This document shows positions 1 through 49,795 of a stretch of DNA of 49,795 nucleotides, piece by piece (the stretch's first letter is position 1; every line of letters starts with the position of its first letter). The position numbers were made by a program, and so were the translations under genes. Location: the NCBI GenBank assembly GCA_014860005.1, contig JACZKP010000121.1, positions 1-49,795 on the forward strand. Reading direction: 5' to 3'. This DNA comes from Verrucomicrobiota bacterium. Its GTDB lineage: Bacteria; Verrucomicrobiota; Verrucomicrobiae; Limisphaerales; UBA11358. The notes beneath the pieces were generated by a model that saw only the letters and a program-made list of their open reading frames with translations, did not search any database and was not told the DNA's origin.

Positions 1-141
1 GTGAAGGAGTTGATCGAGGTCATCCAGAATTACGTGAAAACCAACAACGAAAACCCGAAGCCTTTTGTGTGGACGAAACGCGTTGACGAAATCTTAGAAA
101 AGGTCAGTCATTGTAAAGCCAGCACTGTTACAGCACACTAG
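1..141 (+). CDS. IS630-family transposase, C-terminal end (partial)
   Basis: The frame is open from the first base of the window and stops at TAG 139-141, giving the last 46 residues of a protein. The segment NENPKPFVWTK followed by a DEILEKV-type helix is the characteristic C-terminus of IS630-family DDE transposases, which cut and paste IS elements at TA dinucleotides. The catalytic DDE residues would lie upstream, outside the window, so completeness cannot be judged. The stop is only 6 bp from the end of the next, opposite-strand gene, and no clear terminal inverted repeat was recognised in between. Confidence 0.8.
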   Translation: MKELIEVIQNYVKTNNENPKPFVWTKRVDEILEKVSHCKASTVTAH

Positions 142-147
142 TAGTCC

Positions 148-813
148 TCATGATTGCTCGAGGAAAAAGAGCATTTGTTCACTGACTCGAATTGATTTGC
201 GTGTCTTGAAATCATCAACACCGTCACTGAAGTCAACGGTCACTCCCCATTTGTAGAAATTGCCGCCCCAATACATTTCGACTCTCTGGCAACGATCATC
301 TGGGCCAAAGTAAAATATCGCTTGCACATCATCACCGGCAAACAGGCCTGTCCAAACAGGCGGAAAATGCGATGCCGTTAGGCGATTTCTCGAAATTGTG
401 CCTGCGTCAACATCGGCCTTCAACCGCTCGGCGAACTTGCGGATTTCGGTCACACCAATGCGCCTATCAATGTGATCGGCCGCCGCGCGGAGGAAGATCG
501 CGTCCCGCTTCTCCCCGGAGGAGAGCAGCCAGATGCCGGCCAGTCCCAGCAATGCGGATACGATTACTGCCGGTTGACAGGCGCGCCCACTGAGGCGCAG
601 CAAGCTCGCAAAAATCAATCCGAGGATTCCGGCCACTCCGGGCAGGAAAAAGTTAAGGGAATAGGCCAGAACCATTGACTTTGCGCGGATCAAACCTTGT
701 CCGGCAGCAGAAGGTAACCAGTAATTCAAACAAATTGCCAACACGCCAATCGCCAGAACCAATCCGGGGAGGATTAACCGCCAGGGGATCCTTGTATGCC
801 CATTGGGGTTCAT
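148..813 (-). CDS. Hypothetical membrane protein with three TM segments
   Basis: A 221-residue product if started at ATG 813 (MNPNGHTRIP); a TTG two codons upstream is less likely. Hydrophobic stretches at about residues 11-31, 45-70 and 80-98 predict three membrane spans. They are followed by a soluble C-terminal half of about 120 residues rich in acidic and aromatic positions (FYFGPDDRCQRVEMYWGG). I do not recognise a family. The soluble half looks like a small folded extracytoplasmic or cytoplasmic domain. The gene stands alone between a transposase remnant and a PfpI gene and could be part of a mobile-element-linked accessory patch. Confidence 0.6.
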   Translation of the reverse strand: MNPNGHTRIPWRLILPGLVLAIGVLAICLNYWLPSAAGQGLIRAKSMVLAYSLNFFLPGVAGILGLIFASLLRLSGRACQPAVIVSALLGLAGIWLLSSGEKRDAIFLRAAADHIDRRIGVTEIRKFAERLKADVDAGTISRNRLTASHFPPVWTGLFAGDDVQAIFYFGPDDRCQRVEMYWGGNFYKWGVTVDFSDGVDDFKTRKSIRVSEQMLFFLEQS

Positions 814-890
814 GATCAAACAGTCAATGAATCCGTCAGGTCTTCAACTTCATAACCATCTATCGTTTAAGCAGGACGTGGCTGCCGGAG

Positions 891-1445
891 TCACGATTTC
901 GTCAGGTGGGCAAAAATGTCGCGATAAAACTCGGGATGGCTTTCCCAGGTTTGCGACGTGATCAAGCGGCCATCCACCACGCTTTCCTTGTCCACCCACT
1001 TGCCGCCGGCTTGTTCCACTTCCAACCGCACATTGCGATAGCACGTCAGCGTCCGCCCGCGCACCAGGCCCGCCGCCACCAGGATTTGCACGCCGTGACA
1101 GATGGAGAATATCCATTTGCCCTGCCGATGAAATTCCTGGATCAGCCGGATCACCTTGGGGTCGTGCCGCAGGAATTCCGGCGCGCGTCCGCCGATCAAC
1201 AGCACCGCCACGTACTCGCGCACCTTCACCTGCGCGAAGGTCAGGTCGCTGGGAATCCGGTAACCGGGCCGCTCGACGTAGGTGTTCCAATCCGGTTCGA
1301 AATCGTGAAGGACCCCGTGCAGCAGCTTCTTCTTTGTGGCCGCAATGGGCGCGGCATAGCCCGCCTCGCGGAAGCGGTGTTGCGCGTAGTAAATCTCCAG
1401 CGATTCGCCGGAGTCGTCAGTGATGATGAGAATCTTTTTGGGCAT
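891..1445 (-). CDS. DJ-1/PfpI family protein (type 1 glutamine amidotransferase-like)
   Basis: A 184-residue protein from ATG 1445 (MPKKILIITDD); a longer frame upstream lacks the conserved start. The flavodoxin-like beta strand KKILIITDDSGES opens the domain, with a conserved acidic residue in the first helix (E17 of SLEIYY). The nucleophile elbow is SICHG (C116-H117), and the IGGRAPEFLR segment (about 84-93) is typical of the PfpI branch. Family members act as chaperone/deglycase-like enzymes, glyoxalases or peptidases; the exact reaction cannot be told from sequence. It is a single gene without operon partners, with a large palindromic repeat directly upstream. Confidence 0.85.
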   Translation of the reverse strand: MPKKILIITDDSGESLEIYYAQHRFREAGYAAPIAATKKKLLHGVLHDFEPDWNTYVERPGYRIPSDLTFAQVKVREYVAVLLIGGRAPEFLRHDPKVIRLIQEFHRQGKWIFSICHGVQILVAAGLVRGRTLTCYRNVRLEVEQAGGKWVDKESVVDGRLITSQTWESHPEFYRDIFAHLTKS

Positions 1446-1501
1446 GGCTTGAGTTAATGGGAATTTGTTTTGGGCCGCGCGACGCAATCTGGAGCAGAAG
1501 G

Positions 1502-1770
1502 CTTAGGCGTAATGCCTTTCGGGAATTCAGACCGACGTTTGTCCCGGAGGGACATCCGGCCATAGCCCAGCGTTTCAACGCTGGGTTGAGCCGCCAAGCG
1601 GGACAAGTCCCGAAGGGACGGCAGAAAGCCGGCTCGGCAACGCGATGCTCTTTCGTCCCGCTGGGACTCGCTGATTTTGGATCGCGCAACCCAGCGTTGA
1701 AACTCTGGGCTATTTTCACAATGTCCCTCCGGGACAGGACCGTCCAATTCCCGAAAGGCATTAGGGCTAA
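1502..1770. repeat. 269-bp palindromic element (REP/MITE-like)
   Basis: The two ends are inverted copies: a perfect 17-bp arm at 1511-1527 pairs with 1746-1762 inside imperfect longer ends. Nested inside are a tgtcccggagggaca-type dyad (1540-1554) paired with 1722-1736, and a 24-bp dyad (1564-1587, built on cccagcg/cgctggg) paired with 1688-1711 with few changes. The element therefore folds as one long cruciform with smaller hairpins in each arm. It fills the space between PfpI and the hydrolase and encodes nothing recognisable. Related REP-like motifs are common in Verrucomicrobia genomes; a non-autonomous transposable element is the likeliest explanation. Confidence 0.75.
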
Positions 1771-1779
1771 CCCCGGCCG

Positions 1780-3837
1780 TTATAGCCGTGAGAGCCAATT
1801 CACCACTGCTTCCTCGGGCGCTGGCTCGGTTAGGACGCGCAGTTTGCGGGAGGCGCTGATTGCTTTGTACGCCGATTGAATCGAGGTTGTGGGAAAAACT
1901 CCCCCGGTGTTGTGCAACAACAATGGATTCGGCGCAGCCAGCATGGCCGCGCCCTCGAACGTGCCGATGTTTCTGAGTCCTGGACAGAAGAAGTCCGCTT
2001 CCAGCAAGACTTCATCACTTGCAATCTCGAGCGCGTTTCCGTCGGCCACCACGGCATCCACCGCCGGCGCGGCCAGCAATGCCCAGAGACCCGCCCGGCC
2101 CACACCGTGCAGCACCACTTTGCCATCCCGCCGGCCCCCGAATACCAGCGCCCGCCCGGCCGCGCCAGCAGTGACGAGGTCGCGCACGCGGGATTGCAGT
2201 TTGGTGCGATTGTAGGTGGTGAAGAAATTGGCAAATTGATTCGTGGGCTCGCCGCTCGAATAAGCCTGAAGCACCATGACGGCCTGGCCGCGTTCCAGCA
2301 GACTGGCCGCCAGACCAAGCGGTTCGCCATCCGTGCCTAAATACGCGTCCGCGTCATCGGCATTCGCCAGCACCACCAGGTTCTTTATGCGACTGGCGGA
2401 TCTGACGCGCGGGGTGAAACAAACCGCAGTCAGCGCCTGTTCCTCACCCTCGCGATGAATAACCATCTCCGAGCCGGACCAGGCTGAGTCCCGGCGCAAG
2501 GCTCTGAGTTTCGTTTCGACGACGAGGCCAGGCCACTCGACCTGCAAGGTGTGCTTCCAGGCGGGCAGCATCACTTGTCGAAACTTGGCTACGCCCGCCT
2601 GATTGCGCGGCACAAGCTTGCGCCACTGTTCGCGATACATCGCCTTGAGGGACTCATTAAACTCGTCCCGGCTCAGAGCGTTGGCGGGCAGTTTACCATC
2701 GGGAAACACGCGCAAGTCCGCGTCTGGCTCCTTTAGGTATGGCAATTCTTTGAGCGAAGCCGGATCGGGATGCCGCAAGAGCCATTGGCCAAACCATTCA
2801 TACACCGCCTCCCGGCTGGTTTGGTTGTAGTTGTGTCCGTAGTCAAAAATCACATAGCGCAGACGGTCGCTCGCGCCCAGCAGCCGGTAGATGTTCTCAA
2901 TGGCCGGCCCTTCGACCTCCAGCGTGGCTTTCGTCCAGTCGCCAGTGGCGGCTACCAGAATCTGCGGACACGGCGCGGCGGCGGCGGCAATCTCCATGTT
3001 GGAATACTGAACGCGGAGCCCGGGCGCGTTTTCGCAACTGCAACCGCCCTGCATCGAGTGACTCACCATCACCGCCGGAGCCAGCGCGGCAAAACGATCC
3101 TCAATCGCGCCCAGCATGAACGTCTGCGTCCCGCCACCCGAAGCCCCGGTGCAGGCCAGCCGCTTCTTGTCCACGTCCGGCAGCGACGCAAGAAAATCCA
3201 GCGCGCGAATGCTGTTCCACGTCTGTAATCCCATCAGGCTGATGTTCCAGAGCTGGTCCGTGCGATTCGTTCCAAACTGGCGATGAGTTTCATAGAAGGG
3301 ACGGTTCGGCGCTGCACCCGAGAATTGCGTGTCGTTGTACCCGACCATGTCGTAGGCAAACGCCACCATTCCCTGTCGCGCAAAACTGATGCAGCGCGCC
3401 GCCACACTGCCCTCCTTCGTGTCCGCCACCCGGCCATTGGACCAATGACCGTGTGGGTTCAGAATTCCGGGAAACGGTCCGCGACCCTGACCCAACGGGC
3501 GATAGAGATTTCCGGCCAGATAGAATCCCGGATAAGTCTCTAAATAAACCTTCTCGACGCTGTAACCATCGCGCTCGATCCGGCCGAAGATTTGCGGGTT
3601 GAGCGGTGTTTTGGCTGGCAACGGCCACAGCCCGCAACTCACCAGAACCTGCTGCCGGATTTCCTGCGCACGCGATTCCCAATCCGCACGCGTCGGGATT
3701 TCCGGAAACGTGCGCGGTGTGTTTAACGTCCTGACGGCTTCTCCCTCCGCAGCCCGCGCCGAAGGCGCAAGCAGACTGGAAACGAGAACGCCAAGGAACA
3801 GGCTGCCGAGATTCACGATGCGCTTGGGATGTTTCAT
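1780..3837 (-). CDS. Secreted alpha/beta hydrolase (acetyl xylan esterase / prolyl oligopeptidase-like)
   Basis: 685 residues from ATG 3837; the frame extends 28 codons further but only this start gives a signal peptide (MKHPKRIVNLGSLFLG, cleavage near ARA-AEG at about 30). The N-terminal hydrolase domain (about 60-355) has the oxyanion segment NPHGHW (128-132), the nucleophile elbow TGASGGG (S233), acid D300 (TGDWT) and base H335 (YGHNYN), a complete catalytic triad. The remaining 300 residues look like a second, degenerate alpha/beta hydrolase half without a GxSxG serine (GVGRAGL instead). Such two-domain esterases are abundant in Planctomycetes and Verrucomicrobia, where they probably deacylate polysaccharides outside the cytoplasm; the substrate is unknown. 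Confidence 0.82.
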   Translation of the reverse strand: MKHPKRIVNLGSLFLGVLVSSLLAPSARAAEGEAVRTLNTPRTFPEIPTRADWESRAQEIRQQVLVSCGLWPLPAKTPLNPQIFGRIERDGYSVEKVYLETYPGFYLAGNLYRPLGQGRGPFPGILNPHGHWSNGRVADTKEGSVAARCISFARQGMVAFAYDMVGYNDTQFSGAAPNRPFYETHRQFGTNRTDQLWNISLMGLQTWNSIRALDFLASLPDVDKKRLACTGASGGGTQTFMLGAIEDRFAALAPAVMVSHSMQGGCSCENAPGLRVQYSNMEIAAAAAPCPQILVAATGDWTKATLEVEGPAIENIYRLLGASDRLRYVIFDYGHNYNQTSREAVYEWFGQWLLRHPDPASLKELPYLKEPDADLRVFPDGKLPANALSRDEFNESLKAMYREQWRKLVPRNQAGVAKFRQVMLPAWKHTLQVEWPGLVVETKLRALRRDSAWSGSEMVIHREGEEQALTAVCFTPRVRSASRIKNLVVLANADDADAYLGTDGEPLGLAASLLERGQAVMVLQAYSSGEPTNQFANFFTTYNRTKLQSRVRDLVTAGAAGRALVFGGRRDGKVVLHGVGRAGLWALLAAPAVDAVVADGNALEIASDEVLLEADFFCPGLRNIGTFEGAAMLAAPNPLLLHNTGGVFPTTSIQSAYKAISASRKLRVLTEPAPEEAVVNWLSRL

Positions 3838-4176
3838 GGCCCTGATTGAAAGCGAAATGTTGTTCAATCGGAAGCAGGAAATGCAGAGCGACGAACTGTC
3901 TTGTTTTCCACGAACCGCCACCGCCTGAGCATGGGCCTTTGCTTCATGGCATCAACAATCCACTGGGAACAATGTCCCTGACGCAGGGTGGAAAACACGC
4001 CGTCGTGTGGACAGGAGCAAACAGAGAGTTTCTCCGTTCCCTCTGTTTCCTCCTGTTCAATTCCGGCATTTCCGCACATTCGAGCATTGTCACAACAGGT
4101 CGAGCAAGACCGCAGGCGACAGCCGGAACAATGTGTTCTAAAGTCAGGTCAACGTTTGACAACAAAGATCAAGATT
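3838..4176. other. Intergenic region between divergent hydrolase and alcohol dehydrogenase genes
   Basis: 339 bp separating two divergently transcribed genes, so promoters for both must lie here. I see no convincing sigma-70 pair, no operator and no conserved RNA. The open frames that run through it are extensions of the flanking genes or shadows. A short dyad ccctg-acg-caggg lies near 3971-3985. Confidence 0.4.
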
Positions 4177-5229
4177 ATGACTACGACCAAAACCAAAGCC
4201 TATTCCGCCGCGAGCGCAACTTCCTTGCTGGCTTCCACCCAGATTGACCGCCGCAATCCGACGGAACGCGATGTGCAGATTGAAATCCTCTTCTGCGGCG
4301 TCTGCCACTCCGACCTTCACTTCGCCCGCAACGAATGGGGCTTCACCCAGTATCCGGCTGTGCCGGGACACGAGATCGTCGGTCGCGTGACGGCTATCGG
4401 CGGCGGCGTGAAGAAATTCAAGGTCGGAGACACTGTCGGCGTGGGTTGCCTCGTTGACTCGTGCCGCACCTGCCCCGACTGTCGCGCGGGTCTGGAGCAA
4501 TTCTGCCCGGACATGACGATGACCTACGGCAGCATGGACAAGCATCTCAACGCCCCGACGCTCGGTGGTTACGCGCAGAGCATCGTCGTGACGGAGGACT
4601 TCGTGCTGCGCATGCCAGCCAACCTCACCCTCGCCGCCGCCGCGCCGCTGTTGTGCGCGGGCATCACCACGTATTCTCCGCTGAAACACTGGAAGGTTGG
4701 CCCCGGCCAGAAGGTCGGCATCGTCGGGCTTGGCGGTCTCGGCCACATGGGCGTCAAGTTCGCCAAGGCCTTCGGCGCGCACGTCGTGCTGTTCACCACG
4801 TCGCCGGGCAAGGTTGCGGACGGCAAACGCCTCGGCGCTCACGAAGTTGTGATCTCCAAGGACGACGCGCAGATGGCGGCTCACGCCAACAGCTTCGACT
4901 TCATTCTCGATGCCGTCTCCGCCACGCACGACATCAACGCCTACTTGAACCTGCTGAAACGAGACGGAAACCTGACGCTCGTCGGCGCGCCTGAGAAGCC
5001 GCTGCCGGTGGCAGCCTTTCCACTGATCTTCCAGCGCCGTTCCTTCTCCGGCTCGCTCATCGGCGGCCTGCCCGAGACGCAGGAGATGCTGGATTTCTGC
5101 GGCCAGCACAACATCACCTGCGACATCGAAATGATCCGCATGGACGAGATCAACACCGCCTACGAGCGCATGCTCAAGAGCGACGTGAAATACCGTTTCG
5201 TGATTGATATGGCGTCGCCTAAAACGTGA
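4177..5229 (+). CDS. Zinc-dependent NAD(P)H alcohol/cinnamyl-alcohol-type dehydrogenase
   Basis: 350 residues from ATG 4177; the open frame continues 63 codons upstream, but that extension has no homology-like content. It is a medium-chain dehydrogenase of the YahK/CAD branch, reducing aldehydes to alcohols with NADPH or NADH in the cytoplasm. Catalytic zinc ligands are C40 (FCGVCHSD), H65-E66 (PGHE) and C160. The structural zinc loop holds C91/C96, C99, C102 and C110. The Rossmann motif is GLGGLGH (184-190). Length matches the family. It is monocistronic and diverges from the secreted hydrolase; the Shine-Dalgarno region is weak. Confidence 0.9.
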   Translation: MTTTKTKAYSAASATSLLASTQIDRRNPTERDVQIEILFCGVCHSDLHFARNEWGFTQYPAVPGHEIVGRVTAIGGGVKKFKVGDTVGVGCLVDSCRTCPDCRAGLEQFCPDMTMTYGSMDKHLNAPTLGGYAQSIVVTEDFVLRMPANLTLAAAAPLLCAGITTYSPLKHWKVGPGQKVGIVGLGGLGHMGVKFAKAFGAHVVLFTTSPGKVADGKRLGAHEVVISKDDAQMAAHANSFDFILDAVSATHDINAYLNLLKRDGNLTLVGAPEKPLPVAAFPLIFQRRSFSGSLIGGLPETQEMLDFCGQHNITCDIEMIRMDEINTAYERMLKSDVKYRFVIDMASPKT

Positions 5230-5347
5230 ACGCGGACGCGCGAAGACTTGAACCGTTGATTTTCCACACCCCTCCCCGTTCGAGGCGGAGCAGGTTTTGA
5301 GTTTTCTACGCTCCTTTGCGGCGATTCGATTTCGCGCGATTCGCGGT

Positions 5348-6037
5348 TCACGCAATCAACTCTTTCAGGACCTTCCCATGTACGTCGGTCAGACGGAAGC
5401 GGCGGCCCTGCATGAAATACGTCAGCCGTTCGTGATCCACTCCGAGCAGGCGCAGCATCGTGGCGTGGAAATCGTGGACGTGGATGCCGCCCTTCGTGAT
5501 GTTGTAGCTGAAATCGTCCGTCTCGCCATAGACCAAACCGGGTTTCACGCCGCCGCCGGCCATCCACATTGAGAAGCAGCGCGGATGATGATCGCGGCCA
5601 TAATCGTCTGCCGTCAGTTTGCCCTGCGAGTAGCTCGTGCGCCCAAACTCACCACCCCAGATCACCAGCGTGTCTTCGAGCAGGCCGCGCTGTTTCAAAT
5701 CGGTGATCAGTGCGGCGCTCGCTTGATCGGTCTCCTTGCATTGCACGGAAATCCCTTTCGGCAAACCGCCGTGTTGATCCCAGCCTTGATGATAGAGCTG
5801 AATGAACTTCACGCCCTTCTCGGCCAGGCGGCGAGCGAGCAGGCAATTCGCGGCGAATGTTCCCGGCTTCTTCGCGTCCGGTCCGTATAGCTCGAATGTC
5901 GCGTCGGACTCTTTCGATAAATCCATCACCTCGGGCACACTCGTCTGCATGCGATATGCCATCTCGTATTGGCCGATGCGAGCGTCCACGTCCGCATCGC
6001 CGAGTTTTTGCGCGGCATGCTGGTATAGTTCATTCAG
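5348..6037 (-). pseudogene. DUF1501 family protein, 5'-truncated
   Basis: The C-terminal half of a DUF1501 (sulfatase-fold) protein is intact: an [13 protein letters not shown] helix, a [17 protein letters not shown] strand-loop, [15 protein letters not shown], a DYGRDHHP motif and the terminal [15 protein letters not shown]. Family proteins usually have about 450-480 residues with a Tat signal; here similarity starts only at LNELYQH (codon at about 6037). A GTG at 5989 could start a 213-residue product. The frame stays open to a stop at 6092-6094, but that part lies in repeat-like DNA. The DUF1553/DUF1549 cytochrome partner that normally sits beside DUF1501 is also missing. Deletion or replacement of the 5' half is the simplest reading. 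Confidence 0.75.
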
Positions 6038-6085
6038 CCCTAGCCGCCAACGCGAGGCGGACAGGGTTGCGAATAGAGAAAGTCC

Positions 6086-6115
6086 GCCTGCCTACGTCGG
6101 CTACCGACGGCAGGC
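6086..6115. repeat. Short palindrome (dispersed-repeat type)
   Basis: Inverted arms gcctgc/gcaggc and cgtcgg/ccgacg around a short loop. It lies in the non-coding debris upstream of the truncated DUF1501 gene and resembles the short GC-rich palindromes scattered through Verrucomicrobia genomes. The flanking 6038-6404 stretch holds no gene I can support. Confidence 0.5.
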
Positions 6116-6404
6116 TCATGGTGAAGCCATTCGCGCCGAAGCCAAACCGACCTCCGCGCTTGAATCCATCAGGTTCGGTGCGCAAGCCCGCGCAACGACC
6201 GCCGCCGGCACGCCAGCCGGTGCATTCCCACATACTGCAACGGCAAGAATGGTTGGCAGCCATCTCGTGACGCGGTAATGGTTGCGCGTGTCGAGCCGTC
6301 GTTACAGGAGCCACCGGTAAACAAAGGAAACATGAACGAAACCAACGTCATCGCCCAAACCACTCAGGAGGTGAAGGATTTGCTCGGCCAAGATGCCGCT
6401 ACGA

Positions 6405-6540
6405 TTATTTACTTCTGCTCCGCCTTTTGGCGGCTTTCGCGGCTTCCGCTTCCGGCGCAGCCTGCGCTGCGGCGAGACAGGCCACCGCCGCACGAAACGG
6501 CGAACCGCTCACGTAGCTCAGGCCCGCTCGATGGCAAGAC
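6405..6540 (-). pseudogene. Remnant of a second pyruvate phosphate dikinase gene (3' end only)
   Basis: Reading the minus strand down to TAA at 6405-6407 gives CHRAGLSYVSGSPFRAAVA followed by an Ala/Lys-rich tail. This aligns residue for residue with the C-terminus of the intact ppdK in this window ([19 protein letters not shown], then a Lys-rich tail). Only about 45 codons survive, and nothing upstream resembles the rest of a roughly 900-residue enzyme, because the SWIM gene's stop codon begins at 6542. It is therefore a gene fossil, not a functional enzyme. The codons differ enough from the resident ppdK to suggest an old paralog or a horizontally acquired copy rather than a recent duplication. 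Confidence 0.75.
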
Positions 6541-6541
6541 T

Positions 6542-7435
6542 TCAGCGACTTTTGGTCGCTATTGGCTTCGTGGCCTTTCCCGTCCGCGGTTTTCGGGCAG
6601 CTTTACCAACTTTGGCTTTTGATGACTTCCTGCGCGCCAATTCGCGTCGTTGGCGGGTCGGTCTTGCCAAGCGGGGAGATCGGGCCTTGGTTTCAATGAT
6701 CGGCGCAGGAGTGGCCCCCGATTCGATTTCCACACCAAAAATCTCGGTCAGGTCCGCACCGGCCAATGCTGTGTCGGCGGCCGGAGCCGAGGCGATGGGT
6801 GTGGTCGCGGTGGTGCTGGCGGCGGTGACCAATTCCTGCATGTCCACGCCACGCAGGGTGAAGAATAGTTCCGGCTTTTCATCCAGCCGCGCACCCACGC
6901 CGTAGAGCACGGCGGCGACGTGTTTGCACATGTCCGCCCAGTCCGGGCACGAACAGTCGAGGTCAATCTCCTTGGGCGATGGAAAAAGTCCGGCGTCCTT
7001 GGCCGTGATGTCTGCGAGGATGTCCTTTGACAACCGGCCCTGCAACAGGTCAAGCAAGTTGATGACTTTGCCGGCGCTCCGGCTTTTGAAATCCTTCCAG
7101 CGTTTGGCAGCCAGCGGGCTGAAGCCGATGGCAATCTTGTACAAGTCCGAGCCTTGCACCAGCGCCTCAACCTTGCCCCGCAAGATTTGAAGATCAATGA
7201 CCGAGCCGTTGCGGACGTAGGTGCGCCCACGTGGCAGGCGGTTGGCAAAATCGCTGTAGGCTTCGAGGTTGTCGCACCAGGCCTTGCCCCAGAACGTGGT
7301 GGCGATCTTCCGGCTGGCGAGGTTCACGGGGGCGAGGGGGCGGCCTGACTTCTTGACGAGTTTCTTCGCGGCAGCTTCGGCCTTGCGGCGGCGCTCGGCC
7401 ACGGAGACGTAGGGGCGAAAGGAATACCAAGACAT
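6542..7435 (-). CDS. SWIM zinc-finger protein (YwqB-like partner of SNF2 helicase)
   Basis: 297 residues from ATG 7435 (MSWYSFRPYVSVAERR), the conserved family start; a 12-codon upstream extension is unlikely. The SWIM motif CXCX6CXH is seen as C161-C163-C170-H172 (DCSCPDWADMCKH) within an otherwise typical SWIM-protein body (FWGKAWCDNLE, GRTYVRNGSVIDL). The last 45 residues are an Arg/Lys-rich low-complexity tail that could bind nucleic acid. SWIM proteins of this type are encoded next to SNF2-family ATPases, as in Bacillus ywqA-ywqB. Here the gene lies 79 bp downstream of the SNF2 gene, same strand, with heptamer repeats in the spacer. It probably acts as a nucleic-acid-binding subunit; no biochemical role is established. 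Confidence 0.87.
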   Translation of the reverse strand: MSWYSFRPYVSVAERRRKAEAAAKKLVKKSGRPLAPVNLASRKIATTFWGKAWCDNLEAYSDFANRLPRGRTYVRNGSVIDLQILRGKVEALVQGSDLYKIAIGFSPLAAKRWKDFKSRSAGKVINLLDLLQGRLSKDILADITAKDAGLFPSPKEIDLDCSCPDWADMCKHVAAVLYGVGARLDEKPELFFTLRGVDMQELVTAASTTATTPIASAPAADTALAGADLTEIFGVEIESGATPAPIIETKARSPRLARPTRQRRELARRKSSKAKVGKAARKPRTGKATKPIATKSR

Positions 7436-7471
7436 GGGAGGAAGCGTGTTGCGAATGGCTTGTTTCGTCAA

Positions 7472-7499
7472 GTGATGCGTGATGCGTGATCCGTGAAAG
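7472..7499. repeat. Heptamer repeat, (GTGATGC)n type
   Basis: Four adjacent 7-bp units (gtgatgc, gtgatgc, gtgatcc, gtgaaag) fill the spacer between the SNF2 and SWIM genes. Read on the other strand they are TCACGCA-type units, the same family as the heptamers at 20414-20434 and 32603-32623. Confidence 0.7.
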
Positions 7500-7514
7500 G
7501 TCGTCGGGGGAGGA

Positions 7515-10307
7515 TCATTCGCTGCTCGCCGTCTTCAAGTCCAGCGCCACGAAGCGGAGCAGTTCGTCGTTCGACATTTCGGTCAGCAGTTTCTCCGCAC
7601 CGCTATCCGTGCCGAGGACGGATTCGGCCAGCGCCTTCTTCTCGGTAATGAGCGCGTCAATGCGTTCCTCAATGGTGCCGCGGCAGACAAACTTGTGGAC
7701 CAGCACGTTCTTCTTCTGCCCGATGCGGAAGGCGCGGTCGGTCGCCTGGTTCTCCACGGCAGGATTCCACCAGCGATCAAAGTGGATGACGTGGCTGGCG
7801 GCGGTGAGATTTAGGCCCGTACCGCCAGCCTTGAGCGACAGCACAAAAAATGGCGGGCCATCATCGCGCTGAAAATCCGCCACGAGTTGCTGGCGCTGCT
7901 TCACCGCCGTCGAGCCGTGCAACACGAGGCCGGAGCGGCCAAAAATGTCGCGTAGCCGCCCCGCCAACGGTTCGGTCATTTCGCGAAACTGTGTGAAAAT
8001 GAGCACCCTCTCCTGGCGTGAGGCGATTTCCTCGCACAGCTCGGCCAGCCGGAGAAACTTGCCGCTCTCATCTGCGCCAAACGCGCCGTCGTCCAGCCAG
8101 TGACTGGGGTGATTGCAGATTTGTTTGAAGCGCATCAGAAATGCGAGCACCAATCCGCGCCGCTGGATGCCGTCGGAAAGGATTTCGAGTTTCTCGCCGA
8201 GCTCGTGGACGCTTTTTCCGTAGAGGGCAGCCTGGCGTTTGGTGAGGGAACACCACGCGGTCAGTTCGGTTTTGTCCGGCAGATCGGCGATGATGCTCAG
8301 GTCGGTCTTGAGCCGGCGCAGGAGATAGGGACGCACCAGTTGGCGCAACGGGGCGAAGTTCGGCGGCTCGGCGGCTTGCAGGTTCTTGGCGTAACGCGAA
8401 AATTCCGGCGCGCTACCCAGCAAGCCTGGATTCAGAAAATCATAAAGCGACCACAAATCGCCGAGGCGGTTTTCGACCGGTGTGCCGCTCAGGGCGATGC
8501 GGGCGCGGGCGCGCAGCCGTTTGACGGCGCGGGCCTGGCGGGCGCCGGGATTCTTGATGGCCTGTGCTTCATCGAGCACGAGCAGCCGCCACTCGCGCTG
8601 CGCCAGCCAGTCGAGCCGCGCGGCCTGACCGTAGGTGGTGAGTAGCACATCCTTGCCAGCGAGGAACGCATCGGCAGTTTTTGCGTCGCGCCACCCGCCG
8701 CCGGGCGATTCGGACGGATGCGCGAAGCCCGCGCGCAAGGAGGGCGAGAACCGGGCGAGTTCGTTCTTCCAGTTCGCCAGCAACGAAGCGGGCGCGATGA
8801 TAAGGGAGGGAGCATTGGCCGCGTGACGCAGCGGCGCCTCGGCAGAGCGCCGCTGACTGTCTTGCGCTGAGATGGCGGCGTGCTGCCGAGATACCGCTAC
8901 GCCCTTGCCATGCTTCAACCGCAGCAGCAGCGCGATAACCTGAATGGTTTTACCCAGGCCCATGTCATCTGCGAGGCACGCGCCGAGGCCGAGTTGCTGC
9001 AAGTACCAAAGCCATTTTACTCCAGTCGCCTGATAAGGCCGCAACGTCGCGTGGAGGTGCTCGTTCGGATCAAAGCCCGCGTCGGTGTCCGGCTGCCGCA
9101 GTCGTTCCAGCGTTTCACGCAGCCAGCCGCCCGCCACGACTTCGCTCCAGTCCACCGTGGGTGCGGCCGTCTCGTCCGGCGTTTCCGCGCCGAGCTTGAC
9201 GCCAGCCAGCAACCGCATGGCTTCGAGAAAGGACACCCCGTCGCCCGCCGCGTGCCGCGCGACCCGCTTCCAATGATCCAGCACGCTGTTGAGTTTCTCG
9301 CGGTCCACCTCCACCCACTGGCCGCGCAGGGAAACCAGTCCGGAATCGGCAGCCATCAACGCCCGCCATTCCTCCTCCGTCAACTTCTGGCCGTCCAGTG
9401 TGGACTCGACGGAAAAACTGAGCAAGGTATCCACCCCCAAACCGGCGTTGCGCTGCTCGCCGACGCGCACGCTGACTTGCGGACGGGCGCCGCGCCCGTT
9501 CTTCCACCAGTTTGGAATGCGCGTGACGATTCCGCCGGCTTCGAGCGCGGGCACCTCGCGAAGGAACGCGTAGGCTTGCGGGGGTGTCCACGCCTGCGGC
9601 TGGAAAATGCGGCGGCTGTCGAGTTGCTCCCGCACCCAGGCGCTGCCCCCGGCCGCCTGTTGCACGGGTTCGAGGAGCGAGCGGAGAGCAGCTTGATTCT
9701 TCGTGCCGGCGTATTCCTGGAGAGCGCGCGCCAACGGCAGATGCACGGGTTTTTCCTGGGCGGAGAGGCGGTGCGTGTAAGTGGCCATGAAGGCGAACGG
9801 CGTCTCCGGCGAACGCTTGTTTTCCGCGAGATGAAACGTGACCTTGCCGAGTAGATGCAGCGCGGGATTGATTTGCGCCAGCCACGGCTTCAAACCGCCC
9901 GTCGTCCGCGCCTGCTCGCGCGCTTCCGCGTCCAGTTCGCGCCAGAGGCCGGCAAACACCTCCGGCGACGCATACTCCGCCCCGCGCATGGCCGGGATGC
10001 GCAACGTGAGCGCAAAAAACAGGTCGGCGGGCGGAACCGTTTCGGACGCGGCCTGGCCATCCGCCACCGCCGGAGAATGCGCCAAGGCCGCAAGAAATGC
10101 GTCGGCAAACTCGCGCCAGAACATGAACGCCGCCGGCCATCCGCCCTGCATTGCGCGTCGCGCGGCGAGCGTCAGCAGTCCGCGAGCGGAACTTTCGGCA
10201 AACGCCTCGCACCATTCCGTCTCCGCCTGAAACCCGGACGCAATGTCGCCTGCGGCTTCTTCAAGCTGCAGTCGCCCGTGCGGAGAGAGAACCAATTGAT
10301 GCGGCAT
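7515..10307 (-). CDS. SNF2-family DNA-dependent ATPase/helicase
   Basis: 930 residues. The N-terminal half (about 1-410) matches the SNF2-associated region of bacterial SNF2 proteins. The RecA-like motor follows: LRPYQATGVKW (422-432), Walker A DDMGLGKT (447-454), Walker B LDEAQ (578-582), SGTPVENR (607-614), LIFTQF (769-773), KAGGTGLNL (826-834) and the arginine-finger motif QATDRAFRIGQ (854-864). The motor is complete, so ATP-driven DNA translocation is expected. Residues about 466-500, between motif I and motif Ia, are an unusual insertion produced by a GC-rich hairpin in the DNA. The start lies 22 bp after the upstream small gene, so it is likely co-transcribed with the methyltransferase; the SWIM gene follows. 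Confidence 0.93.
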   Translation of the reverse strand: MPHQLVLSPHGRLQLEEAAGDIASGFQAETEWCEAFAESSARGLLTLAARRAMQGGWPAAFMFWREFADAFLAALAHSPAVADGQAASETVPPADLFFALTLRIPAMRGAEYASPEVFAGLWRELDAEAREQARTTGGLKPWLAQINPALHLLGKVTFHLAENKRSPETPFAFMATYTHRLSAQEKPVHLPLARALQEYAGTKNQAALRSLLEPVQQAAGGSAWVREQLDSRRIFQPQAWTPPQAYAFLREVPALEAGGIVTRIPNWWKNGRGARPQVSVRVGEQRNAGLGVDTLLSFSVESTLDGQKLTEEEWRALMAADSGLVSLRGQWVEVDREKLNSVLDHWKRVARHAAGDGVSFLEAMRLLAGVKLGAETPDETAAPTVDWSEVVAGGWLRETLERLRQPDTDAGFDPNEHLHATLRPYQATGVKWLWYLQQLGLGACLADDMGLGKTIQVIALLLRLKHGKGVAVSRQHAAISAQDSQRRSAEAPLRHAANAPSLIIAPASLLANWKNELARFSPSLRAGFAHPSESPGGGWRDAKTADAFLAGKDVLLTTYGQAARLDWLAQREWRLLVLDEAQAIKNPGARQARAVKRLRARARIALSGTPVENRLGDLWSLYDFLNPGLLGSAPEFSRYAKNLQAAEPPNFAPLRQLVRPYLLRRLKTDLSIIADLPDKTELTAWCSLTKRQAALYGKSVHELGEKLEILSDGIQRRGLVLAFLMRFKQICNHPSHWLDDGAFGADESGKFLRLAELCEEIASRQERVLIFTQFREMTEPLAGRLRDIFGRSGLVLHGSTAVKQRQQLVADFQRDDGPPFFVLSLKAGGTGLNLTAASHVIHFDRWWNPAVENQATDRAFRIGQKKNVLVHKFVCRGTIEERIDALITEKKALAESVLGTDSGAEKLLTEMSNDELLRFVALDLKTASSE
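8829..8855. repeat. Hairpin insertion inside the SNF2 gene
   Basis: A perfect 9-bp inverted repeat (cagcggcgc ... gcgccgctg) with a 9-nt loop lies within the SNF2 reading frame, at codons for about residues 485-493. The encoded stretch is Arg/Ser/Ala-rich and fits no SNF2 motif. It falls between helicase motifs I and Ia, at a surface position that tolerates insertions. Confidence 0.7.
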
Positions 10308-10329
10308 GGCAAATCAGGGTGTCGGGGAC

Positions 10330-11004
10330 TCAACGCTGCGCGCGCACTGCTGGCAGAAAAATGTGGAAGATGATGCTCGTCCGTCCACCACTGGTGTGGT
10401 GGGTTTCGCCGTGAGGGCTTCCTTTGGCCATGAGCGCTGACGCCTGAAACTTGGCTTCTCCACGTAAGCACAACTCCTCAGATCTTCTGGCGAGTTGTTT
10501 TTCGACGGCACGTTTGGCGGTCGCGATGTTACCGTCCATGACGAAGGCCAGCATGCCGCTGTAGTTCGGAACGGTGTTGTAGCCGCCGGCGAGCAAGCAG
10601 CCCATGCCGCCATCACCCACGTATTCGTGGACATTTGGACTCGGGACACCGCCATACGGGACATTCAGTCGCTTGGACTCGAACACGAAGTAGGGCCGCT
10701 GTCCCTTGATGTAGTGGTGGCGCAGGTGAATCTCCGCGTCGGTGCGTTCCTTCTCCTTGCCGGTCTTCGGGTCACGAATCTTCGTGTCTTCAGAAATGTG
10801 AAATGGCGGATCCGCCTCGTATCGCGCCTCCTGTGCGGCAATCATCGCCAGTTTCAACAAACCAGTGATTCGCGGCTCAAGCCACGCATCGCGCGGACTC
10901 GGAACATTCGGCCACGCATTTTCCACCAAACTAAAAATCTCGGCGCGGAAATCCGACGGCAGAACATCGCCGAGGAATTTGTGGGTTGCGCCGAGGAATC
11001 TCAT
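10330..11004 (-). CDS. Uncharacterised protein with PD-(D/E)XK nuclease-like residues, coupled to the methyltransferase
   Basis: 224 residues, ATG overlapping the methyltransferase stop as ATGA (11001-11004), which indicates translational coupling. I do not recognise a named family. The arrangement of charged residues fits a PD-(D/E)XK nuclease core: E43 in an early helix (LEPRIT), D89 starting a strand (TDAEIHL), then E109-x-K111 on the next hydrophobic strand (YFVFESKRL). A Gly-rich segment (about 129-149, VGDGGMGCLLAGG) and a FVMDGN strand follow. Its position between a DNA methyltransferase and an SNF2 ATPase suggests it is the DNA-cutting or DNA-binding subunit of a restriction-like system. 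The fold call is inference from pattern only. Confidence 0.6.
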   Translation of the reverse strand: MRFLGATHKFLGDVLPSDFRAEIFSLVENAWPNVPSPRDAWLEPRITGLLKLAMIAAQEARYEADPPFHISEDTKIRDPKTGKEKERTDAEIHLRHHYIKGQRPYFVFESKRLNVPYGGVPSPNVHEYVGDGGMGCLLAGGYNTVPNYSGMLAFVMDGNIATAKRAVEKQLARRSEELCLRGEAKFQASALMAKGSPHGETHHTSGGRTSIIFHIFLPAVRAQR

Positions 11005-14000
11005 GCAGTACGCGGCGCGGGTTCAAACATGGCGGCGAACATCGCGTCGGCGTCGTTGAGGGCGGCGGTGCGCGTCCAGTGCCGGCGGGCGAGGGGCTTG
11101 AGCACGAGCGCGCGGTTCGGCTCGAAGAGGGTGAAGCCGCGCGCGTAGGCGAGTTTGTGGCGCTTGTCGGTGATGGCCTTCTCGATGCCCGCGATGGCCT
11201 CGGCAACTTCGGTCTGCCCTTCGCTTTCGCGGTAGTTCGTCGTGGTCTTGCCTTTCGTGAGAATCAGCAGGCTTAGGCCAAACTTCTCCGCGATGCGGCT
11301 CTGCGCGCTCAGGCTCAGTCCCTTGCCGCGTCCCCAGATGTTGAGCGTCTGGCAAAGCTGTTTGGCGTAGGCAGCCCGCTCATCGGGGCTGGAATCGTCG
11401 AGCGTGGGAATTTCGCCGTCGAGACTGCCGGGCGTGGAACTGGGGATGAAACAGTTCAGCGTGTCCTCGATGAGAATCTTCTCGGTAGCCGTGACGCCGA
11501 AATACTCGAACACCAGCGGCTCGATGTCGCGCTTGGCGGCGGCGACTTCGTCTTCGCGCTCTGTCAGATTGAGCGGGGCTTTGGCGATGCGGGTGTGTGC
11601 TTCATGGACTCTCTTGGCAACGGCCGAGACGATGCGCTCGGCGGCGGCTTGATCGCGGCAATCTTTCGGCAAAGGGAATGGGAGGCGGAGCAATTCGGTG
11701 AAGTGAACCTTGTCGCGCTCCGAACCCCAGTTCGCAGCGGTTTGAAACAGAAAATACTTCGCGAAGGAAGAAGTAACGACGGCGGCGAGAAAACGCAGCA
11801 AGTCGTCGTCGCCTTTCTGTTTGGCAGCGATGGATTGAAGTGCGTGCTCGAAGACTACGGGAAAATCGCAGAAGGCAGCTTTGCCAAACCCTTGGGTCAC
11901 CAAAACCATTGGAGGAGCAAAGAGCTTTTTGTCGGGGCTACGATGAAGCTCAGTGGGCTGCGGGCCGATTGGCGCAGCATCGTCCGGCGTCAGCACAAGG
12001 CTGATCTCATCGCAACGCGCGTCGAGATAGAGTTGAGAATCCTTCCACCACCGAGGAATCGGATCGCCCTTACCGTGATAGGGCTTGAAGCCTTGGCCTT
12101 TCGCCCATCGCTTGGTTTCATCATCAGGGTCTCCAGCAATATCGCCGAGCGAGGGCAGGCGATACAGCCGATGGAGAAACGCCACGTCTCGGCCCGTGCC
12201 CCACAAAGCCTGTTTCCAGACGACGGACGCGCGCTTGTTCTGCGCACCCAGCAGGAGTTCTTGCAGGCGCAAGCCCTTTTGGTCATCGGGCAGCACGGTA
12301 ATGAGTGAGTGACGCGGGTCAGTGCGGTCCACTTTGGGCGTGTCGTAACGGACGACGGCTTGGTCAGCAGGCTTGTGAGGGGTGAACCGTGCGATGACGG
12401 CCGGGCAATCCGCCTCCTCGAAAATCAAGAAGCTGTAGTCGGCAAGCTGCATGACGTGGTCGAGGGAGAACTGCTTCATCCAGCCGGCCTGAAAAGCGTT
12501 CGTCCTCTCGTTCATGAACACCTTCGTCGGCAGCACTAGGCAGGCGCGGCCGTCGGCGCGGAGGTGCGCCGGGACTTTCCACATGAAGCCGTGCGCGCTC
12601 TGGCGTTCGGGGAAAAAGTAGGCGCGACGGGCGGCGGCGGACTTAGGCGCGTCAGCCAGATACGGGTTCTCTTTTGAGTCGAACCAGCGTTCCATCTCGG
12701 CATCACGCTCCTGCCCGCGGCCAATCCACGGTGGATTGCCGATGACCAGATGAAAGTCCGTCGGGAGCGGAAGATTTTCTCTGAAGAAATTCGCTTCCAG
12801 CACGCGCGGCGTTTCGCTGCCCTTGAAATCCTTTCCCGATTCGGCCAGCAACGGCGGCAGCACTTTCTGGTCACTTTTCTCGCGTTCCAGTTCCCGCTTG
12901 AGCTGCCAGATGTCCGCCGGTTCGAGCTGGTCGAACAACGCCAGATACAAACTGAAGCAGGTGATACGGCAGGCGGTGACGTTTAAGTCCACGCCCCAGA
13001 AGTTTTTGCACAAGAGTTCGCGCAAGGCGCGGGCGCGCTCGACGTTGGACTTGCGGGGGTTCTCAAAACGCCACTCCTCGGCCATGCGGTTGAACAGGAT
13101 GACCAAAAAAATCCCCGACCCGACTGACGGGTCGCAACACTTCTTGTCGAGCAGCGTGGGCCAGCCTTCGGTGGCGAGGTCCACGGTGAGTTCGGCCAGA
13201 TGCCGGGGCGTGTAGAACGAGCCAGTCTGGCTTTGCAGCGTCTGGCTTTCATTCCGCAGGAAGCTCTCGTAGATGGCGCTGATGGTCTCGACCGGGATGA
13301 GGCGGAAGTCATAGACCGGAAATCCGAACGACTGCTGCCCGGCGTCCTCGCCATTCAGAAAGTCGCGCAGGACATCCAGGTGGGCTGCGTGGACAGCGCG
13401 GCTTTCGCCTTCCAACTCCTCGCCGAAGAGACTGCCGTTGAAGTCGCCCTTCACGGCTTTGAAAATCTTGAACAGCGTCTCCTTGGCTTGGGTGGGCGAG
13501 CCTTCCTTGAGCATCTCTTGAATGCTCGGCGTCGGGTGGCCGGGCTTGGTCGCGAGGGTCACGCCGGCATCGTGCTTCAGATAGTCGTTGCTCAACACGC
13601 CACGCGCGCGGAGGTAGCAGGTAAACAGCAGCCGACCCAGCACCGCGTGCGCGACGGACGGCTTGAGCGCGTCGTCGCCGGAGCAGAGGCGCTTGCTCGC
13701 AGCGTTGAGGCTGCGGAGCAAGGTGCGGTCAACGCCGTTCTCGGATTGGAAGCTGCCGCGTTTACGAGGCTCAAGGTAGATGCGGCCGGTCTCCACGCGG
13801 CGGATGAAGCCCGTGAGTTCGAGTGCGGACTTGATGTGCGTCAGTGTTTCCACCAAACGCGCATCGTCTTCGGCTTCCGCGATGGGCTTCTGGTCGGGCA
13901 AGGCGAGCGCGGAATAGACGCGGACTTCGGAGGGATCTCGCACCACAAGCAGCGTGGCCGTGCCTTGATTCCACAGCAGGCGGTGAAGCTCCGCCTCGGC

Positions 14001-14222
14001 GGCAGGATTCTTTTTCGCAACGCGCTTGAAATAGACCGTCGGCTTGTTCTCGACGGTCAGGACGGCTTCGAGCCCGAGGCTTCGCCAAGCCCGGCGGATG
14101 AGATGCGCGGAGTTGCGCGCCTGCGGGTCGGCAGTCCACTCCGCTTCAGAGCGATAAAGCACACTGGCGGCAGCATTTCGCAGCCAGCCTTCCGGGAAGA
14201 AGTTGTCTGTGCTTCTGCTCAT
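11001..14222 (-). CDS. Large N6-adenine DNA methyltransferase (Type IIG / Eco57I-like)
   Basis: 1073 residues from ATG 14222; a TTG at 14240 would add six. The catalytic domain lies in the middle: a YTPRHLAE helix, SAM-binding motif I DPSVGSG (about 364-370), GVDLN (about 410) and the adenine-flipping motif IV GNPPW (about 495-499). An N-terminal region of about 240 residues contains a TATLLVVRDPSEVRVYS strand pair seen in large Type IIG-like enzymes. About 500 C-terminal residues would carry target recognition. I see no certain nuclease motif in it. The downstream gene, overlapping by ATGA, may supply that activity. It is the first gene of a four-gene minus-strand unit with SNF2 and SWIM proteins. 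Confidence 0.88.
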   Translation of the reverse strand: MSRSTDNFFPEGWLRNAAASVLYRSEAEWTADPQARNSAHLIRRAWRSLGLEAVLTVENKPTVYFKRVAKKNPAAEAELHRLLWNQGTATLLVVRDPSEVRVYSALALPDQKPIAEAEDDARLVETLTHIKSALELTGFIRRVETGRIYLEPRKRGSFQSENGVDRTLLRSLNAASKRLCSGDDALKPSVAHAVLGRLLFTCYLRARGVLSNDYLKHDAGVTLATKPGHPTPSIQEMLKEGSPTQAKETLFKIFKAVKGDFNGSLFGEELEGESRAVHAAHLDVLRDFLNGEDAGQQSFGFPVYDFRLIPVETISAIYESFLRNESQTLQSQTGSFYTPRHLAELTVDLATEGWPTLLDKKCCDPSVGSGIFLVILFNRMAEEWRFENPRKSNVERARALRELLCKNFWGVDLNVTACRITCFSLYLALFDQLEPADIWQLKRELEREKSDQKVLPPLLAESGKDFKGSETPRVLEANFFRENLPLPTDFHLVIGNPPWIGRGQERDAEMERWFDSKENPYLADAPKSAAARRAYFFPERQSAHGFMWKVPAHLRADGRACLVLPTKVFMNERTNAFQAGWMKQFSLDHVMQLADYSFLIFEEADCPAVIARFTPHKPADQAVVRYDTPKVDRTDPRHSLITVLPDDQKGLRLQELLLGAQNKRASVVWKQALWGTGRDVAFLHRLYRLPSLGDIAGDPDDETKRWAKGQGFKPYHGKGDPIPRWWKDSQLYLDARCDEISLVLTPDDAAPIGPQPTELHRSPDKKLFAPPMVLVTQGFGKAAFCDFPVVFEHALQSIAAKQKGDDDLLRFLAAVVTSSFAKYFLFQTAANWGSERDKVHFTELLRLPFPLPKDCRDQAAAERIVSAVAKRVHEAHTRIAKAPLNLTEREDEVAAAKRDIEPLVFEYFGVTATEKILIEDTLNCFIPSSTPGSLDGEIPTLDDSSPDERAAYAKQLCQTLNIWGRGKGLSLSAQSRIAEKFGLSLLILTKGKTTTNYRESEGQTEVAEAIAGIEKAITDKRHKLAYARGFTLFEPNRALVLKPLARRHWTRTAALNDADAMFAAMFEPAPRTA

Positions 14223-14351
14223 GAAATTGACGCAGCCCAAATTACAGGCCCGGTGCCAGTTGAAAAGCAGTTATTCATGCCGCCAAGGTTACCATGCGGG
14301 GTGAGACAATTACGGGGGTAGGCTCCAGATTCTATCCGAGCGATAAGACCG

Positions 14352-14383
14352 AAAAAGCCGCTCCGGTTTCCCTGAGCGGCTTT
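14352..14383 (-). terminator. Rho-independent terminator of ppdK
   Basis: On the minus strand a stem aaagccgctc / gagcggcttt (arms 14354-14363 and 14374-14383) with a 10-nt loop is followed by a short run of T. It lies 44 bp after the ppdK stop, between ppdK and the methyltransferase unit, so it should insulate the two. Confidence 0.8.
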
Positions 14384-14426
14384 GAATTCAGCCCGCGAAC
14401 TCGCGTTCGCGGCTATCCTGAAGTGA

Positions 14427-17183
14427 TCACTTCTTCTTCGCCTTCTTGGCTGGAGCTTTCGCTTCGTCTTCCAGCGCGGCTTGCGCGGCGGCGAGACGCG
14501 CCACCGGCACGCGGTAAGGCGAGCAACTCACGTAGGTCAGGCCGGCACGGTGGCAGAATTTCACGGAATCGGGGTCGCCGCCGTGTTCACCGCAGATGCC
14601 CAGCTTGATGCCCGGCCGGGTCTGGTTGCCCTTCTCCACGGCGATCTTGATGAGTTGGCCCACACCGGTCTGGTCAATCGTGGCGAAGGGATTCTTTTTC
14701 ACGATTTCCAACTCGGCATACGCCGGCAGGAACGAACCGGAATCATCGCGGCTCATGCCCAAGGCGGTCTGGGTGAGGTCATTCGTGCCAAAGCTGAAGA
14801 ACTCAGCCGTCTGCGCGATTTCGTCCGCGGTGAGAGCGCCGCGCGGGACTTCAATCATCGTCCCGACGAGATAGCTGAGTTTCACTTTTTTCTCAGCCAT
14901 GACCGCTTTGGCGGCGGCATGAACGACGGCAACCTGAAGGTCGAGTTCACGTTTGAACCCGACCAGCGGGATCATGACTTCGGGCTTCACTTTGATGCCC
15001 TTCTTCTGCACCTCGGCGGCGGCTTCAAAGACGGCGCGGGCCTGCATCTCGGAGATTTCGCTATAAACGATCCCCAGACGGCAACCGCGGAAGCCGAGCA
15101 TCGGATTGAACTCGTGGAGCTCCTTCACACGCTGTTTGATCTTCTCAACGGGCACGCCCATTTTCTTCGCCAAGTCCTTCTGCGCGGCGTCCTCGTGCGG
15201 GAGGAACTCATGCAGCGGCGGATCGAGGAAACGGATGGTGGCCGGGTAGCCTTTCAGCGCCTTGAAGATGCCCACGAAGTCCTCCCGCTGGTAAGGCAGG
15301 AGCTTGGCGAGCGCGGCTTTGCGGGCCTCGACAGTGTCTGCCAGGATCATCTCGCGCATGGCGTCAATGCGGTCACCCTCGAAGAACATGTGTTCGGTGC
15401 GCGTGAGGCCAATGCCCGTGGCGCCGAACGCGATGGCGTTCTCGGTTTGCTCGGGCGTGTCCGCGTTGGTGCGAACCTGGAGCTTGGTGACTTTGGAACA
15501 CCAGTTCATCAAGGTGGCATACATGCCGTAAGTTTCGCTCTTCTTGGGATCGAGCGATTTTTCGACGAGCACCTGGACAATTTCCGACGCGGCGGTCGGA
15601 AGCTGGCCCGCATAGACGTTGCCGGCGGTGCCGTTGATGGAGAGGAAATCCCCTTCCTTGAACGTCTGGCCATCCACCGTGAGGGTCTTGGTGGCGTAGT
15701 CAATCTGCAACGCACCCGCGCCGCAAACGCAAACCTTGCCCATCTGGCGCGCGACCAAGGCCGCGTGCGAGCTCACGCCGCCTTTCGCGGTCAGGATGCC
15801 TTCGGAGGCAATCATTCCGCGGAGGTCTTCCGGCGTGGTTTCATTGCGAACGAGCAAAACCTTCTCGCCCTTGGCCGCAGCGGCGTCCGCGCGGTCGGCG
15901 TTGAGATACATCTTGCCGGAGGCGGCACCCGGACCGGCGGGCAAACCCTTGGCGATACAGCGGGCGGCGGCTTCGGCCTTGCGTTCGAACACCGGCGCGA
16001 GGAGTTGATCAAGCTGATCGGCGGGGTTACGGCGAATGGCCGTCTTCCAGTCAATGAGCTTTTCCTTGCACATGTCCATGGAGAACTTGAGCGCCGCCAT
16101 GGCCGTACGCTTGCCATTGCGGGTCTGGAGCATGAACACCTTGCCGTCCTGTATCGTAAACTCGAAGTCCTGCACGTCCTTGAAGTGTTTCTCCAGCGTG
16201 GCGCGGATGTTGTCCAGTTCCTTGTAGGCAGCGGGCATTTCCTTGGCGAGTTGCGCGACGGGTTCAGGCGTGCGCACACCGGCGACAACGTCTTCGCCCT
16301 GGGCATTGATCAGAAATTCGCCGTAGAACTCTTTGACGCCGTTGGCCGGGTTGCGCGTAAACGCGACGCCGGACCCGGAGGTGTCACCGGTGTTGCCATA
16401 AACCATCGCCTGAATGTTGACGGCTGTCCCCCATTCGGAGGGGATGCCATACTTGCGGCGATACACGATGGCTCGGTCGTTCATCCAGGAGCCGAACACG
16501 GCGCCGGTGGCGCCCCAGAGCTGCTTCCAAGGGTCCTGCGGAAATTCCTTGCCGGTGCGCTCTTTGATAAGGGCCTTGAAGCGCGCAACGAGCTCCTGCT
16601 GGTCGGCCGCGGTCAATTCGCTGTCCACGATGTCCGCATGATACTTCTCGTGCTTGAAACTGTGGATGACCACTTCGAACGGCTCGTGATCCTCGTCCTT
16701 GCTCTTTTGGACGCCCATGACGACGTCGCCGTACATCTGGACAAAGCGGCGGTAGCAATCCCAGGCGAAGCGCTCGTTCTGCGTGGCCTTGACCAGCGCC
16801 AGCACCGTGGCGTCGTTGAGGCCAAGATTGAGAATGGTGTCCATCATGCCCGGCATGGAATCGCGCGCGCCGGAACGCACGGAAACGAGCAGCGGCATCG
16901 CGCTCTTGTCGCCGAACTTGGTGCCCATGATTTTCTCGAGGAACGCCATGCCATCGCGGGCTTGCGCCTCGAGGACCTTTGGGTAGGTCCGCTTGTTGTC
17001 GTAGTAGTAGGTGCAAACCTCGGTGGTAATGGTGAAGCCCGGAGGCACGGGCAACCCGATGCGCGACATTTCGGCGAGATTTGCGCCTTTGCCGCCCAGC
17101 AGGGGCTTCATGGAGCCGTTGCCATCGGCCTTCTTGTTACCGAACAAATAAACGTATTTCTGCGATTTCGATGCTTTAGCCAT
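14427..17183 (-). CDS. ppdK: Pyruvate, phosphate dikinase
   Basis: 918 residues. Interconverts pyruvate + ATP + Pi and phosphoenolpyruvate + AMP + PPi in the cytoplasm. The nucleotide-binding domain starts with [12 protein letters not shown] and [10 protein letters not shown]. The mobile phosphohistidine domain has [15 protein letters not shown] with catalytic H473; the residue two before it, normally Thr, is Ser (S471). The TIM-barrel PEP/pyruvate domain contains [21 protein letters not shown] and the terminal [10 protein letters not shown]. The last dozen residues form an Ala/Lys-rich tail. Length is near the usual 870-920. It is monocistronic, ended by a good terminator, and diverges from metH. 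Confidence 0.97.
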
Positions 17184-17508
17184 AAACAGTGTCCAATTTC
17201 AAAACTCTCGTGGTTAATCCGACGATTTCGTTGGAAGAAACTCCATAGAAACGGCGGCGAATCTAACAAAGGCCGGGGCAGTGTCAACGAGCGAAGCGCC
17301 AAATGACAAATTGTGCCCAGTCATCGGCAAAAAGTGGTGTCTGCCGTACTCGCGCATTCGCGAAGTTTGCGTAACGCACCCTCTCATAACTCGCACCAGA
17401 GACGAAGCGGGGGCGAAAAGTCCATTGGCATACAAGCCTTCATATCTTCATATCCTGATACATTGATTTTAGACTTGAAGTCGGTCTCGGGTTGGTTATT
17501 GTCAGGCC
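17184..17508. other. Divergent ppdK/metH regulatory region
   Basis: 325 bp holding the promoters of both genes. I looked for cobalamin, SAM and SAH riboswitch features before metH and did not find a convincing one. The notable signal is a perfect tandem octamer ttcatatc-ttcatatc (17439-17454) about 55 bp upstream of the metH start, which could be an operator. No binding protein can be named from the sequence. Confidence 0.5.
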
Positions 17509-20500
17509 GTGAATCAGGTTGAAAATGGTGGGACGAAGCTGCTGCGTTTGCTGCGCGAGCGGATTGTTATCATTGACGGCGCGCTGGGCACCATGATCCA
17601 GCAACGCCAGCTTGATGAGGCGGCCTTCCGTGGCCAGCGGTTTGCGGACTGGAAGGGCAAGGACCTACAGGGCTGCAATGATCTGTTGAATATTACCCAG
17701 CCTCACATTATCGAGGAGATCCATTGCGAGTATCTCGAAGCCGGTGCCGATATCGTTGAAACGAACACATTCAATTCCCAATCCATCTCGCTCGCTGATT
17801 ACGGACTCGAATCGCTGTCCTATGATCTGGCCAAAGCCGGCGCGCAGTGCGCCCGGAACGCCGCAGATAAAGTCATGGCGCGGCAACCGGGGCGAGTGTG
17901 CTTAGTGGCCGGCGCGATTGGGCCGACAACAAAAACCTCGTCCATCTCGACGGATGTCAGCAGTGCCGCCACACGCGCCTGCACCTTTGACCAACTCGTC
18001 ACTTCGTATGGCGAACAGATTCGCGGCTTGCTGGACGGCGGCTCGGATGTGCTGCTGGTCGAAACAATCTTCGACACGCTCAACGCAAAGGCGGCGTTCT
18101 TTGCCATCCAGCAGATTTTCGAGGAGCGCGGTATTGCCGCCCTCCCCTGCCCGGCGTTGCCCGTGCAATCTCAAATCTCAAATCTCAAATCTCAAATCCC
18201 CGTGATGGCTTCCGTCACGTTTATTCAGGCCGGAAGCAACCGCGGCGTCACGGGCCAAACGGTCGAAGCCTTTTGGAATTCAATTTCCCACGTGCCATTG
18301 CTCAGTGTGGGGATGAATTGCGCGCTCGGACCGAAGGAAATGCGCCCGCTCATCGAGGAGTTGGCAAAAGTCGCGCCGATTTATGTGAGTTGTTATCCGA
18401 ACGCCGGATTGCCCAATCCCCTGCTTCCGACGGGCTTTCCGGAAACACCGGAGTCACTTGCCCCGCAGCTTGAGGAATGGGCGCGGAACGGCTGGTTGAA
18501 CCTGGTGGGTGGTTGCTGCGGCACGACGCCCGCTCATATTAAACGGATTGCCGAGGCGGCCAAAGGTTTGCCGCCCCGCACGCCCGTGACCGTTGAGCCT
18601 TACCTGCGGTTGAGCGGACTCGATGCGCTCACAGTTACCCCGCAGACCAACTTCGTGAACATCGGCGAACGCACGAATGTTGCCGGCTCCCCGAAATTCG
18701 CCCAACTCATCAAGGCCGGCGATTTTGAAGCCGCCGTGTCCATCGCGCGCCAGCAGGTCGAAAACGGCGCTCAGGTCATTGATGTCTGCATGGATGAAGG
18801 CATGATTGACGGCGTCGCGGCGATGACCCGCTTCCTCAATCTCATCGCGGGTGAATCCGAAATCGCCAAAGTGCCGGTGATGGTGGACTCCTCGAAGTGG
18901 GAGGTCCTCGAAGCCGGTTTGAAATGCATTCAGGGCAAAGGCATCGTCAACTCGATCAGCCTCAAGGAAGGGGAGGAGAAATTTCTCCAGCAGGCGAATC
19001 TGGTCCGGCGTTACGGCGCCGCCGTGGTCGTGATGGCGTTCGATGAACGCGGCCAGGCGGACACCTTTGAACGCCGCGTTGCCGTGTGCCGGCGCGCGTA
19101 TGAGTTGCTCACACAGCGGGTGGGCTTTCCGCCGCAGGACATTATTTTTGATCCCAACGTGCTGACGGTGGGCACCGGCATGGAGGAACACGCGAACTAT
19201 GCGGTGGATTTCATCCGGACCACGCACTGGATCAAACAGAACCTCCCGGACGCCAAAGTGAGCGGCGGCATCAGCAACATCAGCTTCAGCTTCCGCGGCA
19301 ACAACACGGTGCGCGAAGCGATGCACTCGGCCTTCCTTTACCACGCCATCAAAGCCGGTCTCGACATGGGCATTGTGAATCCGGGCATGTTGGAAGTTTA
19401 CGAGGAGATTCCCAAAGTCCTGCTCGAACACGTCAAAGACGTGCTGCTGAACCGGCGGCCGGACGCCACCGAGCGCCTGTTAAAGTTTGCCGAGTCAGTG
19501 AAGCAAAAGGACAAAACCGAGGTGACCGACAGCGCATGGCGGAACGGCACCGTGGAGCAACGCCTCGAACACGCGCTGGTCAAGGGTATTGTGGATTTCA
19601 TTGAAACCGATGCGGAGGAAGCGCGCCAGAAACTGGGTCGTCCCCTGGCAGTGATCGAAGGGCCGCTCATGGCCGGCATGAATGTAGTGGGTGACTTGTT
19701 CGGTTCGGGCAAAATGTTTTTGCCCCAAGTGGTGAAATCCGCGCGGGTCATGAAAAAGGCCGTGGCACATCTCACACCGTTCATGGAGGCCGAGAAGGCC
19801 GCGCTCGTCGCCGCCGGCCACGCCGTGAAGGCGCAAGGCAAAGTCTTGCTCGCCACGGTCAAAGGCGACGTGCATGACATCGGCAAGAACATCGTGGGTG
19901 TGGTGCTGGCGTGCAACAACTACGAAATCATTGATCTCGGGGTGATGGTGCCATGCGAGAAAATCCTCGCCACGGCCCGCGAGCAGCAGGTGGACATCAT
20001 CGGGTTGAGCGGGCTGATCACGCCCAGCCTGGACGAAATGGTCCATGTCGCGCGCGAACTCGAGCGCGAAGGTTTCAAGCAACCGCTGCTCATCGGCGGC
20101 GCAACGACGAGCAAGGCGCACACTGCGGTGAAGATTGCACCGCACTTCCGTGAACCGGTCATGCACGTCGTGGACGCCAGCCGCGCCGTGCCCGTGGTGA
20201 GCGGCCTGTTGAGCGCGGAGCAAAAGCCCGCGCTGGTGCAGCAAATCCGTGAGGAATACGAACGCGCGCGGGCCCATCACGCGGGACAGAAAGCGCGGTT
20301 GATCCCGTTGGCGCAAGCCCACGACCGCGCGCCGAAATTAAGTTACGAAGGTCTGCCGCAGCCTGCTTTTACCGGCGTGCGCGTTCTGAATTCGGATGGT
20401 TCAGCACGCCCCGCGCCTCACGCCTCACGCCTCACGCTCGCCGAGCTTGTCCCCTTCATTGACTGGTCGCCATTCTTTCATACCTGGGAACTCCGCGGCG

Positions 20501-21420
20501 TTTATCCGAAAATTCTCCAGCATGAAAAGCACGGAGAGGAAGCGCGGAAACTTTTTGCCGACGCTCAGAAGTTGCTCGGCGAAATTGTCGCGAAGGAATC
20601 GCTGCAACTTCGGGCGGTCTATGGATTGTTCCCGGCAAACTCCGTCGGCGACGACGTGGAGGTTTACGACGACGACTCACGAACGAAACTCCTGACCCGG
20701 TTTCATTTCCTCCGCCAACAAATCGAGAAAGGCGACGGCACGCCGAACTGGTGTCTGGCGGATTTTATTGCGCCAAAGCGTAGGACAGGCGTCGCGCCTG
20801 TCTCCGACTCAAACCCGTTAAAGAGTGAGACAGGCGCGACGCCTGTCCTACGGGATTACCTCGGCGCCTTCGCTGTGACAACCGGCCATGGGCTCAAGGA
20901 ACTCGTCGAGAAGTTCAAAGCCGATCACGACGACTACAACGCCATCATGGCCGAGGCCTTGGCTGACCGGCTGGCGGAAGCTTTCGCAGAATTCCTTCAC
21001 CAGCGCGTACGCCAGGAATGGGGCTACGGCCAAGTCGAAAAGTTCACGCCGGAGGAAATGATTCAAGAAAAGTACCGCGGCATCCGCCCCGCGGCCGGTT
21101 ATCCCGCCTGCCCCGATCACACGGAAAAGGGCACGCTCTGGCGTTTGTTAAACGTGGAGAAGAATGCGGGCATCAAACTCACCGAAAGTTTTGCCATGTG
21201 GCCCGGCAGTTCCGTTAGCGGACTTTATTTCGCGCACCCGGAATCGAAATATTTTGCCGTCGGCAAACTGGACCGCGATCAGGTGCTGGATTACCACCGA
21301 CGCAAGGGCTTTACCCTTCAGGAGGTGGAAAGATGGCTCGGACCTTACTTGAATTACGAACCGAGCAAAGCTGTTGCCGCTGAGAGCCTGATCTTATCCC
21401 ATTGCGGGCAGCCGAATTGA
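17509..21420 (+). CDS. metH: Cobalamin-dependent methionine synthase
   Basis: 1303 residues from GTG 17509. Transfers a methyl group from methyltetrahydrofolate to homocysteine through cobalamin. Module order is complete: homocysteine domain ([10 protein letters not shown] near 23-32; zinc ligands C271 in GMNCALGP and C336-C337 in VGGCCGTTP), pterin domain ([14 protein letters not shown]), cap, B12 domain (DVHDIGKNI with axial-ligand H789) and SAM activation domain ([25 protein letters not shown]). It is about 75 residues longer than E. coli MetH. Much of the excess comes from three repeat-derived in-frame insertions: a heptamer tract near residues 218-230, another near 969-976 and a hairpin near 1091-1115. 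All catalytic motifs survive. The stop is 1 bp from a convergent gene. Confidence 0.97.
18167..18197. repeat. Heptamer tract (AATCTCA)4 inside metH
   Basis: Four perfect tandem copies of a 7-bp unit plus a partial fifth, read in frame as a Gln/Ser/Ile/Asn-rich linker within the homocysteine-binding module. Because the unit is not a multiple of three, gain or loss of one copy would shift the metH frame. Confidence 0.85.
20414..20434. repeat. Heptamer tract (CGCCTCA)3 inside metH
   Basis: Three perfect 7-bp units at the junction between the B12 domain and the activation domain (encoding part of a PHASRLT stretch). Same TCACGCN family as the spacers at 7472-7499 and 32603-32623. Confidence 0.8.
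20779..20852. repeat. Perfect 25-bp inverted repeat (hairpin element) inside metH
   Basis: Arms 20779-20803 and 20828-20852 are exact reverse complements separated by a 24-nt loop. The element is translated in frame as a peptide containing [10 protein letters not shown] and [10 protein letters not shown], inserted between FIAPK and DYLGAF of the conserved activation domain. The GTAGGACAGGCG-type arm is a dispersed palindrome found in Verrucomicrobia, often outside genes; here it has landed in an essential enzyme without breaking it. Confidence 0.9.
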
Positions 21421-21421
21421 G

Positions 21422-22693
21422 CTATTTCAGCCGCAGCCGCTCCTGCGCATCCCATTGCGACATGTCGGAGAGCACGACCTGTTCGCCCACCTGAAGTCCG
21501 TCCACAATTTCAACCGTGCTCACCGAGCAGCGCCCTAACTTGACCGCAACTCGCACCGCTCCTTTGCCACTATCCACCAATTTGAACAGCCCCACCGTGC
21601 TGTCCGGTTGGCCTTGCACCGGCCGGCCCAGATACATCACGTCCTCCAATCGCTCCAACTGAACGGTGCCGTCCACGCTCAAGTCGGGCCGCGCCCCTCT
21701 CGGCAACGGACCATCCAGCGCCACGTCCACCGTCACGGTGCCGTTCTCGACGGCCGGATCAATGCGAATGACGCGCCCGGGAATCACGCCATTGCGCGTG
21801 TCAATTTCCGCGAATTGATCCAGTTGAATGTCCCGGGCCTGCGTCTCGGCGATTCTGATCGCGGCCTTCAACTTCGCCGGATTGGCGACCCGCGCCACGA
21901 GTGCGCCGGCCGAAAGTTGTTGGCCAACCTGGAGCGGTCCCGCCAAATCCCCGAGCCGTTGTAACACCCCGTCCATGCCCGCGCGGACTTTGAGCGCCCC
22001 GATCTGCCGGCGTTTCAACTCCAGTTGCGCGTCAAACTGCGCGATCCGCTCGATCTGCTCGGCGATCTGGGCCTGGGCCGCTTCGACGCCCATTTTCAAA
22101 CGGTCCCGTTCGATCTCCAGCAGCGTCGCGAGTTGTTCAGCTTTCGATCTTGCTTGTTTCACCGTCAGCGCCGCCACCAAGCCGCTCCGGCCCAATTCTT
22201 CGTTCACTTCAAAATCCAGTTTCGCCCCGGTGTAATTGGCTTCGGCGCTCGCCACCGCCGCCCGCTGCGTCAGCTTCTGCGACTCCAATTGCACCCGCAG
22301 ATTGGCCATCGCGGCCTGGGCGGCTTTGACCTGTGATTCGGCCTCGAACGCGGCTTGCTCCAGGTCGGGATTGCTCAACTCCACCAGGACCGTATCCGCT
22401 TTGACCGCGGAGCCGGGCAATACGAGGATTTGCTCCACGCGTCCGGGACTGATGGTCGGAATCCAACGAATGTCCTCCGGCACGAGCGTTCCGTTGCCGC
22501 GCACCTGGCGCAACATCTCGCCGCGCTTCACCGTATCTATCCAGATGGAAGATTTCTCGACGACCGGCGCGGCAGGCTGGAGACGCGATAAACCGAGCGT
22601 GACCAAGGCGAGCGCCACGACCGTTCCGCATCCCAGCCACCAACGCTTTTGCCGGCGCCGTTTCAGTATGGCTGGTGAAATGGGCATGTCCAT
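21422..22693 (-). CDS. Membrane-fusion/periplasmic adaptor protein (HlyD/MacA family)
   Basis: 423 residues from ATG 22693 (MDMPISPAILKRRR); upstream codons fall in repeat DNA. A membrane anchor spans about residues 18-37. A split lipoyl-like domain follows (SPGRVEQILVLPGSAVKADTV), then a long alpha-helical hairpin (about 110-205, rich in Ala/Gln/Glu) and a beta-barrel domain ending with GLQVGEQVVLSD. Such adaptors connect MacB-type permeases to an outer-membrane channel. It is the last gene of the minus-strand ABC export cluster, 116 bp after the ATPase gene, and probably works with the ADOP permeases. No outer-membrane TolC is encoded within this cluster. Confidence 0.88.
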   Translation of the reverse strand: MDMPISPAILKRRRQKRWWLGCGTVVALALVTLGLSRLQPAAPVVEKSSIWIDTVKRGEMLRQVRGNGTLVPEDIRWIPTISPGRVEQILVLPGSAVKADTVLVELSNPDLEQAAFEAESQVKAAQAAMANLRVQLESQKLTQRAAVASAEANYTGAKLDFEVNEELGRSGLVAALTVKQARSKAEQLATLLEIERDRLKMGVEAAQAQIAEQIERIAQFDAQLELKRRQIGALKVRAGMDGVLQRLGDLAGPLQVGQQLSAGALVARVANPAKLKAAIRIAETQARDIQLDQFAEIDTRNGVIPGRVIRIDPAVENGTVTVDVALDGPLPRGARPDLSVDGTVQLERLEDVMYLGRPVQGQPDSTVGLFKLVDSGKGAVRVAVKLGRCSVSTVEIVDGLQVGEQVVLSDMSQWDAQERLRLK

Positions 22694-22710
22694 GGTCAGA
22701 ACGAGGGAGT

Positions 22711-22791
22711 GATGGAGGGATGGAGTAATGGAGTATTGGGAAGATCCGGTCGTTGGACCAACCCTCCAATACTCCAACCCTCCAATACTCC
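22711..22791. repeat. Inverted/tandem ctccaatactcc repeat between ABC ATPase and adaptor genes
   Basis: A 16-bp unit built on cctccaatactcca occurs twice in tandem (about 22763-22791) and faces inverted copies of ggagtattgg / atggag (22711-22740). The whole spacer can fold as a hairpin in the mRNA between two co-directional genes. Confidence 0.7.
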
Positions 22792-22808
22792 GTTTGTGCT
22801 TTCCGGGT

Positions 22809-23510
22809 TCATCGCGCTGCCGCCATTTCCTCCGCCACAATCTGCCCATCGAACAAGTGGACCGTCCGTTGCGCATCGCGCGCGTAACGCTCGTCGTGCG
22901 TGACCAGACAGATCGTTGCGCCTTCCTGGTGCAGTTCGTGCAACAGCTTCATCACCGCGTCGCCGTTCTTCGAGTCGAGGTTTCCGGTCGGTTCATCTGC
23001 GAGCAGGATCGAAGGCCGTCCGCCCAACGCGCGCGCCACGGCCACCCGCTGCTGTTGGCCGCCGGAAAGTTGCGCCGGATAGTGTTTCGCCCGCGCAGTC
23101 ATCCCCACCTTCGCCAGCGCCTCATCCACGCGCTCATGGCGCTCGGCCTTGGTCAGGCCACGATAGGTCAGCGGCAATTCAACGTTCTCCCACACGGTCA
23201 GGTCGCCGATGAGATTGAAGCTCTGGAAAATGAACCCAATCTCGCGGTTGCGCACGCGGGCTCGCTGCGCGTGATTCAACTGCGCGACCGGCTCGCCGCG
23301 CAGTTCGTATTTGCCGCTCGTCGGCGAATCGAGGAGGCCGAGGATCGAGAGCAGCGTGGACTTGCCGCAACCCGACGGGCCGGAGATGGACACATAATCG
23401 CCGTGGAAGATTTCCAGCTTCACGCCGGACAACGCGTGCGTCTCGACTTCGTCGGTGAGAAACACCTTCTCGATGTTCTCCATTTGGATCAGGGGTATGG
23501 ATGCTTGCAT
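22809..23510 (-). CDS. ABC transporter ATP-binding protein (MacB/LolD type)
   Basis: 233 residues from ATG 23510; the frame runs five codons further to a TTG. Walker A is [10 protein letters not shown]-loop [12 protein letters not shown], signature [15 protein letters not shown], Walker [13 protein letters not shown] and H-loop LVTHDERYA. The DEPTGNLDS sequence and size place it with the MacB/LolD/FtsE ATPases that energise FtsX-fold permeases. It lies 11 bp after a small lipoprotein gene and upstream of the adaptor, so it is the likely motor for one or more of the three tandem permeases. Confidence 0.93.
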
Positions 23511-23521
23511 GGTTTTCGTTT

Positions 23522-23875
23522 TCAAATTGGTGTTTTGATCAGGAGCGATCCGTCCGCGGTCATGGTGAGAACGCCGTCGCTGACTTCGATCTCTACCTTT
23601 TTGGCGGTTGAAGGAATGCCGAACAACCCTTTATCGCCGTCAACAACCAGCCATTCCTTCCTCAGCACCAGTCTATGCCCGCCGAAGGTGATGACGTGAT
23701 CGTCGCCCTTCTTCTCGAATGACGCGCGACCATCAATCACCACCGCGAGTTCGCGGCCGCCTGTGCTGCTGGTGGTCATTCGGCTGGCTGGTTGATGTTT
23801 TCCGCAACCGGCTCCGACTGTTAGCAAGATGGCGACGGTCGCGAAACCCAGGGTTTTGGTGATGATCTCTTTCAT
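23522..23875 (-). CDS. Small putative lipoprotein
   Basis: 117 residues. An N-terminal hydrophobic segment (ATVAILLTVGAGC) ends in a lipobox-like cysteine (C24), so it should be exported and lipid-anchored. The rest is a compact beta-rich domain (VITFGGHRLVLRKEWLVVDGD, VEIEVSDGVLTMTADG). I do not recognise a family. It sits between a second small exported protein and the ATPase gene, all co-directional, and may be a periplasmic accessory or target of the exporter. Confidence 0.7.
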   Translation of the reverse strand: MKEIITKTLGFATVAILLTVGAGCGKHQPASRMTTSSTGGRELAVVIDGRASFEKKGDDHVITFGGHRLVLRKEWLVVDGDKGLFGIPSTAKKVEIEVSDGVLTMTADGSLLIKTPI

Positions 23876-23921
23876 GATTTATTACGGTCAATACTTGGCA
23901 TCGCGTCGTTATGGGAGTGGA

Positions 23922-24380
23922 TTACTTTTGTTCCTCGAACTTGTTGGCGGTCGCTCTGATCACCCGGTCCGGTCTTGCCTTTTCCTTCATCACGCAGGTT
24001 ATTTTTCCATCTTTGCCTTCGATGATAAGCGTGGCGTTCCTGGTGTCGCCATTTTCATTCTTGAACGTCGCTTCCAAAGTCGTCTTTCCCACCTTGAAGG
24101 GCTGTTTCCAATCGCAGACGGTCGAGGTCACCGAACCGGTCATTTTGACGTGGCCGCTGGGAGCGATGGTCACTTCCGATTTACTGACCTTGATCACGCA
24201 TTCCTCCTCCACCGTTCGCTGGACAACACCCTCTGCATTCAGGTATTCGGTCTTCGCGCAAGTGAGGACGACGTTTTTGTCGCATTGGCCGAAGCTCGTG
24301 GCGACGGAAAACAGCAGAACGGCAAGAGCACAAGCGCTTGCTTTCTTGGAGAAGGATTTAATGCGTGGAATGTTGTTCAT
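23922..24380 (-). CDS. Small exported protein of unknown function
   Basis: 152 residues from ATG 24380 (MNNIPRIKSFSKKA); earlier starts at 24413 or 24449 are possible but would overlap or crowd the upstream permease gene. A signal peptide (ALAVLLFSVATSFGQ) precedes a mature domain with four cysteines (QCDKN, LTCAK, EECVI, TVCDW) plus one near the C-terminus (ITCVM). No family is recognised. The context between the permease and ATPase genes suggests a periplasmic role in the export cluster. Confidence 0.65.
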   Translation of the reverse strand: MNNIPRIKSFSKKASACALAVLLFSVATSFGQCDKNVVLTCAKTEYLNAEGVVQRTVEEECVIKVSKSEVTIAPSGHVKMTGSVTSTVCDWKQPFKVGKTTLEATFKNENGDTRNATLIIEGKDGKITCVMKEKARPDRVIRATANKFEEQK

Positions 24381-24439
24381 GGGTAGTTTCAGGTTGTTGT
24401 TTTTTGGATGCATTTGATTTGGTTTGATTGTTAATGAGT

Positions 24440-27070
24440 TTAGTCGCACCTCAGCGCCACCATCGGGTCCACTTTGGTCGCGCGGCGGGCGGGCAGCCAG
24501 CAGGCGATCAGTGCGACCACGACCAGCAGCGCCGCCACCAGTGCCACAACCAGCAGGCTGTCGGATTCAAGCCCCGGCGCGATGGCTTTCAACGCTCGGG
24601 TCATGCCAGCGGCACCAACCAATCCAAGCGCGGTACCGAGCAACGCAAGCTTCAGCCCTCGGCCCAGGACGAGTTTCAGCACGTCGTGAACTTGGGCACC
24701 GAGCGCCATACGCACGCCAATCTCGTTGGTCCGTTGCGTAACGAATCCGGCCATGACGCCGTAGATTCCGAGCGCGGCCAGGAGCAGGCCCAGGCCAGCA
24801 AACGCACTCAACAGCCAGCCGCCCACGGCAAACTGGCTGTGCGTTTGCGCTACCATGGCGCGCACCGATCCGGCCTGGCTCAGTGGCAAATCAGGATCAA
24901 GTTCGGCGACCGCTTGTCGCAGCGCGGCCGTGGAAATGTTGCCCCTGACAGCGACGGTCAAACTGCACTGCGATTCCTGCGCCAAAGGCCGGTAGCTTTG
25001 AAACCGGGTGGAAGGTTCGCCGGCGTCCGTGGAAGATTGCACATCATTTACCACACCCACGATCTCCAACCAGGCATCCGGGAAACCGATGCGTTTGCCG
25101 ACCGCGGATTCGCCCGGCCAATAGGTACGAGCCAGCGTGTCGTTGACGATGACCACGTTGGGTCGGTCCTCGGTGTCCGCAGCGGTGAAGTCGCGCCCGT
25201 CCAGCAAACGCATTCCCAACGTCGCAAAATAGTCAGGGCTGACAAAGTTGACACTGCGGAGATTCCGGCGTCCCGAGGTCGTCTCCGACTGATGTTCGAC
25301 CGCGAGGTCGGTCGCCATCCGGAAGCCCGAGAGCGGCAACGTGCTGGCAACCGCCGCGCGTTCAACGCCAGGCAGTGCGACCAGCTTTTCCCGGAATCGC
25401 TCGGCAAAGGCGTGTCGCAGTTTGCCGGTGCCATACTTGTCGCTCGGCAGAACGAGTTGCCCCGTGGATAATCCGTCCACGCGCCAGCCCGGATCCCGGG
25501 CGCCGAAGTGTTTCAATCCGTTCACCACCAGGCCCGCCCCCGCCAGCAGCGTGAGCGCCAGCGCCGCTTGCACGACAATCAATCCGTGACGCATCCGGTG
25601 CTGCGCGCGGTCCCCCTTGGCGCCACGCGAACCTTGCTTCAGCGCGGCATTCACATCCGTGCGCGAAGCGAGCCAGGCAGGGACAAGACCGAACGCCAGA
25701 CCAGTCAGCGTTGAGGCGCCAAGCGCGAATCCGAGAACGACGAAGTTGAGCTTCAAGGTCAGCAAGGGTTTGCCATCCTCCACCAACTGGCTGTTCAGAA
25801 TCTGATTGCCCCAGTGCGAGAGCAGGACGCCCAAACAGCCACCGAGAGCGGCGATGAGCAGACTTTCCGTGAGCAACTGTCGCAACAAGCGTCCGCGCGG
25901 CGCACCCATGGCGCCCCGAATGGCCAGTTCACGCGCACGCAAAGCGGTGCGGGCGAATTGAAGGTTGGCCAGGTTCGCGCAGGCAATCAACAACACGAAA
26001 CCCGCCAGCCCCATGATCAGCCAAAGCATGATCTTGCCGCGCGGGTCAATCCGGGCTTGCGCGAGAGGCAATATGCGGAGTCCCACTTCGCCGTTGGTAT
26101 CCGGATGATCCTGGCGCATCCTGGCGGCAAGGGCCTCAATACCAGCCTGGGCTTGGGCGAAGGACAACCCCGGCTTGAGTCGCGCCACCACATCCAGGTA
26201 ACTCGCACCCCGGTTCTGCCGTTGGTCGTCCGTGAACGCGATCGGTCGCAGTACATCCACCGATCCCCATTGGTGGCTGTCCTGGAAACTGGCCGGCATC
26301 ACGCCAATCACGGTGACGGCCCGTCCATCCAATTGGAGCACGCGACCGAGGATGTTGGTGTCAGCCGCGAAACGCCGGAGCCAGAAACCGTGATCCAGGA
26401 TCACGACGCCATTCTGGCCGGGGCTATCCTCTTCGGGCGTGAATCCACGGCCCAGCAGCGGTTGAATACCCAGCATCGGGATCAAATCGTCCGTAGCCTC
26501 CATGGCCCGAAGTCGTTCGGCGGGCTGCCCGGGTTCGGACAGATTGTAAGACCGTACGTTCACTGCCGCCATGTGCTCGAAGACATTGTTCTGTTGCTGC
26601 TGATCCAAAAAGTTTGCCGGCGAATGTGGCCAGCGTTGCGAATGCGGCGACGTTCGGAACACCCGCACCAGCCGGTCGGGCTCAGGATACGGCAGCTTCG
26701 GCAGGAGGAGTGAATGCAGTCCGGTGAACATGGACGTGTTCACGCCGATACCAAGCGCGAGCGTAAGCACCGCAATGGTGGTGAACCCCGGATTCTTCCG
26801 CAGCATCCGCAGGCCAAATCGAATATCCTGCCACGTCGCCTCGCCAAAACTTGCACCGCGCCTTTCCCGGCATTCCTCGCGAACGCTCTGCACATTGCCA
26901 AACCGTTTCCGCGCCTTGCGTTCGGCTTCCTCCGGTGACATTCCCGCGGCGAGGTTCTCCGCCGCGCGCTGCTCGAGGTGGAAACGCAGTTCCTCGTCAA
27001 TTTCCTGCTTCACCGTTCGTCGTTGTCCGAGCGAGCGAAGCCAGCGCCAGATTGTATGGAGGGGATTCAT
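24440..27070 (-). CDS. ADOP-type MacB-like ABC permease 1
   Basis: 876 residues. The first 90 residues form the ADOP permease prefix domain ([37 protein letters not shown]). The MacB-like architecture follows: TM1 with [17 protein letters not shown], a periplasmic core domain, a three-helix FtsX domain near the middle ([12 protein letters not shown]) and a second periplasmic and FtsX domain at the C-terminus ([13 protein letters not shown]), ending DPMVALRCD. These permeases use the energy of a cytoplasmic ATPase to move substrates from the periplasm or to signal mechanically. It is the most diverged of three tandem copies and is separated from the next by 13 bp. Confidence 0.93.
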
Positions 27071-27083
27071 CGGTTCGATTTCG

Positions 27084-29798
27084 TCATTCGTGCCGCAGCG
27101 CCACCATCGGATCCACTTTCGCCGCGCGTCGGGCGGGCAGCCAACTGGCCAACATGGCGGCAGTGACGAGCAGCAGCGTCATACCGATGAAGGTTACAGG
27201 ATCAATAGGACTGACGCCGTAGAGCAGGCGCGACACCAGGCGTGTGACGACCAGCGCGCCAACCAGACCGATCACGGACCCGATCACGGCAAGCCTCAGT
27301 CCGGAGCCGACGACGAGCGATAATAGATCGCGCCGTTGCGCCCCCAAGGCGACTCGCAAACCGATTTCGCGGGTGCGCTGAGCGACCATGAAGGAGATGG
27401 TTCCGTAAACGCCAAGGCAGGCGAGCGCGAGGGCCGTCAGGCTGAAGAATCCACCCAGGCTGGCGACGATCCGTTCGCGGCGCAGCGAAGTGTTCACGAC
27501 CTCGTCCATCGTGATGACGGTTCGCATTTGCAGCGTGGAATCCGTCCCCCGCACGATTCCATGAAGCCCCTCGATTACCAGCCCGGGCCGGGCGCTGCGC
27601 ACGACGAAGGCCATGTCCCAGTCTCGCGTTTCGTCGAATGAATGGACGTAGAAGGTGGGCGGCGCCGGTTCGCGCAGGGATTTGTATTTGGCGTCCTTGA
27701 CCACGCCGACGATTTCAAATTTGCGACCGGCATTTCCGGAGAAGCTGAAGCGCCGACCCAGAGCCTTCTCGTTTCCGAAATACTTCCGGGCCATACTTTC
27801 GTTGACAATGGCGACACCAGGTCTGTTGGCGGAATCAGATGCATCCAGCCGCTCATCCTGCGGGCCGAAGTCGCGCCCGCGCAGCAGCGGAGTGCCCATC
27901 GTCTCGAAATAGCGGCGGGCCACGGACATGGCGCTGCAACGCACGACTTCCTGCGGTCCCGGCGTGTAGCCTTCGATCTCCAACTGCTGCCCCCACGTGT
28001 TCTCGGTGAGCGGGATGACACGGGACATCGAAGCGGCCAGCACACCGGGTGATTCCTCCAAGCGCCGCAACAACTCCTTATAGCTGACGAGACGACGCGT
28101 CTTCTCAACGCGCTGGCTGAACCCGGTCTGGAAGAGGACGACATTCTCCCGCGAAAACCCCATGTCCATTCCCTTGAGGTTTTGGAGCGTGCGCACGAAC
28201 AACCCGGCACCGACCAACAAAACGAGGGAGACGGCAATTTGTGCGACGACCAACGATTTCTGCAAAAACTGGCGTGTAGGATTGGAGGTACTAGCCGCCC
28301 CCGCCCCGCTCATGGTTGCCGTCAGGCTGGTGCGGCTGCTACGAAGCGCCGGCACCAGGCCAAAAACGAGGCTGGTTACCAGCGAAAGCCCCATCGTGAA
28401 ACCCAAGACCCGCGCATCTGGAGCGAGGTTGAACGAGCGGGGATCGGGTTGAATTCCCGCGAAGGACACCAACAGATGTGCGCCCCACTGCGCAACCAGC
28501 AGCCCCAGCACCCCGCCGAGCACAGCCAGCAAAATGTTTTCGGTGATCAACTGGCGGACCAACCGCAGCCCGTGCGCTCCGAGGGCGGCACGGACTGAAA
28601 ACTCCCGTCTGCGGGCCACCGCCCGTGCGAGCATCAGGCTTGCGAGGTTCGCGCAGACAATCATCAGCACCATCACCGTAACCACCGTCATCACCATTAA
28701 CGGCTGGCGAAACTGGTCGCGAATACGTGTCCATCCGCTTCCCGCGTGCCGGAGTTCCAACCGTTCCTGTTGCAGCCGCCGGCGGTCCTCTGCGTTCATG
28801 CCTGCGACATGTTCCGTGCGATAGTGCTGATAGGCCACGGCAAGTTGCGACTGCGCTCCGAGGATTTCTCGGCCACGCCCGACCCGGCCCATCAAGCAAA
28901 GCCAATCATAGCCTTCACCGAGCGCATCAGACCGCACCACAGCCATCAAATGGAGGGGCAGCCAAAGGTCCGGATTCGCGGCCGGTTGAATCCCAAAGAA
29001 GCCGGGCGGTGTGACGCCCACGATCGTGGCGGGCACATCAAAGAAAGTGATGGTCTTGCCGATGACCGCCGGGTCGGCTCCAAATCGCCGCTGCCAGAAG
29101 CCATGACTGATCACGACTACGCGCTCCGGTTTCCCCCGCAGATCGTCGCTCGGAATTAGCAGTCGCCCAAGGGACGCCTGCACACCAAGGACGTTGAAGA
29201 AGTTTCCCGTCACCGCTTGCAGAAGAATCATCTCGGTTTCCGATCCGCCCATGCCGGAGGCGACCATTCGGCCTTGCGCGACGTTGCCGGCCGCCAGCAG
29301 ACCGTTCAGGGTCGGACTCGCGTCTCGGAGTCGTTCGTATCCCGGATACGTGAACGTGTGAGTGCGGCCGCCAGGTCCCTCCACATACGCCTGAACGAGT
29401 TCTCCGGGATCCGGTACTGGCAGCGACCGGAACATCAGCGCATTGACGACGGTAAAAATAGCGGTGTTGGCACCAATGCCGAGCGCGAGCGTGAGCGCGG
29501 CCACGGCGGTGAAGCCAGGGTTCTTGAGCAGTTGGCGCAGACCAAACCGAACGTCCTGCCAAGTCGCTTCGCCGAAAGTTGCGCCACGCCTTTCCCGACA
29601 TTCCTCGCGGACGCTCTGCAAATTACCGAACCGTTTCCGCGCCTCGCGCGCAGCTTCTTCCGACGACATGCCCTTGGCAACGTTCTCTGCCGTGCGCTGC
29701 TCGATGTGGAAGCGCAGTTCTTCGTCAATCTCCTGCTTCGCCGCGCGTCGTTGTCCAAGCGAGCGAAGCCAGCGCCAGAGTTTTTGGAGGAGATTCAT
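27084..29798 (-). CDS. ADOP-type MacB-like ABC permease 2
   Basis: 904 residues from ATG 29798 ([18 protein letters not shown]). The domain order is the same as its neighbours: prefix domain, [20 protein letters not shown], periplasmic core, mid-protein FtsX domain ([18 protein letters not shown]), second periplasmic domain and terminal FtsX domain ([15 protein letters not shown]), ending DPMVALRHE. The 13-bp spacers before and after it and the first roughly 150 nt of coding sequence are strongly similar to those of the flanking copies, so the array arose by tandem duplication. Confidence 0.93.
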
Positions 29799-29811
29799 GT
29801 GTTCGATCTCA

Positions 29812-32490
29812 TCATTCGTGCCGCAGCGCTTCCATTGGAGCGACTTTGGTCGCACGCCGGGCGGGTAACCAACAAGCGATGATCGCGATAGCCACAACGA
29901 TCAAAGTGACACTCGCAAACGTGAGCGGATCGGTCGGTGTGATCTCGAATAACTGACTCCGCAACCAACGCGTGAGCACCAGCGCGCCAACCAAACCCAG
30001 CCCCATACCAATCATGACCATTCTCATGCCGCGACCGATGATCGAGATAAAGATGTCGCGTCGTTGCGCTCCCAGCGCCATGCGGACACCGATCTCCCGA
30101 GTCCTTTCGCCGACTATGGAGGAAAGGACGCCGTAAATCCCTACGATTCCCAGCGCCAATGCCAGACTGGCGAGCAAGCCCATCAGGAGCATCGAAAACC
30201 TTTGCGGAGCACTGGCCGCAGTGACTTGTTGAGCCATTGTGCGCGGATTGTAAACCGCGACGTCCCGATCAATTGCCGCCACGGCCAGCCGCAGGGCGGC
30301 AATCGTCTCCACTGGCGTTAGTGAAGTGCGCGCCACAATTGTCATTGTCGAAAAGCAGCTTTGGAGGTGCGGCCTGAAGACCTCTGGCGTAGCGGGAAGA
30401 TTCGCCCCCGCGTGTTTGACGTCTTTGATGACGCCAACAATCTCGCAAGGCTCTGAACCGAAATCCGGGCTTGAAATGCGTTGACCGATTGGCTCGCTGC
30501 CTGCGAAGAACTGCCGCGTGAAGCTCTCGTTTACAATTGCGACCGAACGAGTGGAGCGGTTGTCGTAATCGGTAAAGTAGCGACCTCGCGCCAGGGGAAT
30601 TCCCAGCGTCTTGAAGTAAGCAGGACTTGCCTGGCGCAACCCCGCCACAAGTCGCTCGTTCGGATTTTGCGGTGGACGTCCTTCAACCGTGAATGCGATG
30701 TCCAAATTTTCTCGCGCAAGATCGAGGGGCAATAGATTTCCGGTCGCCGTAGATTGCGTCCCTGGCAACTCGGCCAGCCGCGGCAAAAGACGCTCGACAA
30801 ATTCAATCATCGTTGAACCGTTGGTGTAGTTCCAACCGCCCAGCGACACATCCACGGACACGAGCCGTTCGGGGTTAAAGCCGAGGTGGACTTCGCTTAG
30901 CCTAAAGAAGCTTCGGGTCATCAAGCCTGCTCCCACCAGGAGCATCGTGACGAGAGCAACCTCCGAAATGACGAGCAAACTGCGAACCTGACCGCTTCCT
31001 GCTCTGAGATTGCTCAGGCTTTCCCGTTTAAGCGCTTCATTTACATCTGTCCGCCAAAACTGGAGAATGGGCCACAATCCGAACGTCACGGATGTGATGA
31101 CCGACACAACCACGACGAATCCAAGCACTCGCAAATCCAGGCCAATCTCCTCAGCACGAGGCAGAGTAGCCGGCAACAGATTGGTTAAAAGGCTCAATCC
31201 CCAGTGACCTAAGAGCAGACCCGCCGCTCCCCCAGCGCAACCCAAGAGCAAACTTTCCGTGAGCAACTGCCGCGTGAGCCGAAACCTGCCCGCGCCGAGC
31301 GCGACACGCACGGCAAATTCCCGCTGGCGCGCCGCCAATCGCGCCAGAAGCAGATTGGCCAGATTGGCTGTCGCAATCAGGAGCGCCAGCGCCGCCGCAG
31401 CCAGCAGCATGAGCAGCCCCGTGTTGGAGCGACCGGTCACTTCCTGCTGCCAAGGCGTCACTCTAGCGCCCCAGCCTCGGTTTGAATCAGGGAACTGCTG
31501 TTCGATCCTGCTTGCGATACCCGTCATCTGGCTCTGTGCTTCCTCAAGCGTGATTCCGGGTTTCAAGCGGCCGAGCACAAGGAACTCCCGCATATTGCGC
31601 CACTTTAACTTCTCCGGCCAGACGACCAGCGGACGCCACAAATCTGCCTGAGCGAGGCCAGACTCCCAGCCTTGGACACGGGACGGCTCGAAGAGTTTAA
31701 GCCGCGCCGGCATGACGCCCACCACCGTGAAACTTCGGCCATTCAACCGAACGCTCTGGTTAACGATGTTCGAGTCAGCGCCGAACCGGTTTCGCCACAG
31801 CCGCTCGCTCAACAGAACGACATCGGCATGTCCTCTCTGTTCTTCTTCGATTACGAACGAGCGGCCAAGCAACGGCTTGACGTTGAACACTGGAAACAGA
31901 TTCGCCGAAACGAACGCCGTGCGGACTTGTTCCGGGCCTGACGCGCTATTCATTATGCCCATACCGGCGGTCGCCGTTGCCGCCAGGGCATCGAAGACGG
32001 AGTTCTGCTCGCGCCAGTCCAGATAGTTGGCAAGTGACACCGTGTATTGTTGCCACCCCAACTGCGGGTTGCTTTCAGAAACCGCAACCAGCCGCTCGGA
32101 TTCGTGATACGGCAACGGGCGCAGCAGAACTGCATTGACCACACTAAAAATCGCCGTGTTCGCCCCGATGCCGAGCGCGAGGGTGAGCACGGCCACGGCG
32201 GTGAAGCCGGGATTCTTGCGCAGCATCCGCAAACCGAATCGAACATCCTGCCACGTCGCTTCGCCGAAACTCGCGCCGCGCCTCTCCCGACACTCCTCGC
32301 GCACGCTCTGCACATTGCCGAATCTTTTCCGCGCCTCACGCTCGGCGTCTTCCTGTGACATGCCAGCGGTGATGTTCTCCGCCGTGCGCTGCTCGAGGTG
32401 GAAGCGCAATTCCTCATCAATCTCCTGCTTCACCGCGCGCCGTTGTCCCAGCGAGCGGAGCCAGCGCCAGATATTATGGAGTGGGTTCAT
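29812..32490 (-). CDS. ADOP-type MacB-like ABC permease 3
   Basis: 892 residues from ATG 32490 ([18 protein letters not shown]); upstream codons are non-conserved. Prefix domain, [20 protein letters not shown], periplasmic core, central FtsX domain ([18 protein letters not shown]) and terminal FtsX domain ([15 protein letters not shown]) are all present, ending MEALRHE. It is the promoter-proximal permease, 126 bp after an ABC ATPase gene, and so probably forms the first functional pair with it. Confidence 0.93.
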
Positions 32491-32602
32491 AGGTTTACTA
32501 CGCCATTCAATTGAAGCCGGAATCCCTGTGGGATTCATCCATGGAATTTCCGAACGACATGGCAGTCAGGGCAGTGAGAATGTCGGTGTTTGTTTTCGCT
32601 CG

Positions 32603-32623
32603 TCACGTTTCACGCATCACTTT
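32603..32623. repeat. Heptamer repeat, TCACGNN type
   Basis: Three imperfect 7-bp units (tcacgtt, tcacgca, tcacttt) in the spacer between the ABC ATPase and ADOP permease 3, running into the ATPase stop codon region. Same family as the tracts at 7472-7499 and 20414-20434. Confidence 0.6.
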
Positions 32624-33339
32624 TTCATCCACCCATCCTTCAGCCGGATGATTTGTCGGCCACAAGCCGCCCATGCTTCGTTGTGCGTCACCTGCACGAT
32701 GGTCGTGCCCTGCTGGTTCAGCTTCTTGAACAGCTCCATGATTTCGCGGCCTTGGTCAGTGTGCAGATTGCCGGTCGGTTCGTCGGCCAGCAGGAGCGCG
32801 GGTTTGGCGATGATGGCGCGGGCGACGGCGACGAGTTGTTGCTGCCCGCCGGAAAGCTGGTTGGGAAACAAATCCTTCTTCGCGACCATGCCAAAGCGGT
32901 CGAGGACATCGGCGACCATTCCCTGGCGCTCGCTTTTCGGCACGTTGCGATAGGAGAGTGGAATGTCGAGGTTCTCCGCAACGGTAAGGTCATCGAGCAG
33001 ATGAAATTGCTGAAACACGAAGCCGACGTAGCGTTTGTTCAGCATCGCGCGATCCTTGGGAGCAAGCCGATGCACCAAGTGTCCATGGAATTCAAACTCA
33101 CCCTCCCACGCGTGGTCATACATGCCGAGGATGCCCAGCAGCGTGGATTTCCCAGCGCCGCTCGGTCCCATGATGGTGACGAAGTCGCCTACGGCAATGT
33201 CGAGATTGATTTGCCGCAGAACGTATGTGAAGCCCGCCTTGGTCTGGTAATGCTTCTCGACGTTTCTAAGTCGGAGCATCGCTTCACTGGCGGTTGAGGA
33301 TGCTGGTGCAGCTTGAGGCTCGGTCATGGCGATGTTCAT
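32617..33339 (-). CDS. ABC transporter ATP-binding protein (MacB/LolD type)
   Basis: 240 residues from ATG 33339 (MNIAMTEP); a TTG two codons earlier is weaker. Walker A is GPSGAGKST, Q-loop FVFQQFHLLDDL, signature LSGGQQQLVAVARAI, Walker [13 protein letters not shown] and H-loop QVTHNEAWA. The signature helix has Leu where Arg is usual (QQQL instead of QQQR). A 20-residue N-terminal extension precedes the core. It lies between the PadR gene (46 bp) and the first ADOP permease. ADOP permeases were named as orphans lacking ATPases, so this linked ATPase is informative about how this set is powered. Confidence 0.93.
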   Translation of the reverse strand: MNIAMTEPQAAPASSTASEAMLRLRNVEKHYQTKAGFTYVLRQINLDIAVGDFVTIMGPSGAGKSTLLGILGMYDHAWEGEFEFHGHLVHRLAPKDRAMLNKRYVGFVFQQFHLLDDLTVAENLDIPLSYRNVPKSERQGMVADVLDRFGMVAKKDLFPNQLSGGQQQLVAVARAIIAKPALLLADEPTGNLHTDQGREIMELFKKLNQQGTTIVQVTHNEAWAACGRQIIRLKDGWMKK

Positions 33340-33385
33340 GTTCAAACGGGAATGGTGGTAGTTTGTGGTAATTTGCCCCCCAGAC

Positions 33386-33718
33386 TCACGCCGCTTGCAG
33401 GACCAACGTAATGGCGCGATGAACGCGCTCCCAGATCGCCGTCTCCTCCTCCAGTTGCTTGCGGCCGGCGCGCGTCAGGGAATAAAACTTCGCGCGGCGA
33501 TTGTTCTCCGACTTGCCCCACTCGGCTGAAATCCAACCCTTGTCCTCCATGCGATAGAGGCACGGGTAAAGCGATCCTTCCTCCACGACCAGCACTTCGT
33601 TGGAGCGTTGCTGGATGCGCTGCACAATGGCGTAACCGTGCATCGGGCCGGCGGTGAGGGTTTTCAGGATGAGCAAGTCCAGTGTGCCTTGTAAGAGTTC
33701 AGATTTGGTTGCAGCCAT
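33386..33718 (-). CDS. PadR-family transcriptional repressor
   Basis: 110 residues, the PadR-s2 short form. The winged-helix signature is complete: LLQGTLDLLILKTL at the start, GPMHGYAIVQRIQQRS, EGSLYPCLYRMEDKGWI and RRAKFYSLTRAGRKQLEEE, then a short C-terminal dimerisation helix. Such proteins repress multidrug or cell-envelope ABC exporter genes and release DNA when a ligand binds. It is the first gene of the ABC/ADOP cluster, and two near-identical palindromes sit on its own promoter, so autoregulation and control of the downstream exporter are likely. Confidence 0.95.
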   Translation of the reverse strand: MAATKSELLQGTLDLLILKTLTAGPMHGYAIVQRIQQRSNEVLVVEEGSLYPCLYRMEDKGWISAEWGKSENNRRAKFYSLTRAGRKQLEEETAIWERVHRAITLVLQAA

Positions 33719-33725
33719 ACGTTGT

Positions 33726-33772
33726 CCTAGATGTTCTAGGGGAGAATAGGCGGATTACCTAGATTGTCAAGG
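33726..33772 (-). promoter_or_regulatory. Promoter of the padR-ABC cluster with two operators
   Basis: On the minus strand a -35 TTGACA (33770-33765) and a -10 TATTCT (33748-33743) are 16 bp apart, placing transcription start near 33736, under 20 nt before the padR ATG. Operator 1 (33726-33740) is a perfect palindrome, CCTAGA-TGT-TCTAGG, over the start site. Operator 2 (33758-33772) matches it at 12 of 15 positions and contains the -35 box. Centres are 32 bp apart, about three helical turns, which suits two dimers on one DNA face. This is a classic layout for PadR autorepression. Confidence 0.8.
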
Positions 33773-33906
33773 GGAGAAAAGGATGACCATTCACCGCGAT
33801 CGCAAACTGTAGGTCGCGGCCCCTTGCGATTTGGCGGTTCAAGGGGAACAGTTGACGGAATCCCGGAGCGGGCCGAAATTGCCAAGAACGCAGAAAATTG
33901 TGACGT

Positions 33907-34233
33907 ATGAAGACACCGATCTCATTACTGTTTGTCCTGCTCGCTGGCGGTGTGGCTGCTCAAACGCCGCAAGAGCAGCAAAATCTCGATCGGAATACGG
34001 CCACTTCAAAAGTGCCACGTGTGATCGAATCCCGCTCGGTTGAAACAAATCGCGTCACTGGCCGGAGTTATTCGGTCAGCGGCATCGCCGTGCAGGTGGT
34101 CAAGACCCGGCGAGTGCTACAACTGCTGAACCCGGTCGCGCCACCCAGGTATTTTGCCGGCAATGCAAACACTGTGCGCGACCCCAAGTCGGGGCGCGTC
34201 GAAGGTTTGAAACTCATGTCGCTGGAGTTCTAA
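33907..34233 (+). CDS. Small exported protein of unknown function
   Basis: 108 residues. A clean signal peptide (MKTPISLLFVLLAGGVAAQ) is followed by a roughly 90-residue mature protein with no cysteines and a basic, beta-prone middle (SYSVSGIAVQVVKTRRVLQLLNP). No family is recognised. It is a single gene between divergent padR and the convergent fur-like gene. A tight dyad, aatcacc-aa-ggtgatt, follows the stop codon (34232-34247) but lacks a T-run. Confidence 0.6.
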   Translation: MKTPISLLFVLLAGGVAAQTPQEQQNLDRNTATSKVPRVIESRSVETNRVTGRSYSVSGIAVQVVKTRRVLQLLNPVAPPRYFAGNANTVRDPKSGRVEGLKLMSLEF

Positions 34234-34261
34234 TCACCAAGGTGATTGGGGGTAATTCAAT

Positions 34262-34804
34262 CTACCGCCGCACCGGCACTTTGGTCCACGGCACTTTTGC
34301 CGGACGGTTCTGGCAGGCGGGACAGATGCCGAAGAATTCCAGATCGTGATGCATGACCTTGTAGCCGTGATGTTCCATAATGTGCCTCTCCATCTCGGCG
34401 AAACCGCAGCAAGCGGGCAGTTCGTTCACCATCCCGCAAGCGCGGCAAATCAGGTAATGGCTGCTCTCCCCCGGCACATTCAGCACAAAGTAGCTGATGC
34501 GGTTGGGCAAGCTCACCTGCCGCGTCACCTCCACCTCCTTGAACAGCATCAGCGCGCGGTAAACCGTCGCCGCGTTGCACCCGCCACGGATGCCCTCCGC
34601 GCCAGCCAGCGCCTCCAAGCTCATGGGTATCCGTTGCTGGGCCAGCACGGCCAGAATGCGGTCGCGGATTGGGGTCAGACGAACATGCAGCGTCCGGCAC
34701 ACCCCGCGCGCCCAAGCAAGCCTCTCCCCACTGGACTTCATCGGCGAAGCCAACGGTATGGATGGAGCAGTCATGGCAGCATGACGAAGGGCCAATGTGT
34801 TCAT
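34262..34804 (-). CDS. Fur-family metalloregulator (probable Zur)
   Basis: 180 residues from ATG 34804, which overlaps the upstream stop as ATGA; longer frames run into the neighbouring gene. The winged-helix half has RLTPIRDRILAVLAQQRIPMSLEAL and NAATVYRALMLFKE. The metal half has SSHYLICRACG (H116, C120, C123), a His cluster ERHIMEHHGYKVMHH (H141, H145, H146, H152, H153) and CPAC (C161, C164). The two CxxC pairs form the structural zinc site. Zn rather than Fe sensing is inferred from linkage to choice-of-anchor M proteins, ZnuA/ZnuB and a CzcA-type pump. It is co-translated with the upstream exported protein. Confidence 0.88.
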   Translation of the reverse strand: MNTLALRHAAMTAPSIPLASPMKSSGERLAWARGVCRTLHVRLTPIRDRILAVLAQQRIPMSLEALAGAEGIRGGCNAATVYRALMLFKEVEVTRQVSLPNRISYFVLNVPGESSHYLICRACGMVNELPACCGFAEMERHIMEHHGYKVMHHDLEFFGICPACQNRPAKVPWTKVPVRR

Positions 34805-35853
34805 TGCTGGTGAAGCTGAAGGCGAAACTGATAAAAGCGACTGGTCGCCGAACTCATCGGGACCATGTCGCGCAGGGTAACGGTTGCGGTGGCGCCGTGG
34901 TCCATCACGCTGACCTCGTGGGTCATAGCCTCCCAAACTCCCGAGCTTAGTTGACTTCGGGCTGCCGGCTCATAATTCAAATCCGACGCCGCCTTCACCC
35001 GCGTGAATGTGAACGCGCCGAAGGTATCCGGGCCAACCGTCAGCCAGGCAAACGCCGGAAGTCCGTTGGTGGAAACGGCATTCGGGTCCAGATACGATGC
35101 GTATTCGAACGCGTTGACCAAGCCATCCTGGTCTGGGTCCGCCCCCGGACCACTGATAGTGTCGTCCGTTCCCTGCAACCAGTGCGCTTTCTGCCATAAC
35201 GCGTACGGGGTCACGACTCCCAAGGGCCGGATATGAAAGACAATGGTTGCCTCCGGGCTGAAGATCGGCGCGGTTTCGCCCACGCGCGTGCCGCTTGCTT
35301 GAAACGTAACGCAATAAACCCCGCTTGTGGTAAACGCCCAGTTGTAATGATCGTGCCCGGACGTGAGAATCTCCAGCTTGTCCGACTCGTCAAGACCGTC
35401 CGCGGTGCTCATTTTGATCTCCGTTCCAAACGAGCCGGATTGGACCAGGAAGAAATCCCCGGGGCCATCAACATTTTTCAAACGGATGGTCAATCGTCCG
35501 TCAGCGAACACGCCGGCGCCACCCGCCGCGAAGCCCAACGACAACACTTCCTGCCCGGGTTGCCGGTCTTGCGGCAGCACCCATAGTGGATCGCCTTCAT
35601 TGCCGTACGGCGTGCCGGCAGGCAGCATCAACTTGCTGCTCTCCAGCGCAACGAGCACAATCTCGTTGGTTTGATAATCCACCGCGTGATCGGTATCCCG
35701 AATCACGAAGCTGAGATTATTAGTTCCCTCCGCGGTGTAGTGGATGCGAATGTCCACGTGTTCCGTGATCAACGACGGCAAGTTGGTCTGGGCGGACAAA
35801 TGGCCAAACGTGAGTCCAAGCACTGCGAGGATTGGGACAATCTGATTTCTCAT
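34801..35853 (-). CDS. Exported choice-of-anchor M domain protein
   Basis: 350 residues from ATG 35853 (MRNQIVPILAVLGLTFGHL), the only start giving a signal peptide. The choice-of-anchor M core spans about 30-210: ITEHVDIRIHYTAE, LPAGTPYGNEGDPLWVLPQ, GPGDFFLV and the diagnostic SGHDHYNWAFTTSGVYCVTFQ. A Ca-binding-type linker DPDQDGLVNAFEYA and a C-terminal beta domain follow. In Actinobacteria this domain occurs with metal ABC transporters, and its conserved histidines (GHDHYNW) suggest metal binding. Downstream the gene overlaps the Fur/Zur gene by ATGA. Confidence 0.85.
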   Translation of the reverse strand: MRNQIVPILAVLGLTFGHLSAQTNLPSLITEHVDIRIHYTAEGTNNLSFVIRDTDHAVDYQTNEIVLVALESSKLMLPAGTPYGNEGDPLWVLPQDRQPGQEVLSLGFAAGGAGVFADGRLTIRLKNVDGPGDFFLVQSGSFGTEIKMSTADGLDESDKLEILTSGHDHYNWAFTTSGVYCVTFQASGTRVGETAPIFSPEATIVFHIRPLGVVTPYALWQKAHWLQGTDDTISGPGADPDQDGLVNAFEYASYLDPNAVSTNGLPAFAWLTVGPDTFGAFTFTRVKAASDLNYEPAARSQLSSGVWEAMTHEVSVMDHGATATVTLRDMVPMSSATSRFYQFRLQLHQQ

Positions 35854-35943
35854 AAAAACAACCGCGTGACCATCCATGGAAACGCGGCGACGAGCGGTTG
35901 CCGGCGGAAAGGCAAACACCGGCAACCGCCGCAGGTCGCCAGT

Positions 35944-36651
35944 TCAACTCAACCGTGATCGCCGCCGGACCTTGAGCCACAAGCCCGCTCCGCCCAAAAG
36001 CATCAGCGCGGTGGTGCCGGGTTCGGGCACAACCTGAAAGCTGTACTCCACCGGGCCGCTGGACGTGAACGTGTTTTGTCCGTCGTCCAGGAATCCAGAA
36101 GCTTCAAACGTCAACGTGTACTCGCCCATCTCGGAAAACGCCCAGAAGAAGTGCGAGTGACCGCCAGCCTGCGCCTCATACTTATCCGCGGGACTGATAC
36201 CATCGCGCGTGCTCATGAACACGGTGGGAACGTTGAAGATGTCCGTCCGGTACAAGGCAAAGTGCCCCGGGCCACTGATGCCCGTGAGTGTCAGGGTCAG
36301 TGCGTTGTTTACGAAAACACCGTCCGCGATTTCCTCGGTGCCGATGCCCAGGAACAGCAGATTCGGGTCGGCGCTGGGCGGCAACTGCCATACAGGATCA
36401 CCTGAATTGCCTAGGAAGCTGAAGATCGGATTCGCCGGCACGGTGTTACTCGCTGTTGGGCCGACGAAAAGAATGGCGCCGTCGGGTTCATATTCCTGCT
36501 CGTTGGTTTCATCGTGGACATGCAGGTCCCACAGGCCGTCCTCGAAGGCGAGGCCAATGTCCACATGTTCGATGGTTAGCAGGGTTTGGGAGCGCGCAGT
36601 AAGCGCAGTTGCCGCGCACAGGGCGGCGGTGAGGAGGATTTGTTTCTTCAT
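35944..36651 (-). CDS. Choice-of-anchor M domain protein with PEP-CTERM anchor
   Basis: 235 residues. Signal peptide (ILLTAALCAATALTARS), then the choice-of-anchor M domain (TIEHVDIGLAFEDG, FLGNSGDPVWQLPP, GPGHFALY, GGHSHFFWAFSEMGEYTLTF). The C-terminus is a PEP-CTERM sorting signal: VPEPGTTALMLLGG, a hydrophobic stretch, then RRRSR. Exosortase systems process such proteins at the cell surface. It is a shorter paralog of the next gene, 90 bp upstream of it, with the same HxH-x2-WAF core. The pair plus the Fur gene form one likely transcript; a role in extracytoplasmic zinc capture is inference. Confidence 0.9.
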   Translation of the reverse strand: MKKQILLTAALCAATALTARSQTLLTIEHVDIGLAFEDGLWDLHVHDETNEQEYEPDGAILFVGPTASNTVPANPIFSFLGNSGDPVWQLPPSADPNLLFLGIGTEEIADGVFVNNALTLTLTGISGPGHFALYRTDIFNVPTVFMSTRDGISPADKYEAQAGGHSHFFWAFSEMGEYTLTFEASGFLDDGQNTFTSSGPVEYSFQVVPEPGTTALMLLGGAGLWLKVRRRSRLS

Positions 36652-36709
36652 GTGTTTTTGGTTTTTGGTCTTTGGGTTCTTTATTGGAGGTTGGTTTGAG
36701 GTTGAATAA

Positions 36710-37429
36710 TCATTGCGGCGGTTCGGCGAAATTCTCGCCGCGGAGGATTCTGGCTTTCAAACTTTCTGCCTTGAGTCCAGCGACGCGACCATCGGCGAAC
36801 AGGTAATTGCCAGTGCCTGTTGAATGGTCCGGCGACTTCCGGCCCGGGCTGTGCCGGTCGGGCTGAATGTCACTGATCACCCCGGGCCAGTTCTTCGCCC
36901 ACGACCGCGAGTGCGTGTGATCCGAACTGATACCCACCTCCGTACGATCCGAGGTGATGAACACGGTGTGCGTGTCACTGGGACGGCGCAGTGCGTCGAG
37001 CTTCCGGTAGTCCGGCCCGATCGCGGCGCCGAAGATGTTCGCTTGCCGAACCGAAGTGTATTCGTTGAGCACATAACTCGAGCCGCCGTTGGCGAGCCGC
37101 TCTCCGCCTTTCGGATCGGCGGGGCAAAGCCGGATTTCGTCCACGTTCCCGACGTACGGCGCGAGGCTGATGATCCACGAGCGATTGGTGTCGCCGCCCG
37201 CGCCGTGCATCGTGCCCGGCAGATAACCGTTATGGTCCTCGGCGTACATTGCCATCGCGAGGCCCATCTGCCGCATGTTCGACTTGCACACACAGGCACG
37301 GGCTTTGGCTTTCGCGCCAGCCATGGCCGGCAACAACATGGCGGCCAGGAGGGCGATAATGGCTATGACCACCAGTAATTCGATTAAAGTAAACGCGCCA
37401 CGGCGGGTGAACGCCTGATTCGTCTTCAT
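36710..37429 (-). CDS. Type II pseudopilin-like protein (H-X-DG type)
   Basis: 239 residues. The N-terminus [20 protein letters not shown] is a prepilin peptidase substrate; cleavage before Phe13 puts the essential Glu at position +5, with Ala rather than Gly at -1. The C-terminal [13 protein letters not shown] segment preceded by His is the H-X-DG signature of the large pseudopilin-like family expanded in Planctomycetes and Verrucomicrobia. The middle is a globular extracytoplasmic domain. It lies 58 bp upstream of the PEP-CTERM gene and could belong to the same transcript, but these genes are scattered singly across PVC genomes, so linkage may be accidental. Confidence 0.92.
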
Positions 37430-37582
37430 AGTTTATTAGCTTCTGCATTCAATCCACACGGACATGGATCCGGGCAGCAGGAAAGCCCGAGGTAATTGTT
37501 GAGTTGAATCGGTCCTTTCCTCCGGGGCGTCGGCGCATTTCATGCGTGGACACACTCCGGCCGTGGAAAGGCCAACCGAGAA

Positions 37583-37909
37583 TTAGATGAGGGAAGCCGG
37601 CGGACCGCGGCTGGGGAGAAGCGAGTACTTGGCAACCGGTAACAAAAGCGGTGCAGGTTGCAGGCAAACGAAGACTGCCGAAGTCATGATCGGAAGCGGC
37701 ACTTGTGGCGAAGTCGTGTCAACCTGGCCGCTGGCGAGCAGCGTTACGGCGCATCGGTGGTCGGGGGCGGCGGCGTCGGCATGCAGGAGATGGTGCAGTG
37801 CCTTGAACTGAGCCATCGCAAGGACAAACAGAAACACGCCGAGCAGCAAGCCCGCCTTCAGCGGCTTGTTGCGCAGCGGTTTGCGCGTTGGTTCTTGTGT
37901 GACATTCAT
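37583..37909 (-). CDS. Small His/Cys membrane protein (DUF2946-like), copy A
   Basis: 108 residues with one N-terminal hydrophobic segment (LKAGLLLGVFLFVLAMAQF). The conserved-looking core ALHHLLHAD followed by HRCAVTLLASGQVD is shared with the protein at 48206-48523. Both end in a Gly/Pro/Arg motif (LLPSRGPPA here). The His and Cys cluster after the membrane segment suggests extracytoplasmic metal binding. It resembles DUF2946-type small proteins that accompany metal efflux genes; that assignment is tentative. It is divergent from the efflux operon and marks the left edge of its regulatory region. Confidence 0.65.
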   Translation of the reverse strand: MNVTQEPTRKPLRNKPLKAGLLLGVFLFVLAMAQFKALHHLLHADAAAPDHRCAVTLLASGQVDTTSPQVPLPIMTSAVFVCLQPAPLLLPVAKYSLLPSRGPPASLI

Positions 37910-38074
37910 GACGACAGCCTAATTAAGCAGATTCCATGCACGGCGGCAATTGCGACTTGTGCAAGTCACTTGCAGGCATGTTGCGGGTCATGGACTAATC
38001 AACTAACGCGAACGCATTACGCTCCAACAAATTGAGCGATCATACGCACGAAGGCACGGCGTGCAAAAGCTCCT

Positions 38075-38515
38075 GTGAGATTCGCATTGAAAATCTTTTG
38101 CTTGAACACTATCAGTAGATGCGTGAAGTCGCTTCAGACCTTGTTGACGTTGTTTCTAGTGGCCCTGTGGCCGCTGGTGACGAGTCATTGCAGTCTGGAG
38201 CAAGTGCCCGGCCTTGAGTTTCTGGCCTGCGGCGACGAAGTCACCGCCCCACCGCACCAGGAGAATGACTGTGAGACGGATAGTTGCGTTTCGGTCGAAT
38301 CCGGCTTCTACAAGACCGAAGACGGACGACAAGTGGTGCCCAAGCCGACGCTCGTCGAACCGGGATTCTTGGCAGGAATTCTACTGGCATCAGCACAGCC
38401 GGTCCTTGTCACCACCAGCATTGCCTTCGATTCTATCCCACTGGAACTTCTCAAGGCCTGGCAGTTCTCTCACCGCGCTGCGGCCGCCCCACGCGCTCCG
38501 TCGCTTCCTTCGTAA
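38075..38515 (+). CDS. Small exported cysteine-containing protein at the head of the efflux operon
   Basis: 146 residues from GTG 38075; no ATG is available, and GTG 38123 (giving KSLQTLLTLFLVALW as the signal peptide) is an alternative. The mature part has CSLE, FLACGDE and CETDSCVS cysteines, then VESGFYKTEDGRQVV. It ends in QFSHRAAAAPRAPS, an Arg/Ala/Pro tail like those of the two small His/Cys proteins nearby. No family is recognised. Position 96 bp upstream of the outer-membrane channel gene suggests a periplasmic metal-binding or accessory role in the pump. Confidence 0.65.
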   Translation: MRFALKIFCLNTISRCVKSLQTLLTLFLVALWPLVTSHCSLEQVPGLEFLACGDEVTAPPHQENDCETDSCVSVESGFYKTEDGRQVVPKPTLVEPGFLAGILLASAQPVLVTTSIAFDSIPLELLKAWQFSHRAAAAPRAPSLPS

Positions 38516-38611
38516 TTAGTCCCGATCTGGGACTTTCCCATCTGAACTCGGTGTGTACTCACGCCGTGCAGTTCTTGTTTTCCCCATTTGGTTTGTCCGT
38601 TTGAGAAGATT

Positions 38612-39907
38612 ATGAAGCGAACGATTTTTTACAGTTCAACACTATTACTGGCAGTGGCACTGGGCAGCGTTGCTGCCTTCCCCGTCGGAAGCCAGACATC
38701 CAACATCGCGCCCGGCACGAATGGGTTGAGTCTCGACGCGGCGATCCAGTTGGCGCTTGAAGCCAATCCGCAACTGCGCGCTTCATTGGCCCGTGTGGAT
38801 GCCTCCGTCGGGCGGGCAAAGCAAGCGAGGCAATGGGGTAATCCAGAATTGGAGTTAAGTGCGGAAGACTGGCCGGTGAGCGGAGGACAGGGCTTCGCGG
38901 ATGCCAAGCAGACGATCGGCGTCGCGCAAACGCTGCCCTTCCCGGGCAAGAAGGCGCTGGATGGGCAGATTGGCAACGCGGGGGTAAAGCTCTCAGAAGC
39001 CGAACTGACTCTACGCCGGACCGAACTGGTGCGGGACGTGAAGTCGGGCTTTTTCCGGGTGTTGGCGTCAGAGCGAGTTGTGGAAGTCGCCAAACAACTG
39101 GTGGTGGTGGCGGAGTCATCTGCAAACACGGCGCGGAAGAGGGTGGACGCTGGAGCAGCGGCATATCAGGAACAGTTGCGGGCAGAGGTGCAGTTGGAAC
39201 AGGCGCGGACAGAGTTGACGGGATTTGAGCGTGAACTGGCCACGGCGCAGCAGGCTTTCGCCACGCTCCTCGGGCGGCCCGACTTGAACCACGCCAAGCT
39301 CACCGGCGCGCTGGCAGACAGGCCAAACGCGCGCTTGCTGGAACTCACCCCCGAAGAGCACCCGGGAACGCATCCCCTTCTAAATACCGCGCAAGCGAAT
39401 CTGGATCGTGCGCAGTTGGAGTACCGCCGGGTTCGGCTGGAACCGTATCCGGATGTGAAGGTGGGTGTGGCCGGCGGACGCATCGGTGCGACGGACGAAT
39501 CCATCATTCAACTTGGGTTCTCGCTGCCGCTCCCGCTCATTGATCGTGGCAAAGGCAAACGGCAGGAAGCACGGGCGAACGTAAATGTCGCGGAGGCGGA
39601 AATGCTCGCCGCGCAGCAGCAGTTGCAGCGCGAATGGGCGAATGCCCGAAAGCGCTATCGCACGGCGGCTGAACAAGTGGCCAACTACCGCGAGCGGATT
39701 CTCCCCAAGGCGGCGGAGGCATTGCGCCTGATCCAGACCGGGTTTGAAGAAGGCAAATTTAACTTCATTGACTTGGTGGACACACAACGGACGACCGCCG
39801 AAGCACGCCTGGCCTACCAGGAAAAGCTACTCGAATTGAACGTGGCCCAAGCGGAACTGGAAGCGATGCAAAAGCCACAAACCCATCAAACTTTAACCAC
39901 GAAATAA
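38612..39907 (+). CDS. TolC-family outer membrane efflux channel (CzcC/CusC-like)
   Basis: 431 residues from ATG 38612; the eight upstream codons are not conserved. Signal peptide TIFYSSTLLLAVALGSVAA, then two outer-membrane-efflux repeats, each with a long coiled-coil hairpin: LDAAIQLALEANPQLRASLA, GVAQTLPFPGKK, and in the second half LGFSLPLPLIDRGKGKR and EGKFNFIDLVDTQRT. The order of genes (channel, adaptor, RND pump) and short gaps match czcCBA-type heavy-metal efflux operons. Trimers form the outer-membrane exit duct. Confidence 0.92.
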   Translation: MKRTIFYSSTLLLAVALGSVAAFPVGSQTSNIAPGTNGLSLDAAIQLALEANPQLRASLARVDASVGRAKQARQWGNPELELSAEDWPVSGGQGFADAKQTIGVAQTLPFPGKKALDGQIGNAGVKLSEAELTLRRTELVRDVKSGFFRVLASERVVEVAKQLVVVAESSANTARKRVDAGAAAYQEQLRAEVQLEQARTELTGFERELATAQQAFATLLGRPDLNHAKLTGALADRPNARLLELTPEEHPGTHPLLNTAQANLDRAQLEYRRVRLEPYPDVKVGVAGGRIGATDESIIQLGFSLPLPLIDRGKGKRQEARANVNVAEAEMLAAQQQLQREWANARKRYRTAAEQVANYRERILPKAAEALRLIQTGFEEGKFNFIDLVDTQRTTAEARLAYQEKLLELNVAQAELEAMQKPQTHQTLTTK

Positions 39908-39922
39908 CGAATTAAAAGAACC

Positions 39923-41455
39923 ATGAAATCGAATCACAACATGAACCGGACGGTCACCGTGAGGCTGGCCGCGCTGGCAAGCATTGTGGCCGTGGTGCTG
40001 GTGGCCGGATGCAAGAAGGAAGATGCCCACAGCGACCATGACGGGCACAAGCACGGCAGTACCCAGGCCGATCCCGGAACCGTTGCCCGTTGCGCGAAGC
40101 ACCAAGCGCCAAAGGAGCTTTGCTTCATTTGCGACCCGGGCCTGCGCGACAAGGGCCGCCTGTGGTGCAAGGAACATGACCGATACGAGGACCGTTGCTG
40201 GCTTTGCCACCCGGAGCTTGAGGACAAACAACGGAAGTGGTGCAAGGATCATTCGCTTTACGAGGATGAATGTTTTCTTTGCCGGCCCGACTTGCAGACA
40301 AAGCCACAAGCCGTAGTGCCGAGCGGCACGTCAATGGCGGCGTTGATGTGCAAGGAACACGGCGTTCCAGAAGCCGAGTGCGGCATCTGCCATCCCGATC
40401 TGGCCGGCCAGTTGAAGCCGGGCGATGGCCTCAAGGTGCGGTTGCCCTCGCCAGATTCCGCCGCTCTGGCCGGTGTGCGGACCGGCAAGGCGACCGTGGG
40501 CGGACTGGGCGATGGCATCAACTGTCTCGCCGAACTCGCCTTCAACCAAAACAAGCTGGCACAAATTGTCGCGTCCGTCGGCGGCATCGTCCAGGAGGTC
40601 TCGGTGGACCTCGGCAACACGGTTGATGAGAAACAGGTCGTCGTCCGTATCTGGTCGGCGGCGATTGCGGAAACCGTGGCCCGGGCGGTCCTCACGCACC
40701 AAACGTTGGAGCGGGAACGGAAGCTGCGGGCCGGGCGGGTGACGTCCGAGCAAGACCTGCAACGGGCCGAAGCGGAGCATCGCGCGGCGTGCCAGCAGGC
40801 GCGGACGCTGGGTTTCAGCGAGGAAGACATTGATGCCTTCGGCACCCGGCCCGAGGAGCCAGTTTATCTGGAAGTGCGGGCGCCGTTCGCCGGCGAGATC
40901 ATCGAGCGCACGGTGGTGCGCGGCGCGTTGATCGAGGCAGGCAAGCCGCTCTTCACGCTGGCCGACCGCGCCACGATGTGGGCGATGTTGAACATCCCCG
41001 AAGCCGAATTGGGGCGCGTGCGCGCGGGTCAGACGGTGGAACTGCAGGTGGATTCGATTCCCGGGCGCGCGTTCATCGGCAAACTCACCTGGATCGCCGC
41101 GGAAGTGGACGAACGCAGCCGCATGGCTCGGGCGCGGGCGGAACTGCCGAATCCCGACGGGGCGTTCAAAGCCCGGATGTTCGCCCGCGCGCGGATACTG
41201 ACGGGCAACGCCGATGGCGCGTTGGTGCTGCCCGCCGCCGCCGTTCAACAGGTGGAGGGCCGGTCATTGGTCTTTGTGAAGCTGGCGGAGGATTTGTTTC
41301 AGGCGCGCGCGGTACGGCTGGGCACCCGCTACAACGGGCAACTCGAAGTGTTGGAAGGGTTGCACGCCGACGAGCACGTCGTCCTCGCCGGCAGTTTTCC
41401 GCTCAAATCCCAATTGTTGATCTCCCGCCTTGGCGCCGGCTGCGCGGACGAATAG
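39923..41455 (+). CDS. RND efflux adaptor lipoprotein with four CX2HX6CX2C modules (CzcB-like)
   Basis: 510 residues. A lipoprotein signal (VVLVAGC, C30) is followed by a His-rich patch (HSDHDGHKHG). Then come four modules of identical spacing, CX2HX6CX2C: C57-H60-C67-C70, C82-H85-C92-C95, C107-H110-C117-C120 and C143-H146-C153-C156, each ending C-x-P-[DE/G]-L. From about 165 a standard adaptor body follows: lipoyl-like half (ASVGGIVQEVSVDLGNTV), helical hairpin, second lipoyl half (VRAPFAGEIIERTVVRGA) and beta-barrel (VQQVEGRSLVFVKL). The modules look like periplasmic zinc-binding knuckles that could hand metal to the pump. It starts 15 bp after the channel gene. Confidence 0.92.
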   Translation: MKSNHNMNRTVTVRLAALASIVAVVLVAGCKKEDAHSDHDGHKHGSTQADPGTVARCAKHQAPKELCFICDPGLRDKGRLWCKEHDRYEDRCWLCHPELEDKQRKWCKDHSLYEDECFLCRPDLQTKPQAVVPSGTSMAALMCKEHGVPEAECGICHPDLAGQLKPGDGLKVRLPSPDSAALAGVRTGKATVGGLGDGINCLAELAFNQNKLAQIVASVGGIVQEVSVDLGNTVDEKQVVVRIWSAAIAETVARAVLTHQTLERERKLRAGRVTSEQDLQRAEAEHRAACQQARTLGFSEEDIDAFGTRPEEPVYLEVRAPFAGEIIERTVVRGALIEAGKPLFTLADRATMWAMLNIPEAELGRVRAGQTVELQVDSIPGRAFIGKLTWIAAEVDERSRMARARAELPNPDGAFKARMFARARILTGNADGALVLPAAAVQQVEGRSLVFVKLAEDLFQARAVRLGTRYNGQLEVLEGLHADEHVVLAGSFPLKSQLLISRLGAGCADE

Positions 41456-41473
41456 AAGCCAAGAAGTTTCCTT

Positions 41474-44400
41474 ATGCTCAACTGGCTCATCACCGCTTCC
41501 CTTAAGAACCGTCTGCTCGTCTGCGTGCTGGCGGGCGTCCTCGTCGTTGTGGGCGGGCGCGCCCTGTTGCACCTGCCGATTGACGCCTTTCCGGACACCA
41601 CACCGGTCCAGGTGCAGATCAACACCAGCGTCCCGTCGCTCAATCCACAGGAGGCCGAGCAACAAGTCACGCAGCCCATCGAGCTCGCCATCAGCGGACT
41701 GCCGGGACTGCAAAACGTGCGTTCGATCTCAAAATTTGGCCTGTCGCAAGTCGTGGCCACGTTTGACGATCACACCAGCATTTATCTCGCACGGCAGCTC
41801 ATCATGGAGCGGCTGCAAGGCGTCGAGCTGCCCGAAGGTATTGCGCGCCCGCAGCTTGGCCCCATCTCGACCGGCTTGGGCGAGGTGTTTCATTACGTGG
41901 TGCGCTCGGACAATCCGGACCGCACGCTGACCGAGTTGCGCGAATTGCACGACTGGGTGGTGAAGCCTGAGTTGCGCAAAGTGCGCGGCGTGGCTGAAGT
42001 GAACTCCTGGGGCGGCTTCGAAAAGCAGTTCCATGTCGTGGTGGACCCGAACCGGCTGGTCAAGTACCGCGTCACGCTGGAGGAATTGATTGAAGCGCTT
42101 CAGGCCAACAACCAGAACGTCGGCGGCGGCCAGATCGTGCGAAGCGGGGAATCGCTGCTCGTTCACGGCATCGGCCTGACGACCAACACGGAGGAAATCG
42201 GCGACATCGTCATCGTGGCGCACGACGGGATGCCCGTGCGGGTGCGGGACGTGGCTACCGTGCAATTGGACCACGAAATCCGCCGCGGGGCGGTGACGGC
42301 CGCCGGCCAGGGGGAAGTGGTGTTGGGACTCGGCTTCATGCTCATGGGCGAAAACAGCGCCGTGGTGACGCACGCGCTGAAGGCAAAGCTGGCCGAGGTC
42401 CAGAAGTCACTCCCCGCGGACGTGGAACTGCGGGTGCTCTATGACCGGACGGAATTGGTGGACAAAGTCATCCGCACCGTTCAACACAACCTGCTGGCGG
42501 GCGCGTTGCTGGTCATCGCCGTCCTGTTCACGTTCCTCGGCAATCTCCGCGCAGGACTGATTGTTGCCACGGCCATCCCTCTCTCCATGCTGTTTGCCGG
42601 CGAACTGATGCTGCAAACCGGCATCGCCGCGAGCTTGTTGAGCCTCGGCGCGATTGATTTCGGGCTGATCGTGGACAGTTCGGTCATCATGGTCGAGAAC
42701 TGCGCGCGGCACGTGGCCCAGCGCCGCGACAAGCCGTGGCTGGACACCATTCGTGACGCCGCGATTGAAGTGCGCAAGCCGACGATGTTCGGCGAGTTGA
42801 TCATCCTCATCGTGTTCCTGCCGATCCTCGCGCTGGAGGGCATCGAGGGAAAACTTTTCAAACCGATGGCGCTGACCATGATTTTCGCGCTGCTCGGCTC
42901 GCTCATCCTGTCCCTCACCCTGATGCCTGTGCTCGCCAGTCTGCTGCTGCCGAAAACGATCAAACACGCCGATCCGTGGCTCGTGCGCCAGGCCCGGCGG
43001 GGCTATGCGCCGTTGCTCGACTGCGCGCTACGGTTTCGCGCCGCTACGCTGCTGACGGCCCTCGCGCTGGTCTGCGGCGGGGCGTGGCTCGCCTCGCGCA
43101 TGGGCGGGGAGTTCATGCCCAAACTCGGCGAACAGGCCCTCGCGGTCAGCACGGTGCGCCTGGCCGGCGTTTCCCTGGACGAAGCCGTCGCGTGGAACAA
43201 CCGGATCGAACAAGCGCTGCTGGCGGAGTTCCCGAATGAGATCGAGCACGTCTGGTCGCGGCTCGGCACCGCGGAAGTGGCCACCGATCCGATGGGCATC
43301 GAGTTGACGGACTTTTTCATGGCGCTCAAGCCGCGCAGCCAGTGGAAGAAGGCCCGCACCCAGCCGGAGTTGATTGAGGCCATGCGCAAGGTGTTCGACA
43401 AGCAGCCCGGCATGACGGCCGCGTTCAGCCAACCCATCGAAATGCGGCTGAACGAGATGATTGCCGGCGTGCGCGGCGACGTAGCCATCAAAATTTACGG
43501 CGACGATTTGGAGACACTCCGGGAACTCTCCGAACAGGTGCAGGGCGTGTTGTCGGGCATCCGGGGCGCGGTGGACATCACCGGCGAACAACTCACCGGC
43601 CAGCCCGTCCTGCAGGTGCGGGTGGACCCGGAGGCCATCGCGCGCTTTGGCGTGCCCCGGCGACATGTGTTGAACGTCGTGGAAGCGGTCGGCGCGATCA
43701 AAGTGGGCGAAGTGCGCGAGGGACAACGACGGTTTCCGCTCGCGGTGCGGCTGCCCGACCGCCAGCGGACCGATCCGGACGCGTTGGCCAACACGCTCAT
43801 TCCCACGGCCGCCGGGCCGGTGCTGCCATTGAATCAAGTGGCGCAAATCACCGAAACCGAAGGCCCGGCCAGCATCAACCGCGAATGGGCGCGGCGGCGT
43901 GTGACCGTGCAAGTAAACGTGCGAAATCGCGACGTGGCCGGCTTTGTTGCTGAAGCGAAGCAAGCGATTGGTGAGCAGGTGAAACTGCCGGAGGGTTACT
44001 CGATGGACTGGGGCGGTCAGTTTGAAAACATGGAACGAGCCAATCGGCGGCTGATGTTCGTTGTGCCGATGGCCCTGGCGTTGATCTTCGTGCTGCTCTA
44101 CTTCAGCCTCCAATCGCTGCGCGACGTGTTTATTGTAGCCACTGGGATTCCGTTGGGTGCGGTCGGTGGCGTGCTGGCGCTGTGGCTGCGGGACATGCCG
44201 TTCACGGTGAGCGCCGGCATCGGCTTTATTGCCCTTAGTGGCGTGGCCATCCTAAACGGTCTGGTGCTGGTGACCTTCATCAAGCAGATGATGGAAGGGG
44301 GCGTGCCGGTGGAAAGGGCAGTTCGCGAAGGCTGCTTGGTGCGATTACGTCCGGTGCTGATGACGGCGTTGGTCGCCGCCGTGGGCTTCATCCCGATGGC

Positions 44401-44551
44401 AGTCAACGTGGGCGTGGGCGGTGAAGTGCAACGCCCGCTGGCGACGGTGGTCATTGGCGGGATTTTCACGAACACGCTGCTGACCCTGTTGGTGTTGCCG
44501 GCGCTCTACACACTGTTCAAGGGCAAGAAAACCGCCGAAGTCGAGGCATGA
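41474..44551 (+). CDS. Heavy-metal RND efflux pump (CzcA/CusA family)
   Basis: 1025 residues. Proton-driven exporter of divalent or monovalent metal from periplasm and cytoplasm. Twelve TM helices in the RND pattern are visible, with the HME signature DFGLIVDSSVIMVEN in TM4 (D395, D401, E408), the CzcA-like arrangement linked to Zn/Co/Cd pumps, and two large periplasmic loops (VPSLNPQEAEQQVTQPIE; QLTGQPVLQVRVDPEAIARF). It ends in the typical short cytoplasmic tail LYTLFKGKK. It starts 18 bp after the adaptor gene. Zn/Co/Cd rather than Cu/Ag is inferred from the TM4 acidic residues and the zinc-uptake genes next door. Confidence 0.95.
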   Translation: MLNWLITASLKNRLLVCVLAGVLVVVGGRALLHLPIDAFPDTTPVQVQINTSVPSLNPQEAEQQVTQPIELAISGLPGLQNVRSISKFGLSQVVATFDDHTSIYLARQLIMERLQGVELPEGIARPQLGPISTGLGEVFHYVVRSDNPDRTLTELRELHDWVVKPELRKVRGVAEVNSWGGFEKQFHVVVDPNRLVKYRVTLEELIEALQANNQNVGGGQIVRSGESLLVHGIGLTTNTEEIGDIVIVAHDGMPVRVRDVATVQLDHEIRRGAVTAAGQGEVVLGLGFMLMGENSAVVTHALKAKLAEVQKSLPADVELRVLYDRTELVDKVIRTVQHNLLAGALLVIAVLFTFLGNLRAGLIVATAIPLSMLFAGELMLQTGIAASLLSLGAIDFGLIVDSSVIMVENCARHVAQRRDKPWLDTIRDAAIEVRKPTMFGELIILIVFLPILALEGIEGKLFKPMALTMIFALLGSLILSLTLMPVLASLLLPKTIKHADPWLVRQARRGYAPLLDCALRFRAATLLTALALVCGGAWLASRMGGEFMPKLGEQALAVSTVRLAGVSLDEAVAWNNRIEQALLAEFPNEIEHVWSRLGTAEVATDPMGIELTDFFMALKPRSQWKKARTQPELIEAMRKVFDKQPGMTAAFSQPIEMRLNEMIAGVRGDVAIKIYGDDLETLRELSEQVQGVLSGIRGAVDITGEQLTGQPVLQVRVDPEAIARFGVPRRHVLNVVEAVGAIKVGEVREGQRRFPLAVRLPDRQRTDPDALANTLIPTAAGPVLPLNQVAQITETEGPASINREWARRRVTVQVNVRNRDVAGFVAEAKQAIGEQVKLPEGYSMDWGGQFENMERANRRLMFVVPMALALIFVLLYFSLQSLRDVFIVATGIPLGAVGGVLALWLRDMPFTVSAGIGFIALSGVAILNGLVLVTFIKQMMEGGVPVERAVREGCLVRLRPVLMTALVAAVGFIPMAVNVGVGGEVQRPLATVVIGGIFTNTLLTLLVLPALYTLFKGKKTAEVEA

Positions 44552-44578
44552 TCGCCCGCGCTTCGGTTAGGAAGCACA

Positions 44579-45427
44579 TCAGGTAGGGCGCTGGAACTTC
44601 TGCGCAATCGCGGCCAACAGCAGCACCACACCCAGCGCGCAGACAATGGCCGCGCCGGTTGGCACGTCGAGTTGGAACGAGGCGTAGAGTCCGCCCACGC
44701 TCGCCAGCGTGGCGGTCGCCCAACCCACCACGAGCTGCGATGGCAACGAACGGGCCAGAAAAATTCCGCAGGCGGCCGGCACAATGAGATACGAGAACAC
44801 GAGCAAGACGCCGCCCACCTGCACGAAACTTGTAACGATCAGGCCAAACAGCGCGTAGAACAGGAAATCCCACCAGCGCACTCGCAGACCGCTGGCCACA
44901 GCCTTGTCGTGGTCGAATGAGAGCGCGATGAACTGCCGGCGAAATATGAAATGAACCACTGCGATCCCCGCATAGAGCGCCGTGGTCTTCCAGATTTGCG
45001 GCCACGTCACCGTGAGCAGATCGCCCACCAGGGTCTTCTGCAATTCCTCCTTCCCGTGGGGGCTTTTGCTCAACAAGAGAATGCCCGCCGCCGCCGCCAC
45101 CACATAAACAATTCCGATCAACGCCTCCTGTGGCACCCGCGTGCGATGAGTGGGACGCGTGAACGTAAACACCAAGGCGCCGGCCAGCGTGAACCCGAGC
45201 GACCAAAAGAAGTTATGCGGATCATCGGCTTCGTGGCCGAGGTAAAGGCACACACAGGTCCCCAGCGTGGCCACCTGCGCCAGCGCCAAGTCCACAAAGA
45301 TGACCTCCCGTTTGATGACGTGCAGGCCATAATACACCAGAATCCCAGGCAGGAGCAGGCACGCGACCAGGGGCCACTTCATGACCGACATGATTTGAGC
45401 CCACGTCACCGTGTCAGGAGCATCCAT
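44579..45427 (-). CDS. znuB: Metal ABC transporter permease (ZnuB/MntB family)
   Basis: 282 residues with eight or nine TM helices. The family core GLHVIKREVIFVDLALAQVATLG near the N-terminus and FVQVGGVLLVFSYLIVPAACG near the C-terminus are characteristic of ABC-3 permeases for zinc and manganese. It forms the inner-membrane channel of an uptake system with the substrate-binding protein encoded 108 bp upstream. No ATP-binding partner gene lies beside it, which is unusual. It converges with the efflux pump gene 27 bp away. Confidence 0.9.
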   Translation of the reverse strand: MDAPDTVTWAQIMSVMKWPLVACLLLPGILVYYGLHVIKREVIFVDLALAQVATLGTCVCLYLGHEADDPHNFFWSLGFTLAGALVFTFTRPTHRTRVPQEALIGIVYVVAAAAGILLLSKSPHGKEELQKTLVGDLLTVTWPQIWKTTALYAGIAVVHFIFRRQFIALSFDHDKAVASGLRVRWWDFLFYALFGLIVTSFVQVGGVLLVFSYLIVPAACGIFLARSLPSQLVVGWATATLASVGGLYASFQLDVPTGAAIVCALGVVLLLAAIAQKFQRPT

Positions 45428-45535
45428 ATTTCAAAAACAATGCAGGTTCTCACCAACAGCGAAACGTCGGACTTCCATGGTCTTGGAGCGGCAAATGCCA
45501 GTGGTGCGGGAAATCCATCATCGGAGGTTGGATGT

Positions 45536-46558
45536 TCATTGTTTCTCTGCGAGTGCTTTTGCCAGCGCGTTCACCAAATAATCCAGCAGCGGAATATAGC
45601 CGCCCTCCGTGCCTTTGACCCCACCGGGGAATTGAGCCACGTCCACCACCGTTGCGCCGGTGCCCCGCGCCACCGTTTCGGCGGTTCGCCGATTGAGATA
45701 TGGGTCAACAATGATCACGCGGGCGCCCGTCTCCTTCATCTTCGCCATCACGCCCGCCAGATGCGCGGGCGAAGGGGGAATGCCCGGTTTGGGTTCGAGA
45801 AACAATTCAATCTTCAGGCCGAAACGCTCCGCGAAGTAAACCCACGAGTTATGATACGCGACCAACTGCTGTCCTTTGAACGGTGCGAGCCTCGCCTGCC
45901 AGTCGGCCAGCTTGGTTGCGAGCGCCCCGCTGAACTTCTTCGCGTTCGCCTCGTAGAACTCGCGATTGCTCGCATCGATCTGGCCAAAAGCGTCCGCGAT
46001 GTGGCGGGCCACGATCTTCGCGTTCTCTGGATCTACGAGGTAATGTGGATTACCGCTGGCGTGAATGTCGCCCTTCGAGCGATCGAGTTGTGCGGGCACT
46101 TCGAGCATCCGGACGCCTTCACAGCAATTCACGTTGCCTTGTGCCGCCGAGATGATCCGGGCGTTGCGCGCCTGCTCAACCAGTTTGGGCAACCATCCGC
46201 TTTCCAACTCTGCGCCGCCATGGATCAGCGCGTCTGCTTTATTGAGCCTCACGATGAAACTGGGCCGGGCATCCACAAAGTGCGGGTCCTCCGTGGGCCG
46301 CGCCATGATGGTAAGCTCAATCTTCTCGCCCCCGATTTCCTTCGCAATGGCCGCCAGGTCCGGCGTGGTGGCGACGACGTTCAACTTCGCGTGCGCCGTC
46401 GCTGCGAACAACAGGGCGCCGCAAACCAGACGCAGGATCGCCCAAGCCACACAGGGACGCACAAACGCTGGCGCTGTGGCTCCGCGTTTCTCAACCCCCT
46501 GTGCGTCTCCGCGTTGATCAATTGATTCCAGAGAATTCGTTGTCATGTTCGTGTCCAT
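45536..46558 (-). CDS. znuA: Periplasmic zinc/manganese-binding protein (ZnuA family)
   Basis: 340 residues from ATG 46558 (another ATG is at 46546). An unusually long N-region precedes the signal hydrophobic core (AWAILRLVCGALLFAATAHA). Metal ligands of the cluster A-I fold are present: H93 (EDPHFVD), H172 (GNPHYLVD), H236 (AYHNSWVYF) and an acidic fourth ligand D285 (VDPYLNRR). Three histidines favour zinc over manganese. The His-rich flexible loop of enterobacterial ZnuA is absent. It lies 17 bp downstream of the porin gene and upstream of znuB, so it is one transcript with both. Confidence 0.9.
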   Translation of the reverse strand: MDTNMTTNSLESIDQRGDAQGVEKRGATAPAFVRPCVAWAILRLVCGALLFAATAHAKLNVVATTPDLAAIAKEIGGEKIELTIMARPTEDPHFVDARPSFIVRLNKADALIHGGAELESGWLPKLVEQARNARIISAAQGNVNCCEGVRMLEVPAQLDRSKGDIHASGNPHYLVDPENAKIVARHIADAFGQIDASNREFYEANAKKFSGALATKLADWQARLAPFKGQQLVAYHNSWVYFAERFGLKIELFLEPKPGIPPSPAHLAGVMAKMKETGARVIIVDPYLNRRTAETVARGTGATVVDVAQFPGGVKGTEGGYIPLLDYLVNALAKALAEKQ

Positions 46559-46575
46559 TGGTGTTCATCCGCGAC

Positions 46576-48114
46576 TCAGAACTTGTGCGCCGGGTGCGCG
46601 CCCAGCAGGAACTCGAATTGCAGCCACACGGAATGATCCGTGCCGAGGTGGCGACGATCGTCGTAGTTGTACTGCAGCCGGACCTTCGAGTACTCGGTCG
46701 GATACCAGGTCAGGTTGGGCGAGAGCCGCCAGCGGGAGTCACGGAACGGATCCCGACCCAAAGTGGCCTCGTCCAACGAGAGGTTCAATTTCTCGTAATC
46801 GCCCTTCACGCTGTCCACGTAATCGAAACGTACACCGCCCACCCAGCCCTTGCGAAAACCCCACAGCAGTTGCGAATAGAAACCGTAGTCCGTGAGCGTT
46901 TCCCGCCCCAACTGAGCGGGCGCCATCAAGTCCTCATCCATGACCGCCTCGCCGTCTTCATCCGCCACTTCCTGCCAGTCAAATGCTCCCACCTGATAAC
47001 GGCGCAACAATGCCTCGCTCTGCCACATCACAAACGGGAAGCCCGCGTGGGCGCTGGGGGATTTCCATTTCCACGTCAGATCCATCCCGTAAATCTGCGT
47101 GGTCGTGTCGCCGCTCTCGCCGCTGCTGTTGGGACCGAACGCCGCTGACGCGCCCAGCAACAGGATCTGATTATCCGTCACGTCGAACGACACCGCCCAG
47201 CGCGGCGTGAACAACAAGTCGCCCAAGCCACGCACCCCACGGTTGTTATCAGCATGGCGATAGGCAAACGGCAGTTCTTCCTCCGCTTCATGGCCATGAC
47301 TGTGACCGTCACTGCGAAAGCTCCACGCCGTTTCGCCGTGACTGTTCTGCACGCCCAGAAACAATTCAGAATATATTGGCGTGGGCATCAACCACGAGAG
47401 CCGCGCGCCGGGATTGCGCAAGCCGTCCGGTCCGAGAAATCGCGCATTCACCAACGGCGAATCCACAAAGGACCACTGATGCGGATGCTGCGTGTTCACC
47501 CGGCCAAATTCGGTCAGGTATTGCCCGGCGCGAAGCTGCAGATTCCCCGGCAGGGAAATGGTTTCCAGCCAGGCTTCCTCCAGTTCCAGGAACGATTCCC
47601 CTTCGGAATCAATGCTGAACAATACATTGGCGGCGCCGCGGAAATAAGGGTCCACCGCGCCAGTGAAATTCGCCTCCACGCCCTGCACGGTGAACCCACG
47701 CTGGTTGGGATCGTGCCCGCCCAACTGCGTGCCGCCATCAATGTCCTTGGCGGTCGAACCGCCCGCCGCAAACGTTCCCACGAGACCAATGTCCAAGTAA
47801 GCGTTGCCTCGCCCCACACGGAGCGGATCACTTGGCCGCCACGCTTCGACGTCGGCCTTGGCCGCGGGCTCCGCCAGGGTCGCAATTGCGGTTGTGCTGG
47901 CCGACTGTTGCCTGGCCAGCGCATCAAGCTTCTGGGTTAGCGTCTCCATCTGCTGGCGGTGCTCACGCTGGACCCGCTCGAAGCTTTCCTGCATCTGTTG
48001 CAGTTGCTGCTTCAATTGTTCAACTTCATTGGTCGGTTGCGCCTGAAGCACAAACGTGTTCAGTCCCAACGCGAACGCCCAAACGGCCATTCCTGCAATT
48101 CTGATCATTCTCAT
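46576..48114 (-). CDS. Outer-membrane porin-like protein of the zinc-uptake operon
   Basis: 512 residues from ATG 48114; an ATG eight codons earlier is possible. Signal peptide (RIAGMAVWAFALGLNTFVLQAQ), then a coiled coil (about 22-65, VEQLKQQLQQMQESFERVQRE). A beta-barrel follows with alternating strands and aromatic girdles (YLDIGLVGTF, LQLRAGQYLTEFGRVN, WVGGVRFDYVDS) and a final strand HSVWLQFEFLLGAHPAHKF. A loop carries SDGHSHGHEAEEE, a likely metal-binding site. Barrels of this type occur next to znu genes and may admit zinc across the outer membrane; that role is inference. It is first of the trio porin-znuA-znuB. Confidence 0.85.
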   Translation of the reverse strand: MRMIRIAGMAVWAFALGLNTFVLQAQPTNEVEQLKQQLQQMQESFERVQREHRQQMETLTQKLDALARQQSASTTAIATLAEPAAKADVEAWRPSDPLRVGRGNAYLDIGLVGTFAAGGSTAKDIDGGTQLGGHDPNQRGFTVQGVEANFTGAVDPYFRGAANVLFSIDSEGESFLELEEAWLETISLPGNLQLRAGQYLTEFGRVNTQHPHQWSFVDSPLVNARFLGPDGLRNPGARLSWLMPTPIYSELFLGVQNSHGETAWSFRSDGHSHGHEAEEELPFAYRHADNNRGVRGLGDLLFTPRWAVSFDVTDNQILLLGASAAFGPNSSGESGDTTTQIYGMDLTWKWKSPSAHAGFPFVMWQSEALLRRYQVGAFDWQEVADEDGEAVMDEDLMAPAQLGRETLTDYGFYSQLLWGFRKGWVGGVRFDYVDSVKGDYEKLNLSLDEATLGRDPFRDSRWRLSPNLTWYPTEYSKVRLQYNYDDRRHLGTDHSVWLQFEFLLGAHPAHKF

Positions 48115-48205
48115 ACAAACCCCGTGAAAGGTAGCCATTCAAAGTGGCATGTTAATGTTCAACCTCAAAAAGCCGAAACTCACTGCTCAAGAAACACCGG
48201 CGTAC

Positions 48206-48523
48206 TCAGAAACCGTGAGCGAGGCGAGGCGGGGCGCGTCCCGGCGGCAGGTAGAAACCGAAGCCTTCCGGAATCCTGGCCTTGGCGGCCAGCATACTGC
48301 AAAATGAGCACGGAACAGCCCCACGCGGAATCAAATCCGTTTCGGGAAGTTCAATCTGCCCCTGGGCCAGGAGACAAATCGCGCACAAAGTATGGTTGTG
48401 CTGGACTGCGTGATGCAACGCAGGACTTGCCGCAGTATAACCGGCGGCAAGCAACAAGGCAGTCAGCAAGGCGGCCAAAGACAACTTCGCCGCGAGTTCG
48501 GACGGTCTCTGTCCACGTTGCAT
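48206..48523 (-). CDS. Small His/Cys membrane protein (DUF2946-like), copy B
   Basis: 105 residues with one N-terminal hydrophobic segment (LSLAALLTALLLAAGYTA). The core ALHHAVQHNHTLCAICLLA then GQIE parallels copy A (ALHH, H, CA, LLA, GQVD), and the tail YLPPGRAPPRLA parallels YSLLPSRGPPA. An extra CSFC pair is present. Four Cys and five His in the short extracytoplasmic part suggest metal binding. It lies 91 bp upstream of the porin gene and probably heads the uptake operon, mirroring copy A beside the efflux operon. Confidence 0.7.
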   Translation of the reverse strand: MQRGQRPSELAAKLSLAALLTALLLAAGYTAASPALHHAVQHNHTLCAICLLAQGQIELPETDLIPRGAVPCSFCSMLAAKARIPEGFGFYLPPGRAPPRLAHGF

Positions 48524-48970
48524 AAGTCACCAGTAACAAAACGGTCGCCCACCGCAAGCGCCGAATGACGACACGCTGCGGAGCACAGCCGGCGTCGCGC
48601 GCATGTCCATTGAGACGATTACCAAAACAAACCGACCGAGGGTAGTATGTTGGAGGCATTCCAACTCCCACGCCGCTTAAGTCCACATCATGGACTAAGA
48701 ACCAGCGGTAAATCTCCAATCCACACGCAGCGCCGATCATTCACTGACGATCGTCAATCGGCGTTTCTGTAAGCATTGCACCTACACGGGGTCCGAGACG
48801 TTGAAGCTTCAGTGCTTTGCTTCGCATTCCAAACCGCTGACGCGCCAGGTGGCGGCGCGCTGATCGTCTCTGGCAGGTCATGTGCTTGGTAAGTGGTCGG
48901 CTCTGTTTCCGGGTGTGGTGAGACATGGGTGTGTGGTTCAGGGATTAATAACAAGGAATTATTCAAAGTT
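48524..48970. other. Intergenic region upstream of the uptake operon
   Basis: 447 bp without a gene I can support, between divergent genes, so it should hold two promoters. The clearest signal is a dyad AGTCCA-N5-TGGACT (48680-48696). Its right half lies in TCATGGACTAA (48688-48698), an 11-mer that also occurs at 37988-37998 upstream of the paralogous small His/Cys gene. Before the GTG at 48971 there is an AAGGAA stretch that could serve as a ribosome-binding site, though it is somewhat distant. Short open frames here look non-coding. Confidence 0.5.
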
Positions 48971-49795
48971 GTGAGTTGGAAGTATCTGTTGCTGTCGGGG
49001 GTCGTAAGCGGGTTGTTGATTGGTTCTTCAAATCTGTTCGCCCAGAATTCTCAGAGTGTAAACCTGGCTTGGGATGCGAGCCCCAGTCCAAACGTCACCA
49101 GTTACCGGGTGCATTACGGGACCACGAGTGGCGTTTACTCGTATTCCACAAACGTTGGCAACCAAACCTCGGCCAGAATTGCGGAGTTGCAAAGCGGCCA
49201 GACCTACTTTTTCGCAGCAACAGCGCTCCATTCCACCGGAGTCGAGAGCATTCATTCCAACGAAGTGAGCCATCAGGTTCCGCTGTTAACACCACCCACC
49301 ATTGTCCTGACCTCTCCGACCTCTGGCGCGAGTTACACGGCACCCGCGAGCGTCAGTCTTGCCGCCAGTGTCACCGCCAACGGGCAAACGATCACCAAGG
49401 TTCAATTCTACAACGGCACGACGCTGTTGGGCGAAGACACCGCCGCGCCATACAATTTTGCCTGGAACAGTGTGAACGCAGGCAGCTACAGCCTGACGGC
49501 CCGCGCGGTCTATGGGACGGGGAGTACAGTTGCTTCATCTTCGGTCGGCATCGCCGTCACCAATCCACCACCCTCCATTGCGCTCACCACGCCGAGCAAC
49601 GGCGCAAGTTACATGGCACCCGCGAGTGTTAACCTTGCCGCCAGTGTCACCGCGAACGGGCAAACGATCACCAAAGTTCAGTTTTACAATGGCACGACGC
49701 TGTTGGGCGAAGACACCGCCGCGCCATACAATTTTGCGTGGAACAGTGTGAACGCAGGCAGCTACAGCCTGACGGCCCGCGCGGTCTATGGGACC
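48971..49795 (+). CDS. Secreted fibronectin type III / Ig-like repeat protein (partial, runs off the window)
   Basis: At least 275 residues from GTG 48971 ([16 protein letters not shown], signal peptide ending FAQ). Residues about 29-105 form a fibronectin type III domain ([21 protein letters not shown]). From residue 108 on, 92-residue bacterial Ig-like repeats begin (PPTIVLTSP...; [31 protein letters not shown]). Two units are visible, nearly identical in DNA, and the frame is still open at the window edge. Such proteins are typically very long surface or secreted adhesins or glycan-binding proteins in PVC bacteria. Confidence 0.88.
49292..49795 (+). repeat. Tandem 276-bp coding repeat (Ig-like units)
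   Basis: Unit 1 starts at 49292 and unit 2 at 49568, with very high nucleotide identity, especially from about 49361 (unit 1) and 49637 (unit 2). The array probably continues past the window end. Confidence 0.85.

Follow-up and report, generated by a model that had tools for sequence, protein, structure and literature searches.

In Type IIG restriction enzymes, the nuclease and methyltransferase domains are carried by one chain, as described in the available part of the source (PMC4081073). A split form has been suggested for two genes of Haloferax volcanii, HVO_A0006, which encodes a 219-aa PD-(D/E)XK protein, and HVO_A0237, which encodes a Type IIG-like methyltransferase without a PD-(D/E)XK domain (PMC4389544, available portion). 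M~S methyltransferases are also listed for Type II systems (PMC3874165, available excerpt), and in the classical Type II systems having such methyltransferases the nuclease is a separate protein (PMC4081073, same part). The core of DISARM is formed by DrmA and DrmB (PMC9142583, available portion).

The locus compared here lies in a 49,795-nucleotide stretch of DNA from a Verrucomicrobiota bacterium, hereafter the window. Four open reading frames, all on the minus strand, follow one another in the order methyltransferase, small protein, SNF2 ATPase and SWIM zinc-finger protein. A first-pass annotation had taken them for one candidate restriction-type defence system. In our analysis, the region 10330-14240, holding the first two genes, is probably a two-gene restriction-modification system, whose methyltransferase would both modify and recognise DNA and whose small protein would cut alongside it. 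Restriction-type defence, as that annotation held, is the likely predicted role of these two proteins, while the SNF2 and SWIM genes look like a separate common pair lying merely alongside. The features are:

11001..14240, minus strand: gamma-class adenine methyltransferase (Pfam N6_Mtase 7.7e-14, Eco57I 1.2e-9), TTG start at 14240
13113..13133, minus strand: methyltransferase motif DPSVGSG, residues 370-376 (sequence, alignment)
12726..12737, minus strand: methyltransferase motif NPPW, residues 502-505 (sequence, alignment)
11901..12095, minus strand: hypervariable cassette, methyltransferase residues ~716-780, with discrete allelic types swapped among relatives
10330..11004, minus strand: putative PD-(D/E)XK-like nuclease subunit, 224 aa (85 proteins including the window's own; AlphaFold2 model)
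10876..10878, minus strand: E43 of the small protein, start of the first core helix (alignments and AlphaFold2 model)
10738..10740, minus strand: D89, second core strand (alignments and AlphaFold2 model)
10672..10680, minus strand: E109-S-K111, third core strand (alignments and AlphaFold2 model)
7515..10307, minus strand: SNF2 ATPase of the DUF3670 type, 930 aa, apparently a separate neighbour outside the pair
6542..7471, minus strand: SWIM zinc-finger protein, TTG start (Pfam SWIM 3.6e-5), the SNF2 partner and apparently also a separate neighbour

The ATG of the small gene overlaps the methyltransferase stop as ATGA, and 22 bp separate the small gene from the SNF2 gene. An in-frame ATG at 14222 is the methyltransferase start of both the first-pass annotation and the 1073-residue database form (P0086), and an alternative in-frame ATG at 7435 of the SWIM gene gives the 79-bp gap noted in that annotation. 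The four reading frames, their overlap, gaps and motifs were as described there, according to the ORF coordinates and motif alignments. Elsewhere in the window (24440-32538), three MacB/FtsX-like permease genes lie in a row, with repeated DNA at 73-83% identity.

The earlier assignment of an adenine methyltransferase with DPSVGSG and NPPW was borne out by the Pfam matches and by conservation: D370, P371, G374, S375 and G376, as well as N502-W505, are invariant in 53 aligned methyltransferases, a set which, like the 57-row alignment of small proteins below, is a hand-picked subset of proteins and loci. We take DPSVGSG to bind AdoMet and NPPW to be catalytic. A PADLOC Type IIG model matches residues 58-974 (1.4e-70), and a PDB search with the methyltransferase profile matched other adenine methyltransferases, MmeI and DrdV among them. 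In residues 1-310, the D/E/K columns are D171, at 90%, and K72, E150 and E279, at 80%. The alignment of this region revealed no conserved catalytic triad and no E-x-K spacing among the conserved columns, unlike the fused nuclease of Type IIG enzymes.

The 224-aa protein matches no family in Pfam, PADLOC or NCBIfam, and ten divergent relatives gave no Pfam or PADLOC match except one below threshold. A PDB sequence search with the protein alone or as a profile found nothing better than E 0.5, and no relative was found in the plasmid and viral collections. E43, D89 and K111 are present in 78/78 aligned small proteins and E109 in 77/78, seven short fragments of the 85 proteins having been left out. 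In the wider set (n=57), D89, E109 and K111 are present in all 57 and E43 in 56, the remaining protein being gapped. One alignment (A3) lacks the first codon of the window protein, so that its numbering is one lower. The AlphaFold2 model (pLDDT 86.9) has the PD-(D/E)XK core order, and alignments and model together put the D...(D/E)-x-K motif on core strands and a further acidic residue on the first core helix. The PD-(D/E)XK reading of the first-pass annotation stands on these conserved residues, E43/D89/E109-x-K111, and on their placement in the core by the model, from which the protein appears nuclease-like and a putative cutter. The idea that it is a piece of the methyltransferase was rejected, with a profile comparison probability of 0.2%.

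A genome collection described as covering 84,980 species was scanned with two small-protein peptide patterns, a scan that sees only loci matching one of these short patterns. It returned 17 loci in Verrucomicrobiota, Planctomycetota, a Nostoc, proteobacteria and a Gemmatimonadetes MAG, with the methyltransferase directly upstream on the same strand in 17/17; for L003, L005, L008, L014 and L017, on contigs below 10 kb, the view is limited to the near neighbourhood. In 387 genomes from the phylum of L001, the nearest sequenced relative of the window, the small protein occurs in six, the methyltransferase lies upstream in all six loci, and the six best methyltransferase genomes are these same six. 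A second phylum (392 genomes) yielded 12 small-protein loci in 11 genomes, 11 of the 12 with the methyltransferase upstream; the twelfth lies 41 bases from a contig end. Pooled, with three twice-counted loci (L001, L005, L012) removed, the methyltransferase is directly upstream in 31/32 small-protein loci from five phyla, the exception being cut by the contig end. Such recurring adjacency of a methyltransferase and a putative nuclease gene is as expected of Type II restriction-modification in the broad sense. Similarly, in the protein database the two proteins shared equal-sized contigs 22 times besides the window, against 0.44 expected. When wider flanks of ten more distant methyltransferases were searched by profile, a small-like ORF was found downstream in seven; in L082 and L083, the small-gene position is taken by ORFs (235 and 227 aa, respectively) that escape detection by the profile, and L087 was uninformative. 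The L010 copy (6528-9791, 9788-10372) seems to be decaying, its methyltransferase being divided between two ORFs and its nuclease missing the stretch that surrounds E43. The methyltransferase of L121 is also broken into pieces.

The SNF2 protein carries the Pfam domains SNF2-rel_dom, DUF3670 and Helicase_C. We take the SNF2-SWIM pair to be YwqA/YwqB-like and presumably an ATPase unit of general use, associated with DNA or transcription; the open-access literature searched yielded nothing of use on such pairs. SWIM was found in 132/387 genomes of the phylum of L001, and an SNF2 gene lies within 1.5 kb in 26 of the 30 best SWIM loci. We also examined 20 wider regions around SWIM loci of these 132 genomes (19 among the 30 best matches, L113 outside them). 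SNF2 is present in 18, in one case on the other strand, and a profile search of the 347,774 bases found the methyltransferase or the small protein in 0/20.

These counts bear on the four-gene reading, in which the methyltransferase marks DNA, the SNF2-SWIM pair moves along it and the small protein cuts. The reading draws on the co-directional genes and the 22-bp gap, and on equal-sized contigs in the protein database, where the small protein and SNF2 coincide three times against 0.27 expected. A 31140-base contig has an SNF2 97% and a small protein 84% identical to the window's, from the same source, and a 53176-base contig has them at 90% and 80%, again from the same source; for the 10805-base coincidence the sources differ, and it is perhaps due to chance. 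Two close relatives thus probably keep both genes on one contig, which would make the neighbourhood older than the window genome. However, no recurrence of this linkage beyond close kin was found in the genomes and loci surveyed. Near the pair, SNF2 was found in 1/17 loci (L016, in another order and of another SNF2 type) and SWIM in 0/17 by tblastn, with a sub-threshold SWIM match inside the L016 SNF2 protein. The SNF2 at L016 is a paralogue: the best SNF2 match in the same genome (63%), like the SWIM gene there, lies on a contig other than that of the pair. Chance would place ~0.14 SNF2 near the pair, against the one observed; this figure, based on 47 SNF2 matches at E <= 1e-10, 17 genomes (~86 Mb, rounded sizes) and 264 kb of loci, is an upper bound because in some cases one gene gave several matches. 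Moreover, SWIM and the small protein are on different contigs in 7/7 genomes having both (four of the 387, by contig number, and three of the 17 pattern-scan genomes). In the latter three, the SWIM contigs measure 49,360, 126,283 and 15,704 bases and the pair contigs 3,216, 37,398 and 165,326 bases.

The first-pass annotation had itself stated that the four-gene system would be an accident of neighbourhood if the two pairs occurred independently, and each does recur as its own pair. The search that it proposed for a conserved four-gene order gave no recurrence beyond close kin. The four-gene unit is not supported, and we consider it very improbable.

The closest sequenced genome, that of L001, has the pair at the same site without SNF2-SWIM. 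L001 and the window have metH, ppdK, the methyltransferase and the small protein in common, at ~87% DNA identity, the pair being 86% identical, and their alignment runs as far as window base 10328, 2 bp beyond the stop codon of the small gene. At the position of SNF2-SWIM, L001 has a 259-bp ppdK fragment (10693-10951), 91.9% identical to its own ppdK, which suggests insertion or recombination at the site. No close relative of the window SNF2 (best 43%) and no SWIM match were found in the L001 genome. The metH gene, a methionine synthase by resemblance, is found near or beside the pair in the window (17509-21420), L001 (1-3471) and L092 (11470-15420); the first two are the same site and L092 is a distant case.

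Other neighbours include Type III genes. Mod and Res flank the pair in two phyla: the L081 pair (3504-7231) lies between Mod/Res genes at 832-3507 and 7203-9206, with short overlaps, and the L128 pair (3626-7325) between those at 1764-3629 and 7552-10176. In L131, a Type III Mod adjoins the pair, and a large ORF is related to one in L012, where a DNA methylase and a ResIII gene are near the pair. Such loci could mean that the pair borrows whichever motor is present, Type III Res or SNF2, in the way that Type I and III enzymes rely on a translocase. However, clustering of 39 pair loci and the window showed helicase-type neighbours shared only by twos, with unshared neighbours scanned in a few loci, and both the motors and their orders differ. 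A borrowed motor therefore seems most unlikely to us.

Judging from the swapping of its allelic types among relatives, the hypervariable cassette of the methyltransferase probably belongs to the target recognition domain. It exists in at least three broad types, which are common to divergent methyltransferases and replaced between close ones. For example, five paired relatives have cassettes 41-55% identical to the window's, against 92-96% for the catalytic part, and four members with a backbone 74-79% identical have cassettes 75-82% identical. In the unpaired close relatives P0092 and P0087, the cassette identity is 26% and 95%, respectively. Between the window and L001, the cassettes are 41% and the nucleases 86% identical. 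In 231 comparisons among 22 paired loci, cassette identity hardly depended on backbone identity (r 0.19) or, once the backbone was accounted for, on nuclease identity (partial r 0.00; 1004/2000 permutations at or above). Methyltransferase residues 781-800 and 801-850 do co-vary with the nuclease (partial r 0.44 and 0.31; 0/2000 permutations), the 801-850 control overlapping the backbone set, which includes residues 800-900. No co-variation was seen for residues 1-310 (partial r 0.04) and 851-1060 (-0.12 to -0.14). Two of 24 contigs, with a truncated methyltransferase, were left out; all 24 gave a partial r of -0.02, with 1619/2000 permutations as large in size. The pairing in this test was taken from equal-sized contigs for 20/22 loci and is certain for the window and L001. 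On a 12520-base contig (P0090/P0070), the catalytic part is 96% identical to the window's and the nuclease only 58%, perhaps through partner exchange or a chance match of equal-sized contigs.

An ordinary Type II system would consist of the same two genes, with a small nuclease that needs no methyltransferase to recognise its site. The size of the small protein is within the Type IIP range and gamma-class methyltransferases accompany many Type IIP enzymes, according to the available part of the source (PMC4081073), and the fold matches listed for the small protein include MunI, SwaI, BsoBI and EcoRI. However, a nuclease acting on its own would be expected to change together with its methyltransferase, or else to kill the cell, and the nuclease does not track the cassette type, as the window and L001 show. 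We regard this arrangement as rather unlikely.

In the two-gene system that we favour, the methyltransferase would be M and S in one chain and the 224-aa protein R. The methyltransferase would mark one adenine motif in the host DNA. Incoming DNA without the mark would be cut by the small PD-(D/E)XK protein, which the methyltransferase on the DNA would bind or recruit, and the pair may so defend the host against phages. Provided that the target is set by the cassette, a self-specific nuclease could not survive swaps unchanged, and we therefore infer that the methyltransferase aims the nuclease. Its indifference to the cassette of its partner suggests that it lacks any inherent specificity; a single swap would then re-aim both activities. 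We tentatively propose, as a serious possibility, a widespread unnamed class in which an M~S methyltransferase directs a specificity-free nuclease and a ~65-residue cassette re-aims the two activities at once. Were this true, a cassette swap would switch the target without killing the host, cut-and-mark enzymes would acquire a split version, with R separate and M and S in one chain, and recognition in the class would be directly readable. A nuclease family without a library model, present in 6/387 and 11/392 genomes of two phyla, would gain a role. The cassette would be a natural experiment, in which differences of ~65 residues should change both the methylated motif and the cleavage site.

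Among the known systems, DISARM resembles the locus in having an adenine methyltransferase near an SNF2 gene. The first-pass annotation reported no DrmA/DrmB (DUF1998) and no Zorya component, and our results agree. DrmB is not among the matches shown for the four proteins (the best 25 of 36 families for SNF2 and of 34 for the methyltransferase), DUF1998 is absent from these proteins and from 9 other window ORFs, and the SNF2 matches to DrmA/DrmD are weaker than those to other SNF2 families. Similarly, the SNF2 scores 284.8 against the 1500-bit ZorD cut-off, and no ZorA or ZorB was found among the proteins scanned. The SNF2 architecture and the SWIM neighbour recall the SCO1167/SCO6262-type helicase with its SWIM partner, but the window SNF2 reaches 555 of 1200 bits, below the NCBIfam equivalog cut-off.

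The classical Type II systems with gamma-class M~S methyltransferases (M.DrdI, M.XcmI) likewise combine such a methyltransferase with a separate nuclease. Their nucleases recognise DNA themselves, whereas the cassette data of the window pair argue against a self-recognising nuclease. In the open-access literature searched, we found no conserved adjacent methyltransferase-nuclease pair of this make and, for a split Type IIG enzyme, nothing beyond the suggestion for the two Haloferax genes (PMC4389544, available portion). Likened by description, those genes lie apart and HVO_A0006 is called a fragment in that portion, whereas the window pair is adjacent and conserved. The closest likeness is to the Type IIG enzymes MmeI, BpuSI and DrdV, with which the window methyltransferase shares a gamma-class core having AdoMet and NPP(Y/F/W) motifs and a C-terminal recognition region, and in which, as predicted for the window pair, cutting and marking share recognition. 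It differs from them in that the nuclease is a separate 224-aa protein and not part of a single chain. From its sequences, the pair looks like a widespread and unnamed variant on known restriction-modification kinds, and we infer that it is in effect a Type IIG enzyme with the cutter as a separate subunit.
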